Assembly: GCF_016785945.1 (NCBI RefSeq)
Contig: NZ_JAEMEF010000002.1
Coordinates: 310,001 to 374,000, forward strand
From: Olleya sediminilitoris
GTDB lineage: Bacteria; Bacteroidota; Bacteroidia; Flavobacteriales; Flavobacteriaceae
Length of the DNA stretch: 64,000 nucleotides
Direction: 5' to 3'
Shown here one piece after another: positions 1 through 64,000 of this stretch. The notes under the pieces were generated by a model. That model saw nothing but the letters and a program-made list of their open reading frames with translations. It was not told the origin of the DNA and searched no databases. How positions within the stretch are numbered: position 1 is the stretch's first letter; each line of letters starts with the position of its first letter. The position numbers and the translations under genes are program-made.

Positions 1-1363
1 ACGCATTACCTACATCAACACTATCTATTGGTACATTATCTTGATTGGTTAATTTGGCTGTATTTACTTTTATTAAGGTATCTGAATCGATAAAAAAGTA
101 ATCGTTTATATCACCTAAAGCATTATCGGATACTGTTCTTGCAATAGCCGAGTTTATATCAAACCAACCCTCTGCATCAAAATCATCAAGATTACTTTCT
201 ACATCATAGGTATAAAAAGGCGCTACTTTTTGTTGTAGTACTGCCACTTTAGACTTGACAAATAATCCCTCTGTAACTCCAACAATTATATCAAACAGGT
301 CATCGTCAGGTGCAGCTTCATTATTAGGTGTTGTCACCGAACTCAATTTAAATCTGTATTCAATTGGATTGTTATTGATTGTTGGAGCTGCCTGTCCAGT
401 AAGTTCAATACTTTTAGTTAAACCATATTTATTGGTTCCAGCATAACCATTAACATCAAAATCGGTTGATCCAGAACCAAATACCGCATTAAACGCAGTA
501 CCAATACCAGTCCAAGCACTAGGAAATACTTCCGTTTGGTCAGGCGTTGTCACAATTACTTTAGTACAAAGTGACACACAAAGACAATATGAGACGTTGT
601 TACGTCTGTTTTCTGAAGTTTCATCAATGTACTTTATATCTCCTAAAAAGGCTTTAAAATACACATCAGGTCCACTTTTAAGAGTAATAGGTAGACCAAC
701 TTCAGTTTCGACATTAATCCAAGGGGATAAAAAAGTCTTTTTAAAATCGTTTGATGTATAATCTATTCTAAAATAGCCATCTGTGTTAGTTGTTGTCGTA
801 CCCAACAGGTCATTGTTTAACAAATCGGCATCTAAAGCCTGTACTGTTGCATTGGCGATTGGATTACCTGAGGTACAATTACGTAAATAGCCACTAATAA
901 CCCAAGCATCAAAATAAAAGCCTCTAATATAACACCATAGTTTTTGAGAGATACCATAATTATAGCTAAAGCTACTGTTTTGATTAGTATCATAAGTCCA
1001 TTCTGGTTGGATTGTGGTGATATGGCAATGAACCGGTTTGTCTTTAGGTTTTAAATCTGGTAGGTTAGGTAAGGTGTGGCATATAAAATCTAGGTCAAAC
1101 GCAGTCTCTACGTATTTTTCATTTATTTCAAATTGATACGCTCCATTTTGATCTGTAGTAGTTTTTGCAATTAGTAGTTTTTCTCTTTGTTGGGCTTCCT
1201 GCTCTGTTACAATATGAAATGTGTCCTTTGCATTTGTATTGTTTAAAGCTTCTAATTGTGATTTGTGCAATGGTAGATACAATCTAACCTCTACGTTAGC
1301 TAGATTTTCGCTACTCTCTTGGCATAGCATACCGTACAGTGTTCCTTTAATAAGATGTTTCAT
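1..1363 (-). CDS. Partial large protein with carboxypeptidase-regulatory (transthyretin-like) domains
   Basis: An uninterrupted minus-strand frame starts at an ATG at 1363 and is still open at base 1, so the 3' part lies outside the window; at least 454 codons are present. The N-terminus (MKHLIKGTLYG) leads straight into a beta-rich module with the TTTDQNGAYQFEI pattern typical of carboxypeptidase-regulatory/transthyretin-like folds. A second copy follows near residues 170-210 (ISGYLRNCTSGNPIANATVQA, then TTTNTDGYFRIDY). Such domains are usually structural stalks or adhesion modules. No signal peptide or lipobox is visible, which is odd for such a protein and recalls the leaderless proteins of the 18.6-27.8 kb operon. 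It points away from the repeat at 1611. Function unknown; the domain call is by pattern recognition. Confidence 0.7.
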   Translation of the reverse strand, partial: MKHLIKGTLYGMLCQESSENLANVEVRLYLPLHKSQLEALNNTNAKDTFHIVTEQEAQQREKLLIAKTTTDQNGAYQFEINEKYVETAFDLDFICHTLPNLPDLKPKDKPVHCHITTIQPEWTYDTNQNSSFSYNYGISQKLWCYIRGFYFDAWVISGYLRNCTSGNPIANATVQALDADLLNNDLLGTTTTNTDGYFRIDYTSNDFKKTFLSPWINVETEVGLPITLKSGPDVYFKAFLGDIKYIDETSENRRNNVSYCLCVSLCTKVIVTTPDQTEVFPSAWTGIGTAFNAVFGSGSTDFDVNGYAGTNKYGLTKSIELTGQAAPTINNNPIEYRFKLSSVTTPNNEAAPDDDLFDIIVGVTEGLFVKSKVAVLQQKVAPFYTYDVESNLDDFDAEGWFDINSAIARTVSDNALGDINDYFFIDSDTLIKVNTAKLTNQDNVPIDSVDVGNA

Positions 1364-1610
1364 GATGTGTTGTTTTATTTTGGTTTAACACTTATTAATG
1401 GTTTGTTTTTAAAATGGTTAACATTTTTAAGAGGCTTTGTTAATGGATCAAGACCTGTGTTAGTTTTACAACACTAGATTAACGACGGAGTATACGCTTG
1501 TACTTAAAGCGTCTTTATGTTAATCTATTTTTATATTGACCTGTTGTACATAAGCTAAGGCGTTAGGTATTATATGTAAGACAAAACAAGCATTTTACAC
1601 TTTTTGGTTA

Positions 1611-1795
1611 ACTCTGGTGCATTACCATGAACTATCTATGGCTTTACTATGGAGTATCTATGAAGTATCCATGAAGTATCTATGGAGTAAGGGTTAGACT
1701 TCCTTTAGGCTGAAATATACATTTTAACATACTTTAGCATTTGGGTGTGTACTAATTACTTTAATTGTTTCGTTATTAGATTATTACCACTTTCC
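1611..1795. repeat. Direct repeat copy 1 with six tandem 11-bp units
   Basis: The core 1625-1690 is six head-to-tail 11-bp units, for example CTATGGAGTAT, CTATGAAGTAT and CCATGAAGTAT. A close copy lies at 28053-28235. Bases 1611-1662 equal 28053-28104 exactly, and weaker collinear similarity (TTTAACAT, TAGCATTT, CGTTATTAG) continues for about 185 bp. An 11-bp period is about one helical turn, so a protein could bind all units on one face; this is inference. It is the main content of the 1364-1955 gene-free stretch, which otherwise holds only AT-rich sequence and presumably the promoters of the flanking divergent genes. Confidence 0.85.
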
Positions 1796-1955
1796 ACACA
1801 ACATTTCCACAATAAACCAAACGCATATCAATAGGCCTATTGATGATTATCGATTCTTTTAGGAGAAAAGAATTGACATTGTTTAACTAGAGTTAATACG
1901 CTATAAAAAAGCTTAAAAACAAGTTATAGCGTTGGCTCATAATATTTTAGAAATT

Positions 1956-2756
1956 ATGGCAAAACAGAAAGGTTTTATTAAGTTAAAAGGAAGTCTAGGA
2001 GGACTTACATTTTACAACAACAACGGAAAGGATTTAATTAGAACAACAGGAGGCGTGGATAAAAACAGGATAAAAAATGATCCTGCCTTTAAACGCACAC
2101 GTGAAAACATGAGTGAGTTTGGAGCCTCTGCACGAATTGGTAAATCTTTAAGAATGGGATTTTCTAACATTATAAAAAGTATGAGCGATACCAGCATTGT
2201 TGGTCGCATTACAGGACTTATGAAAAAGATAAATTCTGTTGGCTCTGGATTAAGAGGTCAGCGTGCTTTTGAAATGTTACCCAATAAAGCGTTATTAGAG
2301 GGTTTTGAGTTTAACAAAACGTCGCCTTTAGATGCTATATTTTATGCACCAAATACAGCCCCAACATTGGATGCTAATAGAAGTGTTGCTAGTTGGGTGG
2401 TTCCTGATTTTAATGTCTCTAATTATATGAATGCACCCGAAGGTGCGACCCATTTTAAATTTGTAATGGTTAGTACTGTTTTAAGCGATTATAGCTTTAA
2501 CACCCCTTTAGGGAAGTATGAGGCCACAGATGAATTAGAAAATGAAACTAATGGCATTGCCTATAGTAACGAAATACCTATATCAGGCATGGTAGGCGCA
2601 GATACAAGTCTAAGTGTAGATTTAGGCTTTGCAGCAGCCTTACCAGCAACAGTAGCAGTTATTAATGCTGTTGGTGTAATATTTTACCAACAAATCAACA
2701 GTTTGTTATATGAACTTGCCAGTTATAATGCTATGAAAATAGCTAGTATTGGTTAG
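1956..2756 (+). CDS. Conserved Bacteroidota hypothetical protein (DUF6266-like)
   Basis: 266 aa if begun at the ATG at 1956 (MAKQKGFIKLKGSLGG); an in-frame TTG at 1932 would add eight residues but the later start fits the family better. The N-terminus, with Gly-rich GSLGGLTFYNNNGKD followed by DPAFKRTRENMSEFG, matches a group of Bacteroidota hypothetical proteins I recognise only as recurring and resembling DUF6266. The C-terminal half looks beta-rich. No signal peptide or membrane segment is seen. It stands alone, followed by a strong terminator, 130 bp inside the repeat that opens the block. Function unknown. Confidence 0.75.
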   Translation: MAKQKGFIKLKGSLGGLTFYNNNGKDLIRTTGGVDKNRIKNDPAFKRTRENMSEFGASARIGKSLRMGFSNIIKSMSDTSIVGRITGLMKKINSVGSGLRGQRAFEMLPNKALLEGFEFNKTSPLDAIFYAPNTAPTLDANRSVASWVVPDFNVSNYMNAPEGATHFKFVMVSTVLSDYSFNTPLGKYEATDELENETNGIAYSNEIPISGMVGADTSLSVDLGFAAALPATVAVINAVGVIFYQQINSLLYELASYNAMKIASIG

Positions 2757-2783
2757 CGTCAGTAACAACAGATTTAACAACAT

Positions 2784-2844
2784 AAGGTTTGTGGAAACCT
2801 TTGTGTGAGAAAAGCAATCTTAAGGTATTAAGGTTGCTTTTTTT
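2784..2844 (+). terminator. Tandem hairpins, intrinsic terminator
   Basis: A 7-bp hairpin (AAGGTTT-GTGG-AAACCTT, 2784-2801) is followed by a 13-bp stem (2811-2823 with 2828-2840, loop GGTA) and a run of T. It ends the unit of the gene finishing at 2756. Confidence 0.85.
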
Positions 2845-3027
2845 GTTTTAAAATACCTAATGATTTGTAATAATAAAATAGAATACACTAAACTCTTTTT
2901 TTTAAATTGTCTCACTATTTCAAGATTAGTTAATGCTAAATTTTAAACAAAAATATTTAGTGTTTGGTTTATCATAACTCAAATTGACCTTTTGTATAGA
3001 AACTTTTTTTTGACTCATAAAAAAGAT

Positions 3028-3047
3028 TATATTTATACATTAGTACT
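3028..3047 (+). promoter_or_regulatory. Candidate promoter of the PAAR/VasX-like operon
   Basis: TATATTTA (3028-3035) is one base from the Bacteroidota -7 element TAnnTTTG, with TTTG about 15 bp upstream (3009-3012), a short spacer. It runs into TATACATTAGTACT (3034-3047), which recurs exactly at 13416-13429 before the AsmA-like gene and in 12 of 14 positions at 62398-62411. Confidence 0.45.
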
Positions 3048-3081
3048 TTAAATCATCATAAATTAATTAACAAAAAAAGCT

Positions 3082-3849
3082 ATGCCGGGACCCGCAGCAA
3101 CAATAGGGAGCATGCATACATGCCCAATGTGTAACACAGGAGGAAGCCCACACGTAGGAGGACCTGTAACTGGTCCAGGTGTGCCTACCGTACTAATTGG
3201 AGGTAAACCTGCAGCTGTAATGGGAGATATGTGTACCTGTTCTGGACCACCAGATATTATTGTAAAAGGCGAGGCTACTGTATTAATTGGTGGTAAACCT
3301 GCAGTAACCATAGGAAGTAATACTGCACATGGAGGATTAGTGACTGTAGGTGAAACCACAGTGTTAATTGGTACAGGAAGCTCAGGAGTAAGTACTGTAA
3401 TGCCTATTAAAAAAATTCCTTTTCCAAAAATCTCTGCAACTTTAAAAGTCATGGCCTCTTTAAAAGGAAATAGCGATCAGTTAAATGAAGCGATTGCTAA
3501 CCAAGAACAAATTCGTAATGAAGCAGAAAATAATGAAGGTGAACCTAGGGTTTATAATTTAAAATGGGTAAAAGAAGACAAAAGAGTTTACGAATCTAAA
3601 GTTTTAAAAGAGATTACTTTAAGAGCTTCAGTATTAAATATTCCCGATGGGGAAAGTGTAACATTTACTCTTAAAAAACCTGTTGAAACCATAGAAGAAA
3701 ACGAAGATAATACTACAGATGAAAATACCAGCTCATCTAATACTGAAGAATACGAAGATTATGTCACTTTAACTGGCACTGTAAAAGACAAAATGGTAGA
3801 AGTAGTTTGGGAAATTGAAGATCCAAATCAAAATGAAGAAGCATCGTAA
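3082..3849 (+). CDS. PAAR-domain spike-tip protein with C-terminal extension
   Basis: 255 aa. Residues 1-105 are a PAAR domain: a Gly/Pro-rich start with the CPMC cluster, then three repeats of the VLIGGKPA type that form the conical tip of a type VI secretion or related contractile spike. The Cys/His-rich N-terminus (MHTCPMC, CTC) fits metal binding at the tip. Residues 140-255 are a beta-rich extension with an acidic, Asn/Ser/Thr-rich stretch, perhaps a cargo adaptor. The ATG at 3082 follows an A-rich leader usual for flavobacterial ribosome sites. The putative toxin gene starts 16 bp downstream, so the pair is probably co-transcribed and loaded together. No tube, sheath or baseplate genes occur in the window, making this an orphan PAAR locus. 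Confidence 0.85.
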   Translation: MPGPAATIGSMHTCPMCNTGGSPHVGGPVTGPGVPTVLIGGKPAAVMGDMCTCSGPPDIIVKGEATVLIGGKPAVTIGSNTAHGGLVTVGETTVLIGTGSSGVSTVMPIKKIPFPKISATLKVMASLKGNSDQLNEAIANQEQIRNEAENNEGEPRVYNLKWVKEDKRVYESKVLKEITLRASVLNIPDGESVTFTLKKPVETIEENEDNTTDENTSSSNTEEYEDYVTLTGTVKDKMVEVVWEIEDPNQNEEAS

Positions 3850-3865
3850 AATTAAAACATAATCA

Positions 3866-6800
3866 ATGGGTAATAGAAAAGAAGACGTATTAAATACTTA
3901 TACTTTTGAATGCAGTTATGGTGATATTATTACAGATGAAAAACCAATTGTAAAAGTAAGAGAACCTGGTATTTATTTACATTTTTTACGTTATGGTTTG
4001 TTTGACAGAAATGCAACAGAGGACTCACATGAAGTAAGTTTTAATGAAAAAACTAGTACAAATGAAACCGTTGCAGCAGAGTCTGTAAAAGTTGAACCGC
4101 AACAATTAATCAAACTAAAAGATAACAATCTAGAACGATTTTCTATAAAAATAGATAATACTAGAACAGCATCTAGAGATCACCAAACAACAATTGATAG
4201 ACTAAACGAAAAAGAAATTACTTTAAATGAGATAACAACTTATGGTATCGTAGACTTACCACATTTAGAAAATTTTTATACACATCCGACGTCACTTAAT
4301 GCAGGTTATATTTATTTATTAAACGAGGAAGATCCAGATGATTATTATGAATTGTTAATCCACCCTGATGGCTGGATGCAGCATATAGATTGGGAATACA
4401 GTAAAAATATAGGAGATGATGGAGAAGTTTTAGATATACGAATACCTGATAAAAACGATAAAATAAAAGCCAAAAGAATTACACCTGAACATATTGGAAA
4501 AAAGTTATGGGTAGCCTACTCTCCTGTACAATGGTCCAAAGATTATCATACTAAAATGAATTCTGATAAAGAATTACGTAAAAAACGTATGCGATTGATA
4601 GACTGTGTCCCACTTAAAAAGAAGGCTACTAAACCTGTAACCAATGATGACGATAGCCAGCATAAAATACAACCGATATCTTATAAAGAAACAGAAGCTG
4701 TTTATATCAATAATAAAGATCCAAGAGCAACGGTATTGCATCAAACGATGCAAGATATTGATGCTTTTGAACAAAATGATGACAAAGAAGGAGATAACGA
4801 AAATTATGAAGAATTATTTTTTGTAATACACGATCCGCTTGGTTGTGCCGAAGATATTAGTGAAGTTGTAGCTGAAAAAACAATACAGTTTAAAGCTTTA
4901 GTAGATTCTGTTCAGTCTGGAGAAAGTATTGAAGATGCCAAAGAAAGAATTTCTAGTGGAAATTTAGAAGTGCCAAGACCCAAAAAAAATAACGGAGAAA
5001 TAGATGTAGAGTGTGAACAACTTTTTACCCTAGCTTTAACTTGTTATCAATTGGTTTATAACGACAACAAATCTATCCTAAAGTATGATGGTGGTGCACC
5101 AGGTTGGTTTAACCCAGGTGGTAGACATTCATTAGACCCGAGACCTATGTTTACTACTTACACAAGTCGTGAATACGGAATGCAAGTTGTTAAAAATACT
5201 GCTTTAATAGGTTACGAAGGGGTAGATTATGCTAAACTAAAAGGTATTTTAGGTATAGACCAACGTAACAATGCTAGAACCGAGTTGTTAAGTTACCGAG
5301 AAGACCTAGGTAAAATGGTAAGTTGTGATTATTTAAAAAAATACTTAGATAACTATTTAGACAATCATCCTGAACGTATTCTAGAAGGAAGAAATGTGTT
5401 ATTAGAAACTATAGATCCATTAAGTTTCCATCCCTATAAATTTGATCAACATTTACAACTACATAAAGATATAGTAGCAGAAGATAAATGGGTAAATTGG
5501 GTATATAAAGTGACGGATGATATCTCACAAGAAGATACTAGTTCTGAAACTGTAACTAGTGAATCTAAACAGTATGCTGGTTTAGACCCTATAGTTGCAC
5601 TACTAGGTACTGCATTAAATATTGACAAACTATTAACTACAAAAGAAAGCTTGAGTAAAAAAGCTGTAGGTGTCTATAAAAAAATATTGCAATATAAAGG
5701 CGGGCAAGCAGCTAATTATAAAGTTATAAATGGTGTACTATTAGAAAGCATTGAAGACAAACAGAAATTTATAGTAAGCAAACTTAATAAAGTTACCTTT
5801 TACAATACTAAAATGTTTGAAATTGTAGATGGAGATATTTGGATGACCTTAGAAAAACATGGAGTAATTTTAGACCCCGAATATGTAAAGTTAGGACGCT
5901 ATAAAGGTAAGCGAGAAGATATTTTACGTATACTACAAGAAAGCCATGGTAAAGAAGGTTTTACCTATAGAACAGTTAAAAAAGCTAATGGCACTAGCGA
6001 AGTACAAATTAATGCTAGAGTTGCTAGAGATTTATCAGATGATGCGGTAGCTCAAAAAAATTATAATATTAGTAAAATAGTAAATGGACGTGCTTTTAAT
6101 GGTGTTTTTGCACTATTAGAAATAAATAATTTCTCAATGGCGATTATTAAAGTTACTAAAGAGGAGAGTACACTAGAGGACGATCTTAAAGCATTTGGAT
6201 CAGCCGTAGTATTAACAAGTTCATTTGTAAGTCTAAGAAAGGCACATTTGGTTCATATAGGTATTGATCCATCTGCTAAATTTTTGAAAAATGCTACTAG
6301 ATTGAGTATTGTTGGCGGGGCTATTAGTGTAGGTTGGTGTTTTTATGATGCATTTAAACTTTTAGACAAACGTGATATGGATTCTGGTTTAGCTATGGTT
6401 GGTGCAGCAGTCGCTTTTGGTATTTCTACTATGGCTGGGGCTGGTATTATATTTGCCGCTACAGGTCCTGTAGGGTGGATCGCCGCACTAATTGGGGTTG
6501 GTTTTGTAATCGTATCATCTTTATTAACCGACACTCCTTTAGAAGAATATTTTAAGAACTTTTTGTTGTCCGATAGGGAAGCTTTTTACAGTTATAGTTC
6601 TCCGGTACATTATAGTAAAAGAATTTTAGCCAATCGTAGTATCTTAACCAATGATGATTTTCATGACACGCTTAAGAATCCATTAGACGCACAGGCGAAA
6701 TTGTTTGACCATATTATGTGTAAACAAATTGGTTTTACACCCATTAATCCTGAAACTACTTCTTTTACAACCATGCCTGCACCTGGAACCTATGCAATTC

Positions 6801-7249
6801 CAACTGTGGTAAAAACAGAAAAAGCGTATCGTTTTCAAGCAAAAATGGTATTTAGTCGTTTTTTTAACAATAAAGATCAAGTAGAGGCACATGCCTTTTT
6901 TTATGCACAAGGTGTAGACGATGGAAATCCTGTCCCAATGGCTGTTAGTAACACAGAGAAGATTTACGACGAGCAAGGTGGTGCAGCTTTACAGGTAATT
7001 TTTACCATACCAGTAGCATCAAGAAATCTAATAAGGCAACAGTCTGAAATAGTTTTTGCCGTCCGTTTACATATAGATGAAGAGCATAGTGTTCATTTTC
7101 CATACCCTGTGGGTGGAGAAGAACGTTATTTAGGTGCTAAACTAAGAGTACAATCCTTAAGTGCAGGATTATATCAAACCAGTTTAAAACAAGATGAAGA
7201 CGTGGTAGTAGGTACGTTAGCTAATTTAAAGACTGATAAACCATGGTAA
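3866..7249 (+). CDS. VasX-like putative membrane-active toxin
   Basis: 1127 aa. The N-terminal part (about 1-300) resembles the VasX N-terminal region of T6SS effectors: a PGIYLHFLRYGL opening, and later LNAGYIYLLNEED followed by a Trp-rich segment. The middle is long, hydrophilic and unassigned. Residues about 772-888 are strongly hydrophobic with Gly/Ala-rich helices (GLAMVGAAVAFGISTMAGAG), as in colicin-type pore formers. A beta-rich C-terminal domain of about 200 residues ends in KTDKPW. Family knowledge says VasX-like proteins permeabilise target inner membranes and are delivered on a PAAR/VgrG spike. The gene follows a PAAR gene by 16 bp and overlaps a small membrane-protein gene by 7 bp, the classic toxin-immunity arrangement. 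The toxin role is inferred from similarity and context. Confidence 0.6.
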   Translation: MGNRKEDVLNTYTFECSYGDIITDEKPIVKVREPGIYLHFLRYGLFDRNATEDSHEVSFNEKTSTNETVAAESVKVEPQQLIKLKDNNLERFSIKIDNTRTASRDHQTTIDRLNEKEITLNEITTYGIVDLPHLENFYTHPTSLNAGYIYLLNEEDPDDYYELLIHPDGWMQHIDWEYSKNIGDDGEVLDIRIPDKNDKIKAKRITPEHIGKKLWVAYSPVQWSKDYHTKMNSDKELRKKRMRLIDCVPLKKKATKPVTNDDDSQHKIQPISYKETEAVYINNKDPRATVLHQTMQDIDAFEQNDDKEGDNENYEELFFVIHDPLGCAEDISEVVAEKTIQFKALVDSVQSGESIEDAKERISSGNLEVPRPKKNNGEIDVECEQLFTLALTCYQLVYNDNKSILKYDGGAPGWFNPGGRHSLDPRPMFTTYTSREYGMQVVKNTALIGYEGVDYAKLKGILGIDQRNNARTELLSYREDLGKMVSCDYLKKYLDNYLDNHPERILEGRNVLLETIDPLSFHPYKFDQHLQLHKDIVAEDKWVNWVYKVTDDISQEDTSSETVTSESKQYAGLDPIVALLGTALNIDKLLTTKESLSKKAVGVYKKILQYKGGQAANYKVINGVLLESIEDKQKFIVSKLNKVTFYNTKMFEIVDGDIWMTLEKHGVILDPEYVKLGRYKGKREDILRILQESHGKEGFTYRTVKKANGTSEVQINARVARDLSDDAVAQKNYNISKIVNGRAFNGVFALLEINNFSMAIIKVTKEESTLEDDLKAFGSAVVLTSSFVSLRKAHLVHIGIDPSAKFLKNATRLSIVGGAISVGWCFYDAFKLLDKRDMDSGLAMVGAAVAFGISTMAGAGIIFAATGPVGWIAALIGVGFVIVSSLLTDTPLEEYFKNFLLSDREAFYSYSSPVHYSKRILANRSILTNDDFHDTLKNPLDAQAKLFDHIMCKQIGFTPINPETTSFTTMPAPGTYAIPTVVKTEKAYRFQAKMVFSRFFNNKDQVEAHAFFYAQGVDDGNPVPMAVSNTEKIYDEQGGAALQVIFTIPVASRNLIRQQSEIVFAVRLHIDEEHSVHFPYPVGGEERYLGAKLRVQSLSAGLYQTSLKQDEDVVVGTLANLKTDKPW

Positions 7250-8016
7250 AAGATTTTACAAGGAGTATAACACATTCGTTTAAACATTATAGTAGTTATA
7301 ATAGAAAAGTAAATAATAAAAAAGGTAATCTTAGCGCTATTGTAGAGAAGAAGATTTATTCTAAAGATATTTTAAAATATGAAAAAGGTCTTTTATCAAA
7401 AGTATCTAAAAATAGGTATGTTGATGATAATTTTATATGGCAAAAGTATGATAAGTGGGGAACGACTTTTATAGCAGGTGGTGTATCACTAGGATTCTTG
7501 CTAATAATTTTAAGACACGCTTTTAAGGAAGGATTTAGCAACAGTTATGTTTTTTTTATTTTAATTTTTTCTATCATTATTTTATTTTTTGTTATTTATA
7601 GTTTTACACAGCCAAAAAAAGAGCAAATATTAAACCGTAGAGATGGATTGATTACGATGACAGGTTTTTTTTGGCAGAAAAATATTACAATGCGTTTTGA
7701 TGATGTAATATTTGTTTTCTCGTCTGGTGGAGAAGACGTTGTAGGTGGATATCAATTGATGGTATTAAGACCCACTATAGGAGCCGATATATTTGAGCTT
7801 ACTGGTAATTGTTATACAACAATGTCTTTTATTACTTGGTATATGGATAAAAATAGACCTTTACCACCAGGAGAAGCTTTTGATCGTTTTCGAGAACAAG
7901 ACTTTGAACGCCGTAAAGCTGAAGGTTTTCCAAAGCCTTTATACCCGAGTAAAATAAAAACCCCAGAGGCAACCAAAGCTCAGCAAGCAGAACGTAAACG
8001 CATTGGTGGATGGTAA
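7243..8016 (+). CDS. Two-TM membrane protein, probable immunity protein (copy 1)
   Basis: 257 aa. A basic N-terminus (about 1-70) is followed by two close hydrophobic segments (about 78-95 and 101-122), then a soluble domain containing KKEQILNRRDGLITMTG and an Arg/Lys-rich tail ending KRIGGW. The ATG overlaps the toxin stop by 7 bp (shared bases ATGGTAA), implying translational coupling. Immunity to VasX-type toxins is provided by membrane proteins, so immunity is the simplest reading, but I know no named family. The next gene is a paralogue: the N-terminal ten residues and the C-terminal 70 are almost identical, whereas the membrane segments and the middle differ. Confidence 0.65.
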   Translation: MVKDFTRSITHSFKHYSSYNRKVNNKKGNLSAIVEKKIYSKDILKYEKGLLSKVSKNRYVDDNFIWQKYDKWGTTFIAGGVSLGFLLIILRHAFKEGFSNSYVFFILIFSIIILFFVIYSFTQPKKEQILNRRDGLITMTGFFWQKNITMRFDDVIFVFSSGGEDVVGGYQLMVLRPTIGADIFELTGNCYTTMSFITWYMDKNRPLPPGEAFDRFREQDFERRKAEGFPKPLYPSKIKTPEATKAQQAERKRIGGW

Positions 8017-8100
8017 AGTATTTTGAGTTATAATTATGGGTTATTTACTTTTTATAAATATTGATGCTATATATAGCTTTAAATTTCTTTATCTTTTGGA

Positions 8101-8215
8101 CACTAAACTAAGAGTACAATTCTAAAAGGTAGGATCATATAAAGCCTGTTTAAAACAAGGTGAAGACGTGGTGGTAGATACTTTAACCAATTTAAAAACA
8201 GATGAACCATGGTAA
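8101..8215 (+). pseudogene. Relic of the 3' end of the VasX-like toxin gene
   Basis: Read from ACT at 8102 this gives TKLRVQF, a stop, then KVGSYKACLKQGEDVVVD and TLTNLKTDEPW with a terminal stop at 8213. It aligns without gaps to the last ~38 residues of the intact toxin (AKLRVQSLSAGLYQTSLKQD... ending TDKPW). It overlaps the following ATG by the same 7 bases as in the intact pair. It is best explained as a duplicated toxin-tail/immunity unit, or as what is left of an older toxin allele displaced by recombination. Confidence 0.85.
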
Positions 8216-8961
8216 AAGATTTTACAAGGCCTATTACGCATTGGAGTTACAAAAATCCTGATAAACTAAAGAAATATTACCATCGCGTAGAGAAGAAAAT
8301 ATATGTAAAGCCAAGAAATTCAGTTGATTCTAAATATCACTGGTTTTTAAACTATTATATGGATAATAATTTTATTCATTATCCTACAAAAGGCACTTTT
8401 GGTCCAGTATTATATGCTTTAGTTTCATTTGCTTTTTTTTTAGTTTTTGTATGGCCTTCAGATGAAAAGTTAAAGGGGACAGATTATTTTTTTATGATTC
8501 TAACACTTATATTAACCTTATTTTTTTTAATTTATTTATTTACAAAACCTAAAAAAGAACAAATATTGAATCGTAGAGATGGTCTGATTACTATGACAGG
8601 TTTCTTTTGGCAAAAAAATATTACTATGACATTTGAAACTTGTGAATTTGCTTATAGTACAGGAGGTGAGGATGGTATGGGTGCTTTTTTATTAGAAATT
8701 ATTAGACCAAATAATTGGCAAACTTTTGATCCTTTTGGTTATGGAGGTGCTGAGTGCTATGAAAGTATGAGTTTTACCACTTGGTATATGGATAAAAATA
8801 GACCTTTACCACCAGGAGAAGCTTTTGATCGTTTTCGAGAACAAGATTTTGAACGCAGAAAAGCAGAAGGCTTTCCTAAGCCTCTATACCCAAGTAAAAT
8901 AAAAACACCAGAAGCAACCAAATCACAACAAGCAGAACGCAAGAGAATCGGAGGGTGGTAA
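8209..8961 (+). CDS. Two-TM membrane protein, probable immunity protein (copy 2)
   Basis: 250 aa, paralogue of the preceding membrane protein. It shares the start MVKDFTR, the VEKKIY motif, the KKEQILNRRDGLITMTG block and the C-terminal 70 residues. The two hydrophobic segments (about 64-82 and 92-112) and the segment after the block are quite different, as expected if those parts set specificity against different toxin variants. The 35 bases after the stop also match those after copy 1, so the duplicated unit extended beyond the coding region. It lies behind a relic of the toxin 3' end rather than an intact toxin, so it looks like an orphan immunity gene. Confidence 0.65.
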   Translation: MVKDFTRPITHWSYKNPDKLKKYYHRVEKKIYVKPRNSVDSKYHWFLNYYMDNNFIHYPTKGTFGPVLYALVSFAFFLVFVWPSDEKLKGTDYFFMILTLILTLFFLIYLFTKPKKEQILNRRDGLITMTGFFWQKNITMTFETCEFAYSTGGEDGMGAFLLEIIRPNNWQTFDPFGYGGAECYESMSFTTWYMDKNRPLPPGEAFDRFREQDFERRKAEGFPKPLYPSKIKTPEATKSQQAERKRIGGW

Positions 8962-9270
8962 AGTATTTTGGATTATAATTATGGGTTAATTACATGTTGC
9001 ATCACGCTATCTTGATGCCACTCATACTATCCTAAGTTCAATTTTACACTTTCTTTTATATCACTTTCATTCTTATTCCATAAAGCAATTTTAATTGCTA
9101 TGCTTACTAGTTTCTATTAATCTACTCTAGCCTTTTTAATAAAACACCTATTTCTACCTAAACTAAAAATAGGGTATTTATACGCTGTTTTATATTTTAC
9201 TTATATTCTACATTTGACTTAACCAACTATAAATCAAGTAATAAAAAACTGACTTATTGTTGTTTACTTG

Positions 9271-9297
9271 GATTGTTTTTACTTATTAAAAACAATC
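9271..9297. promoter_or_regulatory. Perfect inverted repeat before the tyrosinase gene
   Basis: GATTGTTTTT (9271-9280) and AAAAACAATC (9288-9297) form a 10-bp inverted repeat around ACTTATT, 45 bp before the tyrosinase ATG. There is no T-run, so an operator or leader hairpin is likelier than a terminator. The rest of the gene-free stretch 8962-9342 is AT-rich with nothing else recognised. Confidence 0.45.
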
Positions 9298-9342
9298 TAT
9301 TAAAGACCGTTAACCCCTTATTTGTACTAAACTAACACTATT

Positions 9343-11031
9343 ATGACCAAAGCAGAATTGAACAGCCCTAATTTTACTTCTATTATAGCTGAACCCGTTT
9401 GGGACCAAGAGATTGAATACTTTTTTGATGAACAGGATTATAATTGTATGATGCATGCCGATGGAGAGCAGCAACAATCCAGAACTATAGACCTTAAAAG
9501 CTATACTGAGGTTAGTGCCTTGAGTGCTAAAATATATTATTATGTGTATTATAAATTTATGCCGATGGGTAAAACCAAATGGAATAACGATAAATTATTT
9601 TCTTTTAGGAATTGGCTTACTCATGGTTGTCCTAAGAATACAGAAGATTTAGAGACTTTTAAAACCAAGCAAGCTGCTATTTTAGAAGATACTAGTTTAC
9701 GCCAAAGAAAAAACGTTAATACTTTAACAGCGCAGGAGCAAGAAACTTTAATTACAGCCTTTAAGGGTATTATGGATTTGCCTAAGGATGATCCTAATAG
9801 TTTTTATACTTTGGGAGGTCTGCATTGGTATCCTGGTGTGACTTATTGCGAGCATCATATCCATCCGTTTTTAGCTTGGCATAGAGCTTATATCCTTCAG
9901 TTTGAAAACGCTTTACGCACTATACCAGGTTGTGAGGCTGTGACGCTTCCGTATTGGGATATTTCTGACGATACTTATCCAGAGTTATTTTCTAAAGCTC
10001 CGTTTATTGCTTCAGATCCTAAAGTTTCTGGATCGACCTCTTCTTACCAACTTCCGCAAGACTTTTTAGAGGCTTACCCATTTGAAGTTACTAATGGGTC
10101 TTTAAAAGCCGATGGTAGTATTATCCGTAATTCTGCTGCCATTTACAATACCCTAAAATGGAAGTATTTTAGAGATGCTACACATGATCCGACCAATACT
10201 AACAAGATGTTTTTGGATAAAATCATACAATTACCAACATGGAATGCTTTTAATGGATTAGATAAAACAGGACAATTTGTGTCTGGATCTGAGACCTTAA
10301 TGCATGCACATGATATGGTGCATGATATTAACGGAGCGACTACTGCTAACCAAGATGTTACTGGTTTTGAACCTGTGTTTTGGTTATTTCATGCCAATTG
10401 GGATCGCTTAATGTGGCGTTGGCAAAAACTACACCATACAACCAATGTTGCTGATTTTAAAAAGAATGTGCAAGCTTGTGGTGATAGTACCGATTGGATT
10501 GATGGTATTGGATTAAATAATATGGATCCGTTTACAACGTCTTTAGGGCTTACTGTAGACCAAACCATTGATTTAAATGCTATGGGTATTAATTATGTTG
10601 AGCCAGCTTTACCATTGACCGAACCTGAAGACTATATTGCAGAGGAGTTGTCTTTACAACGTGTCTCTAATAAAGGACAATCTAAATCCAATGCTTTTAC
10701 GCTAAGTGAATTGTCCTATGTATCGCTTAGGGTTAAGGATGTGAATCGTTTGAAAATACCTGGTTCATTTACAGTGTCTTTGTATTTGGATGGCGCTTTG
10801 CAGCAAACCCGTTTCTTTTTACAAGCTACTAATCCTGGTAATTGTGAAAACTGTGTGAAACAAGCCTTAGTGAGTTTTGATTTTGTTTTTAAACATGAAC
10901 AACTATTACAGGCAAAAGGTAAAGTAAAAGTTGAAATACAACTCTCTAATGGTCAAACGGATGGGCAACGACCTGTTATTCCGTTTCGTACTATAGGGCA
11001 GCCTACTATTAATATACGTCTGGTACATTAA
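9343..11031 (+). CDS. Tyrosinase / polyphenol oxidase (type 3 copper enzyme)
   Basis: 562 aa. It oxidises phenols or catechols to quinones using two coppers. CuA ligands are probably H161, H171 and H180, within a CEHHIHPFLAWHR segment. C169-E-H171 gives the Cys-x-His arrangement that forms a thioether bridge in fungal tyrosinases. CuB ligands are probably H323, H327 and H350 (MHAHDMVHD and FWLFHANWDR). The residue before H350 is Phe where many tyrosinases have a second His. Residues about 440-562 form a beta-sandwich C-terminal domain with a CENC pair, which in this family can shield the active site or help copper loading. No signal peptide or Tat motif is visible. The cytochrome c lipoprotein and a small Cys-rich membrane protein follow, suggesting a functional unit. 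Confidence 0.9.
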   Translation: MTKAELNSPNFTSIIAEPVWDQEIEYFFDEQDYNCMMHADGEQQQSRTIDLKSYTEVSALSAKIYYYVYYKFMPMGKTKWNNDKLFSFRNWLTHGCPKNTEDLETFKTKQAAILEDTSLRQRKNVNTLTAQEQETLITAFKGIMDLPKDDPNSFYTLGGLHWYPGVTYCEHHIHPFLAWHRAYILQFENALRTIPGCEAVTLPYWDISDDTYPELFSKAPFIASDPKVSGSTSSYQLPQDFLEAYPFEVTNGSLKADGSIIRNSAAIYNTLKWKYFRDATHDPTNTNKMFLDKIIQLPTWNAFNGLDKTGQFVSGSETLMHAHDMVHDINGATTANQDVTGFEPVFWLFHANWDRLMWRWQKLHHTTNVADFKKNVQACGDSTDWIDGIGLNNMDPFTTSLGLTVDQTIDLNAMGINYVEPALPLTEPEDYIAEELSLQRVSNKGQSKSNAFTLSELSYVSLRVKDVNRLKIPGSFTVSLYLDGALQQTRFFLQATNPGNCENCVKQALVSFDFVFKHEQLLQAKGKVKVEIQLSNGQTDGQRPVIPFRTIGQPTINIRLVH

Positions 11032-11140
11032 TCACCTGTTATTTAGAGCTTAATTATATGCCAAAGGATTAGCATACACATGACATGATTATATCCTTTT
11101 TAAACTGAAACCTAAATCCAACCTTATAATATTATTACCT

Positions 11141-12754
11141 ATGAAATCAACCATTTACTTAAAATCGCTTTTTACGATTACGACCCTTCGCTTATTTTGT
11201 CTATTGCTTATTGGATTGATTATGTCCTCTTGTAATGAGGTACATTATGAAGGCATCCCTTCACCAGTTATTTTTACACCTAATATACCTGTAGATGTTG
11301 ATCCTGTATTACAAAACGAGTTAAAAGCAGCAGGTGATATTTACCAGTTAAATCAAGCGTATAACCTTTATAGTTGGCAAGCTTTAATTGCTATTAATTG
11401 GCCAATGACCGATGATGGCATCCCAAAACCTAAGTTTACAGACGCAGGATCACCTGCATGGTTAGGATGGAAAGAAGCTTTTCAAGTATATAGGGAAGAT
11501 GGACAACAACCGGCAGCTTGGGGTAGTCCAAGAATTCAAACCGGTTTAGGATTAACGTCTAGTTTGCTTAAAGACAGTGATTCTAGAGTGATATTAAGTA
11601 CTAGAACTCCGACACAACCAGCACATCATAATCTAGCAGATGAAACGGATCAGGCATTTGCAGGTAAATTATTTGATCAGAATGGAGAAGTTGTTGTTTA
11701 TGAAGTATTAATGAATGAAGTGGAGTTTGATTACATTGTAGCAAACAAACTGTATAATTTAAACGGTCAATTAGAATTTACTAAGACCCAAACTGAAGCT
11801 AATTTTCCAAAGGGAAACTATGATAATGGCACACTTGGTGCTACAGAAATAAAACTAGCATGGCGCGTTTTTAAGCCAACTGATTTGCATCAAAACCGTT
11901 ATTTAACAGATGAGGGTTATATTATTGATGAAGTTACAGGGCAACCTAAGCAAGTGCGTCTTGGTTTGATTGGTTTTCATATTAGTCAGAAAACACCAAC
12001 CGGTAAGCAATGGGTATGGTCTACTTTTGAGCATATAGACAACTTGGATGAAAATGTTATTGTAGGTGCCGATGGTAAGACTACCGTTATACATCCTACA
12101 CTGACAGATCCTGATTGCGAAATTTGTCCTGTTAATGTTGATGCTACTAATGGCAACAGTACTTATATGTACCAAAGTTCTGAGCATAGTGACTATTGGA
12201 CAATAACAGGTGATACAAATAACTATTATGCTGCATCAGATACCATGAAAACGCAATCTAAGCGCATGGTGGATATTCCTGTTAGGGTTAGAGAAATTAA
12301 TAGAAAGATGCAAGATTATTTTAAGGCACAAGGTAGTGTATGGCAATATTACCAATTGATTGATACACAATACCCTGTGAACCAAAATGCAAAACCTGCT
12401 ACAAGTACTGCAACAGCATACCATTTACCAGAAAGTGTGATTAATAAGTCGGGAGGAGTGCCAAATATAGCTTACCTGACTAATATTACTATGGAAACTT
12501 TTTTTCAGGATGGTAATCAAATTGCTGGACTTATGGAAAACTCGACGTCTGAAGGAACTGCTTTACCATTAAGCATCTTTGGTACCGAAAGTTGTATAGG
12601 TTGCCACTCTAGTGCTGGTATTGCTGTGTCCTATGACAGCACAACCTCAGCACCTAAATTTGGAGGGCAATTGTCTGGTGACTTTAGTTGGTTACTTAAA
12701 AGAGCCAACTGGGATACCTCGTTACCAAAACCAACTATTAAAGCAGAAGAATAG
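11141..12754 (+). CDS. Lipoprotein with one C-terminal c-type heme site
   Basis: 537 aa. The signal sequence ends in a lipobox (IMSSC, Cys31), so it is exported and lipid-anchored. A single heme-binding CIGCH motif (C485, C488, H489) lies near the C-terminus, followed by a short Ser/Gly-rich region. The long middle carries no domain I can name; it contains a SWQALIAINWP segment typical of cytochrome-annotated hypothetical proteins found in some proteobacteria and Bacteroidota. It follows the tyrosinase by 109 bp on the same strand. A role as electron-transfer partner in phenol oxidation is plausible, but the tyrosinase shows no export signal, so the compartments would have to be reconciled. 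Confidence 0.75.
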   Translation: MKSTIYLKSLFTITTLRLFCLLLIGLIMSSCNEVHYEGIPSPVIFTPNIPVDVDPVLQNELKAAGDIYQLNQAYNLYSWQALIAINWPMTDDGIPKPKFTDAGSPAWLGWKEAFQVYREDGQQPAAWGSPRIQTGLGLTSSLLKDSDSRVILSTRTPTQPAHHNLADETDQAFAGKLFDQNGEVVVYEVLMNEVEFDYIVANKLYNLNGQLEFTKTQTEANFPKGNYDNGTLGATEIKLAWRVFKPTDLHQNRYLTDEGYIIDEVTGQPKQVRLGLIGFHISQKTPTGKQWVWSTFEHIDNLDENVIVGADGKTTVIHPTLTDPDCEICPVNVDATNGNSTYMYQSSEHSDYWTITGDTNNYYAASDTMKTQSKRMVDIPVRVREINRKMQDYFKAQGSVWQYYQLIDTQYPVNQNAKPATSTATAYHLPESVINKSGGVPNIAYLTNITMETFFQDGNQIAGLMENSTSEGTALPLSIFGTESCIGCHSSAGIAVSYDSTTSAPKFGGQLSGDFSWLLKRANWDTSLPKPTIKAEE

Positions 12755-12778
12755 TATCACCTTTAAACCGTACTTTAT

Positions 12779-13243
12779 ATGGCACCTTTAAAAACAACAA
12801 CCTGCGCTTGTGGCTCTGCAACTGATTTAAAAGAAACACCTGGTCAAGGCAGTAAAAAGATTAGTGTTTTAAATGGTATATCCGTTGTGTTTTTATTCTT
12901 TTTTCCTAAATGTCCACTATGTTGGGCAGGCTATGCGTCACTTTTTAGTTTTATAGGCTTAGAGCGTATTGATTATAATGCTAATTGGCGATTTGTTATT
13001 ATTGGATTGCTATTGACTGGTAGTTTTTTAATATTGCGGAAGCATTATTTGAATAAATCATGGTTAAACCTTATGTTTTACGGTTTAGGGCTTTTTATTT
13101 TGCTTCTTACATCTATAGCTAATTTAAGTGCGTCCTTTTGGCTTTATATTATTCTTTTTTTAATACTGTTAAGTAATTTTTCTAAGCAGACTAACCATAA
13201 GCTAATTAAGTTTTTTAGACTTCCTTCTTTTTTTTGGGGCTAG
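12779..13243 (+). CDS. Small membrane protein with Cys motifs (MerC/MerT-like)
   Basis: 154 aa with four hydrophobic segments (about 35-60, 73-90, 99-118, 120-137). It begins with a CACGSA motif and has PKCPLCWAGY inside the first membrane segment. A CxxC pair in the first membrane helix with further Cys residues before it recalls MerC/MerT-type metal permeases, though overall similarity looks low. It lies 24 bp after the cytochrome lipoprotein gene and probably belongs to that unit. Copper supply to the tyrosinase is a hypothesis only. Confidence 0.6.
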   Translation: MAPLKTTTCACGSATDLKETPGQGSKKISVLNGISVVFLFFFPKCPLCWAGYASLFSFIGLERIDYNANWRFVIIGLLLTGSFLILRKHYLNKSWLNLMFYGLGLFILLLTSIANLSASFWLYIILFLILLSNFSKQTNHKLIKFFRLPSFFWG

Positions 13244-13409
13244 AGGAGGAGGAGGTATATAGCTTCTATTTGTTTTTAAATAAATGATTGACAAACCATT
13301 ATGATTAGGCGTCTTATATATATAAGCTTTGGTTGTGAGGATGAATCTTACTAGAATATTTAAAATATAAGTCGTTATTTAGTGCGTATATTTATTATAT
13401 TACTGACTT

Positions 13410-13429
13410 TTTGTATATACATTAGTACT
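13410..13429 (+). promoter_or_regulatory. Candidate promoter of the AsmA-like gene
   Basis: TTTG (13410-13413) is followed directly by TATATACATTAGTACT; the last 14 bases repeat those at 3034-3047. The TA of a canonical TAnnTTTG is missing, so the -7 assignment is weak, but the shared initiation-region motif supports promoter function. Its 3' edge is 21 bp before the ATG. Confidence 0.4.
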
Positions 13430-13450
13430 AAATAGTCCCAATATAATAGT

Positions 13451-16400
13451 ATGAGGTTAAAATTTTTAAACAAACGAAAGTTCTGGTTGCGGTTTATTGC
13501 TTTAATAATCTTAGTACCGTTACTATTTTTTAGTGCAGTTGTATTATATATTTATTCAGAACAAGATGAAATTATTCAAAATGAAATAGCTGTTTTGAAT
13601 ACTCAGCACCAAGGTTTAATTACGATTGGTGACACCCACTTATCGCTTTTTAACAACTTTCCGGATATTTCTTTTAAGGTCGATGATGTAAAGATTTATG
13701 AAACTAAAGACACTAAAGTAACTCCAATTCTTGAGGTTGCAGACATCTATACAGGTTTTAATATATGGGATATTATAAACGGAAACTATACCATTAGGTC
13801 GCTAATTATAGAAGACGGTTTTTTTGATATTGTGGTACATAAGGATGGTACTATTAATCTTCAAAATGCTTTAGACTCATTAGAAGACACAGAAACATCA
13901 ACCAATGATGACTTTGCCAATATCCAACTAGAACGTATTAAATTACAAAATCTTGACATACATAAAAAAGATGAAACTGAAAATACAGATTTAGAAACCT
14001 TTATATCTCAAGGAAAAGGAGGGTTTGAAATAAATAAGGACTTTATATCTGCACATATAGATACCGAGTTTGAAATGAATTTGATTGATAATGGCGATAC
14101 CACATATGTGCGTCATAAGCATTTTGAGCTTCATACCGATCTGACACTTAACCAAAATACAGGATTGCTTACTGTTAAACCTTCAGGTTTAAAAATGGAA
14201 CACGGTGATTTTAATATTGAAGGCACTATAGATACTAAAAATGATGTAGATCTTGATCTTTCTATAAAAGGAACCAAGCCCAATTTTGATATGCTAATTG
14301 CTTTTGCACCAGAAGATGTTATTCCTGTTTTAGAACGCTACCGTAATGCCGGAAACATCTATTTTAATGCTATGGTTAAAGGTCCTACACTAAACCAACA
14401 AATGCCCTTTTTTGATGTGCGTTTTGGAGCTAGTGAAGCTTTTCTTGAAAATACAGATAAGGGTAAACGTGTTGATGATATGGGCTTTAGTGGGCATTTT
14501 ACTAATGGAAAAGACCGACATTTACGTACCATGAAATTCTCTTTAACAGATATGACTGCCAAACTAGATAAAGGGACGTTTTTAGGTAATCTTGTTGTTG
14601 AAAATTTTGAAGCGCCAGAAATTAACATGCAATTAAATGTAGATTTTAATCTAGAGTTTATGGCTAGTTTTCTTAATCTTACAGATATAGACAACACGTC
14701 TGGTAATGTGTCTTTAGAAATGAATTTTCATGATATTATTGATATAGACCATCCAGAACTTGCACTTAACACCCTTAATCAAGCTTATTTTACAGAGCTT
14801 AAAGTTAGCAATCTAAGTATCTCTTCTGCAGATCTTCCTGCACCATTACAACAACTTAATGCGCACCTTATCATGAAAGGTAAACAAGCCACGCTTGATC
14901 AGTTTGATATGATATTAGGTAACTCTGATGTATCCATCACAGGATATTTATCTGATTTTCCTGCTGTTGTACATCATACAGATACACCTGTAGATGCGCA
15001 TTTAGACATTACCTCAAATCTCCTTGATATTGCAGAGCTTACACGATATTCTGTAATAGACAGTACAGGTGTAGATGAACAGATTAAAAATTTAAGTACT
15101 GGTTTTTCTTTTAAATCTTCGGCTAAAGCCTTTACAGAATCTAAATACTTGCCAAAAGGCGAATTTTTTATAGATAGCCTTCATGCCCAACTTAAACACT
15201 ATCCGCATGAATTGCATGATTTTCATGTAGATTTTCTTATTGGCGAAAAAGACCTGAACATTGTAGATTTTACAGGTTATATTGATGATTCAGACTTTCA
15301 TTTTAATGGACAAGTTTATAATTATGGTTTTTGGATGCAAGACCAACTTAATGGAGATGTAGATTTAGATATAACGTTAACCTCAGATTTATTACGATTA
15401 GAAGATGTTTTTACTTATCAAGGCGAGAATTATGTCCCAAAAGAGTATCGTCATGAAGAGTTTGAAAAACTAGTCTTACACCTTAACTCTAGTATGCATT
15501 ACAAGGACTCTGCATTACATTCTATAGATTTAGATCTTGATAAACTAGATACCAAAATGCATTTGCATCCTTTACGATTCCAAAATTTTAATGGTCGTTT
15601 TCATTATGAAGATGAACATCTTGTGATTGAAAAATTTAATGGTAAAATAGGACGTACAGTTTTTGGAATAGACCTTAACTATTATCTAGGAAATGATGAA
15701 GCTATTAAGAAACGTGACAACTATCTTGCTTTGCAAGCAAATTATATAGATTTTGATCAGCTTTTCAATTTTAATACTTCAGCTCCAACAGCCACTACAA
15801 TAACAACCACTAAAACAGATACTGAAACTGCAGATGTTAAAGTGCATGCAGACGCATTTAACTTGTATGAATTACCCTTTACAGATATGACCTTTGATGT
15901 TAATGTTGGTCATTTTATATATCATCGTATTGACTTACAACATATTGATGCACAATTTAGAACGACACAAAACCATTATATCCATGTGGATACTTTTTCT
16001 ATGAATGCAGCTGGAGGTAACTTTAAAATGTCAGGCTATTTTAATGGAAGTGATCCAAAACATATTTACATGAAACCAGATTTAGTAACAGAGCATGTTG
16101 ATATAGATAAACTACTGTTTAAGTTTGAAAACTTTGGGCAAGATCATTTAGTGTCTGAAAATTTAAAAGGTACGGTGTCTTCACATATAACAGGAAACAT
16201 TAGGGTGTATCCTGATTTAGTACCAGATTTGGATCAATCAGAAATTCATATGGATGTCGAGGTCTTTAATGGTAAATTACAAAATTATGACCCTATATCT
16301 ATGTTATCGGATTATATGGGTGATAAAAACCTTAGAAATATAAAATTTGATACCCTTAGGAATCATCTAGATATTACTAATGGACGTATAACCATACCTA

Positions 16401-16690
16401 ACATGACTATTGAATCTACACTTGGACATTTTGAGTTTTCCGGTACACAGGATAGTGATCATAATATTGAATATTATGTAAGAATCCCATGGAAAACAGT
16501 AAAACAAGCCGCACGTTATAAATTATTTGCTAGAAAAAATGATAACGGTAATACAGAAGACATGGAGGAGGAAGATATTATAGAACTTGATCCTAACAAA
16601 AAAGTACGCTACCTTAATATTAAATTACATGGTAGCATGGATGATTTTAAGGTATCCATGAAGAAGGCGAAAAAAACTGAAACGGAATGA
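13451..16690 (+). CDS. AsmA-like / TamB-type envelope protein
   Basis: 1079 aa. One N-terminal membrane anchor (about 12-33) after a basic tail is followed by a very long beta-rich region in the periplasm. The start of that region (GDTHLSLFNNFPDISFKVDDV and then IIEDGFFDIVVHKDGTINLQNAL) is the AsmA N-terminal signature. The C-terminal part (GRITIPNMTIESTLGHFEFSG, then YYVRIPWKTVKQAARYKLF) is typical of large flavobacterial AsmA-family proteins. Relatives are bridge-like lipid transfer or outer-membrane biogenesis proteins. It is monocistronic, with its own promoter region and a shared terminator hairpin with the convergent gene. Composition is not unlike the core genes, so it may be older than the toxin cluster beside it. 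Confidence 0.85.
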   Translation: MRLKFLNKRKFWLRFIALIILVPLLFFSAVVLYIYSEQDEIIQNEIAVLNTQHQGLITIGDTHLSLFNNFPDISFKVDDVKIYETKDTKVTPILEVADIYTGFNIWDIINGNYTIRSLIIEDGFFDIVVHKDGTINLQNALDSLEDTETSTNDDFANIQLERIKLQNLDIHKKDETENTDLETFISQGKGGFEINKDFISAHIDTEFEMNLIDNGDTTYVRHKHFELHTDLTLNQNTGLLTVKPSGLKMEHGDFNIEGTIDTKNDVDLDLSIKGTKPNFDMLIAFAPEDVIPVLERYRNAGNIYFNAMVKGPTLNQQMPFFDVRFGASEAFLENTDKGKRVDDMGFSGHFTNGKDRHLRTMKFSLTDMTAKLDKGTFLGNLVVENFEAPEINMQLNVDFNLEFMASFLNLTDIDNTSGNVSLEMNFHDIIDIDHPELALNTLNQAYFTELKVSNLSISSADLPAPLQQLNAHLIMKGKQATLDQFDMILGNSDVSITGYLSDFPAVVHHTDTPVDAHLDITSNLLDIAELTRYSVIDSTGVDEQIKNLSTGFSFKSSAKAFTESKYLPKGEFFIDSLHAQLKHYPHELHDFHVDFLIGEKDLNIVDFTGYIDDSDFHFNGQVYNYGFWMQDQLNGDVDLDITLTSDLLRLEDVFTYQGENYVPKEYRHEEFEKLVLHLNSSMHYKDSALHSIDLDLDKLDTKMHLHPLRFQNFNGRFHYEDEHLVIEKFNGKIGRTVFGIDLNYYLGNDEAIKKRDNYLALQANYIDFDQLFNFNTSAPTATTITTTKTDTETADVKVHADAFNLYELPFTDMTFDVNVGHFIYHRIDLQHIDAQFRTTQNHYIHVDTFSMNAAGGNFKMSGYFNGSDPKHIYMKPDLVTEHVDIDKLLFKFENFGQDHLVSENLKGTVSSHITGNIRVYPDLVPDLDQSEIHMDVEVFNGKLQNYDPISMLSDYMGDKNLRNIKFDTLRNHLDITNGRITIPNMTIESTLGHFEFSGTQDSDHNIEYYVRIPWKTVKQAARYKLFARKNDNGNTEDMEEEDIIELDPNKKVRYLNIKLHGSMDDFKVSMKKAKKTETE

Positions 16691-16761
16691 CTTTAACTAA
16701 TTAAATGTCGATAGAATGACAAACTATATTTGAAATCTTAATTGAGATACAAGTTATTAAT

Positions 16762-16794
16762 ACCTTCTCAGTATAATAATTATAATGAGAAGGT
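16762..16794. terminator. Hairpin between convergent genes
   Basis: ACCTTCTCA (16762-16770) pairs with TGAGAAGGT (16786-16794); the interior TATAAT/ATTATA pairs further, giving a long stem. It sits between genes ending at 16690 (+) and 16814 (-), so it can serve both, though the T-runs are short. Confidence 0.65.
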
Positions 16795-16813
16795 TTAAGC
16801 TTATTAATATATG

Positions 16814-18082
16814 TTATGCCTCAAATACACTTAGTAATTTGTTTTTAAGTTTTTCATCTGTTCCATTTTGTTCAAACAATATATCTAATGCTTTATTTGC
16901 TTGTGTTTTGTAATACGCTATATCTTCTTCGGGATTCTCTTTAATTAGTGTTGTAAAGGTATTACATGCTTTGTTTATCTCTCCATTTACTACGTAAGCT
17001 GTTGCTAAGTATTCCCAAGCATACAGTTGACTATATGAAGATAATTTGTTGTAGATAGACGTTAAATGCTCAGTGATTTTTAAAAACTCTGGATAATTTG
17101 GTTTATCATTTTTATAGACTAAACATAGATTTAGTGTTCCCGTCTGTGTAGGCAAGATTTGGTAACAACGTCTCCACCATTTCTCTGCATTGTCATAGTC
17201 CTTTAATCTGCCATACCATGAGCCTAAATGATTGCAAGCACTTTCATGTTCTTGAATTGCCTCTTTTATTTTTTTAGTTTTTCTTCCTTTAAAGGGTATA
17301 ATAGCTTCTAAATAGGGCTCTAAACTAGCTATAGCAGCCTTACTGCTTGCTTCTTTACTTCCGCCTTCATCTTCCACTCTAAATAGTATTTTTCGTGCTT
17401 TAAACAGTTCTTTACTAATATCACTTTGGTTTGGGTAATTGACTAAAGGCGTCAAACCAATTGACTTAAAAAAGCTTATACCTGGTTCTGTAATTGCTTT
17501 ATTCCAAAGGGATAGTAACAATTTTTTATTTTCGTCTGTCGTTACAAAATCTGCAATGACTTTTTCACGAATTGGAGACTCTGGTATAACTCCTTTATAC
17601 ATTGGTATTGTACATTCCTCGTTAAAATCACCAAAACATTTTAGATAAACAGAAGCGCCTTTCATAAAATAGGGTTTAAGGTCTGCGTCTGTTAACAGTT
17701 TTTGACCTACAGTTGCTAGAACAGTACAATGTTGAAACAGCTCGAAGTCCGAACTATATTGGTAGTTATTTTCCCATGCTTTATTGATAAGTGGAGGTCC
17801 CCAAAGGTCTTTAGCATTTTCTAAAACGTCACTAGGAGCGGATTCGTCTATTTTATTTTTTAGCACTTTTAACTGCGCTTTAGAATAGATACCTAGTATG
17901 TAATCAACAACTACAAAATCATCACCATCATCATCATCATAATCTAAGTATTGGTTTCTTAAAAGGGCTATTTTTTTTATAGACTCTTTTTCATAATCTA
18001 CTATTTTACTTACAAACAACGTTTTATATTCCTTAAAAAGTATTTGGGTCATTTCTTCAAACCATTTCATGTCTTCTTTCAT
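16814..18082 (-). CDS. Hypothetical protein with C-terminal TPR-like helices
   Basis: 422 aa, soluble, no signal peptide. The N-terminal 280 residues are unassigned and include an acidic patch DDDDGDDF near residue 50. The C-terminal part (about 280-420) reads as TPR-like helical pairs (NHLGSWYGRLKDYDNAEKWW, then AWEYLATAYVVNGEINKACN). It is divergent from the ten-gene operon, separated by 524 bp, so the two may share a control region. The operon also contains a TPR protein, and a role as adaptor or regulator of it is possible. I do not recognise the family. Confidence 0.75.
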   Translation of the reverse strand: MKEDMKWFEEMTQILFKEYKTLFVSKIVDYEKESIKKIALLRNQYLDYDDDDGDDFVVVDYILGIYSKAQLKVLKNKIDESAPSDVLENAKDLWGPPLINKAWENNYQYSSDFELFQHCTVLATVGQKLLTDADLKPYFMKGASVYLKCFGDFNEECTIPMYKGVIPESPIREKVIADFVTTDENKKLLLSLWNKAITEPGISFFKSIGLTPLVNYPNQSDISKELFKARKILFRVEDEGGSKEASSKAAIASLEPYLEAIIPFKGRKTKKIKEAIQEHESACNHLGSWYGRLKDYDNAEKWWRRCYQILPTQTGTLNLCLVYKNDKPNYPEFLKITEHLTSIYNKLSSYSQLYAWEYLATAYVVNGEINKACNTFTTLIKENPEEDIAYYKTQANKALDILFEQNGTDEKLKNKLLSVFEA

Positions 18083-18443
18083 CTTAGGAATTTATTAATG
18101 TTTTGGTTAATCTTTATTTAGAGTGTAAATATAATTTAAAATGCACATCCATTTTATCCCTGAAAACCGTGTGATTTAGAACTGTTTTATTTATTGTTAT
18201 TCAATTAACTAGTTAAAAGTCAAGTATAATTATAAATATACTTTCCAGTTTTTTATCTATTTAATTATCTGTTTAAAATCTTACTGTTATCCATTTATTA
18301 CGACTGAATTATTATATACACCCTATTACATAGCCAGTAATTTGGACCTCTTTTATTACACCTGAATGATAGTAATAGGCACAGATATAGTGTGTGTCAC
18401 TACCTATTATAAAATCACACATAAACCGCTAGAAAATAAAAAG

Positions 18444-18455
18444 GGTTAATTAACC
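18444..18455. promoter_or_regulatory. 12-bp perfect palindrome in a divergent control region
   Basis: GGTTAATTAACC lies in the 524-bp gap (18083-18606) between the divergent TPR-like gene and the ten-gene operon, about 150 bp before the operon's first ATG. It could be an operator, but a 12-bp AT-rich palindrome can arise by chance. The rest of the gap is AT-rich without a clear promoter consensus. Confidence 0.3.
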
Positions 18456-18606
18456 TAATTAGAAAAGGTTAGACACCTAATGGTTTTTAACTAATTAAAA
18501 ATGAACTTTATAATCTGTAAATCAAGATGGTTTTAGATGAAGATAAGTATCCCTTTTTGACATACTAAAACTTATAAAACAAATGATTAAAATATAACTC
18601 TATTCT

Positions 18607-19653
18607 ATGAAAACAATCCTTATTCAATCTATTGGAACAGCTAAACCCGGAATTACTAAAATCTTAGCAGATGCATTTGAAGTCAATCATCAATTATTAA
18701 CACAAATGATTTATAACGCACCTAGTGTGTTTTTACATAAAGTAGATGAAGCCACTGCTGATAAAGTAAACGGTATGCTTACTGAGTTAGGCTTAGAAGT
18801 ATTGGTTCAGAACGCTGATGTTGCTATTCCTGGTCCTGCTGAAAAACTTGACTTAGCCCTTTATATAGATGATCCACTTAACATTCAGAATATAGCACAA
18901 CAACTGTCTGAGTTTATGGGCATCAATAACAAAGAAGCATTTGAATTGTTAATTCAGGATCCCTCTGTAGTACTTGGAGGTGTTAGTAAAAATACCGCTA
19001 TAGCACTAGAAAATAGAGTAGATGCAGAAGTTATAGTAAGTAACCCTTTAAAGGCTACTTATACTATATTAGTTAAAGACTACACACCAACTTTTATTAA
19101 TGAGTTTAAGTTATTATGTCAAAATGCTGGATATACATTAGACCAGAATAAAATAACGGGACTTACCCATAAAGAGGCACAAAAGCTATGGACTAAAGTA
19201 CAGGACCCTCAAAAAATAAAATTAGTTAATGAAGATTTTATACGCTATAGAATCATTCTGAATGCTTTTGATGCTAACAATGAAGCCTCTGTACAATTCT
19301 TAAAAGAACAGATAGGTATGCCTACAGAGTTAATTGGCAGACTAAACGATTATTTACCCCTTGAAATTGTTGAAAGCCTTTCTAAATGTAAGGTAGAATC
19401 CTATTTAGAATTAACAACAGCAGCTGCTTTAGACTGTGAGAGTCATGTAAATTCAGTAGATAGATACCAGTTACAAATTCAAAATATCACACAGAAAGAA
19501 CAAGTAGAACAAACATTGGATCTATTTTTTAAGACTGTAGACATTAAAGATACCAAATGGCAAACTCCAGAAAAGCTAGACAGTGTGCTTAATCGTTTAC
19601 TATCTAAACAATTAGAAGCCTTGGGTTGTGATGTAGAACCTATTTATAGTTAA
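18607..19653 (+). CDS. Protein of tandem ribosomal L7/L12 C-terminal-like modules
   Basis: 348 aa, soluble, no signal peptide. Residues 2-70 (KPGITKILADAF, APSVFLHKVDEATADKVNGM, LGLEVLV) follow the strand-helix-helix-strand plan of the L7/L12 C-terminal domain, including its APxxxxxxVxxxxAxxxxxxLxxxGxxVxV pattern. The unit repeats at about 79-147 (DPSVVLGGVSKNTAIALEN) and, more diverged, at about 150-212, 213-280 and 285-348. Such modules mediate protein-protein contacts. It is the first gene of an operon of ten with gaps of 2 to 44 bp or short overlaps, ending at 27809. Function unknown; a scaffold or chaperone for the other products is a guess. Confidence 0.75.
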   Translation: MKTILIQSIGTAKPGITKILADAFEVNHQLLTQMIYNAPSVFLHKVDEATADKVNGMLTELGLEVLVQNADVAIPGPAEKLDLALYIDDPLNIQNIAQQLSEFMGINNKEAFELLIQDPSVVLGGVSKNTAIALENRVDAEVIVSNPLKATYTILVKDYTPTFINEFKLLCQNAGYTLDQNKITGLTHKEAQKLWTKVQDPQKIKLVNEDFIRYRIILNAFDANNEASVQFLKEQIGMPTELIGRLNDYLPLEIVESLSKCKVESYLELTTAAALDCESHVNSVDRYQLQIQNITQKEQVEQTLDLFFKTVDIKDTKWQTPEKLDSVLNRLLSKQLEALGCDVEPIYS

Positions 19654-19658
19654 GCCCT

Positions 19659-20210
19659 ATGGACAATACTAATTTACATTACAATATTGCAGAACAAGGT
19701 AAAGTATTTGCCACACAAGGTAATCACAAAGAAGCCTTGAGGCATTATAAAGAAGCGTTGCGCATGTCTCAACAGATTCCTCAAGCGGATATATTCTTTC
19801 AACATTACAGTCAATGTGCAATGGAAAGCTTGGAACAGATGAAATCCTACCTAGAGGTGATTACATTTTGTGATAAATGCATTGCCTTTATGGAGTCCAA
19901 AGAGGACTTACAAGCGCATCCTGTTTTTATGAAGTATTTAGCGTCCTTATGGGAACGTAAAGGCATACAGTATTTATACCTCAACGATAAAGAAGATGCT
20001 ATAACTGCATTTGAAAAAGCAATAGCCATCCAGAAGCCTAGTAAAATCCCTTTGGCTCAAGAACTACATAATTGGTGTAAAAGAGGCTATACTATTAGTC
20101 AGCAACAAATAGAAGGCCTTAATAAAAAGCATCACTATTATATTGTTAGAAAAGACACTATAAACTCTAAAATAGCAATAGAATTACCAGAAATGATCAA
20201 TCCATTATAA
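19659..20210 (+). CDS. TPR-repeat protein
   Basis: 183 aa, soluble. Residues 5-35 (YNIAEQGKVFATQGNHKEAL, then RHYKEALRMS) form a standard TPR helix pair. More pairs follow around 45-75 and 90-125, including KEDAITAFEKAIAIQ. TPRs bind other proteins, so this is probably an adaptor or assembly factor for the operon. It starts 5 bp after the L7/L12-like gene and ends 11 bp before the OmpA-fused gene. The last 50 residues are not TPR-like and are unassigned. Confidence 0.8.
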   Translation: MDNTNLHYNIAEQGKVFATQGNHKEALRHYKEALRMSQQIPQADIFFQHYSQCAMESLEQMKSYLEVITFCDKCIAFMESKEDLQAHPVFMKYLASLWERKGIQYLYLNDKEDAITAFEKAIAIQKPSKIPLAQELHNWCKRGYTISQQQIEGLNKKHHYYIVRKDTINSKIAIELPEMINPL

Positions 20211-20221
20211 TTAAAAAACAT

Positions 20222-21796
20222 ATGTCAAACGTAACAAAAATTCAAGAAGGAGCAGCAGTACTACAACAAGTAGATGTTAGTGATATTTTCACTTCCTTAG
20301 CTATGGGTATAGCAGATGCCCAAAAGAAGTTAGATGATAATTCTATCGCTCAAATCACAAAACTAGCCAATACCACATTAGGCGATAAATCGCTATTAGA
20401 ACTGGGTTTTGCACCAGCATTCTATAGTTTTACCTATGCAGATATTAGCGCTAACATTCATTTAAAAATGAAAATGAAAGACGAGTTTGCGCTATCTGTA
20501 CAAGTGGACGCCACTTATAACTCTGGAAAACAAGGAAAAGACAATTATAAAAACGTTGAAAAAGAGAAAGCATTTAATTCTGAAAAGAGTAGTTTTAAAT
20601 CATCACGAAAGTTTTTAATGAAAAGCAGTACCAAGAATGCTATTGTTATAAATGACAATCATTATAAACTAGATGAAAGTATAGGTATTGTTTCTAGAAT
20701 AGATGAGTTTCATTCTAAAATTATCCAGTCACAAGATGTAGAACGCTTAAACTATTCGGTATTACAACAATTTGTTACTCGCTATACACCGTCTACAGAT
20801 TTTACAATACTAAAGATTACAGACTATTTAGATGTTACTGTCATTAATGACGGAACAACTGTACTTACTTTAGATACTGATCTTTCTACTACATTTTCAA
20901 CTTCTGGTGGAGTCTACGGTTTTTCAGGACAGCTAATTTATGGTTCTACAGTAAGTCCTAAGGATTTAGAATTCCATTTTGGATTTGATAAACGCATCCT
21001 CAATTTTAATTATGCAGAAGGTACAATAGACAATGCAGGAAAAGACGCAGAGTTTGAGGCATTGGCTTCTATTTTAAGAGAAGATGATACTGCAAGTATT
21101 GTTATTAAAGGCTATACCGATAGTAGTGGTGCAGATGCCTACAATATAAATTTATCTAAAGACAGGTGTGAAGCCATGCGTGATTATCTAGTAGCCCAAG
21201 GTGCTAGAGCCACACAAATACAGATTGAACCGAAAGGGGAAACTTTAGCTAGAGCCAATAGTGGTCCTGATGACACTAAAAATGAGGTGTTTAGAAAAGT
21301 AAGCATCGCCATTACTTCTGGAGCAGATTATATTTATTTTAGTTCTGAGTTAAATGGAGCTACTCCTGATACTGGAGCTAATTACTTTATCACAAATTCT
21401 AATAGTAGTCTTGAAATCTCATCATCAGCAGAAGATATAAGCGACTATTGGACAGAAGAAAGACATGGTATTGACTATTACCTAGATAAAGAGACTCAGA
21501 TAGAGTTTTCTGCTTATTCTAAAACAAGTGAATCTATTAATATTTCAAAAGAAGAGGAAGAAGGCTCAGTAGACGAAGTGAAAATAGCACAAAGTGAAAG
21601 CACTAGTCAATTATTATCTGATAATAGTGGTAATTCTAAATCAGATCAAACTGTTGCTTTAGGATTGAATGTTGATTTACGCATGTCTAAGCAATTTGAA
21701 ATGTCTGTAGAGGGTAATTCGTCAATGTCGGCACGTATGGTTGCGTTACCACCACCAGATGGATTTTTAAAGTACGTAGACTCTCTAACTGAATAA
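20222..21796 (+). CDS. Operon-family domain split by an OmpA-like peptidoglycan-binding domain
   Basis: 524 aa. Residues 15-90 carry the shared family start: MGIADAQKKLDDNSI and then LGFAPAFYSF. Residues about 475-524 carry the shared family end with ARMVALPPP. Between them is an OmpA-like domain (about 250-365) with GYTDSSG and LSKDRCEAMRDYL. D300 and R315 are 15 residues apart, the spacing of the OmpA residues that bind diaminopimelate in peptidoglycan. The insertion thus sits inside a domain that is contiguous in the paralogues. No signal peptide or lipobox is visible, although OmpA-like domains normally act in the periplasm. The next gene starts 2 bp later. Overall role unknown; peptidoglycan contact is inferred from the domain. 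Confidence 0.8.
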   Translation: MSNVTKIQEGAAVLQQVDVSDIFTSLAMGIADAQKKLDDNSIAQITKLANTTLGDKSLLELGFAPAFYSFTYADISANIHLKMKMKDEFALSVQVDATYNSGKQGKDNYKNVEKEKAFNSEKSSFKSSRKFLMKSSTKNAIVINDNHYKLDESIGIVSRIDEFHSKIIQSQDVERLNYSVLQQFVTRYTPSTDFTILKITDYLDVTVINDGTTVLTLDTDLSTTFSTSGGVYGFSGQLIYGSTVSPKDLEFHFGFDKRILNFNYAEGTIDNAGKDAEFEALASILREDDTASIVIKGYTDSSGADAYNINLSKDRCEAMRDYLVAQGARATQIQIEPKGETLARANSGPDDTKNEVFRKVSIAITSGADYIYFSSELNGATPDTGANYFITNSNSSLEISSSAEDISDYWTEERHGIDYYLDKETQIEFSAYSKTSESINISKEEEEGSVDEVKIAQSESTSQLLSDNSGNSKSDQTVALGLNVDLRMSKQFEMSVEGNSSMSARMVALPPPDGFLKYVDSLTE

Positions 21797-21798
21797 TT

Positions 21799-22248
21799 AT
21801 GGGAGCTATAGCCACTATAACAAATTCAATAACCAATGCGCCTTTACATCAAATGATAGAGCAAATGGGTATATCTGTTGCCAATGCACAAGCTGCCTTA
21901 GATGAGAACTCTATTAAAACGCTAAAGGCACTTGCAGAAAAAGGTGTTGAGATTAATGGAGAAACGACCAATTTATTATTACTAGGATTTGTACCCACTT
22001 TTTATGCCTTTACTGAAGCTAGTTTTGAAATGAAAATGGAATTTTCTATGGCAGAATCAGAAGCTTTTTCAGTAGGTGCCAGTGTGGAAGCTGATTTTGG
22101 TATAGTAGCCGCATCAGTAAGTGCGTCCTACAGTCGTAAGTTTGATCAGTCAGCCAGTGGCTCTTCTAGTATTGCAGCTAGAATGGTGTCGCTACCACCA
22201 CCAGAAAACCTATTAGAAAAGTTAAAAACTATCAAACCAGAATTATAA
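21799..22248 (+). CDS. Minimal member of the operon's paralogous family
   Basis: 149 aa. It is the simplest member and defines the family: an amphipathic N-terminal helix (MIEQMGISVANAQAALDENSI), a LGFVPTFYAF motif near residues 68-77, alternating beta-strand segments (FEMKMEFSM, VSASYSRKF), then GSSSIAARMVSLPPP near the C-terminus. No signal peptide or membrane segment. The layout (AQ-containing helix, GF-x-P motif, pre-terminal VPLPPP-type segment) faintly recalls DUF2589, but I would not assign it. Adjacent paralogues on both sides point to local duplication. Confidence 0.8.
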   Translation: MGAIATITNSITNAPLHQMIEQMGISVANAQAALDENSIKTLKALAEKGVEINGETTNLLLLGFVPTFYAFTEASFEMKMEFSMAESEAFSVGASVEADFGIVAASVSASYSRKFDQSASGSSSIAARMVSLPPPENLLEKLKTIKPEL

Positions 22249-22292
22249 ACACAGTCATACAATACACATAAATAACAATTAAACATTAAAAG

Positions 22293-23066
22293 ATGAATTT
22301 ACGTAACAAACCAAGAATTGGACAGGAATTACTAGATGTGCCGATGGGCAGCATGATTCAGCAAATGGCTATGGCTATAGCCGAAGGACAAATGGCATTA
22401 GATGCCAACTCTATAGACGTAGCAGAAATGATGGGAGGACTTAAAACCATTACAGATGATGAGGGTAATGTGACCTTTGAAGACAGTCGTGTCTTTTTTG
22501 GCCAACAAAAGTTTACATCTACACAAGCTGTTACCTATTTAAATAGTGGAGAAGCCTCAGTCTATGAGCAAAACAAATTAGTAGAAGACTTAAAAGTAGG
22601 CGCTTCTTCTGGAGCATTAGCAACAGAAGCTGATGGTGTTTATACCCTTACAACAGCAGGAACAGGGTCATCAGTAGAGATTAATGTGCCTAGAAGACTA
22701 TCTATGATGGAGTTAGGGTTTACACCAACCTTTTATCAATTTGTAGATTCTATTATAGAAGTAAAAATAGCTATTAAGTATACCCAAGAAGGTTCTTCAA
22801 CGGTTGATATTAATCGATCAACCACTAATAAAAGTAGTCGCGGTGTTGGTGGAGGAGTCGCTAAGTTTTTTGGTAGTCCTAATGCAAGTAAAAGTACTGT
22901 TAGTACCTCTCAGGTTAATGCTAGCTACTCTCAAAAATACAGTTACTCTGCAGAAGGAAGTAGTCTATTGAGAACCAAACTAGTTCCTATTCCGCCACCA
23001 GCAGTGTTGGAAGAAAGAATTAGAAAGATGATGGACGAAGAATTTACAGAAACACCACCACAGTAA
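22293..23066 (+). CDS. Paralogous operon-family protein with a central insertion
   Basis: 257 aa. It shares MAIAEGQMALDANSI, LGFTPTFYQF and RTKLVPIPPP with its neighbours. Compared with the 149-aa member it has an insertion at about 55-135 of acidic and Gly/Thr-rich sequence that ends in a predicted strand (SSVEINVP). It is closest to the following gene: both have VPxxxMIxxxxxxIAExQxALD, ASYSQKY and RTKLV. No signal peptide. The 44-bp gap before it is the largest in the operon and could hold a minor promoter or processing site. Confidence 0.8.
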   Translation: MNLRNKPRIGQELLDVPMGSMIQQMAMAIAEGQMALDANSIDVAEMMGGLKTITDDEGNVTFEDSRVFFGQQKFTSTQAVTYLNSGEASVYEQNKLVEDLKVGASSGALATEADGVYTLTTAGTGSSVEINVPRRLSMMELGFTPTFYQFVDSIIEVKIAIKYTQEGSSTVDINRSTTNKSSRGVGGGVAKFFGSPNASKSTVSTSQVNASYSQKYSYSAEGSSLLRTKLVPIPPPAVLEERIRKMMDEEFTETPPQ

Positions 23067-23092
23067 ACAATACATAAATTAAATACGATCTT

Positions 23093-23599
23093 ATGAACAT
23101 AGGTAAAGAATTATTAAACGTGCCATTTCCGCAGATGATTAAAAATTTGGGAGTTGGTATTGCTGAGGCACAATATGCCTTAGACAGAGTATCTATTCGT
23201 ATTGCGCAAATGATGAGTGGTCACAAGCTTAATGCGGATGGTGAAATGGAGAAAGATGACACCGCCTTAATCGTATTAAAAGATGGAGAGTCGGGTGTAA
23301 GCTTATTAGCTTTAGGTTTTACACCCACTTTTTATCAGTTTGTGGAATCTTATATTTCTATAAAGATGGACATGCGTTTTCAAGAAGACCGAGATTTAAG
23401 TCTTTCGGCAGAAGTTAAAGCACGCTATAGTACAGGTTTTACTAATGTGTCTGCAGCAGTTAACGCTAGCTATTCTCAAAAATACCAATTTGAAGCCAGC
23501 GGAAGCTCAGAGCTTAGAACCAAGCTAGTTACTGTGCCTGTTCCGGTTATATTTGAAAGTCGTTTACAAGCTTTATTAAAAGAAGACTCTGGAAGTTAA
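23093..23599 (+). CDS. Paralogous operon-family protein
   Basis: 168 aa. It has the family helix GVGIAEAQYALDRVSI, the LGFTPTFYQF motif, ASYSQKYQFEASGSSELRTK, and PVPV where others have PPP. It lacks the long insertion of the preceding paralogue. Soluble, no signal peptide. The PTFYQF(V/D) and ASYSQKY blocks are shared with the preceding gene, marking a recent duplication of that pair relative to the other members. Confidence 0.8.
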   Translation: MNIGKELLNVPFPQMIKNLGVGIAEAQYALDRVSIRIAQMMSGHKLNADGEMEKDDTALIVLKDGESGVSLLALGFTPTFYQFVESYISIKMDMRFQEDRDLSLSAEVKARYSTGFTNVSAAVNASYSQKYQFEASGSSELRTKLVTVPVPVIFESRLQALLKEDSGS

Positions 23600-23620
23600 C
23601 CCTAATCGTTACACTATTTT

Positions 23621-24754
23621 ATGGCTAAAAATTGGAAAACATTATTGCCCAAAGCACCAGATCAAGCGACTGATCCAGCATTAGATTTAAAGGCGTCCCT
23701 TGAAGATTTAGTACACATTGATGATACGCTTAAAAGCTTAATTACCGAGCGTGAAGCTTTGGAGCAACAGATGAAAACGTTAAGTGGTGAATCTGATGTT
23801 ACAGACACACCAGCTAATAGCCATTTTGAACAGCCCATTGACTCCTTTAAAACCAAACGAGAACAAGACCAAAAGCGGTTTGAAACCAAACGACAATTAG
23901 AAGACAAAATTGCTGCCAAAAAGCTAGAGTTTAAACATTGGGAAAAGCAAAGGAACGCTCTGAAATTAAAAGTTATTACCGCCAAAAAGCAAGTAGAACG
24001 CGCTAAGGCTTTTAAGAAAGCCATAAAGAGCGATGATTTTGAAGCCAGATGGGAGAAACAACGTGAGACTTTTAAAGCTAAAGTCCTAAAAAAACCCAAA
24101 GATTTATGGTCAGAGCAAAGAGATACACCCAAAGACAATTGGTCAGAACATCGAGACCAACCTAAAGCTAATTGGGAAGAAAACAGAGATAGACCCAAAG
24201 CACCCATTCTATCTAAACTAAAAGATTCGGTAGTTAGAAAAGCCACTAAAAAAAGCCAACCAAAACCGAAAGCAAAAACAATAAAAGACCGATGGGAACA
24301 ATTAAGAGATCAACAGCGGGAAGCTAAAAAGCTAAAGGCTAAGTCTGAGAAAAAATGGGATGACTTTCAAAAACAATCTTTAGTAGATTCTTTTGACGTG
24401 ATACCCAAGGAGGGGAGTAATGACTTTAAGTCCTTTGAAAACGATTTTAAAGCATTAGCACAACAAGAGAAAGATGCTTTTGAGCAGAAACAAGAACAAT
24501 TAAAAGCGAAACTAAAAGCCAAAGCGAAGGCGACTAAATCTTCGTTAACTAATCAGAAGCAAAAAGAGGCTAAGCAGGAAGAGTCTAAAGCCCAACGCCA
24601 ACAAGACAAACAAGCCGAAGCGAAACGAGAAGAGGACAGAAGACAAAGACAGATTAAATCAAGAGACGAGAAGAAACAAGCGCAAAAACGAGAACAACAA
24701 CGTGAAGAACGAAAAGAAGCACGTCAAAAACGTAAAAAAGACAAATACGCATAA
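23621..24754 (+). CDS. Highly charged coiled-coil protein with 11-residue Trp repeats
   Basis: 377 aa, dominated by Lys, Glu, Gln and Arg, predicted almost wholly helical. Aromatic anchors recur in the motif W-x-E/K-x-R-D/x: W107, W144, W163, W174, W185 and W225. The 163/174/185 set is spaced exactly 11 residues (SEQRDTPKDN, SEHRDQPKAN, EENRDRPKAP), a hendecad-like period. The C-terminal third is a continuous Lys/Arg/Gln-rich helix ending in RKKDKYA, which could bind nucleic acid or an acidic surface. No signal peptide. Two bp separate it from the next gene. Probably a filamentous or spacer component of the operon's assembly. Confidence 0.75.
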   Translation: MAKNWKTLLPKAPDQATDPALDLKASLEDLVHIDDTLKSLITEREALEQQMKTLSGESDVTDTPANSHFEQPIDSFKTKREQDQKRFETKRQLEDKIAAKKLEFKHWEKQRNALKLKVITAKKQVERAKAFKKAIKSDDFEARWEKQRETFKAKVLKKPKDLWSEQRDTPKDNWSEHRDQPKANWEENRDRPKAPILSKLKDSVVRKATKKSQPKPKAKTIKDRWEQLRDQQREAKKLKAKSEKKWDDFQKQSLVDSFDVIPKEGSNDFKSFENDFKALAQQEKDAFEQKQEQLKAKLKAKAKATKSSLTNQKQKEAKQEESKAQRQQDKQAEAKREEDRRQRQIKSRDEKKQAQKREQQREERKEARQKRKKDKYA

Positions 24755-24756
24755 TT

Positions 24757-25491
24757 ATGAGTCAAGCAAATAATAGCTCTTTAGCATTACATGACATTTT
24801 ACTATCCATAGCTGATAGTCTTAATGTGGCACAACACCAGTTGAGAAATATGTCACCTTATGACGAGTATGGACGACCAAATACCTTATACCAATTACCA
24901 TACTTGGATTTCTCTTTAGAGGTGATTAGTGAAGTTGCTAGTGAAACCGAGTCTACAACCCCATCTAATGCACGTCTTGCTACACCAGAACTAGCAAAAA
25001 CTACTGCATTTACAAAAAGCAATGTGATGACGCAACAAAGTCATCAAGCCTTAGTCTATAAACTACCGACTACGACACAAAACAAAACCAGTAACGACAG
25101 TGCTTCCAATAAAATTACCAGTACCATTTCGGGACGGTTTGTTGCTGTAATGCCCAATGAAGGCGTTCCGCAGGTCTTTATTGTGATGTCTGCTGAGCAA
25201 ATTTCGGCTACAGCCTACACCTTAAAAGTCACGTTAACTTATGCCACCAATGAACCTGTTGTTGGACAAAAGGTAGAGATCAATTTTGACGAAGCGACTT
25301 CATTAGCATTAAATGATACTGCGACCAGTATTACACCACCTTCATTTTCGCCATCAAAAGAAGGATTTACAAATGGTGCTGGCGTTTATGAAACCAACAT
25401 AACCATTGCCTCAGGCGATGTCAACAAAACGATAATTTTTGTAGCCAACAGCGGAACTATTTTTACCTCTGTAGCTATTAGCAACACATAA
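24757..25491 (+). CDS. Divergent operon-family start fused to a bacterial Ig-like domain
   Basis: 244 aa. The N-terminus (HDILLSIADSLNVAQHQLRN, then LPYLDFSLEV) resembles the helix and strand opening of the paralogous family without the GFxPTFY motif. A low-complexity Ser/Thr/Asn linker follows (about 60-125). Residues about 140-244 look like an invasin-type Ig-like domain (LKVTLTYATNEPVVGQKVEI, then GVYETNITI). The order of parts suggests an anchor, a linker and a displayed Ig-like module, but no signal peptide is present. Start 2 bp after the coiled-coil gene. Confidence 0.65.
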   Translation: MSQANNSSLALHDILLSIADSLNVAQHQLRNMSPYDEYGRPNTLYQLPYLDFSLEVISEVASETESTTPSNARLATPELAKTTAFTKSNVMTQQSHQALVYKLPTTTQNKTSNDSASNKITSTISGRFVAVMPNEGVPQVFIVMSAEQISATAYTLKVTLTYATNEPVVGQKVEINFDEATSLALNDTATSITPPSFSPSKEGFTNGAGVYETNITIASGDVNKTIIFVANSGTIFTSVAISNT

Positions 25492-25495
25492 TATT

Positions 25496-27103
25496 ATGCC
25501 ACTCAGTAAACTAAAACACATACGCATTGATTTTTCATTATATGATGAAAAGAATAAGCCTAAAGCCAAACTACCTATATTTATTCAGTATTATGAGGTT
25601 ACTACCAATGCCTGGATTTCTATATATGTTGCCGATATTGTTAAAGGGGTTTTAAGTATAGAAGAAACGACTAAGTCTAGAGCCAAAGCCTTATTGTCTT
25701 TTTTTAAGATTTTAAAAAACAATCAAATCCCAGAGCTGCGTATTATTGCACAGAAAACCCTTTATACATTAGATCAATTTCAGGTTTTAACGTCCTTATA
25801 TGCTTTTCATTTTGATGAAGAACAAAGTGTTTTGCATTTTGATTTTGGTACTGCTTATTTGTTACCAGAGGCTATATTAAAAGAACAACAAGGCTTTACA
25901 GACTTTATTGTGGTGACTTCGCCATACTCGTTTGCGTATGACAACCAACTACTTGATAAATCTTTACAACAATGTCTTACTAAAACCAAGACGTTAGAAG
26001 CTAGTTTAGCCAAAACTAAGACTCAGTTAACTGCAAAGCAAAAACAATATACTGAGGTTGCTAATACGTTAAAAACAGCAACTAAAACCCATACCGATTT
26101 AAGTCAAGCACATACTGATTTAGAAGCTAATTTTAAAAGTTTAGCGACTGATGCTAAGGATTGCCAAGAGGAAAAAGAAGCTTTGCAAGCCGCATTAAAT
26201 GACGCGCAACAAGCACTAGAAGCCTTACATGAAAAAAATACTAAATTACAGACACAAAATGAATCCCTTACCACTTCTTTAAATGAAGCTAAACAAGATA
26301 TAGAACGTTTAACGCCTTTTGAAGGACTGTACGAAGCGTCACAAAAGGAGTATGCTGCTTTAAACGGAAATTACACCGAGAGTATACAAGCGCTTGAGCA
26401 TTGTGCAAAAGGGTATACCGCTTTACAAGAGGCCTATGCACAGCTACAAAAAGAACAACAAGATTGTTTAGAACAATTAGAGACCTGTAGTGCGGAAAAA
26501 GCACAATCTGACAAGGAACGCTTGGAAGCCAACGCAGCGTTAGATGCGCTAAACACCAAATACAATACAGCTGTAGAGCACTTAGGCAACAAAACAGAAG
26601 AGGTTGCACAGTTACAATTAAAAATAGACGAACTAAGTAAGGAAGTCGCTTTTGATTTACGACCAATGCCAGTTAGTGGTGTGTATACCAACATAGTTAA
26701 TGAGATACAATTAGCAGACAACCTAAATAACAGTGACTATAAGCTGTCTAATATTCAGTTAAAAATTAAGTCGTTAGTTAATCGAGATCAAGATGGCGTC
26801 AATTTGCAGTTTTTAAACCATGAAACCGCTAAGGAGATTAATGGAAACTCTATTAGTGAAGTGGTCTTGGATATAGAAAGTGCCCCAAGAGCCGTTAGCG
26901 AACCTGGTAAGTTACCTAATTTGATTGGTTTTACAGAAACCGCTGTAAGACGTATTTTAAGCAATCAAGGTTTGCGATTGAATCCTGTTTACCAAAAGCA
27001 GAGTACTGTACCATCAGGAGAATCTTTTAAGCAGAGTCCAGCAGTAAACAGTACGATTCAGAATAATCAATTAATCACCGTAATATTTAGTAAAAATGAG
27101 TAA
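25496..27103 (+). CDS. Coiled-coil protein with C-terminal PASTA domain
   Basis: 535 aa. Residues 1-150 form a globular alpha/beta region of unknown family. About 160-390 are a long coiled coil rich in Lys, Glu, Gln, Thr and Leu, with regularly placed Cys in KDCQEE-type segments. About 400-465 form a conserved-looking beta segment, and 473-534 are a PASTA domain (LPNLIGFTETAVRRILSNQG). PASTA domains bind peptidoglycan or beta-lactams in other proteins. No signal peptide or membrane helix exists to place it outside. It overlaps the last operon gene, also PASTA-ended, by 8 bp. Confidence 0.75.
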   Translation: MPLSKLKHIRIDFSLYDEKNKPKAKLPIFIQYYEVTTNAWISIYVADIVKGVLSIEETTKSRAKALLSFFKILKNNQIPELRIIAQKTLYTLDQFQVLTSLYAFHFDEEQSVLHFDFGTAYLLPEAILKEQQGFTDFIVVTSPYSFAYDNQLLDKSLQQCLTKTKTLEASLAKTKTQLTAKQKQYTEVANTLKTATKTHTDLSQAHTDLEANFKSLATDAKDCQEEKEALQAALNDAQQALEALHEKNTKLQTQNESLTTSLNEAKQDIERLTPFEGLYEASQKEYAALNGNYTESIQALEHCAKGYTALQEAYAQLQKEQQDCLEQLETCSAEKAQSDKERLEANAALDALNTKYNTAVEHLGNKTEEVAQLQLKIDELSKEVAFDLRPMPVSGVYTNIVNEIQLADNLNNSDYKLSNIQLKIKSLVNRDQDGVNLQFLNHETAKEINGNSISEVVLDIESAPRAVSEPGKLPNLIGFTETAVRRILSNQGLRLNPVYQKQSTVPSGESFKQSPAVNSTIQNNQLITVIFSKNE

Positions 27104-27809
27104 TCCGATCCAACAATTTAGTGACATATTATCAGGTCCATTAGGCGAATTAATAGCCTCTATAGGTCGAGGCGTAGGCGAGGCACAGTCAGCTTTAGAC
27201 GAGGGCTCTTTACAACAAACCTTAGCGCTTTATACGATAGATGAGCAAGCAGAAGCTAGTGCAGCAACCGATACGACTACGGATGCTGAGACAGCTGTAG
27301 GTAACGACAACCAACGTTTGTTGGAATTGATTAGAAGTATAGGTTATCAACCTACGTTTTATGTGATACCAGAAACAGAAGTAGAAGCGAAGGTCTCTTT
27401 AAACATGGATTTATCCAACAGTCAGAGTTTACCATTATCGACTTCTTATAAGACTGCCAAATACAGAGCCAATGTGACCCCTTTAAATGCTAATAATGTT
27501 AACCAATACAATCTAAATGCTAATGCAGCAGCTACTTTAAAGTTTAAAATTGTTCCGGTACCAGCACCAAGTGGTGTTGCAGAAAAGCGCATTATGCCAG
27601 ATTTAGTTGGTAGACCTTATGATGACGCTACCAGAGGACTTATGGCGTCTGTAGGATTAAATCATACATTAGACGATGCCTCTAACACACTTTTAGAGGC
27701 TAATCCTAGTACTATTTTAACTATTACCGACCAAAATATTGTAGCCCATACTATTATTGAAGTTGACACTATTATTGAACTTAGCTTACAACTACCAGAA
27801 CTTGATTGA
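27096..27809 (+). CDS. Paralogous operon-family protein with C-terminal PASTA domain
   Basis: 237 aa. It has the family helix GRGVGEAQSALDEGS, the motif IGYQPTFYVI near residues 83-92, a beta section with Asn/Ala-rich repeats, and FKIVPVPAPS in place of VPIPPP. A PASTA domain (about 166-232, MPDLVGRPYDDATRG) replaces the usual short tail. No signal peptide. It closes the operon and is followed by a strong terminator. Together with the preceding gene it gives two PASTA-ended products, which could let two different subunits bind the same cell-wall ligand. Confidence 0.8.
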   Translation: MSNPIQQFSDILSGPLGELIASIGRGVGEAQSALDEGSLQQTLALYTIDEQAEASAATDTTTDAETAVGNDNQRLLELIRSIGYQPTFYVIPETEVEAKVSLNMDLSNSQSLPLSTSYKTAKYRANVTPLNANNVNQYNLNANAAATLKFKIVPVPAPSGVAEKRIMPDLVGRPYDDATRGLMASVGLNHTLDDASNTLLEANPSTILTITDQNIVAHTIIEVDTIIELSLQLPELD

Positions 27810-27877
27810 TGCGTTAACAGTAGGTGATTCATTTTATTTACTAGATACCACTTAGACCCTTACATTTTAGTTTTAAC

Positions 27878-27914
27878 AGCCCGAAATTATATACAGCATT
27901 TCGGGCTTTATTTT
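27878..27914 (+). terminator. Intrinsic terminator of the ten-gene operon
   Basis: AGCCCGAAAT (27878-27887) pairs perfectly with ATTTCGGGCT (27898-27907), followed by TTATTTT. It lies 69 bp after the last stop of the operon. Confidence 0.9.
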
Positions 27915-28052
27915 GCGCTACATATACATTAGCGTTATATGGTATTTTCTGTTTATTTTATGTGATTAGTTGCTATTATAGGCGTGTTTTTTTAGGGATA
28001 TTGTAGGAGGGAAGCGGAGAGAACATTTTCTGTTTTTTAATTATTGTGGTGC

Positions 28053-28235
28053 ACTCTGGTGCATTACCATGAACTATCTATGGCTTTACTATGGAGTATC
28101 TATGGAGTATCCATGAAGTATCTATGGAGTATCCGTTGCTTAAAATTACTACTATTTGCTTTTTTTAACATTATTTAGCATTTAAGGCTATAATAATGTT
28201 TGTATATATTTCGTTATTAGGGTATTGCGACTTCA
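28053..28235. repeat. Direct repeat copy 2 with six tandem 11-bp units
   Basis: The core 28067-28132 repeats the six 11-bp units of copy 1 in the same orientation. The left 52 bases are identical to those at 1611-1662, and the flank as far as CGTTATTAG is collinear to within one base. It lies after the operon terminator and before the defence-type genes, so copies 1 and 2 bracket about 26 kb. Confidence 0.85.
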
Positions 28236-28365
28236 CAACACTAGTTTTTAGTATGGTGTGTCGGTGAATGGTTGGTTTGTTTTTTGAATGTTTTTTCAGC
28301 GATGTTGGTTAAACATTTTTAGGGTAAAGCGACTAAAGTAGATTAGTGGAATTTCTGTGCAATTA

Positions 28366-28599
28366 TTACTCAAATAAATTTAGCTGGCTGTTTACCTCTA
28401 ATTTTATAGGTATACCATCATATTTACCAGATAAATAGTCCTTTTCAAATGATGCATCTTTTCTTGTTTTCTTATCATTTAAAGTTTCCATTCTTGTTTG
28501 AAAATAAAAGTCTTTTTCAAATATTACAATTTGATTACTTCTAAGAAGTTTTGAATTCGAATTAATAAAATGTGAAATTGCATATTTGGATAATATCAA
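28366..28599 (-). CDS. Small hypothetical ORF, possibly a gene remnant
   Basis: 77 aa from a TTG start at 28599, ending in LNLFE. The C-terminal half (DYLSGKYDGIPI) looks like real protein sequence rather than random AT-rich translation, and the abrupt start suggests the 3' end of a once larger gene. Nothing recognisable lies upstream. Might be spurious. Confidence 0.3.
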   Translation of the reverse strand: MILSKYAISHFINSNSKLLRSNQIVIFEKDFYFQTRMETLNDKKTRKDASFEKDYLSGKYDGIPIKLEVNSQLNLFE

Positions 28600-29128
28600 A
28601 AATATGTAACAAATACTTAAAATTTTATTTTTTAAATTTAAGCTATAAAATTAATTAGTATGATTCACTAATTAAATGAGCGATGAGTAGTAAGTTTATG
28701 TCAAAATGCAATTTTAATGACAATCAGGTTAATTTTAACTATTTGTCAGTATATAAATTAACTAAAAGACATAAAAAATGCCATAATGTCTTAATAAGCA
28801 CATTTGGCATAAATTTTGATATTAAAATAAATTATTGTTCATTACAACTAAAACAAATAAATCAAACTAATTTTTGAGGTTTACGCCCTTAATTAATTAG
28901 CATTTATGCGTTTTAAAAGTTTATTTATTTTAGATAGTTTCGACGTTATCTGGGTGCAAATGTAAAAATAAATTGTTAATAACAATGTTAAAAAAAATAA
29001 AAAAATAAAAAAAGTAATATCGTAGAGAATTAAAATTTATTAGAAGACTTAAATAGTTAAGGCATATAGCCTTATAGTAATATTATGTTAATACAAATTA
29101 TTAACACACTAAAAATAAAAAATACGAT
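28600..29128. other. Gene-free AT-rich gap
   Basis: About 530 bp with no credible gene. Very AT-rich, with long A-runs (28980-29020). I see no tRNA, transposon end or clear promoter; it presumably holds the promoter of the gene at 29129. Confidence 0.5.
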
Positions 29129-30046
29129 ATGAATATTTCAAATTATTATAATTTAGGATGTCAACAATCAAATTTAGATTTTGTTGACGTAAGGTTAAAT
29201 ACAGACAACCTTTTATTTGTAGATCCAAGATTAATTGAGAATTTACAAACGCCATTGGCAAAAAAAATGAATAAACATCTAGAAGTTTTTTGGGGTGATT
29301 TAATAAAAAATGTGAAATCAAAATCATTTGATCAAGCAGACTACCTGCTATCAGGTTTAAGTGAACCAAACGAAACAAGATTAGGTTTTGCGTTTAGTAA
29401 GCACTATGGAAATTCCGTTGGTTACAAATTGAGACAGAAAATTGCTCAAACAATCTACAACAATATAGCAGTTAAAACAGGTGTTTTAAGTCATTTTTCA
29501 GATATAGAATTGTTTTTTGAAGACATTAGTTCCGATAGAATTTCTGATATGACAACAAAAATTATCAAATCAGTTTTGATAGAATATACCCAAGAACAAT
29601 GCAAACTTCATAAAATACCAATGAAGAAAGTTTATCAAAAGGATGTATTTGATTTAACTACATCAAAATGGGTAAATAAATCTGTAGAACTTCCTGAATA
29701 TTTTGGTAAACCTATAATTTTTATACCTAAAAATATTGTTAGACTTCAAAATTCAGCAGGCAAAAATATTAATTGTTTTTATAGATATGCAATAAGACAG
29801 TTTATTAGTAATGATACTCAAATGCTAAAAGATGTTAGTGCCTCAGGTAAAGAAGGTAAAATTCTTATTAGAGATATAAAGTCTAAATATCCTCTTTCCA
29901 AAGAATCCCTTTCGAATTGGTCAATAAAATTCGGAAAGTTATTGGTAGATTATAAAACTAATCATTTAAAGGGTAGATTAAGAGTATTAGCCGATGATGA
30001 AATTGCCGAAATAGTATACGAGAATGGTTATGCACAAGTAGGTTAA
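29129..30046 (+). CDS. Unrecognised protein at the start of a defence-type island
   Basis: 305 aa, soluble. The N-terminus (VDVRLNTDNLLFVDPRLIE) and a central SSDRISDMTTKIIKSVLIEYTQEQC segment are distinctive and look conserved, but I cannot attach a family name. The Asp-rich early motif and the DRISD motif could be catalytic, yet no known nuclease or NTPase signature is visible. It has its own terminator and stands next to an AvcD-like deaminase, an ATPase unit and a toxin-antitoxin pair, so a role in phage defence is suggested only by company. Confidence 0.7.
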   Translation: MNISNYYNLGCQQSNLDFVDVRLNTDNLLFVDPRLIENLQTPLAKKMNKHLEVFWGDLIKNVKSKSFDQADYLLSGLSEPNETRLGFAFSKHYGNSVGYKLRQKIAQTIYNNIAVKTGVLSHFSDIELFFEDISSDRISDMTTKIIKSVLIEYTQEQCKLHKIPMKKVYQKDVFDLTTSKWVNKSVELPEYFGKPIIFIPKNIVRLQNSAGKNINCFYRYAIRQFISNDTQMLKDVSASGKEGKILIRDIKSKYPLSKESLSNWSIKFGKLLVDYKTNHLKGRLRVLADDEIAEIVYENGYAQVG

Positions 30047-30066
30047 TTTACTGAATATATTATTTT

Positions 30067-30097
30067 AAAAGCAGGCATAAATATGCCTGCTTTTTTT
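30067..30097 (+). terminator. Intrinsic terminator
   Basis: AAAAGCAGGCAT and ATGCCTGCTTTT form a near-perfect stem with a short AT loop, followed by seven T, 20 bp after the stop of the gene ending at 30046. Confidence 0.9.
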
Positions 30098-30482
30098 ATA
30101 TGACTAAGTAATAGGCGAAATAAATAAACATAATTTATGACTATTTTGTTTTAATTATCCTTAGGGGAATTAAAAATATTATCTAACAATAAAGCAATAT
30201 ATCTGATATTATGTCTAAAAAGCTTAAAAAATTACCATACATAAATTATCATATTTTTGAACTATAAGGTTATGCTTTATGTAAGTTGAGCTTTGGTTAA
30301 AAGTAAAAGTTTTTATTACAGTTTCTTTAAAAAATTTATTTCAAAAAGTTTCTTTTATGATGTTAATGAAACACTTTTTATACGACGATTTAGGAAAAAT
30401 TTTAGAATGGATTTATTTTTATTGATTTTTTTGTTATTAAAGAATACCGTATTTGTAAGTGAAATTATTTTTAAATCTTAAA

Positions 30483-30628
30483 CTCGATAACGATAAAAGG
30501 GAACTTATATTACCACTTTCTCTCATTATTTTCTTTTAAAAAGACACTCTACTAAGTTAATCTAGAAACTCTTTTTACGAAGTGACGATAGAAAGAATTG
30601 AAAAGTGAGTGAGTTGTTATAAATTAAT
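30483..30628 (+). ncRNA. Candidate AvcI-like RNA upstream of the deaminase
   Basis: The gap 30098-30717 before the AvcD-like gene is unusually long for the region and has no credible ORF. Its downstream half contains complementary segments, for example AAACTC with GAGTT and pyrimidine-rich CACTTTCTCTC with the GAAAAGTGAGTGAG stretch, so it may fold. In described AvcID systems a small inhibitory RNA is encoded next to the deaminase. Boundaries and strand here are guesses; no homology was tested. Confidence 0.25.
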
Positions 30629-30717
30629 TAACATTCTTAATTTTACAGTTTTCATTAAATTTATTAGAACAAAAATTACTACATTTAAATTCTCCCTATC
30701 ATAAACAATACACTTAT

Positions 30718-32748
30718 ATGAAATTAGATCATTTATATTCTCTACGTAGAGAATTTACTATCATTGGATTAACGGGAAGAACTGGTTCTGGATGTACAAC
30801 TATTTCTGGACTTTTAGCAGGGAGTTATAATAATCTTAAAAAGAAAGGTTTAAGAGAATTTAACGAAAAAGAAAGAGAAACAACATTTTATAGAAAATAT
30901 ACGATTATTAATAATTATCTCTCTACTGAAAAAAACTGGATACCATTTGATGTTATATCATATAAGAATGTATTGATATTATATTTATTAAATAAATATG
31001 GTAATAACAATCCAATGTTTTTCAAAAGGCTGTTATTAAGCAATTTTAAAGAACATAAAAATGATACTAATTATAAAAATGCTGCTTTAAATGTAAATAA
31101 AGATATTCAAATTTTGTTAAGTACTAATGATGATTTAGTAACAAGAATACAATCTTTCTCAAATTTGGGTGAAGTTAAAAGTGAAAAGGATTTATTATTA
31201 TTAAATGATATATTCTTTGGAAAAGAATTTAAAGCTTTATGTAATGAAATATTAAAAATTTTACAATCCGAAGGTTATTATAGACGTACAATTTTTTTAC
31301 ATCACTTATCATGTAATATAAGAAAGACTGGAGACCCCTTAAATGATCATAATAATGATGGAATTAATAATATTTATTCAATATCTACAGTTATAAATAG
31401 AATAATTAAATCAAGAAAATTTGTTCAAAGTAATAAAGATAAACCTACTAAAATAGTTATAGATTCATTAAGAAACTCTTTAGAAGTTATGTTCTTTAAA
31501 GAGCGTTATTCCGCCTTCTATATGCTTGCAACTAAAGATGTTTTAGATAATTCAAAATCAAGAATTGTTGAAAGATTACAATACTCAAAATTATCTGGAG
31601 AGAACAAACAAAAAGTTGCAGATAAATTGTTGGAATTAGATGAAACAGAATACAAAACAAATGACTTTTCTAAAGGAGACTTTTCATCTCCTGATGTAGA
31701 AAATTGCATTCAAAAAAGTGATTTTCACATATTAAATTTAAAAAAGGCACAAATAACAGATTTCTTAGATAGATATGACCCACCTTTTGGAAAATTAAAT
31801 TTTGTTACTAGAGAAGAGCAATTATTGAAGTTAATTGCATTAATAAATCAACCAGGTATCATTACACCAAGTGCGTTAGAGCGGTCAATGCAAATTGCTA
31901 ATACTGCGAAATTAAATTCAGGGTGTATATCTAGAAATGTTGGTGCAGCTATTACTGATAAAAGGTTTCACATAAAATCAATAGGTTGGAATGATGTAGC
32001 TAAAGGTCATACTCCATGTAATTTAAGAAATATTGAAGATTTAATTGGTGAAGAAATAAAAAACGAAAATCATTACAGTGATTTTGAAAAAGGTTTAAAT
32101 GATAAGAAATCAATTTATAAATATAAAAACAAAAATCCGAGTAATTTTAAGGGAGCTTTAAAGGATTATTTTAGTGAGTCTTACAAAAAAAATAAAAAGG
32201 ATTTAAATGGTAAAAATTGCTCATTTTGTTTTAAAACGATTCATAATCATTATGAAGGAGAAGCTAACCAAGTGCATACTAGATCACTTCATGCTGAAGA
32301 AAATGCAATGTTGCAAATAACAAAATTAGGTGGTCTGGGAGTAGAAGGAGGTATTTTATTTACAACAGCAAGCCCTTGTGAATTATGCTCCAAAAAAGCT
32401 TTTCAATTAGGAATTAGAACAATTTATTTTATTGATCCATATCCTGGAATTTCAAATGACCAGATTTTAAAAGGAGGTGATGAAAATTCTAGACCAGTAA
32501 TGATACCCTTTTCTGGTGCAATTGGAAGTGTTTATCAGAAACTATATGATAACTTTTTATCTTATAAAGATGAAGTATCTATGACATTGGAATTAAAATC
32601 AAAAAATAAGATTGGAATACAATTTATTGGGATTTTGGAGTCTTTAAAAAATCAAAATAAAGATATAAGAAATTTATTAGAATTAAAAAATAAGTTTTCC
32701 GACCAAGATGTAATTGATCTTTTAATTAAAAGTATTAATTCTAATTAA
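30718..32748 (+). CDS. avcD: AvcD-like P-loop/deoxycytidylate deaminase (phage defence)
   Basis: 676 aa. An N-terminal P-loop module contains GLTGRTGSGCTT (G20 to T28), a Walker A variant with Cys in place of the usual Lys. The C-terminal part is a zinc deaminase: H525-A-E527 with P553-C554-x-x-C557 supply the catalytic Glu and zinc ligands. A Cys/His cluster just before it (CSFCFKTIHNH) may bind a second zinc. This two-part layout is that of AvcD, which depletes deoxycytidine nucleotides during phage infection. In known systems AvcD is held inactive by an adjacent RNA, and the 620-bp non-coding gap upstream is a candidate location. Low-GC, Lys/Asn-rich coding sequence fits an acquired gene. 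Confidence 0.85.
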   Translation: MKLDHLYSLRREFTIIGLTGRTGSGCTTISGLLAGSYNNLKKKGLREFNEKERETTFYRKYTIINNYLSTEKNWIPFDVISYKNVLILYLLNKYGNNNPMFFKRLLLSNFKEHKNDTNYKNAALNVNKDIQILLSTNDDLVTRIQSFSNLGEVKSEKDLLLLNDIFFGKEFKALCNEILKILQSEGYYRRTIFLHHLSCNIRKTGDPLNDHNNDGINNIYSISTVINRIIKSRKFVQSNKDKPTKIVIDSLRNSLEVMFFKERYSAFYMLATKDVLDNSKSRIVERLQYSKLSGENKQKVADKLLELDETEYKTNDFSKGDFSSPDVENCIQKSDFHILNLKKAQITDFLDRYDPPFGKLNFVTREEQLLKLIALINQPGIITPSALERSMQIANTAKLNSGCISRNVGAAITDKRFHIKSIGWNDVAKGHTPCNLRNIEDLIGEEIKNENHYSDFEKGLNDKKSIYKYKNKNPSNFKGALKDYFSESYKKNKKDLNGKNCSFCFKTIHNHYEGEANQVHTRSLHAEENAMLQITKLGGLGVEGGILFTTASPCELCSKKAFQLGIRTIYFIDPYPGISNDQILKGGDENSRPVMIPFSGAIGSVYQKLYDNFLSYKDEVSMTLELKSKNKIGIQFIGILESLKNQNKDIRNLLELKNKFSDQDVIDLLIKSINSN

Positions 32749-32974
32749 CTTGTCTCATATGTTTATTATTTTGTGCATTCTAAATAAAACTGCCGCTTTG
32801 TAAGCGTCCGGTTAATTGAAATACGAAGTCTTTCATAAAGTTTTAAAAACATTTATTTTAAAACGTTAATTCTGTAATGTTACTAGCCTACTATTTATGC
32901 TAAGACGTAGGAGGGCAGTGGAATGTGTGGTATGCTTTTAAATAACAACTGTATTTCTAAACATTACATTAGAA

Positions 32975-33571
32975 ATGTATTATTTTAGAGGCAATTATAC
33001 ATTGCTATACATGAAATTTAAAAAATACTTTTTACAATTAGTACATTTTATAAGAGACTATTTATTTAGAAAAAAGACCCTTAATTACCTATTGTGGCTA
33101 TTGATAGTTGCCATTTTAGCACAGTTACATGCTATTAATAACTATGATGCTATACAGGCTATTTTAAATGAATTAAAAAAAGATTATGATGGTATATGGT
33201 TAAAGTATTTAATACTGGTTATTGAGTTTTTTGTTAAAGATGCTAGTGTTTTTGTTTTAAGTACTTTAATTGTTTTATTTTTAATTGTCTGTTACTTAAA
33301 GTACAAAGAAATTAAAGCTGTTAATGGGTTAGGCAGTAGTGAGGATTTTAAAAATGAATTATTGCATAGACTAGTTGATACGATATCTAAAGCCCAGAAA
33401 ATTGATAGTGAGGATTATATTATGGCTTTACAAGTTATTAATATTAAAGAGACTAAGGATAAATTAAAGACCTATCATAACTTTGAACGTAAGAGAGGTA
33501 ATGTGCATTTATTAGAACAATTTGTAGTAGACAGTAATTTAATTAATGATTTAAAACAATACAGTAATTAG
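32975..33571 (+). CDS. Two-TM membrane protein paired with an ATPase
   Basis: 198 aa from ATG 32975; an in-frame ATG at 33011 (MKFKKYFLQL) is an equally good start. Two hydrophobic segments (about 38-55 and 90-110) are followed by a soluble helical tail of about 85 residues. The stop codon is directly followed by the ATG of the ATPase gene (33571/33572), so the two are certainly co-transcribed and probably coupled. A membrane effector gated by an ATPase sensor is a common defence design, but the family is unknown to me. Confidence 0.7.
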   Translation: MYYFRGNYTLLYMKFKKYFLQLVHFIRDYLFRKKTLNYLLWLLIVAILAQLHAINNYDAIQAILNELKKDYDGIWLKYLILVIEFFVKDASVFVLSTLIVLFLIVCYLKYKEIKAVNGLGSSEDFKNELLHRLVDTISKAQKIDSEDYIMALQVINIKETKDKLKTYHNFERKRGNVHLLEQFVVDSNLINDLKQYSN

Positions 33572-35812
33572 ATGAGTTATTCTGAATTAAGTAATCCTTA
33601 TGATTTTGCAAATCCTGTAACTGAAGAAAAGTTATTTGCTGGACGGTCTGACGAATTGAAAGAAATACGTTATTATTTAAACCATGGTGCTAAAACGAAT
33701 AAGCCTATCAATCTTTCGTTAATTGGTGATCGCGCAGCAGGTAAGACGAGTTTGCTGAACATGATTGAAATTGAAGCGTCTAAATTGAATTTTCTTACGG
33801 TAAGAATTGATTTAGATGAAGGGGATAAGGAGTCACAGTTACAGTTTTTTTATAAGATTTTTGATTCTATTTTTAATTCTGCTATTAACGACAATTATTT
33901 TGGTGGTGTTGGAGGTGCTATTTTTGATGAGTATTTAAATCAAACTTCGGCTTATACGGTGTCTAATAATATAGAATTTAGACCTTTTTTGTTTCCTATA
34001 CAGTTTGCTAAAGCTATGGATGCTGGAAGGACAGATGTGTTAACTTCTGAAAGTAATTTTAAAAGAGATTTAGAAACCATTAATAAGGAGGTTAATACGT
34101 CGATTATTCTTTTGTTTGACGAATGTAATGTGCTGTCTGAGAGTCGCGTTTTACTTGAGAAAATAAGAAATATTTTTATGAATAAAACTAACTATATGTT
34201 AGTTTTTACAGGTACTAAGGAGCTTTTTCCGGTTATAGATGAGATTTTTTCGCCAATAATAAGACAGTTTAAAAAAATTACTGTTGACGAGTATAAGGAT
34301 ATTGAGGATACTGAAATTTGTGTTAGTAAACCGCTTTTAGATATTGGTATAGAGCCTAGTGATATTTTTGAAAATTCGACTTTCCGTGAGTTGCATAACA
34401 TATCTGAAGGGAAACCTTATGAAATCCAATTGATTTGTCATAATATGTTTAAGAAAATCCAAGAAGGGATTACGGATAGTATGACGTTAAACCACTCGGT
34501 ATTAGAGGATGTTAGATTGGAATTAGAAACATCTCAAGATTTGGCAAAACGCCCTAAGCTTTATGAGATTAAGAGTTTTAATAAAGAGAGTTTACAGCAC
34601 TTAAATTATTTGTCTAAATCTTTAAAACGATCCACCAGCACAGAGATTTTAAATTTAGAGTATTTAATTTATGGTAATACTAGAGTGACCAAAGCAGATT
34701 TTAAAACGTCTTATGATAAGTTTATTGACAAAGGTATTTTGTTTGTTAATCCTGAAGGGCGTTTAGATTTTTTTGGTGATGATTTTGATAAACTGTACAC
34801 AAAATATTATGCTAGAGAAGCTGGTGTGCAATTTGAGTTTAATTATTATAATTTAGAATCTAATTACTACAGAGGTATTAGAGATTTGTTACACCCAACT
34901 AATAGCCATTTGAGTTTGAATAGGGATAATGCCCTTGTGCATCAAACTATTGACTATTTTCTTAATACAACTGCTACTATAAATGCTGATTTAAGTACGG
35001 TAATGACCATTTATACCATTTTGTTTCAGTTTAGAAAGGATGAGATTATTCATATTGAAATGCCTTTTAATTTAAATGGTACTAACTTTTTTATACATCT
35101 GTTTTTTGACGATAAGGATGAGGCTAAAAAGGTTGTTGATTTTCAGAATGAATTTGAAAAGAGAGTTAAAGACAATAGTACTAATATTACACTTAACAGC
35201 CTTATTATTAATAAACTAAAAATACCTAGTAGAGTAGAACTGGTTAAAAAAATACAAGCTTTACACTCTAATAGCATCACCAAAGACGTTATTAAATATC
35301 ATGGTGTTAGATTTCCGATTGAGCATATTGAGTCTCTTTTAGAAGAGAATGATGAACGCGAAAACATTGTTTTGGCACATTGTAATGCTATTTGGGAATT
35401 AGACTTTAATAGTAAAAGACAGTTTTGCTCGATTGAAAATTATAATGTTGTTAATATGGGTTATATCTACATGATTAACCTGCTTTTGGAAGAGGCTAAA
35501 TATTGTTCTGATTTTGTGACTAGTAGTTTAGAGTATAATAAATTTCATTTAAGTCTCAATACATTTAATCGTTCGGTTATAGAGATTATGACAGGTAACT
35601 TAAATGCTATTCAGACCAACATGGATCGGGTGATTACGTTAGCTAAAGACTATCAGGAGAGTACTAATACGGTTGATTCTACTAGTTGTTCTTGTTTATT
35701 AATTCCGTCTAGAACTGGTGATGGTGACATTACTTTTATAGAGGTGGAGAATCCTGAATTGATACAGACAGCTTTAGATGTTAAGGCCTATTTTAAGTCG
35801 TTTAAGATCTAG
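33572..35812 (+). CDS. AAA/STAND-type ATPase, possible defence sensor
   Basis: 746 aa. Residues 1-300 form an AAA/STAND-like NTPase: Walker A GDRAAGKTS (52-60), Walker B LLFDE with D183 and E184, and a sensor-like FTGTKELFP. A winged-helix-like region follows (about 330-410), then about 330 residues of unassigned helical and beta sequence with a CSC pair near the C-terminus. STAND ATPases often act as switchable sensors. The gene follows the membrane-protein gene with no gap, and its location in a defence-type cluster suggests an abortive-infection role, unproven. Confidence 0.75.
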   Translation: MSYSELSNPYDFANPVTEEKLFAGRSDELKEIRYYLNHGAKTNKPINLSLIGDRAAGKTSLLNMIEIEASKLNFLTVRIDLDEGDKESQLQFFYKIFDSIFNSAINDNYFGGVGGAIFDEYLNQTSAYTVSNNIEFRPFLFPIQFAKAMDAGRTDVLTSESNFKRDLETINKEVNTSIILLFDECNVLSESRVLLEKIRNIFMNKTNYMLVFTGTKELFPVIDEIFSPIIRQFKKITVDEYKDIEDTEICVSKPLLDIGIEPSDIFENSTFRELHNISEGKPYEIQLICHNMFKKIQEGITDSMTLNHSVLEDVRLELETSQDLAKRPKLYEIKSFNKESLQHLNYLSKSLKRSTSTEILNLEYLIYGNTRVTKADFKTSYDKFIDKGILFVNPEGRLDFFGDDFDKLYTKYYAREAGVQFEFNYYNLESNYYRGIRDLLHPTNSHLSLNRDNALVHQTIDYFLNTTATINADLSTVMTIYTILFQFRKDEIIHIEMPFNLNGTNFFIHLFFDDKDEAKKVVDFQNEFEKRVKDNSTNITLNSLIINKLKIPSRVELVKKIQALHSNSITKDVIKYHGVRFPIEHIESLLEENDERENIVLAHCNAIWELDFNSKRQFCSIENYNVVNMGYIYMINLLLEEAKYCSDFVTSSLEYNKFHLSLNTFNRSVIEIMTGNLNAIQTNMDRVITLAKDYQESTNTVDSTSCSCLLIPSRTGDGDITFIEVENPELIQTALDVKAYFKSFKI

Positions 35813-36045
35813 TTTTAACTATTGGGTTAGTTTCAAAAAGTTTATGAAGTCTTGTTTTAGGTATTTAGCTGTCGCTACATAGTGTTTTAAGACAAAAGAT
35901 ATAATCAAAACTTGAATAGTTCAAAATGTTTAATTTCTATTTTACATAATGTAAATAAGCACATGAAATATTACTTTAGAGTTTTGTAATATTCAATCGA
36001 AAACAATAAATTGCGTAGATAGTATGATTATTTAAACAAAAGAAT

Positions 36046-36303
36046 ATGTCTACAGTTAGAAAAACAATAACATTTACTAAAAAACAAGATAAATGGATAA
36101 AAACAAGAATTACTGATGGGGAATTTACTAATGATAGTGAATACATTCGTGATTTAGTGAGACAAGATCAGGCAAAAAACGCTAAATTTTCCGCACTAAA
36201 AGCCGCTATAACAGAAGGTATGGAAAGCGGTATTAGCCACAGATCTGTCCCAGATATTATGAAAGAAGTCGAAGAACGTATGCGAGCTGATGGGCGTTTA
36301 TAA
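36046..36303 (+). CDS. parD: ParD-type antitoxin
   Basis: 85 aa. Starts STVRKTITFTKKQDKWIKT, the ribbon-helix-helix region that dimerises and binds the operon's operator, followed by DSEYIRDLVRQDQ. The C-terminal half is the flexible part that wraps the toxin. It overlaps the ParE gene by 14 bp. Expected to repress its own promoter, which must lie in the 230-bp AT-rich gap upstream. Confidence 0.9.
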   Translation: MSTVRKTITFTKKQDKWIKTRITDGEFTNDSEYIRDLVRQDQAKNAKFSALKAAITEGMESGISHRSVPDIMKEVEERMRADGRL

Positions 36304-36574
36304 AGTATCTGGAAAAGCTGAAAGTGATCTTGCCAAAAAGTACGAATTTGGAATCGAAACATTTGGATTAAAACAAGCACAATCATATTTATTTGGAATA
36401 CACGATATCTTTCAAGTTTTATCAGACAACATCAATCTTGGACGCGATGCTTCAGAATTTATCTTATCACTAAAACAATTTTTTTATAAATCTCATACTA
36501 TTTTTTATTTGGCCATAGATGATGATATCTTAATAGTTCGTGTTCTAAATCAAAGTATGGATTACGTTACGTAA
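36290..36574 (+). CDS. parE: ParE-type toxin
   Basis: 94 aa. RelE/ParE fold: starts YKVSGKAESDLAKKYEFGI, with the Arg-containing strand DDDILIVRVLNQSMD at the C-terminus. ParE toxins inhibit DNA gyrase. Length is typical. It overlaps its antitoxin gene by 14 bp and is followed within 15 bp by a tandem repeat array. Confidence 0.9.
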   Translation: MGVYKVSGKAESDLAKKYEFGIETFGLKQAQSYLFGIHDIFQVLSDNINLGRDASEFILSLKQFFYKSHTIFYLAIDDDILIVRVLNQSMDYVT

Positions 36575-36588
36575 AGAATTTTTAACTA

Positions 36589-37133
36589 TTAGCTTGTCAT
36601 AATTACTCACGGATATTATTATTATTATTAAAGGAGTTCGTGAATCTCCTAAAGTCGATTTTCCTTCGATATAAGTCTGGCAACCATTATATTTGCAATT
36701 ATGTTAAATGTCGCTGAAAAGCGCTATTACGATGATTTATAAATATAACTATGATGCCACAATTAGCTTGTCATAATTACTCATGTATTTATATTTATCT
36801 ATATGTATTCGTGAATCTCATAAAATCGATTTATCTATCGATATAAGTCTGCGACGTTATATCTGCAATTATGTTAAATATCGTACAAAAGCGCTATTAC
36901 GATGATTTATAAATATAACTATGATGCCACAATTAGCTTGTCATAATTACTATTGATATAAGTCTTCGACGTTATATCTGCAATTATGTCAAATATCGCT
37001 GAAAAGCGCTATGATGATTTATAAATATAACTATGATGCCACAATTAGCTTGTCATAATTACTATTGATATAAGTCTTCGACGTTATATCTGCAATTATG
37101 TTAAATGTCGCCCAAAAGCTCTATTACGCTAAT
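36589..37133. repeat. Four tandem degenerate repeats of 112-174 bp
   Basis: Units start at about 36589, 36763, 36933 and 37045 with TTAGCTTGTCATAATTACT and share GCAATTATGTTAAAT and AAGCGCTATTACGATGATTT blocks. Units 3 and 4 lack about 60 bp present in 1 and 2. At unit junctions ATATAAC and GTTATAT form an inverted pair. No ORF fits. It fills most of the gene-free stretch 36575-37214. Confidence 0.85.
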
Positions 37134-37214
37134 TGTTATGAAATGCACTATAATTTATATTATGTAAAATAGAGTTTTTAGAAAACTAACCTATTAAAGA
37201 GCTTGAATAAAATA

Positions 37215-38453
37215 TTACTTATTGTGTAATGTTTCAATTATGTGTTTAGCAACAGTTTCTCCGCTTGACATTGCTGCATTAATGGATCCGTTGAGTTGTG
37301 TATCTCCTGCTAAATAAATTGTATCTGAATATTTAAATTCTGAACGGTTACTGCTATGACTTACTTGTTTTAAATTTGGTAAGGCTTTTTTGATTTTGTA
37401 ACGTTTTATAAATCGCTTAGTCACAATATTACAATACGTTTTTAATTCATCTTGAACGGATTGAATTAATTTGGTTTCATCCAAATTGTGAGCTTTAACT
37501 ATAGTTACAGACAGTACATTTGAATTATTACTGGAGCTTGTCGCTATGCTTGTTGTATAAAAAATATTATTAATTAGTGCATTGCTATTTGTTACTAAAC
37601 CAATAATTGGCTTTTTGATGGTGTCTTTTTCGACTTCAAAATATAATGTATCACAGGATTTCCAGGTCATTGTTTGTTTGATTCCTAATACATTTGAGGC
37701 TTCTGTAGCTATTATAGTAATGTCTGAATCAATTTTGGATTGATCTTCTAATACTAAATGGTTATCCTTTACAGATTGTACTTTGGTATTGAATACAAAC
37801 TGAGTGTTTTTTAGCTTGGATTGTAGTTGGTTAGGTATATCCTGCATTCCGTTTTTAGGAATTGAAGCTAAACCCTGACCAAACATCTTGTATATGAATT
37901 GGAACATTGTACTAGAGGTTTGTAATTGAGTTTCTAGAAAGATTCCGCTAAAAAAAGGTTTGAAAAAATCTTTGATGATTCGGTTTGAAAATCCTTTATC
38001 CTTTAAGTATTTTTGTGTTGTGGTCTGTTTGGACTTAAAAATAGCGTCAATAGCTTTGTTTTTAAGTTCAATATTTAATTTAAGGATTGCTATTTTATCT
38101 TTTAATGACCCAATATTAGATAGTATGGTAGGTATTAAAAGTGACCAATCCCTTAGAGGATCACCAATGGTTTGTGTTGTTCCGTTTTTAAAAATGACAG
38201 CTCCTGGTTTGATTTTTTGAAGTTGTAAAGCGTCATAGTCTAAGTATTGTTTAGCTTTTGGATATGCTTCTAAAAGAACTTGAAACCCATGATCGAGTTG
38301 GAATCCTTCAAAAACATCTGTTTTTACACGACCTCCAACTCGATCACTAGCTTCTATTATTGTAGGACTAAATCCTGCTTTTTCTAGGTTTATGGCTGCA
38401 ATAAGACCGCTTATTCCTGCACCTACAATAGTAATTTTTGTATTAGTACTCAT
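37215..38453 (-). CDS. FAD-dependent amine oxidase / phytoene desaturase-like oxidoreductase
   Basis: 412 aa. The N-terminus has the dinucleotide-binding signature VGAGISGLIAAINLEKAGF followed by the GG motif EASDRVGGRV of flavin amine oxidases. The C-terminal IYLAGDTQLNGSINAAMSSG is the usual second FAD contact. The substrate cannot be named; relatives include carotenoid and protoporphyrinogen oxidoreductases. It may be co-transcribed with the 73-aa gene located 5 bp upstream of its start. It marks the return to core-type genes after the repeat array. Confidence 0.85.
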   Translation of the reverse strand: MSTNTKITIVGAGISGLIAAINLEKAGFSPTIIEASDRVGGRVKTDVFEGFQLDHGFQVLLEAYPKAKQYLDYDALQLQKIKPGAVIFKNGTTQTIGDPLRDWSLLIPTILSNIGSLKDKIAILKLNIELKNKAIDAIFKSKQTTTQKYLKDKGFSNRIIKDFFKPFFSGIFLETQLQTSSTMFQFIYKMFGQGLASIPKNGMQDIPNQLQSKLKNTQFVFNTKVQSVKDNHLVLEDQSKIDSDITIIATEASNVLGIKQTMTWKSCDTLYFEVEKDTIKKPIIGLVTNSNALINNIFYTTSIATSSSNNSNVLSVTIVKAHNLDETKLIQSVQDELKTYCNIVTKRFIKRYKIKKALPNLKQVSHSSNRSEFKYSDTIYLAGDTQLNGSINAAMSSGETVAKHIIETLHNK

Positions 38454-38458
38454 TGACC

Positions 38459-38680
38459 TTATACTAATCTACCTTTTAAACGTACTTCAATTTTTTTCTT
38501 TTTGACCGTTAAACGTTTCATGATGTCCATTAAAGACTTGTCTTTATTTTTTTTGTAAATTTCGTTAATTGCTAAAATTAGACGTTTCGCTTCTCTTGAC
38601 GCTACTACTCTATCACTTGTTGACATATGATTCATTTTAGCTTTTTCAAATTCTAATGCTTGATTTATTAAAAGTTCCAT
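38459..38680 (-). CDS. Small conserved flavobacterial protein
   Basis: 73 aa, basic, predicted mainly helical, ending KKKKIEVRLKGRLV. The pattern SREAKRLILAINEIY with the Lys-rich tail is typical of a small flavobacterial hypothetical protein. No membrane segment. It lies 5 bp upstream of the FAD oxidoreductase start and is probably its operon partner. Function unknown. Confidence 0.7.
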   Translation of the reverse strand: MELLINQALEFEKAKMNHMSTSDRVVASREAKRLILAINEIYKKNKDKSLMDIMKRLTVKKKKIEVRLKGRLV

Positions 38681-38866
38681 ATTAAGTTTTGTTTAATTTT
38701 ACATAAAAATACCTAAACAAAACTGTATTGTGTTATTTTTTGTTAAAATTTAATATAATTTTAAGAAATTACTATAAGTAGACATTTCACTAAAAAATGG
38801 TACAAATGTGATCTTACCTTTTAATTGAAAGCTTGTCATATGGACGTGTATACTTTGAGTCCCTAA

Positions 38867-38894
38867 AAAAAGCCCAACATTTAAGTTGGGCTTT
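38867..38894 (-). terminator. Intrinsic terminator of the PepSY-like unit
   Basis: AGCCCAAC (38873-38880) pairs with GTTGGGCT (38887-38894). On the minus strand the stem is followed by seven T. It lies 28 bp after the PepSY-like stop. Confidence 0.9.
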
Positions 38895-38921
38895 TATCAT
38901 GCAAAGGATTGTATTACTTAA

Positions 38922-39350
38922 TTAGTTAATAATATTACCATTAGCTCTAAACTCGACATCCTTGTTTTTTCCTTTACGTTTAAACTCGACGTCATAAAAT
39001 GTACCTTTAGATGCGCTAGTCACGTATTCGATTTCGGTTATGGTTTCGTCTTTATATTTATCTTTAATTACCGCTTTAATGGCTTTAGGCAAATCGCCTT
39101 TACTAATACTAGATTCGGTTTCTATCCATTGTCCATTAGGACTGAAATCTGCTCTGTATTTTTCGCCTTTTTGTTTGAAATGAGCTTCATAGTTTCCGTT
39201 TGAATCTTTCTCCCAATCCGGATCGTTTTCTCCTGGATATTTATTTTCAAAAGCTGATTGTACTGCTTTTGGTGCTTGAGCTTGAATAGTGTTACAGCTA
39301 AATGTTAATGCTATGATTATAATGTATGGTATGGTTTTTAAGTATTTCAT
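38922..39350 (-). CDS. PepSY-like periplasmic protein (DUF2874)
   Basis: 142 aa. An N-terminal hydrophobic signal with a possible lipobox-like Cys (LTFSC) and a following AQA cleavage site is followed by two PepSY-like repeats: about 30-78 (VQSAFENKYPG, YEAHFKQKG) and 85-142 (IKAVIKDKYKDE, YDVEFKRKG). These proteins are exported and beta-lactamase-inhibitor-like in fold; role unknown. It is 7 bp after the 105-aa gene and followed by a strong terminator. Confidence 0.85.
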   Translation of the reverse strand: MKYLKTIPYIIIIALTFSCNTIQAQAPKAVQSAFENKYPGENDPDWEKDSNGNYEAHFKQKGEKYRADFSPNGQWIETESSISKGDLPKAIKAVIKDKYKDETITEIEYVTSASKGTFYDVEFKRKGKNKDVEFRANGNIIN

Positions 39351-39357
39351 GGGTTAT

Positions 39358-39675
39358 TTATTTTAATATGTTAATAGATACGACTTCAATTTCGCTATAT
39401 ATATTGTCTTGGGTTGTTTGTTTTAATTTTAAATTAAACGCTTCACCCACGTGTTTGTTTACGTCTAGATCATAGGTTTCTAAAGCTTTACTAGCCTCAA
39501 TCTCTTCTATAATAATTACATTGTCCGAATGGTCTGTGAAATAGAATAAGCGTCCATCAAAACCGTCGTAAATAACTTTTTTAGTTACTTCTGCTTTATT
39601 TATAGTGTTATGTTCTGTATTTACAGCTATTGTTGACGCAAAAAACAGACTTATTATAATGCTTATTAGTTTCAT
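39358..39675 (-). CDS. Small secreted hypothetical protein
   Basis: 105 aa with an N-terminal signal peptide (LISIIISLFFASTIAV) and a mature beta-rich domain of about 85 residues. It precedes the PepSY-like gene by 7 bp, so the two are probably one unit. I do not recognise a family. Confidence 0.7.
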   Translation of the reverse strand: MKLISIIISLFFASTIAVNTEHNTINKAEVTKKVIYDGFDGRLFYFTDHSDNVIIIEEIEASKALETYDLDVNKHVGEAFNLKLKQTTQDNIYSEIEVVSINILK

Positions 39676-39794
39676 AATTTATGTTTTTAAAGGTTATACT
39701 TGTGTCTTTACAAAGATGATAACAACGTGTTGTTTTTACATTACATAATTATGGATGTGCTTTACATGATTAACATATTAACGTTTTTTAACGC

Positions 39795-39824
39795 AAAAAG
39801 CACAATGATGACATTGTGCTTTTT
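39795..39824 (-). terminator. Intrinsic terminator of the M16 peptidase gene
   Basis: AAAAAGCACAATG (39795-39807) pairs perfectly with CATTGTGCTTTTT (39812-39824), loop ATGA. It is 22 bp after the stop of the gene ending at 39846, reading on the minus strand. Confidence 0.9.
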
Positions 39825-39845
39825 GATAATTAAATGTGTTGGTTG

Positions 39846-42671
39846 TTAGATTTTATTACCGTAAATATCTAATTCTATTACAGGTTTACCTAATTGTTTA
39901 ACTTGGTCAAACTGTGTTTTTTTATCTCCCACTATTAAATATACCATTTCGGATTCGTTTAAATATTGATTGATAACGGTTTTATAATCCTCTAAAGACA
40001 TATTTATTAATTCGTTTTGATCTTTATCTAAAAAGTCGTCCGCTTTTTGGTATTTACTAATCGCTCTAAGTATGCTTAGCTGAGCACCTAAACTTTCATA
40101 AGCTCTGGTGTTTCCTTTTAATATTTTATTTTTAGTAAGCTCTACTTCTGTATCTGTAAAACTATCTTTGTAATTAGTAACCATGTCTTTAATAATCTTT
40201 AAAGATTTTAAAGTCGCATTAGCACGAACGCTGGTTCTGATAGTAAATGGACTAACCGTGTGACGTGAGGTTATGCCAGAATAGGCACCATAGGTATATC
40301 CTTTACCAATTCTAAGGGTTTGAAATAAGCGTCCACTAGAACCACCACCTAAAATCTCGTTAGCAAACTCTAGTTTATTTGCATTATCGTCTGTTGCAGT
40401 TAAAGCTAATTTACCAATATACACTACTGATTGTTTAGCATCAGGTACATCTACAAAATACAAGTTTCCGGCAGTATTGGTATTATCAAGCTCTTGATTA
40501 GGAATTGTGATTTGGTCTCCAGTCCAATCTTTTAGAGGGCTTAAAGCTGCTTCGGTTTGTGATTTATTGATCGCACCTGCAATATGGAATGTAGCTTGTT
40601 TAGGCGATAGATTTTTATAATAGGCCTTTAGGTCTTCCATTGTAATAGACGCAGTACTTTGTAAGGTCCCAGATCCATTAATCCCAAAGCGATTATCTTT
40701 ACCATACATTAATTGGTTATAGACATTAGATGCTATTGCATTTGGATTAGCCTCGCTACCTTTTAACCCTGTTTCTAATGCTTGTTTTAATCTGGTAAAC
40801 TCTTTACTATCCCAACGCGGTTCTGAAATAATTTCTTTAACCAGTTTAATGGTTTCGTCTAAATTTTTAGTCAAACACGATCCAGTGATATGAAAGTCCT
40901 CACTAGCACTATACATACTTATTCTAGCCCCTAATAAACCAATAGCCTCTTCAAGGTCTGCAGCAGTTTTAGTTTTTGTTCCTTGCATCATTAGATCGCT
41001 AAATAAATTAGCCACTCCTTCTTTACCTTTAGGGTCTAATAGTTGACCACCAGGAATGGTAATATCAAATTGTACTAAAGGGACTTCGTTATTTTCTATT
41101 CCGTAGATAGCTAAGCCATTTTCTAATTGCCCTTTCCAGATGGCAGGAGATTTAAACACTGGAAGTTTACCAAAATCAGGTTCACTTCTATCAAATTTGC
41201 TAGGTGTTTTTTGGTACACAGCTTCCTCACCTTGGCTTACTTCTTCATTAGCGACCTCTTGTTTCACCTCTTCAATCCAAACTGTTGCTTGTTGGCTATC
41301 TGCTACCGCTAAGTCTAATTGCCCTTTAGGTACAACACTAGTCATAACAAAGTTTTTACCTTTGATGTATTGGTTATACACACGCATAACATCCTCGGCA
41401 GTTACTGCATTGGTTAATTTTGCACGTTGCGTGATAAAACTTGGATCACCATTGAACTCGTTATCCTGTACTAATTGAAATGCTTTATTTAAAACCGTAC
41501 TTACCCCTTGGTATAATCCAGTTTCAAGTTCGGCTTTAATACGTTTTAAATCCGAAGTATTAACTCCGTTAGTTTCAAATTTTGTTAACCCAGCATCAAT
41601 TGCTGCTTTTACTTGATCTAAATCAGTACCAGCATTAGCACGCACTCTAAATACAAACTCGCCAGCTAATTCACTGCTATTTTGGTAAGTTCCAACACGA
41701 GGTGCCAATTTTTGTTCTTCAACAAGGACATTATATAAAGGAGACTTTTTACTTCCGCTTAACAATTCGCTTAAAATATCTAAAGCATAGCTATCTTCAT
41801 GATAGTTTTTAACCGTTGGAAATACCATACGAACTTCAGGAAGCTTAGCAAAATTGTCTTCAAAATAAAGCGATTTAGTTTGTTCTAAAACTACTGGGTC
41901 AAAATTTTGCTCTTCAACGTCAGGTCCACTAGGAATTTCTCCAAACCACTGCTCTACTAATTTTTTAGTTTCGTCGATATCAATATCTCCAGCAATTACT
42001 AAAGAAGCATTTTTAGCACCATAATATTGTTTATAAAACTCTTTAACATCATCAATGGTTGCTGCTTGTAAGTCTGGTAATGCTCCGATAACAGTCCAAT
42101 TATAAGGGTGTCCTTGTGGGTATAAGTTTTTACGAATAATCTCGTCTGTATAGCCATAAGGAGCGTTATCCACACGTTGACGTTTTTCGTTTTTTACGAC
42201 TTGCTTTTCACGTTCAAGTGCTGCTTCTGTCACTGTGTTGATCATATATCCAAAACGGTCAGAATCTATCCACATGATTTTTTCAAATGCATCTTTAGGG
42301 ACTACTTCATAATAAACGGTATAATCGTTAGAGGTTCCACCATTACGACTTCCACCCCATTCTGGAATCATTTTACGATTGGCTCCAACTGGTACATTTT
42401 CAGAATCGTTAAACGACATATGTTCAAAGAAGTGAGCAAAACCAGTTTTTCCAGGTTTTTCTCTGTTAGATCCAACGTGCATTAAGGTTGCTACAGCCAC
42501 AATTGGGTCTGAATGGTCTTCGTGAAGGATTACTTCTAGTCCATTGTCTAGAGTGAATTTTTGGTACTCGATTTTAAAATCGGGTGTCTGTTCTACGGTT
42601 GTTTCAGCCGAATCTTTACAAGATATTAAGGCTAAAGCACTTAGAACGAAAAGGGATTTAATTGTTCGCAT
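39846..42671 (-). CDS. M16 family zinc metallopeptidase lipoprotein
   Basis: 941 aa. Signal sequence with lipobox ALISC (Cys18), so it is envelope-anchored. The N-terminal half contains the inverted zinc motif H80-F-F-E83-H84, with E162 as the likely third ligand about 77 residues on. The C-terminal half has the GRLFQTLRIGKGYTYGAYSG segment whose Arg/Tyr bind substrate in M16 enzymes. The double-domain length is normal for single-chain M16 peptidases, which degrade peptides inside a clamshell chamber. It is divergent from the HPF gene. Confidence 0.93.
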   Translation of the reverse strand: MRTIKSLFVLSALALISCKDSAETTVEQTPDFKIEYQKFTLDNGLEVILHEDHSDPIVAVATLMHVGSNREKPGKTGFAHFFEHMSFNDSENVPVGANRKMIPEWGGSRNGGTSNDYTVYYEVVPKDAFEKIMWIDSDRFGYMINTVTEAALEREKQVVKNEKRQRVDNAPYGYTDEIIRKNLYPQGHPYNWTVIGALPDLQAATIDDVKEFYKQYYGAKNASLVIAGDIDIDETKKLVEQWFGEIPSGPDVEEQNFDPVVLEQTKSLYFEDNFAKLPEVRMVFPTVKNYHEDSYALDILSELLSGSKKSPLYNVLVEEQKLAPRVGTYQNSSELAGEFVFRVRANAGTDLDQVKAAIDAGLTKFETNGVNTSDLKRIKAELETGLYQGVSTVLNKAFQLVQDNEFNGDPSFITQRAKLTNAVTAEDVMRVYNQYIKGKNFVMTSVVPKGQLDLAVADSQQATVWIEEVKQEVANEEVSQGEEAVYQKTPSKFDRSEPDFGKLPVFKSPAIWKGQLENGLAIYGIENNEVPLVQFDITIPGGQLLDPKGKEGVANLFSDLMMQGTKTKTAADLEEAIGLLGARISMYSASEDFHITGSCLTKNLDETIKLVKEIISEPRWDSKEFTRLKQALETGLKGSEANPNAIASNVYNQLMYGKDNRFGINGSGTLQSTASITMEDLKAYYKNLSPKQATFHIAGAINKSQTEAALSPLKDWTGDQITIPNQELDNTNTAGNLYFVDVPDAKQSVVYIGKLALTATDDNANKLEFANEILGGGSSGRLFQTLRIGKGYTYGAYSGITSRHTVSPFTIRTSVRANATLKSLKIIKDMVTNYKDSFTDTEVELTKNKILKGNTRAYESLGAQLSILRAISKYQKADDFLDKDQNELINMSLEDYKTVINQYLNESEMVYLIVGDKKTQFDQVKQLGKPVIELDIYGNKI

Positions 42672-42795
42672 TATATTAATTTTAATAGATAGACCTTAAA
42701 GGTAATCATTAATTATTTGTCTTAAATAAATAATAAAAGATGACCATTTGACAATGATTTTAAGTATCTTTAAGTATAACTTAAAATAAAATTAT

Positions 42796-43098
42796 ATGGA
42801 TATCAATTTTGAATATGATAAGGTAAAAGCTAGTGAAAGCTTAGAGCAATTTACTACTGAGAAAATCCAAAAGTTGTTTAATAAATACGAATTTATAGTA
42901 CGTGCTGATGTGTTTTTTAAATTAGAAAACACTCATGACGATAAATCAGGCAAAATTGCTGGTATTAGATTAAGTGCACCAGGACCAAGATTGTATGCTG
43001 AAGAAAGTAAAGACACGTTACATAAAAGTGTTAGCGAAGTTGTGACACAATTAGAGCGTCAATTAGCTAAAAGAAAAGGAAAAATGAAAGCCCATTAA
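42796..43098 (+). CDS. hpf: Ribosome hibernation-promoting factor, HPF/RaiA family
   Basis: 100 aa. The short form of the family: beta-alpha-beta-beta-beta-alpha with KASESLEQFTTEKIQKLFNKY and the Arg/Lys-rich C-terminal helix. It binds the ribosomal decoding region in stationary phase. The C-terminal KRKGKMKAH lacks the dimerisation extension of long HPF. Bidirectional terminator follows. Confidence 0.88.
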   Translation: MDINFEYDKVKASESLEQFTTEKIQKLFNKYEFIVRADVFFKLENTHDDKSGKIAGIRLSAPGPRLYAEESKDTLHKSVSEVVTQLERQLAKRKGKMKAH

Positions 43099-43121
43099 TA
43101 GTATATTTATCGACAGATAAT

Positions 43122-43155
43122 AAAAAAAGCCTAATCGTTAGATTAGGCTTTTTTT
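43122..43155. terminator. Bidirectional terminator
   Basis: AGCCTAATC (43128-43136) pairs with GATTAGGCT (43141-43149), loop GTTA, with A-run before and T-run after. Serves the HPF gene (+) and the DEAD-box helicase gene (-), which converge here. Confidence 0.92.
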
Positions 43156-43169
43156 ATGTTATAAATAAC

Positions 43170-44285
43170 TTATACTGTAATTTGTTTCATTTTAATGCCT
43201 AAGGTTTGCTCGATTTTTTTCAGGTCTTTGTATTCGTTTCCTAAAATTAAAGCAATAGACTCCCCTTTTTTTCCAGCACGAGCTGTACGACCACTTCTAT
43301 GAGTGTAATACTCTATATGCTCTGGCAATTGGTGATGCATGACAAATGCTAAGTCGTTAACATCAATACCTCTAGCAGATACATCTGTAGAGATTAATAA
43401 TTGTAAACTGGTATTTTTAAAAGCACGCATCACTTTATCACGTTCTTTTTGTTGCATATCACCTTCTAAAGCACCAACGTTAAACCCTTCGGTTTCTAAT
43501 TGATGTTTTAAAGCTTGTGCGCCAGCTTTAGTACGAGTAAAAATAATACCACGTTGGTCTTCTCTATCCTCTAATAATCGCATTACTGTAGACGATTTTT
43601 CATGTAAAGATGTTTCGACAAAAAAGTGGGTTATATTTTGATTAACAATACTTGTTCTGTCAATTTCTAATCTAATCGCTTCATCTGCAATGTAGCGTTT
43701 TACAATTGCTTTTAGGTCGTCAGACATAGTTGCACTAAATAACCATGTGTTTTTTGGACCAGTAACACCGCTTAAAATAGTAGTTAAATCGTTTTTGAAT
43801 CCCATGCTTAGCATCTCGTCTGCTTCGTCTAAGATAATGGTTTTAACTTCAGAAAGATTAACTGCTCCACGGTTAATTAGATCGACTAATCGACCAGGTG
43901 TTGCAATAATAATATGAGTTGTTCTGGCTACATTTTTAAGTTGAATGTCAATTTTTTCGCCACCATAAACACCCTCTAAAAAAATCTTGGTGTTATTATA
44001 TTTTGTGAATTTAAAAAGTTGTTTTTTTATTTGTTGCACTAACTCTCTGGTTGGAGCTATAATTACTGCTTGAACTGCATCCTTTTTAGGATTAATTTTA
44101 TGCAATACTGGTAAACCAAACGCAGCTGTTTTACCAGTACCCGTTTGTGCTAACCCAATAAAATCGGTTGTTTTTTTAAGTAATATAGGTATAGCTTGTT
44201 CTTGAATTTGAGTTGGTGTTTTAATCCCTACCTCTTTCAATGATTTTACGTAATTTTTGTCTAAACCAAGGTCTCTAAACGTCAT
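43170..44285 (-). CDS. DEAD-box RNA helicase
   Basis: 371 aa. Q motif GIKTPTQIQEQAIPILL, Walker A AQTGTGKT, PTREL, DEAD (LDEADEMLSMGF), SAT, and the C-terminal ARGIDV and HRSGRTAR motifs are all present. It stops right after the helicase core, without the basic tail of larger RhlE/CsdA-type proteins, so it is a minimal helicase. Probable roles are rRNA maturation or cold-linked RNA unwinding. A -7 promoter element lies 38 bp upstream. Confidence 0.93.
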   Translation of the reverse strand: MTFRDLGLDKNYVKSLKEVGIKTPTQIQEQAIPILLKKTTDFIGLAQTGTGKTAAFGLPVLHKINPKKDAVQAVIIAPTRELVQQIKKQLFKFTKYNNTKIFLEGVYGGEKIDIQLKNVARTTHIIIATPGRLVDLINRGAVNLSEVKTIILDEADEMLSMGFKNDLTTILSGVTGPKNTWLFSATMSDDLKAIVKRYIADEAIRLEIDRTSIVNQNITHFFVETSLHEKSSTVMRLLEDREDQRGIIFTRTKAGAQALKHQLETEGFNVGALEGDMQQKERDKVMRAFKNTSLQLLISTDVSARGIDVNDLAFVMHHQLPEHIEYYTHRSGRTARAGKKGESIALILGNEYKDLKKIEQTLGIKMKQITV

Positions 44286-44323
44286 AATTTTAGTAATTAG
44301 TCAATCGTTATTTTAATATATTA

Positions 44324-44331
44324 CAAAAGTA
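44324..44331 (-). promoter_or_regulatory. Candidate -7 element of the DEAD-box helicase gene
   Basis: On the minus strand this reads TACTTTTG, matching TAnnTTTG exactly, 38 bp before the ATG. No clear -33 TTTG at the usual spacing. Confidence 0.5.
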
Positions 44332-44375
44332 AGCAACTGCAAACTGCGACTGGATACTAGTACTTATTTAATTTA

Positions 44376-45929
44376 TTATTCCTCAGGTGGAAACCCGTTT
44401 ATTTCTTCAAAAATCTCGTCAAAATTAGATCTTAAATACGAATTTAATTTTTTACGATAATCCTCTTTTAGCCACTCTACGAAATTGTAAGTACTTTTAC
44501 TAATGCACTTAGTATAACGAGAGATACGGTAATCTATATCGTCCCCTAATAATTTAGCTAAAGCTAAAGCATCCCAAAGGTCTTCGCTATTTTCTGTACA
44601 AATGTGTGCGTGGTGTTGTATAGAGCGTTCTAATACAACTTTAGAGCTCTCTCCTGCTCTGATACTGTCTATGTAACATTTTTTGATATCAAAATAGACT
44701 TGTTCCGACTTTTTAAATTGCTCACGCAACTCGTCTGGCATTTCATATCTAAAATTGTTTTCAAGCTCTTCATCACTTAAAATTCCATCTAAATAATAAT
44801 TTGGAGAACGGAAAATTTTATGCCAATCTAAGTCACTTCCCCATGGACCAAAACGGTGTAGGTTGTTTCCTAAATCGATTACTGTAAATCCGCTTTTATC
44901 TTTTAAAATACGCGATCCACGACCAATCATTTGGTAGTATAAGGTCAAAGATTTTGTGGCTCTGTTAAGCATGATACACTCGACTGTAGGCTCATCAAAA
45001 CCAGTTGTTAAGATACTAACAGAGGTTAAAATAGCATCAGGCGTTTCTTTAAACCATCTTAAGATTTCTTTACGTTCTTTTTTAGTATTGTTATTGTCTA
45101 GGTGTGCGACCGGATAACCTGCTCTTCTAAAGGTATCATACACGTGTAATGACGTATTAATACCATTGTTAAAGATTAGGGTTTTTTTACCTTTACAACG
45201 CTCTTCATAAGCTTGAATAAGCTTAGTTAGCATGTCTGTATTGGTATATAAATCTTCAGAAGATTTTACTGTATAATCTCCGTTAGCACCAACTACTAAT
45301 GAGGTTAAACCTACATTATAGCTATACACTTCAGCACGAGCTAAAAATTCGTTTTCAATTAATGATTGAATAGTTTCACCAACAATAAGCTCGTTATAAT
45401 TATCCTTCATTGGAAGGTTAATATTACTACTTAAAGGCGTTGCTGTTACCCCAAGTATGAATGATTTTTCAAAAAACTTAAAAAGCTTAGTAAAACTGTT
45501 GTAGTGCGCCTCATCAATAATTACTAAACCAATGTCCGAAATGTCTAGTTTATTATCGTTTAATCTGTTGTTAAGCGTCTCTACCATTGCCACGAAACAG
45601 TTAAACTCGTGTTGATCGGAAAGATCTGCTTTACTATCTACAATCTTATTAGATACACCAAACTCTGATAACATTCTTGACGTTTGTTTACAAAGCTCTA
45701 TACGGTGTGTCATTACTAACACTTGCTTTTTGTGAGTTTTTAAATATTGTCTTACAATTTCAGAGAAAATCACTGTTTTACCACCACCTGTTGGTAGTTG
45801 GTATAATAGATGGTAATCTTCTGGAGCTTCTTCAAAACATTTAAAAATCTTATCAATAGCACCTTTTTGGTAGCTATAAAGACTTTTTCCTTCTTTGCGT
45901 TCTTGTAATTCTATAGTTTTCACAGACAT
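44376..45929 (-). CDS. DEAD/DEAH-box SF2 helicase
   Basis: 517 aa. Motifs: LPTGGGKTVIF (Walker A), VIIDEAHYN (DEAH), TATPL, TTGFDEPTVE, and QMIGRGSR. This SSL2/RecQ-like set is found in flavobacterial helicases of unspecified role, perhaps DNA repair. The C-terminal 130 residues are helical and unassigned. It is upstream of the DEAD-box gene by about 90 bp on the same strand and has its own promoter. Confidence 0.9.
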   Translation of the reverse strand: MSVKTIELQERKEGKSLYSYQKGAIDKIFKCFEEAPEDYHLLYQLPTGGGKTVIFSEIVRQYLKTHKKQVLVMTHRIELCKQTSRMLSEFGVSNKIVDSKADLSDQHEFNCFVAMVETLNNRLNDNKLDISDIGLVIIDEAHYNSFTKLFKFFEKSFILGVTATPLSSNINLPMKDNYNELIVGETIQSLIENEFLARAEVYSYNVGLTSLVVGANGDYTVKSSEDLYTNTDMLTKLIQAYEERCKGKKTLIFNNGINTSLHVYDTFRRAGYPVAHLDNNNTKKERKEILRWFKETPDAILTSVSILTTGFDEPTVECIMLNRATKSLTLYYQMIGRGSRILKDKSGFTVIDLGNNLHRFGPWGSDLDWHKIFRSPNYYLDGILSDEELENNFRYEMPDELREQFKKSEQVYFDIKKCYIDSIRAGESSKVVLERSIQHHAHICTENSEDLWDALALAKLLGDDIDYRISRYTKCISKSTYNFVEWLKEDYRKKLNSYLRSNFDEIFEEINGFPPEE

Positions 45930-45961
45930 TAATTAATAGTAATTTTAAATTTTGAGATGTG

Positions 45962-45994
45962 CAAAAATACAACGAATTAAAGGGTTATGACAAA
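45962..45994 (-). promoter_or_regulatory. Candidate promoter of the SF2 helicase gene
   Basis: Minus strand: TTTG (45994-45991), a 21-bp spacer, and TATTTTTG (45969-45962), an exact TAnnTTTG, 33 bp before the ATG. Confidence 0.6.
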
Positions 45995-46038
45995 TAATCT
46001 GAAAAAAAAATTATAATGTCTATTTTTACAATTATAAT

Positions 46039-46851
46039 ATGGTACAAAACAGCACACAAATTCAAGCTCAGTTTTCGGGATTTTTTAATACTCCGCATTT
46101 ATTTAAAACTTCAATTAAAGGATTGCAAGTATTTGCAAAACAGCTAGATACTAATTTTGTTTTCAATAGTGATGTAAGAACAAATATCCGTCTTGGATTA
46201 CTTGTAGAACACTTTGTTTTTGAAGAACTTATTCGTTTTGACTCTACTGCTGTTTTAGCTAAAAACATTCAAATTCAGGAAAATGCTAACTTAACTGTTG
46301 GTGAATTAGACTGTTTGTATACGTATAAAACGCAAGTTTATCATTTAGAAATTCAGTTTAAGTTTTATCTCTATGATGCTACTTTGGGTGCATCAGAACT
46401 AGATGGACTAATCGGTCCTATGCGTCGTGATAGTTTGAATGAAAAACTACACAAGTTGAAATCCAAACAACTTCCGTTATTACATAAACCGGTTACTAAA
46501 CCTTATTTAGAAGATTTAAAAATTGATACTAAAAAAATAAAACAACAGATCTACTTTAAAGCACAACTGTTTATTCCGTATGGTCAGAACATTACGTTTA
46601 AAACATTAAATAACGCTTGTGTTTATGGTTTTTATTTTAATTATAACCAATTGGACACCTTTAAGACTTGTAAGTTTTATATTCCTAAAAAAATAGATTG
46701 GTTAGTAGATGTTCATACCAACGTAGACTGGCAGAGTTACACCCAAGTCATACCTAAATTAGAGGTATATCGATCTGAGCAGTATGCACCTATGTTGTGG
46801 CTAAAATTCCCGAATGGAAATCTCACAAAATGTTTTATTGTGGCTCGCTAA
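46039..46851 (+). CDS. DUF1853 family protein
   Basis: 270 aa. Contains the family's GELDCLY and HLEIQFKFYL segments, and GPMRRDSLNEKLHKLKSKQL, all characteristic of DUF1853. The pattern of Glu, Asp and Lys (ExD...ExQ-K) recalls a PD-(D/E)xK nuclease fold, but activity is unproven. Divergent from the SF2 helicase gene with a shared 109-bp control region. Confidence 0.8.
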   Translation: MVQNSTQIQAQFSGFFNTPHLFKTSIKGLQVFAKQLDTNFVFNSDVRTNIRLGLLVEHFVFEELIRFDSTAVLAKNIQIQENANLTVGELDCLYTYKTQVYHLEIQFKFYLYDATLGASELDGLIGPMRRDSLNEKLHKLKSKQLPLLHKPVTKPYLEDLKIDTKKIKQQIYFKAQLFIPYGQNITFKTLNNACVYGFYFNYNQLDTFKTCKFYIPKKIDWLVDVHTNVDWQSYTQVIPKLEVYRSEQYAPMLWLKFPNGNLTKCFIVAR

Positions 46852-46943
46852 TTAAAACCATAACTTCCCTCAATCAAAGGTTTGGTTTACTCATTATTAC
46901 TTTTTACAACAACTTATTATTATAACTTCGTGAAAAAAAATAT

Positions 46944-48518
46944 ATGAACAAACTATTTAGTCTACTGCTACTCTTCACAGGTATTACTGTATTTTCTCAA
47001 ACAGCAATTGATTCTAAAATCAAAGCTGTAAAAGTCTTTAAAAGTAATGCTGAAATTACAAGAGAAGCCACATTTGTAACAAAAACTGGATCGCAAGAAA
47101 TTGTATTAACAGGTGTTTCTACATCCATAAATCCATCTAGTTTACAAGTACAATTTAACAACTCTAATACTATTTTGGTCTCTGCTAAATATGAAAAAAA
47201 CTATCTAGTTTCTAAAGTTAATAACAAAGGCGTTGAAGCTTTAAAAGAGCAGTTAGAACTATTAAATGATGATTTAATCTGGTTGTCACACCAAAGAAAT
47301 AGTTTGTTAGGCATTGAGCAAATACTTAATAAAAATCAAGATTTAGGGCATGGTAATTCTGGTTTTACACCACAACAGGTTATAGAATTAAGTGACATTT
47401 ATCAAGCTAAATACTTAGAGATAAAAAAGAAAATTATAGCTTTAGATAAAAAGGAAAAACCTATCCAAGAAAAAGTTACAAAGCTAAACCAGCAATTAAA
47501 CGAGCTTAATGCTAAATTTAATAAACCCAGTGGAAACATTGTATTACAAATAGACTCAAAAGCAGCTGGTAATATTACTATTGATTGCAAATATGTGGTT
47601 GGTAATGTAGGTTGGAGTCCATTATACGATTTAAGATCTAAAAGTATTACCCAGGATGTAGCGCTAACATATAAAGCTGCAATCTACCAAAACACAGGGT
47701 TAGATTGGAATAATGTAGACTTAACAATTAGTACTGGTAATCCGTCACAAAATAACAACAGACCAATTTTAAGTCCATTGTATGCAAACATTTATCAGCA
47801 GCAATTAAAAAGGCTTCAAGAAGTTGCATTAGAGGAAGTTTCTGTAAGTAATATGGCCTATACACAAGACGCTAGATATGATAATCCTTCAAGCATATCA
47901 GAAAACCAATTAACAGTAGATTTTGATATTTTAACAAAACGCTCAATTACAAGTGATGGTAAAGAAAACTTGGTGGCTTTACAAACTTTTAATTTAAAAA
48001 CAGACTACATCTATCATACTGTTCCAAAGTTAGATAGTGGTGCTTTTTTACTTGCTAAAATAACAGATTGGAGTCAATATAACCTAATTGCAGGACAAGC
48101 AAACATCTTTTTTGAAGGCGCTTTTGTTGGTACATCTCATATTAATCCGGAAGTCACTGCAAAAGAATTATTTATATCTATGGGACGCGATAACAGCATT
48201 GTGGTAGAGCGTATTCCTGTAAAAAAATATACGTCATCTAAGTTTATTGGTAGCAATAAAAAAGAAACGTTTGGATATGAGATTGTTGTTAGAAATAAAA
48301 AAGGAACACCAATTACAATTGAAATTTTAGATCAAATTCCTGTGTCACAAAACAAAGATGTATTAGTAACTTTAGATAGTAGTCAAAATGCAGAGTACAC
48401 AGAAAATATCGGTAAATTACTATGGACATTAGACTTAAAACCTAGAGAAACAATTATTGAAACCTTTAGATACACTGTTAAATACCCAAAAAGCCAGAGT
48501 GTTTATGGGTTAAAATAA
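46944..48518 (+). CDS. MuiA-like protein with DUF4139 (mucoidy inhibitor family)
   Basis: 524 aa. Signal peptide MNKLFSLLLLFTGITVFSQ. An N-terminal DUF4140-like part (AVKVFKSNAEITREA) and a coiled coil (about 90-195) are followed by the DUF4139 domain (WSPLYDLRSKS, TGLDWNNVDLTISTGNPSQN) and a beta-sandwich end (LWTLDLKPRETIIETFRYTVKYP). Exported; role unknown. Own terminator follows. Confidence 0.88.
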   Translation: MNKLFSLLLLFTGITVFSQTAIDSKIKAVKVFKSNAEITREATFVTKTGSQEIVLTGVSTSINPSSLQVQFNNSNTILVSAKYEKNYLVSKVNNKGVEALKEQLELLNDDLIWLSHQRNSLLGIEQILNKNQDLGHGNSGFTPQQVIELSDIYQAKYLEIKKKIIALDKKEKPIQEKVTKLNQQLNELNAKFNKPSGNIVLQIDSKAAGNITIDCKYVVGNVGWSPLYDLRSKSITQDVALTYKAAIYQNTGLDWNNVDLTISTGNPSQNNNRPILSPLYANIYQQQLKRLQEVALEEVSVSNMAYTQDARYDNPSSISENQLTVDFDILTKRSITSDGKENLVALQTFNLKTDYIYHTVPKLDSGAFLLAKITDWSQYNLIAGQANIFFEGAFVGTSHINPEVTAKELFISMGRDNSIVVERIPVKKYTSSKFIGSNKKETFGYEIVVRNKKGTPITIEILDQIPVSQNKDVLVTLDSSQNAEYTENIGKLLWTLDLKPRETIIETFRYTVKYPKSQSVYGLK

Positions 48519-48545
48519 ATCTATTTTAAATTGAAAAAGTTAAGA

Positions 48546-48576
48546 AAGGCAATCTGTATTTAGGATTGCCTTTTTT
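48546..48576 (+). terminator. Intrinsic terminator after the MuiA-like gene
   Basis: AAGGCAATC (48546-48554) pairs with GATTGCCTT (48564-48572), then T-run. The gene-free stretch 48519-48875 holds this and AT-rich sequence before the next gene, with no other feature seen. Confidence 0.9.
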
Positions 48577-48875
48577 CACGTTTTATTATTTGATTTTATT
48601 GAAAAAAAATAACTTCCTTCGAATTTGATCAAGTATCACAAAACAAACCTTAACGAGACTTAAAATTACAGTTGAATAAACACTGGATTTACTGGAATCG
48701 ATGAACCGTTGACTTAATGCTTAAATTTAGTAAAAACTTAGATTATTTTACTAGATAGAAACCTGACAAAATATTTTTTTGTTGCTTGGTTATATTCATT
48801 ATATAATGTCTGTATTTTATAAAATAACACTAGTTTTACGTTATATATAAACTAAATTACTCGACTTTTTTTTAA

Positions 48876-49442
48876 GTGAAAACTCATAAAAACATCCGAC
48901 GTTTTATCGTTATCCTGCTTTTAATTATTCAGTCCTTTTTTTTGGCTATGATTATAAAAGAGCATTATGCAGAGCATAATTTTATGGTTGTAGTGGCTAT
49001 TGTATGTATTATTTTTGCTGTTTATTTTGGATATCGCTATTTAGATTTACATCATGAGACCTACGAATACGAACGAATATCCGTAGCTATTTGGGTACCG
49101 ATTGGTGCCATTTTATGTTATATTTTAAATATTGTCTTTGGTTTAGGTAGTGTCTTAGCTGCTGGTATTGTTGGATTTTTAGCCTCGTTTTTACCAGCAC
49201 TTAATAGTCAATCTAATTATTTAAAACAATTACCAACGGTAATATATTGTGGAGCTTTTGTTGGTATGTCAAGTGTGCAAATTACACCCTCAATGGGTTT
49301 TGTAATTGCAGCAGGTGTTATTACAGGATTATTATATATGCCCTCTAAAAACTTGTTTTTAGGTATTGGTGGTAAACTTGGTGCTTTAGCTTTTGCTGGT
49401 GTCATTATTGTTTCATTAATCCATTGGTTATATGTTTATTAA
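48876..49442 (+). CDS. Multi-spanning membrane protein, first of a paralogous pair
   Basis: 188 aa from a GTG start at 48876. Five or six hydrophobic segments. The C-terminal part contains GAFVGMSS, GVITGLLYM and GGKLGALAFAGVII, which recur in order in the next protein. The two genes overlap by 11 bp. This looks like a small transporter or channel made of two related chains. No family recognised. Confidence 0.75.
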   Translation: MKTHKNIRRFIVILLLIIQSFFLAMIIKEHYAEHNFMVVVAIVCIIFAVYFGYRYLDLHHETYEYERISVAIWVPIGAILCYILNIVFGLGSVLAAGIVGFLASFLPALNSQSNYLKQLPTVIYCGAFVGMSSVQITPSMGFVIAAGVITGLLYMPSKNLFLGIGGKLGALAFAGVIIVSLIHWLYVY

Positions 49443-49881
49443 TAGCATTATCATTATTGTAACAAGTATGATAGGTGCCATACTTACATTTTATATTAGT
49501 GAGTCTTTAAACCAAGGCGCTGTTAGAGCCTCATCTTTACTAGCTTTACTTGTTGGTTTGTTTTTTTATGTTTTTCCAGACGTTTTAAATGTGTATTTAA
49601 CCAAAAGTATTCCTGTCGTTTTTATTGGAGCAACATTTATTGGTATGGCCTCACCTAAAGGTCGTAACAATTATCTTTTATTAGCAGTTGCAGGTGTTTT
49701 ATTTAGTCTTGTTTACATCAATAAAAGTCGTTTTTTTAATGGGTATGGAGGTGCTTTAGGGACTTTAGCATTTATAGCTTTACTCTCTACACTTGCTTTA
49801 AATCATATTTTTTCACGCCATAGCCCAGTTTTAAAACGTCTACAAAGCATTAAAAATAAAGTGTTTAAGTATAAATCGTAG
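49432..49881 (+). CDS. Multi-spanning membrane protein, second of a paralogous pair
   Basis: 149 aa. Four or five hydrophobic segments and a basic C-terminal tail. Shares GATFIGMAS, GVLFSLVYI and GGALGTLAFIALL with the first protein but lacks its N-terminal 40-50 residues. Overlaps the upstream gene by 11 bp. Probably forms a heteromeric complex with it. Confidence 0.75.
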   Translation: MFINSIIIIVTSMIGAILTFYISESLNQGAVRASSLLALLVGLFFYVFPDVLNVYLTKSIPVVFIGATFIGMASPKGRNNYLLLAVAGVLFSLVYINKSRFFNGYGGALGTLAFIALLSTLALNHIFSRHSPVLKRLQSIKNKVFKYKS

Positions 49882-49996
49882 TTTTTACAATACCACATCC
49901 TGCTCTATTTTATACTCTAGTTAATAACTACTGACAAAACCCTTTTAATAATTTAAGTAATTGATTTACTTTGCAAGTCTAAATTTTTATAAGCTT

Positions 49997-52297
49997 TTGA
50001 AAGTCTGTATTGCCGAAAAACCGAGTGTTGCTAGAGAAATAGCCCAAGTATTAGGAGCCAAAACTAAACGTGATGGTTATTTTGAAGGTAATGGATATGC
50101 GGTAACTTACACTTTTGGTCATTTATGTACATTAAAAGAACCAAATGATTATAAACCGTATTGGAAAAGTTGGGATTTAAACAACTTACCCATGTTACCT
50201 GATAAATTTGAAACCAAGGTCACCAAAGATTCTGGTATTCAGAAACAATTTAAAATTGTAAAGCGTCTATTTGATAGTGCTGATGTTGTTATAAACTGTG
50301 GTGATGCAGGAACAGAAGGAGAATTAATACAACGTTGGGTTTTAGACCAAGCCAATTATAAAGGTGAAGTCCAACGTTTATGGATTAGCTCTCTAACAAC
50401 CGAAGCTATTAAAGAAGGATTTGAAAAATTAGAACCAAGTAAAAAATACGATAACCTATATTACGCTGGATTTTCTAGAGCTATTGGCGATTGGCTTTTG
50501 GGTATGAATGCCACACGTTTATATACTGTAAAACATGGTGGTTACAAACAGGTTTTAAGTGTTGGTCGTGTGCAAACACCAACCTTAGCCATGGTTGTCA
50601 ACCGTTGGAAAGAAATAGAACACTTTAAACCACAACCCTATTGGGAACTACAAACCTTGTATCGTGACACTTTATTTAGTTATGAAGAGGGACGTTTTTT
50701 AAAAATGGAAGATGGCGAAAAGTTAGCCAATATTGTTAAAGCTCATGATTTTGAAATTGTCTCTATTACCAAAAAGAAAGGTAATGAGTATGCTCCAAAA
50801 CTATTTGACCTAACTGGACTGCAAGTATATTGTAATACCAAGTTTGGGTTTTCGGCAGACGAAACTCTAAAAATAGTACAGAAGTTATATGAAATGAAAG
50901 TTGTGACTTATCCAAGAGTTGATACTACATTTTTACCTAATGATATTTACCCTAAAGTTCCAGGTATTTTAAAAAACCTGACACAATATGCTAGTTTAAC
51001 AGCTCCTGTTTTAGCTAAAAAAATCAAGAAATCTAAAAAAGTTTTTGATGATGCTAAAGTTACAGATCACCATGCTATTATCCCGACTGGAGTACAAAGT
51101 AATTTACAATATAATCAGCAACAAGTCTATGATATTATTACCAGACGATTTATAGCTGTTTTTTATGACGAATGTAAGGTCTCAAATACCACAGTTATAG
51201 GTAAAGCCGAAAGCGTCAACTTTAAAACAACAGGAAAAGAAATTTTAGATAAAGGCTGGCGTGTTGTTTTTGAAACCAAAGATAGCCCAACACGAGAAGC
51301 TGGTACTTTACCTACTTTTGTTAAAGGTGAAAAAGGTCCACACACTCCTAGTTTTTTAGAAAAGCAAACCAAGCCACCTAATCAATTTACTGAAGCCTCT
51401 CTCCTACGTGCTATGGAAACCGCAGGAAAACAAGTTGATGATGATGAGTTACGTGATTTAATGAAAGAAAATGGTATTGGTAGACCCTCTACAAGAGCCA
51501 ATATTATTGAAACACTATTTAGGCGAAAATACATTAAACGTAATAAAAAACAGGTGTTACCAACGGTTACAGGTATTCAGCTGATTGATATTATAAAAAA
51601 TGATTTACTTAAATCTGCTGAGTTAACTGGTCTTTGGGAAAAGCAATTAAAAGACATTGAAAAAGGCGAATATTCTGCTTCAGCGTTTATAAACAACATG
51701 AAAAGAATGGTAGATCAATTGGTCTACGAAGTACGCACCGAAAAAGTTGAAGCCAAAATTAGCTACACCAATAATAAAACAGGTAAAGCCAAAACTAAAA
51801 AGACTAAAACAACTACAAAAGGGATTGTTGGTAAAGCCTGTCCTAAATGTAAAACTGGACAAATTTTAAAAGGAAAATCGGCTTATGGTTGTAGTGCTTA
51901 CGGTAAAACCTGTGATTTTGTATTACCGTTTGATTTTGGTGGAAAAAAGATTTCAGAAAACCAATACAAACGTTTATTGGATAAAGGCTCAACTGTAAAT
52001 TTGAAAGGGTTTAAAATTGAAGGTGTTTCAGTAGAAGGCTTACTTCGGTTTGATGATGATTTTAAGTTGAAATTGGAACCAAAGCATAAAAAAGCCTCTC
52101 AAACCACAGCTGATTCTGACGAAAAAACTTGTCCTAAATGTAAACAAGGCACCATAATAAAAGGAAAAACAGCCTATGGTTGTAGTGCATATAAAACAGG
52201 CTGCGATTTTAGATTTAGTTATGATCTGATTCGCGAAAAAGCCAATGGACAACCCTTAACTAAGGCTTTAGTATTCCAGATTTTAAATGCGAATTAA
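49997..52297 (+). CDS. topB: DNA topoisomerase III (type IA)
   Basis: 766 aa from a TTG at 49997 (LKVCIAEKPSVAREIA, the exact family start). An in-frame TTG at 49961 would add 12 unlikely residues. Toprim domain with the GDAGTEGELI acidic motif, active-site TYPRVD with Y305, and two C-terminal Cys-rich zinc-binding repeats (CPKC...GCSAY...C), each of about 30 residues. Relaxes and decatenates DNA during replication and recombination. The C-terminal zinc repeats are normal in Bacteroidota TopB. Confidence 0.95.
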   Translation: MKVCIAEKPSVAREIAQVLGAKTKRDGYFEGNGYAVTYTFGHLCTLKEPNDYKPYWKSWDLNNLPMLPDKFETKVTKDSGIQKQFKIVKRLFDSADVVINCGDAGTEGELIQRWVLDQANYKGEVQRLWISSLTTEAIKEGFEKLEPSKKYDNLYYAGFSRAIGDWLLGMNATRLYTVKHGGYKQVLSVGRVQTPTLAMVVNRWKEIEHFKPQPYWELQTLYRDTLFSYEEGRFLKMEDGEKLANIVKAHDFEIVSITKKKGNEYAPKLFDLTGLQVYCNTKFGFSADETLKIVQKLYEMKVVTYPRVDTTFLPNDIYPKVPGILKNLTQYASLTAPVLAKKIKKSKKVFDDAKVTDHHAIIPTGVQSNLQYNQQQVYDIITRRFIAVFYDECKVSNTTVIGKAESVNFKTTGKEILDKGWRVVFETKDSPTREAGTLPTFVKGEKGPHTPSFLEKQTKPPNQFTEASLLRAMETAGKQVDDDELRDLMKENGIGRPSTRANIIETLFRRKYIKRNKKQVLPTVTGIQLIDIIKNDLLKSAELTGLWEKQLKDIEKGEYSASAFINNMKRMVDQLVYEVRTEKVEAKISYTNNKTGKAKTKKTKTTTKGIVGKACPKCKTGQILKGKSAYGCSAYGKTCDFVLPFDFGGKKISENQYKRLLDKGSTVNLKGFKIEGVSVEGLLRFDDDFKLKLEPKHKKASQTTADSDEKTCPKCKQGTIIKGKTAYGCSAYKTGCDFRFSYDLIREKANGQPLTKALVFQILNAN

Positions 52298-52377
52298 GCT
52301 GATTCTTTAAGCATTTTACTTAAAGTGATTTTGATTACTAAAATGACTTAACTAGAATTGATAATAACATTACTACA

Positions 52378-52962
52378 TTGAAAGACCACAAACATTTTAA
52401 AATCTATAAGCCTTACAAAATGTTAAGTCAGTTTTCTAGTAACGCTAAAAAAGAACAACGTAAACATTTTTTAAGCGAGCTAGGTACTTTTCCAGAAGGT
52501 ACTATGCCAATTGGTCGCTTAGACGAAAAAAGTGAAGGTTTACTGTTGTTAACAACTGATGGCAAATTAAGTGATCATGTTAACCAGTCTGGTATTGAAA
52601 AAGAATACTATGCTTTGGTGGATGGCGAGATTTCCGCGAAAGCGATACAAGATTTATGCAATGGCGTCGAGATTGGTTTTAATGGTAAAAAATACCAAAC
52701 CAAACCCTGTACTGTTTTGAAGTTAAAGAATACACCAATATTACCAGAACGGTCTCAAAAAATAAGAGATGCAAGACATGGTCCAACCACATGGATTTCG
52801 GTAACTTTAACAGAAGGTAAGTTTAGACAAGTCCGTAAAATGACTAGTGCTGTGGGTTGTCCAACTTTAAGATTAGTACGTGTTAGAATTGGAAACATCA
52901 CGCTTGACAACCTACAACCAGGAGCTATATTACCTATTGCTAATCCAAACCAATTACTTTAA
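52378..52962 (+). CDS. rluE: RluE-like 23S rRNA pseudouridine synthase
   Basis: 194 aa from TTG 52378. RsuA-family catalytic motif GRLDEKSEGLLLLT with its Asp, then the Lys/Tyr-rich EKEYYALVDG, and the C-terminal TEGKFRQVRKMTSAVGCPTL. No S4 domain, which fits RluE rather than RsuA or RluB. It isomerises a uridine in the 23S rRNA peptidyl-transferase region. Start codon choice follows conserved spacing (KIYKPYKMLSQF). Confidence 0.88.
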   Translation: MKDHKHFKIYKPYKMLSQFSSNAKKEQRKHFLSELGTFPEGTMPIGRLDEKSEGLLLLTTDGKLSDHVNQSGIEKEYYALVDGEISAKAIQDLCNGVEIGFNGKKYQTKPCTVLKLKNTPILPERSQKIRDARHGPTTWISVTLTEGKFRQVRKMTSAVGCPTLRLVRVRIGNITLDNLQPGAILPIANPNQLL

Positions 52963-52985
52963 CGTATCTTTAGTTTTTAATACTA

Positions 52986-53014
52986 TTGTAATCGTTTTAA
53001 ACCCTTTACTTTTG
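52986..53014 (+). promoter_or_regulatory. Promoter of the MscS-family gene
   Basis: TTG (52986-52988), 18 bp, then TACTTTTG (53007-53014), an exact TAnnTTTG. ATG 22 bp downstream. A textbook Bacteroidota promoter. Confidence 0.7.
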
Positions 53015-53035
53015 TAGCATAATTACACTTTACAA

Positions 53036-54286
53036 ATGATTAAATACGCACATTTTTTTTACGACCATTTTAGAGATTTAGGCCTTACTGCAATCACGTC
53101 AAAATACTTAAACATGACGGTTTTACTTATTTTGGTTGCTTTATTTATTTTTTTAATAGATGTCTTAGTTAGAAAGGTTTTACGTTTAATATCTGCAAGA
53201 ATAGCCTCTAGGACTAAGTCTAATTTTGATGATTTATTAATTTCAAATCGCGTTCCAAGAAATGTTGCACACATACCTGCTTTATATATTGCTTTAAAAA
53301 GTATCCCTATTGTATTTAAGGATTTTAATAATCTACACTTACTTTTTCAAAAATCCATACAAATAGCTGGTATAATTTTAGGATTATGGATTGCAAGAAG
53401 CTTATTAAATACTTTAAAAAACTATTTTAAAACATTACCAAGATTTAGAGATAAACCTATAGATAGCTATATCCAAGTCTTTATGATTTTTGCTTGGTTT
53501 TTTGGTGTTGTTATGGCTTTGGGTGTTATCGTTGGTGGTGACTCTTTATGGAAGTTTTTAACAGGTTTTGGTGCTGCAACTGCTATTATTTTATTGATTT
53601 TCAAGGATACCATTTTAGGTTTTGTAGCAAGTATACAAGTCTCTATTAACGACATGGTACGTATTGGAGATTGGATTACATTTGAAAAATTTGGTGCTGA
53701 TGGTGATGTTATTGAAATTAATTTAGCGACTGTAAAAGTGCAAAACTTTGATAACACCATTACTACTATACCAACCTATGCCTTAATTTCAGATTCGTTT
53801 AAAAACTGGAGAGGTATGACCAATTCGGATGGTAGACGTATTAAACGACACATGTTAATTAAGCAAACTAGTATTAAATATTTAAATGGAGAAGATATTG
53901 AAAGGTTAAAAAACATTGAAATTATATCAACGTATTTAAACACTATGCAAGATAAAATTAACAATTTTAATCAATCACATACCATAGACAAATCTGTTTT
54001 AATTAATGGACGTAATTTAACAAACATTGGTGTCTTCCGTAAATTTATACAAACCTATTTACAACAACATTCTGCCATAAATAATAACATGTTGTTAATG
54101 GCTAGGCAACTTCAACCTACTGCACAAGGCATACCTTTAGAGATCTATTGTTTTAGCAAAGACAAACGTTGGGAAAGTTATGAGTATGTTATGAGTGATT
54201 TATTTGATCATTTTTTAGCTGCAGTCCCTTATTTTGATCTTGAGTTGTTTGAATTGCCCAACGACACGTCTTTTTTAAAGTCTTAA
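53036..54286 (+). CDS. MscS-family mechanosensitive channel (YbdG-like)
   Basis: 416 aa. Several hydrophobic segments (about 27-45, 105-120, 145-165, 175-198) lead into the MscS pore/beta domain (GFGAATAIILLIFKDTILGFVAS, GDWITFEKFGADGDVIEINL, TTIPTYALI). The C-terminal soluble region is longer than in MscS and fits YbdG-type proteins. Releases solutes on osmotic downshift. Confidence 0.92.
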   Translation: MIKYAHFFYDHFRDLGLTAITSKYLNMTVLLILVALFIFLIDVLVRKVLRLISARIASRTKSNFDDLLISNRVPRNVAHIPALYIALKSIPIVFKDFNNLHLLFQKSIQIAGIILGLWIARSLLNTLKNYFKTLPRFRDKPIDSYIQVFMIFAWFFGVVMALGVIVGGDSLWKFLTGFGAATAIILLIFKDTILGFVASIQVSINDMVRIGDWITFEKFGADGDVIEINLATVKVQNFDNTITTIPTYALISDSFKNWRGMTNSDGRRIKRHMLIKQTSIKYLNGEDIERLKNIEIISTYLNTMQDKINNFNQSHTIDKSVLINGRNLTNIGVFRKFIQTYLQQHSAINNNMLLMARQLQPTAQGIPLEIYCFSKDKRWESYEYVMSDLFDHFLAAVPYFDLELFELPNDTSFLKS

Positions 54287-54355
54287 AACACACTAATAAT
54301 CAATAGAAAAGTTAATGATTAGTTAATTTGATTTCATTTATGATAGTATTACTAT

Positions 54356-54363
54356 TATATTTG
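54356..54363 (+). promoter_or_regulatory. Candidate -7 element of the TetR-ABC-HlyD-TolC operon
   Basis: TATATTTG, exact TAnnTTTG, 17 bp before the ATG. A TTTG at 54327-54330 is 25 bp upstream, longer than usual. Confidence 0.5.
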
Positions 54364-54380
54364 CATTCAAATTAATTGTT

Positions 54381-55067
54381 ATGCAGTCACTACTTTCAAA
54401 TTTAAAAATTAACATTAACGAAAAAATCTACCTGAAAGACCCTGAATCTTCAGCTTTAGGTAAGCGTATTGTAGAAAATAGCATCTTGCTTATTGATGAA
54501 TTAGGTTTTGATGCTTTCACATTTAAAAAGTTAGGTGCAAAAATAGGCTCTAACGAAAGTAGCATTTATCGTTATTTTGAAAGTAAGCATAATGTCTTAA
54601 TTTATCTAACATCATGGTATTGGACATGGCTTGAATATCAATTGGTTTTTACAACTAATAGTATTGAAAACCCTATTCAAAAGATTGAAAAGGCTATAGT
54701 CATCTTAACTAGGAATACTGTAATTGACTCTGATTTTTCACATATTAACGAAGTTCTTTTAAAACAAATTGTCATAAACGAATATTCAAAATCATACTTA
54801 ACCAAAGAGGTTGATGAAGAAAACAAAGATGGTTATTTTAAAGTTTATAAGCGTTTAGTTACCCGTTTACATGATATGATTTTAGCTGTAGATGCTAATT
54901 ATACTTACGCCTTTAGTCTTGCAAGTACAGTTATTGATGGTGCCTTACATCAGCACTTTTTAAAAGATCATTTTACTACCATTTCAGATTTAAAACCTGA
55001 AGAATCACCTACTAATTATTTTAAAGATTTAGTTTTTAAAAGTTTAAACATTTCGACACATGAGTAA
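54381..55067 (+). CDS. TetR/AcrR-family regulator
   Basis: 228 aa. The helix-turn-helix region is FDAFTFKKLGAKIGSNESSIYRYFESKHNVL. The C-terminal part is a helical ligand domain with no named class. It overlaps the ABC-transporter gene by 8 bp and is the first gene of a four-gene export operon that it probably autoregulates. Confidence 0.9.
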   Translation: MQSLLSNLKININEKIYLKDPESSALGKRIVENSILLIDELGFDAFTFKKLGAKIGSNESSIYRYFESKHNVLIYLTSWYWTWLEYQLVFTTNSIENPIQKIEKAIVILTRNTVIDSDFSHINEVLLKQIVINEYSKSYLTKEVDEENKDGYFKVYKRLVTRLHDMILAVDANYTYAFSLASTVIDGALHQHFLKDHFTTISDLKPEESPTNYFKDLVFKSLNISTHE

Positions 55068-56727
55068 AAAAATACTAACTGCTTGGCAACGTTTTATTGC
55101 ATTATTAAAACTAGACCGTAAAGATGTAAAACAGGTGTTTTTTTATGCCATTTTTGCAGGATTAGTCAACCTATCTTTACCATTAGGTATTCAGGCTATA
55201 ATTAACCTTTTACAAGCTGCACAAGTCAGTACATCATGGATTGTATTGGTTATATTGGTTACCTTAGGAGTTATTTTTGTAGGTGTTTTACAGCTTATGC
55301 AAATTAGAATTATTGAAAACATACAGCAAAAGATATTTACAAGAGCTTCTTTTGAGTTTGCTTATCGTTTTCCTAAAATGAAAATGAGCGAACTTAACGG
55401 TTATTATCCTCCAGAATTAGCCAATAGGTTTTTTGATACTATAAATGTTCAAAAAGGTATTGCAAAGGTTTTGATTGATTTTCCTGCAGCAGTTTTACAA
55501 ATTATATTTGGACTTTTACTACTTTCATTTTACCATCCGTTTTTTATAATTTATGGTGCATTATTAATCATTTTAATATATGTGGTGTTTAAGTTTACTG
55601 CCGAAAAAGGTTTAAAAACTAGCATAGACGAGTCTAACCACAAATACAAAGTCGCGCATTGGTTACAAGAAATTGCACGATCAATTGTTAGTTTTAAACT
55701 ATCTGGAAAAACTAGTTTAGCTTTAAATAAAAATGATAAATTAGTTACCGATTATCTTGAAGCTAGAGAAGGTCACTTTAAAATTTTAGTCACTCAGTTT
55801 ATTCAACTTATTGGATTTAAAGTCTTAGTAACTGCTGGTTTACTAATTATTGGTGGTGCTTTAGTATTAAACCAACAAATGAATATTGGACAGTTTGTAG
55901 CTGCCGAAATCATTATATTATTAGTAATCAATTCAGTTGAAAAACTAATTTTGGGTTTAGAAACTTTTTATGACGTATTAACCTCAATTGAAAAATTAGG
56001 TAAAGTAGTTGATAAAGATCTTGAACCACAAAACGGAGCTCTATTAGATGATTCTGTAATAGATTTTAATATAGAGTTAGACGATGTCACACTAACTGTT
56101 AGTGATAGATTAGATCCAATTATTGATAATTTATCATTACAGATTAACACTAAAGATCGCATTTTAATTCAAGGTAAAAGTGGTTCTGGAAAATCTAGTC
56201 TTTTAAAACTAATAGCAGGTGTTACAAAACCTACTAAAGGTAGTATTTACGTTAATGACAAAAACCTAAGTAGTATTAATATTAATAATTACCGAGCAAA
56301 TATTGGTCAGACGTTAGCCGAAGAAACCCCTTTTGAAGGTACATTAAGAGAAAACATCACCTTTGGTAATACAGATATTACAAGTAAACAATTGGATTGG
56401 GCTATTAATAATGTTGGACTAAAAGATGTTATCAAGCAAATGCCAAACGGGTTAAACACTATGATTTATCCTGAAGGAAAAGGTATTTCGTTTACAGTGT
56501 CTAAAAAAATTATGTTAGCAAGAAGTATTGTAAAACAACCTAAATTACTAATGCTAAAAGAGCCATTAGATCAATTTGAAACACAGGAAGCTAATCAATT
56601 AATGGATTTTTTAAGTCAACCAGAACACCCTTGGACATTAGTAATAGTTAGCCAAAACCACCTTTGGAAAACTAAATTAAACCGAATCATAACCTTGGAT
56701 AAAGGTCAAATAATTAACACGCAATAA
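55060..56727 (+). CDS. ABC exporter with degenerate nucleotide-binding domain
   Basis: 555 aa. An N-terminal six-helix membrane domain (about 20-310) and a C-terminal ATPase domain. Walker A is intact (GKSGSGKS, 372-379), but the signature LSGGQ is replaced by FTVSK (478-482), the Walker B Asp by Lys (LLMLKE, K500-E501), and the H-loop His is apparently Gln (VSQNH). As a homodimer it should hydrolyse ATP poorly, so it may work with another ATPase or as a regulated channel. No peptidase C39 domain is present. Followed by HlyD and TolC genes. Confidence 0.88.
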   Translation: MSKKILTAWQRFIALLKLDRKDVKQVFFYAIFAGLVNLSLPLGIQAIINLLQAAQVSTSWIVLVILVTLGVIFVGVLQLMQIRIIENIQQKIFTRASFEFAYRFPKMKMSELNGYYPPELANRFFDTINVQKGIAKVLIDFPAAVLQIIFGLLLLSFYHPFFIIYGALLIILIYVVFKFTAEKGLKTSIDESNHKYKVAHWLQEIARSIVSFKLSGKTSLALNKNDKLVTDYLEAREGHFKILVTQFIQLIGFKVLVTAGLLIIGGALVLNQQMNIGQFVAAEIIILLVINSVEKLILGLETFYDVLTSIEKLGKVVDKDLEPQNGALLDDSVIDFNIELDDVTLTVSDRLDPIIDNLSLQINTKDRILIQGKSGSGKSSLLKLIAGVTKPTKGSIYVNDKNLSSININNYRANIGQTLAEETPFEGTLRENITFGNTDITSKQLDWAINNVGLKDVIKQMPNGLNTMIYPEGKGISFTVSKKIMLARSIVKQPKLLMLKEPLDQFETQEANQLMDFLSQPEHPWTLVIVSQNHLWKTKLNRIITLDKGQIINTQ

Positions 56728-56728
56728 T

Positions 56729-58084
56729 ATGTTAAATATTTCAAGAAATAGCGTCAATAAAAATGTTGATATAAGCAGGTTTAGTTCTGTACAAAAAGCA
56801 TTTAACAAAAAGCATTATAAACATTTTAATCGTTTACTAATCACCTCAGGAGTTATTGGTATTATCGTATTATTTTTACCTTGGACACAAAATATTACAG
56901 CCTCTGGATCAGTCACTACCTTAACACCAGACCAACGTCCTCAAACCATTCAATCACCTATTCCTGGACGTATTGAGAAGTGGTTTGTACGTGAAGGTGA
57001 TTTTGTAAAAAAAGGCGATACTATTTTGTTTATTTCCGAAATTAAAAATGATTATTTTGACCCTAATTTAGTCGAAAGAACTGGTCAGCAAATTAAAGCT
57101 AAAACCTCATCGGTTCAATCCTACACTGGTAAAGTTAAAGCATTAAACAATCAAATAGCAGCACTAAGTAATGAGCGAGGTCTAAAATTAAAGCAAGCAG
57201 AAAATAAACTATTACAATCCAAACTTAAAGCCAAAAGTGATAGTATAGATTTTGAAGCAGCTAAAACCAATTTAAACATTGCAGAAACACAATTAAACCG
57301 TACCCAACAATTACAATCAGAAGGCTTAAAAGCAGTGACTGAAGTCGAAGAAAAGCGTCTTAAACTTCAAGAGACTCAAGCTAAATTGATTTCGCAGGAA
57401 AACAAATACTTAGCCTCTCAAAATGAAATCATTAATGCTAAAGTCGAATTAAATAGAATTAGTGCTGAGTATTCTGACAAAATTTCAAAAGCACAAAGTG
57501 ATCGTTTTACTGCAGAATCTAATGGTTTTGATGCAGAAGCACAAGTCACAAAATTGGAAAACGATTTTACTAACTATTCCATGCGTAATGACATGTATTA
57601 CATAAAAGCACCACAAGATGGTTACATCAATCGTGCTATAAAAGCAGGAATTGGAGAAACATTTAAAGAAGGCGAACAACTAGTAGGAATCATGCCTGCA
57701 ACTTATGACATTGCTATCGAAACCTTTATAGCACCAATAGATCTTCCACTAGTACATGTTGGCGAAGAATTTAGAGTCCAGTTTGATGGTTGGCCAGCTA
57801 TTATTTTTAGCGGTTGGCCTAATGTATCTTATGGTACTTATGCTGCAAAAGTTGTAGCAATCGAGCAATTTATAAGTCCAAACGGAAAATTTAGAGTCCT
57901 ACTTTCTCCTGTTCAAAAAGCACACAAATGGCCAACAGCAGTCCGTGTAGGATCTGGAGCAAAAACAATGGCTTTATTAGAAGACGTCCCAATTTGGTAT
58001 GAGTTATGGAGGCAATTAAATGGGTTTCCACCTAACTACTATCAGCCAGACAGTAAAGCGACTACTAAAGCAGATAAAAAATAA
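56729..58084 (+). CDS. HlyD-family membrane-fusion protein
   Basis: 451 aa. One N-terminal membrane anchor (about 35-52), biotinyl-lipoyl motif (GRIEKWFVREGDFVKKGDTI), a long coiled-coil hairpin (about 125-265), then the beta-barrel region. It bridges the ABC protein and the TolC-like exit duct. It starts 1 bp after the ABC gene. Confidence 0.92.
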   Translation: MLNISRNSVNKNVDISRFSSVQKAFNKKHYKHFNRLLITSGVIGIIVLFLPWTQNITASGSVTTLTPDQRPQTIQSPIPGRIEKWFVREGDFVKKGDTILFISEIKNDYFDPNLVERTGQQIKAKTSSVQSYTGKVKALNNQIAALSNERGLKLKQAENKLLQSKLKAKSDSIDFEAAKTNLNIAETQLNRTQQLQSEGLKAVTEVEEKRLKLQETQAKLISQENKYLASQNEIINAKVELNRISAEYSDKISKAQSDRFTAESNGFDAEAQVTKLENDFTNYSMRNDMYYIKAPQDGYINRAIKAGIGETFKEGEQLVGIMPATYDIAIETFIAPIDLPLVHVGEEFRVQFDGWPAIIFSGWPNVSYGTYAAKVVAIEQFISPNGKFRVLLSPVQKAHKWPTAVRVGSGAKTMALLEDVPIWYELWRQLNGFPPNYYQPDSKATTKADKK

Positions 58085-58086
58085 AC

Positions 58087-59469
58087 ATGAAACACGTATT
58101 CTATTATATTTTATTGTGGTGTCCCATAATAGTATCAGCACAACAATTAGACAGTCTTAGTTACACTGAGTTTTTAAGTTATGTCAAACAAAATCACCCA
58201 GTAGTAAAACAAGCCAATTTACAGTTAGACACTGGTGAGGCAACACTTTTAAAAGCAAGGGGAAGCTTTGATCCAAAAATTGAAGGGACTTTTAATGAAA
58301 AAGACTATAAAAATACCGAATATTTTGAGCGTCTAAAAACTACTTTTAAAATTCCTACTTGGTATGGTATTCAGCTAAAAGCTAATTATGAAGAGAATAC
58401 TGGCTACTATCTAAACCCAGAATACACAGTACCAGATGACGGTTTATTTAGTGCAGGTATTGGCTTTTCATTAGGTCAAGGTTTACTAATTAATCAACGA
58501 ATGGCTGATGTTAAAAAAGCTAAAATCTATCAAAAACAAACTAAAGCAGAACGCGATTTAATGGTAAACCAAGTGCTTTATGATGCTTCAGTTGCTTATT
58601 TTAATTGGTTGCAAGCCCATAAAGAAACTACTATATATCAACGTTTTTTAGACAACGCTAACATTCGTTTTAAAGGTGTTAGATCAAGTGTTATAGCAGG
58701 TGATAAAGCAGGAATAGATAGCCTGGAAGCTGGAATTATAGTAAAAAATAGAGCATTACAATTAGAACAAGCTAAAGTAGATCTTTTAAAGTCCAAATTA
58801 GAAGCTTCTAATTTTATTTGGCTAAAGAACATACCAGTTGAAATTACAGACAATATAAAACCTGTTGTTATTTTAAATGATGAAATAGATAGCCAATTAG
58901 CCTTAAATAACACTTTAGAATATGATAATAACAATCATCCCAAATTACTTGCATTGCAAAGTAAAATAGACGGTTTAAATATTGACCGAAGACTAAAAGC
59001 TAACAAATTACTACCTGTTATTGATGCTGAATATAATTTTTTAACCGAAACTCCAGATGTTTCAAATTCTTTTAATGCAGGAAATTACAAAGCTAGAATA
59101 AACGTCTCTTTTCCTTTATTTTTAAGAAAAGAACGTGGTGATTTAAAAATTAGTAAAATTAAGATTTCTGATGCTGAGTTTGATTATTCCGATAATAAGC
59201 TTCAGATTAAAAATAAAATTAAAGCATTAACCAAACAGCTTGAATCTTATACAATCCAAAACCAAATGATTACTGATATTGTAAACGATTACAACACGAT
59301 GCTACAAGCAGAAGAACGTAAGTTTAGTTTTGGAGAAAGCTCAGTCTTTTTAATAAATAGCAGAGAAAATAAATTAATAGAAGCGCAAGTCAAAGCCATT
59401 ACTTTAGAAAACAAATTATTAGCCACAAAAGCTAAACTATTTAATAGTTTAGGACTTGTACCAAATTAA
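58087..59469 (+). CDS. TolC-family outer-membrane efflux protein
   Basis: 460 aa. Signal peptide (YYILLWCPIIVSAQQ). Two repeats of the TolC coiled-coil/beta layout: AEATLLKARGSFDP-like N-half and a C-half with LEAQVKA-type helices ending in KLFNSLGLVPN. Last gene of the operon, 2 bp after HlyD, ending in a 4-bp overlap with the convergent gene. Confidence 0.9.
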   Translation: MKHVFYYILLWCPIIVSAQQLDSLSYTEFLSYVKQNHPVVKQANLQLDTGEATLLKARGSFDPKIEGTFNEKDYKNTEYFERLKTTFKIPTWYGIQLKANYEENTGYYLNPEYTVPDDGLFSAGIGFSLGQGLLINQRMADVKKAKIYQKQTKAERDLMVNQVLYDASVAYFNWLQAHKETTIYQRFLDNANIRFKGVRSSVIAGDKAGIDSLEAGIIVKNRALQLEQAKVDLLKSKLEASNFIWLKNIPVEITDNIKPVVILNDEIDSQLALNNTLEYDNNNHPKLLALQSKIDGLNIDRRLKANKLLPVIDAEYNFLTETPDVSNSFNAGNYKARINVSFPLFLRKERGDLKISKIKISDAEFDYSDNKLQIKNKIKALTKQLESYTIQNQMITDIVNDYNTMLQAEERKFSFGESSVFLINSRENKLIEAQVKAITLENKLLATKAKLFNSLGLVPN

Positions 59470-60230
59470 TCGTCGTTTTTAGGATTAGGGTCTGCTTCAG
59501 ACTTATCTTCTGTTTGAGATTTAAGTTTAAGTCCAGAATCCTTTTCCTTTACAACAATTATAGATGCTTTAACACCTGTAGCAAGATTCCATTGGTTAGT
59601 TGCAATAACATTACCTAGCTCATCTAAAACCTGAAACTCTGCAGTATTAGGACCTGAAGTTCCTTGGTTTAAAGCCTGAAAGTCTATTTTATTAATACCC
59701 TCATCTAAAGGCATTAATAAACCATTAAACCCAGAAGTCAGTGTCACACTGGATACCATAATATCATCATTAACATACACTCTAATTGCATCACCATCCG
59801 GATATTGATGATCTCTGTATATAATATTAACAGCTTTAGCAGTAGTCTTGTATTCTCCTAAAAATTGATTAACTAAGCTTCCGTTGTTAGACTTTTCGTC
59901 ATCTTCTTTAAATTTAAGTTGACGTTTTAATTGTCCAGCATACAATTCAGCTGGATTTCTAAAATTATTATCCTCTTCATACACTGAAAATTTAGGTCTT
60001 GGCTTTGTTACTGTTTTAACTTCTTTAGGTGCTATAACTTCGTTATTACTATCCTCATCAGGTTTAACGTCTATAGCTTCAGGAGCAGGATCAATAATTA
60101 ATTCTGGATCATCTTCAGGATCATCACTCTCAATAGCAGGAATGGCAAACCCATTGTTGTCGCTATCAATTTGAGCAAAGCTTACCGTTGATAGTGTTAG
60201 TAGAATGAAAAGAGAAATATAAAATTTCAT
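59466..60230 (-). CDS. Secreted acidic hypothetical protein
   Basis: 254 aa. Signal peptide with FAQ cleavage (MKFYISLFILLTLSTVSFAQ). An acidic Asp/Glu/Pro-rich region (about 22-80) precedes a beta-rich domain (about 130-225: IRVYVNDDIMVSSVTLTSGF) and a Lys/Asp-rich tail. Flavobacterial conserved protein without a known role. It converges with the TolC gene, overlapping 4 bp. Confidence 0.75.
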   Translation of the reverse strand: MKFYISLFILLTLSTVSFAQIDSDNNGFAIPAIESDDPEDDPELIIDPAPEAIDVKPDEDSNNEVIAPKEVKTVTKPRPKFSVYEEDNNFRNPAELYAGQLKRQLKFKEDDEKSNNGSLVNQFLGEYKTTAKAVNIIYRDHQYPDGDAIRVYVNDDIMVSSVTLTSGFNGLLMPLDEGINKIDFQALNQGTSGPNTAEFQVLDELGNVIATNQWNLATGVKASIIVVKEKDSGLKLKSQTEDKSEADPNPKNDD

Positions 60231-60293
60231 GTTATTACTTTATAATATTTGTCGAAAATAAACCAAAAACCATACCTTAATGCTAAAAAAATA

Positions 60294-62270
60294 TTAATAC
60301 TGTAATAATTTTAACAATTCACCTTCAAATTTATCTCTAGACAAGTATTGATCTTCCAGTTGATTAATAAACGGAATTGGTGTATCTAAACTTGCTACAC
60401 GCTTTACAGGTGCATCTAAATACTTGAAACAATGTTCCATAATTAATGCAGAAATATCACTAGCAATTCCTCCAAACAAAGAGTCTTCTTGTAAAATAAT
60501 AGCTTTACCTGTTTTTTTTACTGAGTTATAAATAGTCTCAGTGTCTAAAGGCTGTAAGGATCTTAAATCTATAAGATCTGCATTAATATTTGGATGTTTA
60601 TCTAAGGTATTTAAAGCCCAATGCACAGCAGCACCATAAGCTATAATCGTAATATCCTCTCCTGTTTTTAAAGTTGCTGCTTGACCAAACGGTATGGTAT
60701 AATAGTCTGTAGGCACATCTTGTCTTATACTTCTATATAAGGCTTTATGCTCGAAAAACAGTACTGGATTAGGATCATTAATTGCTGTTGCTAATAAGCC
60801 TTTTGCATCATAAGGAAATGCTGGATAAACCACTTTTAAACCTGGTGTTTTAGTAAACCAAGCTTCGTTAGTTTGGCTATGAAAAGGTCCTGCTGCTACT
60901 CCTGCTCCACATGGCATTCTTAAAACAACATCTGCATTTTGATTCCATCTGTAATGAGATTTTGCTAAATAATTAACCACAGGATTAAAACCTGAAGTTA
61001 CAAAATCACTAAACTGAAGCTCTACCACGCTTTTCAAACCAGCAATACTTAATCCCATTGCAGTCTCGATTATTGCAGATTCACATATTGGTGTATTACG
61101 CACTCGGTCTTTTCCAAACTGTTTAACAAATCCATCTGTGATTTTAAAAACACCACCATATTCGGCTACATCCTGACCCATTATAATTAAGTCGTCATGT
61201 TTTTCCATGGACTGTTTTAAGCCTTCAGCAATAGCATCAACTAGACGTTGTTCTTTTTTAATTGAATTTTCTTTAGTTTCCTTATAATCAAATAATTGAT
61301 AAACGTCATTTAACTCTACAGTTTCAGTTGAAACGATTGGTTTTTCCGCGTAAGCGATATCTAAATTATCATTAATTTCTTGAATAATTTCAACTTTAAA
61401 TTGAGTCACTTCTCCAGCTGTTAAAAGCCCTTCGTCCTTTAAAAATTGCTCATAATTGTCTATCGGATCTTTTGCAGACCACTGATCCATTAATGCTTGA
61501 GGTACATATTTTGTTCCGCTAGCTTCTTCATGACCACGCATTCTAAAGGTCTTAAATTCGATTAAAATTGGACGCGGATTTTCACGCACACTTTTTGCTA
61601 ACTGGTCCATTGTGTTATAGACTTCAAGTATGTTATTACCATTAATTATGTGGCTTTCCATACCATAACCTAAGGCTCTGTCTGCTAAATCTTTACAATT
61701 GTATTGCTCATTAGTTGGAGTTGATAATCCGTAACCGTTATTTTCAATACAAAACAATACTGGTAATTGCCAAACTGAAGCGACATTTAAGGCTTCATGA
61801 ATGTCGCCTTCGCTTGTACCACCTTCTCCTGTAAATACAGTAGTAACCTGTTTTTTATCTTTTAATTTAGACGCTAATGCAATACCATCTGCCACACCAA
61901 ATTGTGGTCCAAGATGACTAATCATCCCTACAATATTAAACTCTTGTGTTCCAAAATGAAAACTTCGATCACGACCTTTAGTAAATCCGTTAGCTTTACC
62001 TTGCCACTGTGAAAATAAACGATGCAAAGGGATTTCTCTGGTAGTAAATACTCCTAAGTTTCTATGCATTGGCAAAATGTATTCTTCGTTAAGCATAGCA
62101 GAGGTAACACCTACAGATATAGCTTCTTGACCTATTCCAGAAAACCATTTACTAATTTTACCTTGTCTTAGTAAAATTAACATCTTCTCCTCTATTAATC
62201 TGGGCTTTAGCATACGCTTATACAATTGTATAAGTGTCGCTTTATCTAAGTTTTTTTTATCAAAAGTCAT
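60294..62270 (-). CDS. Branched-chain 2-oxoacid dehydrogenase E1, alpha and beta fused
   Basis: 658 aa. Residues about 1-310 are the E1 alpha part with the thiamine-diphosphate motif GEGGTSEGD ... ENNGYGLS, and about 340-658 the beta part (RLVDAIAEGLKQSM, then HSQTNEAWFTKTPGLKVVYP). The natural fusion is common in Bacteroidota. It decarboxylates branched-chain 2-oxoacids, feeding branched fatty acid primers. Monocistronic; the E2/E3 genes are not in this window. Confidence 0.93.
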   Translation of the reverse strand: MTFDKKNLDKATLIQLYKRMLKPRLIEEKMLILLRQGKISKWFSGIGQEAISVGVTSAMLNEEYILPMHRNLGVFTTREIPLHRLFSQWQGKANGFTKGRDRSFHFGTQEFNIVGMISHLGPQFGVADGIALASKLKDKKQVTTVFTGEGGTSEGDIHEALNVASVWQLPVLFCIENNGYGLSTPTNEQYNCKDLADRALGYGMESHIINGNNILEVYNTMDQLAKSVRENPRPILIEFKTFRMRGHEEASGTKYVPQALMDQWSAKDPIDNYEQFLKDEGLLTAGEVTQFKVEIIQEINDNLDIAYAEKPIVSTETVELNDVYQLFDYKETKENSIKKEQRLVDAIAEGLKQSMEKHDDLIIMGQDVAEYGGVFKITDGFVKQFGKDRVRNTPICESAIIETAMGLSIAGLKSVVELQFSDFVTSGFNPVVNYLAKSHYRWNQNADVVLRMPCGAGVAAGPFHSQTNEAWFTKTPGLKVVYPAFPYDAKGLLATAINDPNPVLFFEHKALYRSIRQDVPTDYYTIPFGQAATLKTGEDITIIAYGAAVHWALNTLDKHPNINADLIDLRSLQPLDTETIYNSVKKTGKAIILQEDSLFGGIASDISALIMEHCFKYLDAPVKRVASLDTPIPFINQLEDQYLSRDKFEGELLKLLQY

Positions 62271-62389
62271 TTTGGTTTTTATAGTTGGTGTTGTTTTAGT
62301 TAGTGTTTGTCAAATATAGAATTTTTGCCATAAACAATTATGAGTGCTATTAAAATAATGTAAGACTACCATTTTATCAATGTTTTCGC

Positions 62390-62411
62390 TACATTTGTAT
62401 ATATTAGTATT
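62390..62411 (+). promoter_or_regulatory. Candidate promoter of the 2-oxoglutarate oxygenase gene
   Basis: TACATTTG (62390-62397, exact TAnnTTTG), then TATATATTAGTATT, a 12-of-14 match to the initiation-region motif at 3034 and 13416. ATG 14 bp downstream. Confidence 0.6.
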
Positions 62412-62425
62412 ATAATTTAATAAAA

Positions 62426-63373
62426 ATGAATAGCATACCTAGCGTTAATTTAAAAGATTTTATATCTGGAGATCCTGTTAAAAAACAACAATTTGTGGAT
62501 CACATTGGAAAGGCTTATGAAGAAATAGGTTTTGTAGCCTTAAAAGGGCATTTACTTGACGAAACATTAGTTGATAATTTATATGAAGAAATCAAGAATT
62601 TTTTCTCTTTACCATTAGAAACAAAGCATAAATACGAAATTCCAGGCATTGGTGGTCAACGTGGTTATGTATCTTTTGGAAAAGAAAGTGCGAAAGGAAA
62701 AAAAGAAGGTGATTTAAAAGAGTTTTGGCATTTTGGTCAATACGTAGAAGATGATGAAGCACGTGCTAAAGAATACCCTCAAAACGTTACTGTAAATGAG
62801 TTAGCTAAGTTTAACCAAGTAGGTAAACAAGCATATCAAAAGTTAGAAGAAACTGCTAAATATGTGTTACGTGCTTTAGCTTTACATTTAAATTTAGAAG
62901 AAACTTACTTTGATAATTATATCCATAACGGAAACTCTATTTTAAGACCAATACACTATCCTCCAATCACACAAGAGCCTGATAATGCAGTACGTGCAGC
63001 AGCACATGGTGATATTAACTTAATTACGTTATTAATGGGTGCTCAAGGACGTGGATTACAAGTCCAAAATCATAAAGGAGAGTGGATTGATGCAATTGCA
63101 GAACCAGACGAATTAATGATTAATGTTGGAGATATGTTATCTAGACATACCAACAATAAATTAAAATCAACCATACACAGAGTGATCAATCCACCAAGAG
63201 AACTTTGGGGAACTTCACGCTACTCTATCCCATTTTTCATGCATCCGATTAGTGAAATGAAATTGGATGTTTTAGATAGTTGTATTGACGATAATAATCC
63301 TAAACAGTTTGAAGATATAACTGCTGGAGCTTTTTTAGATGAACGTTTAAGAGAACTTGGATTAAAAAAATAG
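62426..63373 (+). CDS. 2-oxoglutarate/Fe(II) oxygenase, isopenicillin-N-synthase family
   Basis: 315 aa. N-terminal DIOX_N-like region (FVALKGHLLDETLV), then the double-stranded beta-helix with iron ligands H194-x-D196 and H251, and the RYSIPFF Arg-Ser pair that binds 2-oxoglutarate. Length normal for the family. Substrate unknown. A core-type gene. Confidence 0.9.
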   Translation: MNSIPSVNLKDFISGDPVKKQQFVDHIGKAYEEIGFVALKGHLLDETLVDNLYEEIKNFFSLPLETKHKYEIPGIGGQRGYVSFGKESAKGKKEGDLKEFWHFGQYVEDDEARAKEYPQNVTVNELAKFNQVGKQAYQKLEETAKYVLRALALHLNLEETYFDNYIHNGNSILRPIHYPPITQEPDNAVRAAAHGDINLITLLMGAQGRGLQVQNHKGEWIDAIAEPDELMINVGDMLSRHTNNKLKSTIHRVINPPRELWGTSRYSIPFFMHPISEMKLDVLDSCIDDNNPKQFEDITAGAFLDERLRELGLKK

Positions 63374-63451
63374 TACTTAGTATTAGGCCTTAATAATTTG
63401 TTTATACAACAATTATTAAGGCTCTTTACTTATTTTCAAACATTTAATAGC

Positions 63452-63778
63452 ATGGATTTAAAAGATCAACTTAAAAACCTTTTTCCAGAACACGTCTCTG
63501 AAACTGTTGAAAAACAAGACACTAAAAGCGATATCTGGTTGCAGGACGATCCCATTATTTGCAAATACGAAAAACGTAAAGGGAAACCTATAACTATTCT
63601 TGAAGGTTATACAGGTGCAACCGAAGATTTTAAACTATTAGCAAAATCACTTAAACAAAAGTTGAGTGTTGGTGGTAGTTTTAAGGATGATAAAATAATA
63701 ATCCAAGGCGATTATCGTGATCAAATAATGACTATCCTAAAAGACAAAGGATTTAATGTCAAACGTGTTGGTGGATAA
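63452..63778 (+). CDS. yciH: SUI1/eIF1-family translation factor (YciH-like)
   Basis: 108 aa from ATG 63452 (MDLKDQLKNLFPEH); an upstream in-frame TTG at 63398 gives an implausible extension. Carries the SUI1 core KRKGKPITILEGYTG and GGSFKDDKIIIQGDYRD. Binds the small ribosomal subunit in its relatives. The next gene begins 2 bp later. Confidence 0.85.
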   Translation: MDLKDQLKNLFPEHVSETVEKQDTKSDIWLQDDPIICKYEKRKGKPITILEGYTGATEDFKLLAKSLKQKLSVGGSFKDDKIIIQGDYRDQIMTILKDKGFNVKRVGG

Positions 63779-63780
63779 TT

Positions 63781-64000
63781 ATGGACACTAATATACTGCA
63801 TATTACCAATGGTTCTAGCCTTACAGCGTTTTTAGAAAAAATAAATATTTCTGGAGATTTTCTGACTTGGAGAGAAATGTTATGCGAAGGTCCAACTATT
63901 AAAAACATTGATACACCAGAGTTTTTTAAACTAAGACAAACGTTTTTAGAACACACTTATGATGTAGACTACGACCTTGATTTAGCTAAAAAAGACATTG
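63781..64000 (+). CDS. Partial DUF1835-domain protein
   Basis: Open from ATG 63781 to the window edge (at least 73 codons). LHITNGSSLTAFLEK and GDFLTWREMLCEGP are the DUF1835 opening. Truncated by the window, not by mutation. Two bp after the SUI1 gene, so co-transcribed. Confidence 0.8.
   Translation, partial: MDTNILHITNGSSLTAFLEKINISGDFLTWREMLCEGPTIKNIDTPEFFKLRQTFLEHTYDVDYDLDLAKKDI

Follow-up and report, generated by a model that had tools for sequence, protein, structure and literature searches.

We describe a ten-gene operon of Olleya sediminilitoris whose gene order recurs across distant bacteria. We tentatively propose, with confidence a little short of even, that it encodes a hetero-oligomeric complex that would be assembled in the cytoplasm and act on peptidoglycan through its own modules and partner hydrolases. 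An ORF check of the window (the whole 64,000-nucleotide stretch of DNA analyzed) located all ten genes on the forward strand at positions 18607–27809 (Table 1). Spacings from g1 to g9 are 5, 11, 2, 44, 26, 21, 2, and 4 bp, and g9 and g10 overlap by 8 bp, so the coordinates and spacing given in the first-pass annotation (ten same-strand genes with gaps of 2 to 44 bp or an 8-bp overlap) were borne out. A promoter and terminator scan found 40 promoter-like sites against a shuffled mean of 43.0 and eight terminator-like sites against 5.9.

Table 1. Genes and segments of the ten-gene operon (positions in the window)
Feature	Position	Strand	Description
g1	18607..19653	+	348 aa; series of L7/L12-C-terminal-like repeats; presumed scaffold
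g2	19659..20210	+	183 aa; TPR protein (Pfam TPR_2, E 6.4e-11)
g3	20222..21796	+	Paralogue; large OmpA-bearing insert splits the predicted hairpin (alignment and AF2 model)
OmpA domain within g3	21005..21277	+	aa 262–352; Pfam E 6.1e-13
g4	21799..22248	+	Minimal paralogue, 149 aa; predicted helix and long β-hairpin (AF2)
g5	22293..23066	+	Paralogue; hypervariable segment between helix and hairpin
g5 hypervariable segment	22510..22693	+	DNA unalignable between the window and G730 (blastn)
g6	23093..23599	+	Paralogue (alignment and own-genome search)
g7	23621..24754	+	Strongly charged coiled-coil protein, judged by eye
g8	24757..25491	+	Sixth, divergent paralogue; Ig-like (Big_1) C-terminal part assigned from the family, not from its own match
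g9	25496..27103	+	N-terminal β domain (by eye), coiled coil, C-terminal PASTA
g10	27096..27809	+	Paralogue with PASTA-like C-terminal region

The first-pass annotation staked its reading on recurrence of the gene order in other genomes, and 59 of the 80 related loci showed the identical order, 49 of them without an extra member. Among the other 21, 15 are truncated by contig ends, five deviate only by where an ORF starts or by how the g3 slot is labelled, and one (L090) is rearranged. The g1 family is present in 75 loci and absent from the contig in five, g10 is absent from the contig in 11, and g7 was recovered in 76 by an iterated HMM, the first round of which gave only five. The loci names span eight bacterial groups, several represented by one contig only, and the operon family is rare (0–5% of the genomes sampled). 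One order across eight named groups, combined with this rarity, is a strong sign of a single functional machine. The recurrent order and set and the differing fused domains also fit the earlier expectation of subunits of a multi-protein assembly; the assembly itself we infer. The nearest whole relative is the operon of genome G730, in which g4 is 99% identical. A plasmid search with g4 returned one distant match from Sphaerotilus (31% identity). One locus (L124) holds a stripped four-gene version in which no OmpA, PASTA, or Ig domain was recognized by eye.

In the flanks, one two-component cluster (kinases and response regulators pooled) was found in 13 loci at distances of 122 bp to about 4.9 kb, and an ABC-type ATPase in six. 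Few flank clusters are common to distant loci, and these two lie mostly kilobases away. Response_reg was matched in four of 69 upstream proteins and LytTR in two. We rejected the two-component genes as a shared cargo or regulator and regard them as optional. Transporter genes adjoining the operon recur chiefly in close relatives (Caulobacter and Halomonas).

Based on sequence comparisons, the paralogues number six. Five products (g3, g4, g5, g6, and g10) can be aligned across the entire domain, in which 13 columns are invariant, in agreement with the five clear paralogues first reported; g8 was added to this number by hhalign. The 149-aa g4, proposed earlier as the query for a profile search, matched four of its operon paralogues in its own genome (g6, E 2.5e-14; g3, E 1.1e-7; g5, E 1.9e-5; g10, E 6e-4) and nothing convincing elsewhere, the sole match outside the operon having E 0.23. 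This search did not recover g8. In hhalign, the g8 family aligned with the g10 family over 143 columns (probability 96.5, P 9e-10; reversed control, P 0.01) and also matched all paralogues combined (P 1.6e-7). Its matches to the single g4, g5, and g6 families were weak (P 0.0016–0.006) and did not surpass its match to the unrelated g9 family (0.0015). The first-pass annotation had g8 sharing only the start of the domain; the alignment with the g10 family indicates that the whole domain is common. No solved relatives of g4 or g8 were found by sequence.

Family-library searches of the ten proteins gave OmpA, PASTA, TPR, L12, and coiled-coil signals as the main results. The OmpA match in g3 scored 49.4 bits (cut-off, 27.2), and the g3 family profile matched Pal/OmpA domains among solved structures (best E 5.7e-21). 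Of the residues that we take to be the usual ligand residues of OmpA-type domains, D300 is conserved in 49 of 54 family domains, S replacing it in the other five, and R315 in 53 of 54. By its profile match and these Asp and Arg residues, the g3 insert is an OmpA-like peptidoglycan-binding domain. It is missing in at least six loci (L079, L080, L084, L088, L091, and L093), which, like the S residues at D300, weighs against the proposed complex; in L092 two short pieces occupy the g3 slot. PASTA was matched in g9 at aa 472–533 (E 4.5e-7; 30.2 bits, cut-off 23.2), together with coiled-coil families. The PASTA match of the window g10 is weak (E 0.031; 14.7 bits, cut-off 23.2), and 44 of 54 members of its family match at E ≤0.01 (best 3.9e-18). 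Big_1 was found in 26 of 55 g8 family members at E ≤1 (best 1.4e-6), with no Pfam match in the window g8. The TPR assignment of g2 held. The L7/L12-like reading of g1 stands on a match (Ribosomal_L12, E 9.2e-5) that is, however, under the Pfam cut-off (23.1 vs 25.9 bits). Pfam had no match for g7 at E ≤1. The coiled coil of g9 had been noted before, but its PASTA domain and the OmpA domain of g3 had been overlooked; these cell-wall domains provide the functional clue that had not been seen.

Structure prediction suggests a common subunit core. The AF2 model of g4 (mean pLDDT 68.5, pTM 0.49) has a helix at residues 16–47, strands at 68–91 and 110–132, and a tip with pLDDT below 50. That of g3 (mean pLDDT 76.5, below 50 at 83–110 and 468–499) has a helix at 20–50 and strands at 67–86 and 491–509, with OmpA located between the two strands. 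The long hairpins in both models show alternating hydropathy in an uncorrected scan. We propose that the core is a helix followed by a long amphipathic β-hairpin, as modelled for g3 and g4, and that the six paralogues lie against one another in the complex, probably forming a ring or a stem whose composition is fixed. The low-confidence hairpin tip, and a geometry that rests on single-chain models, speak against a complex of this kind.

The same models could be read as an envelope machine that acts on the cell itself, docking at the inner membrane with the hairpins forming a heteromeric β-barrel, OmpA and PASTA in the periplasm, and the cell's own wall being remodelled or opened. The amphipathic hairpins, the position of OmpA between their strands, and L12 and TPR proteins suited to a cytosolic base are in keeping with this. 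Many top solved-fold matches of the g4 model in Foldseek are also β-stem pores, although they are non-significant (best E 0.38); none of the 135 matches of this model reached E ≤0.001. However, a large folded insert at the hairpin tip would be hard to move across a membrane, and the scarcity of flank clusters common to distant loci and the restriction of transporters mainly to close relatives also argue against it. We consider this machine rather unlikely.

By hydropathy, no signal or transmembrane segment was found in the window proteins (highest 19-residue mean, 1.35). As a point against the proposed complex, a 19-residue mean of at least 1.6 occurred in 18 of 76 relatives of g1, 11 of 74 of g8, 8 of 77 of g3, 7 of 81 of g4, and two each of g2, g9, and g10. 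We saw neither an export route nor a lysis gene. OmpA and PASTA domains are usually located outside the cytoplasm, and their occurrence here, yet with no export route seen, counts against the proposed complex. Since no export signal was seen, we propose that the complex may reach peptidoglycan upon release by lysis or by penetrating the envelope. Tailocins and tail-associated lysins are released through lysis or penetrate the envelope.

In nine of the 80 loci, the operon has a murein hydrolase gene next to it, and these hydrolases fall into three Pfam kinds: Amidase_2 in L016 (16 bp before g1), L044, L071, L073, L082, L088, and L091, Peptidase_M74 in L093, and GH108 in L095, where it follows an extra paralogue gene. 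L046 and L089 (the latter on the opposite strand) have neighbouring PG_binding proteins, the other halves of which presumably resemble an M15 peptidase and a TIGR02594-type hydrolase. Barring these two probable cases, no hydrolase was found in the other 71 loci. None was recognized beside the window or G730 operon, by eye and by Pfam of the window's two neighbours, and the lack of an adjoining hydrolase in the window and in most other loci is a point against the proposed complex. Fourteen adjacent hydrolase or peptidoglycan-binding proteins had no clear signal peptide in the first 60 residues by hydropathy (maximum 15-residue mean 1.48, in L079). In some genomes, the hydrolase encoded beside the operon may be a wall-cutting partner. 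A cytoplasmic storage, shell, or filament structure, with OmpA and PASTA as mere building blocks and the hydrolase neighbours incidental, would agree with the absence of clear export signals, the majority of loci in which no hydrolase was shown, and the stripped L124 version. However, it seems unlikely that accident placed three kinds of catalytic hydrolase at the edge of the operon (Amidase_2 lies downstream in 6 of 61 scanned loci, a raw count), and OmpA has kept its ligand residues. We regard such a structure as quite improbable.

A fast-changing part of the operon lies in g5. Alignment of the window with G730 by blastn breaks at 22509 and 22694, the flanking DNA being approximately 90% and 86% identical. 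Protein identity is 12–24% in this segment and 76–100% in its surroundings. The segment is also hypervariable in 7 of 14 close pairs. It appears to be the likeliest seat of target or partner specificity.

We envision that the peptidoglycan-acting complex displays three kinds of module: OmpA on g3, held between the two strands of its hairpin, PASTA on both g9 and g10, and an Ig-like domain on g8. In this picture, g1 (L12-like repeats), g2 (TPR), and the coiled-coil proteins g7 and g9 would be scaffold and assembly factors, and the g5 segment would most likely confer target or partner specificity. A more specific version is a new, non-contractile class of wall-attacking nanodevice. Its hetero-hexameric hairpin stem would be made of the six paralogues in the cytoplasm and aimed by a hypervariable loop on g5; OmpA and PASTA would grip peptidoglycan, and a murein hydrolase would serve as its exchangeable weapon. 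As a whole, this version is unlikely.

A phage origin was also weighed, in which bacteria would have domesticated the pared-down remnant of a phage tail or of some other phage structure. In its favour, the hydrolases at the operon edge are endolysin-like and have no obvious signal peptides, and the predicted viral protein A0A516MP19 resembles g4 (Foldseek E 2.8e-5; TM 0.61 by query, 0.52 by target). The coiled coil of g9 matches a PHROGs tape-measure family (E 4e-8); however, this may reflect composition. Furthermore, 50,697 phage records gave no match for g4, g6, g8, the L124 stripped paralogue, or a DUF2589 protein. A viral-contig scan, which sees two peptide patterns only, found none for g4, the L124 paralogue, or the DUF2589 partner protein, and one match for DUF2589 itself. 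Among PHROGs, no family for a tube, sheath, capsid, or portal reached significance, and the branching of the operon tree agrees broadly with the bacterial phyla. We consider a phage relic very unlikely.

The ten-gene set had no counterpart in Pfam, PHROGs, NCBIfam, or PADLOC, in line with the earlier statement that no named system has it. Open-access full text yielded no description, which is weak evidence: most queries had many terms and returned no paper, and subscription journals are mostly outside this text. We know of no experiment on any family member. The remote similarity to DUF2589 (PF11655) guessed at earlier was not upheld. The window paralogues were unmatched, one of 58 g4 family members matched at E 0.13, and no protein of this genome exceeded the gathering score of 23 bits, as proteins in nine other genomes did. 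By hhalign, DUF2589 against g4 gave P 3.6e-4 (58-row alignment) or 1.5e-3 (fuller alignment), and against all paralogues combined P 8e-3; a reversed g10 control reached 3.8e-3. In view of these profile results, we do not count the paralogues as DUF2589 members. The DUF2589 sets, for example those of L096–L100, are likewise uncommon, occurring as cassettes in 9 of the phylum's 198 genomes; they share a helix motif at the N-terminus and β strands, and some genomes have more than one such gene, as in the operon. They differ in their partner genes (by eye), and no OmpA or PASTA was noticed in the stretches read.

Two papers describe Trypco2 (PF19631) as an adaptor domain of conflict systems (PMC7159879, PMC10907252). 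Four of 55 g8 family members matched it weakly at E ≤1 (best E 0.023), the window g8 did not, and Trypco2 itself is present in 2 of 25 operon-holding genomes. Similar to ZorB of Zorya, MotB, and Pal, g3 has an OmpA-like peptidoglycan-binding domain, and its match to ZorB (E 3.3e-7) covers the OmpA part only. Unlike them, g3 has no transmembrane segment by hydropathy and holds OmpA inside a paralogue hairpin. No ZorA/MotA family was found among the ten proteins, and we do not assign the operon to Zorya.

R-type tailocins and extracellular contractile injection systems are built from structural proteins made in the cytoplasm without signal peptides from a conserved operon. At the gene level, the operon described here resembles them in its conservation, in products that show no signal segment by hydropathy, in modules that bind peptidoglycan, in the lysin-type partners of some loci, and in a fast-changing segment. 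No significant Pfam or PHROG family for a sheath, tube, baseplate, or AAA+/ATPase was found in the ten proteins. Our best reading is of a complex with some likeness to a tailocin or the tip of a phage tail, though one without a recognized sheath, tube, or ATPase. The six different paralogues provide a testable case of hetero-oligomeric assembly. If the complex is a peptidoglycan-targeting device, it would join tailocins and injection systems as a further class and offer a fresh source of wall-binding and wall-cutting parts.

All ten ORFs reported in the first-pass annotation (g1 to g10, in order) were found in place. Its proposal that the products of g3, g4, g5, g6 and g10 are one domain family was confirmed, since the five aligned along the whole domain with 13 invariant columns (including Q31, L34, D35, S38, L62, G63, P66, F68, Y69, V130, P133 and P135, numbered as in the 149-aa member, g4). 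In its own genome, g4 had no match outside the operon better than E 0.2. Profile-profile comparisons (hhalign) linked the divergent g8 family to the g10 family (P 9e-10 across 143 columns) and to the combined paralogues (P 1.6e-7), and weakly to the g4, g5 and g6 families singly.

Starting from one peptide pattern as a seed, we compared the paralogue alignment with 84,980 species genomes and obtained 143 relatives, 80 of which were kept as loci. The remaining operon genes were located by iterated HMMs for all ten genes. The complete gene set was present and in order in 59 of the 80 loci; in 49 of these, no additional gene was labelled. Fifteen of the other 21 loci were cut by a contig end, L058 and L060 deviated by overlong ORF calls and nothing else, in L079, L088 and L091 the g3 slot held a short paralogue, and L090 was rearranged. 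The charged coiled-coil protein g7 was poorly conserved, being found in 5 loci in round one and in 76 by the iterated profile. Record titles span Bacteroidota, Pseudomonadota, Myxococcota, SAR324, Gemmatimonadota, Verrucomicrobiota, Balneolota and Latescibacterota; SAR324 and the four groups listed after it are represented by one metagenome-assembled contig apiece. An extra g9-family gene follows g10 in L070, L080, L083, L084 and L087 (four Myxococcota and one Gemmatimonadota).

The operon is rare among genomes of the same family (1/120, its own genome), the same phylum (4/395, its own and three with a stripped version) and relatives (2/40, its own and G730, which belongs to the genus's nine other genomes and holds the nearest whole relative). 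It was found in 9 of 193 Myxococcota (search centre G327 included), and just once each among 398 Pseudomonadota and 296 Actinomycetota, both times in the genome at the search centre. The actinomycetotal match, L048, sits on a 5.8-kb contig that may be mis-binned. In a FastTree phylogeny of six concatenated genes (70 rows, long branches flagged), Bacteroidota were separate from most Pseudomonadota; thus, the operon looks ancient, its distribution being shaped by loss or by infrequent transfer. In L023 (CP034120.1, named Glaciecola amylolytica), the operon groups beside, and the downstream genes cluster with, their counterparts in three Fluviicola (Bacteroidota) loci; this record looks misnamed or mixed. 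In the window, a four-gene block precedes the operon, but in G730 (L130, L131) this block, at 80-89% protein identity, follows it, indicating that one of the two has changed place.

Different paralogues bear different binding modules: a Big_1 Ig-like domain follows the paralogue domain in the g8 family, and an extra paralogue in L092 bears LamG-type lectin domains. Therefore, a single scaffold domain displays varied modules. The g4 model consists of one helix (16-47) followed by a long hairpin (68-91 and 110-132), with a mean pLDDT of 68.5 and residues 88-117 below 50; in the best windows of the paralogues, hydrophobic and polar residues alternate (scan uncorrected). The g3 strands are at 67-86 and 491-509, and everything between them, OmpA included, occupies the position of the g4 tip. 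In L080, L084 and L093, g3 is just 173-218 aa, without the insert, and the short paralogue takes its slot in three loci. These strand positions and the insert-free g3 proteins indicate that OmpA is a module placed within the hairpin. The g3 profile matches Pal and OmpA structures, with Foldseek TM-scores up to 0.86 by target length. In L044, L049, L067, L071 and L072, serine stands in place of the OmpA ligand aspartate; among these five, L044 and L071 have an amidase gene 2 bp past g10. A 178-aa viral protein (BFVD entry A0A516MP19) has a predicted fold like that of g4 (Foldseek E 2.8e-5, TM 0.61); g4 had no match in phage records and viral contigs. Hydropathy revealed no signal or transmembrane stretch in the window proteins (top 19-residue mean 1.35), and 50 sequences among the relatives, most often g1, reached at least 1.6.

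Between the window and G730, four core neighbours show 80-89% identity, whereas g4, g6 and g8 show 99, 96 and 97%, g5 and g10 64 and 69%, and the remaining operon genes 83-90%. The divergence of g5 is confined mostly to one segment (12-24% identity), the DNA of which is not alignable. Among 14 further close pairs, g6 was in the top three conserved genes in all 14 and g4 in 11. A clear middle dip in g5 (25-residue windows below 60%, with near-full identity on both sides) occurred in 7 pairs, was weak or unclear in 3 (L024/L026, L068/L075 and L044/L071) and was absent in 4 (L021/L029, L030/L031, L083/L087 and L073/L082). Borders of the segment could be located in 62 of 79 sequences, where it measures 16-130 aa. 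The pattern looks like that of an exposed or specificity-setting region, and relaxed constraint would be its duller explanation.

Cell-wall enzymes are encoded at the operon edge in several loci (see table). In the downstream set (67 proteins, 61 loci), Amidase_2 matched 7 proteins from 6 loci, and PG_binding_1 matched 4 from 2 loci; upstream, PG_binding_1 was found in 2 of 69 proteins, presumably those of L046 and L089 (the latter encoded on the opposite strand). Of the tabulated wall-related proteins, all are downstream except that of L016, the database locus closest to the window operon. Screening every ORF of the loci by phmmer, seeded with nine proteins of this kind, returned five more, every one at the operon edge; the seeds themselves were picked there. 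Counting against a cell-wall link, the remaining loci, the window and G730 yielded no recognisable hydrolase; g10 is absent in 11 and g1 in 5 of the 80 loci. We propose that the set would form a complex made in the cytoplasm and acting on peptidoglycan, a reading that competes with rival explanations.

Features of the operon and of related loci
Locus	Coordinates	Feature	Position	Basis
Window	18607-27809	g1-g10, + strand
Window	22510-22693	divergent g5 segment
Window	9343-16690	four-gene block
L044		amidase with SH3	2 bp past g10
L071		amidase with SH3	2 bp past g10	similarity to L044
L073		amidase and CobU domain, single ORF
L082		amidase and CobU domain, single ORF		similarity to L073
L088		two amidase-like proteins
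L091		amidase-like protein
L093		Peptidase_M74 with PG_binding_1
L095		GH108 with PG_binding_3	17 bp past extra paralogue gene
L079		two proteins, PG_binding_1 only
L037		SH3 only
L016		amidase, two SH3 stretches	16 bp upstream of g1
L095	15652-16581	extra paralogue	past g10
L092	18204-20423	extra paralogue	past g10
L080	4976-7285	glycosyltransferase family 2	4-base overlap with g1 start
L084	6289-7662	glycosyltransferase family 2	4-base overlap with g1 start
L124 (genome G235)	2293-5243	stripped four-gene version, two of them paralogues		by eye

Three genomes of a single Bacteroidota genus had two paralogue matches apiece. By eye, the stripped version in L124 includes a protein like g8 but lacking the Ig domain, together with a coiled-coil protein resembling g9 without PASTA. 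DUF2589 cassettes (L096-L100) have a similar layout; profile tests did not link them to the paralogue family. These sets encode a DUF2589 protein and a further protein whose N-terminal helix and strand look similar; several also encode a helical protein of ~180 aa. They are possible distant cousins of the operon. In a full-text literature search, the matching passages on DUF2589 or Trypco2 contained no description of the operon; those passages report induction on lactate of the DUF2589-related archaeal genes AF0414-AF0417 (PMC3949148) and name Trypco2 (PMC7159879 and PMC10907252). The proposed complex lies outside the tail tip and tailocin families because their defining parts, sought in the ten proteins, were not found; however, the working logic that we propose for it is similar to theirs.
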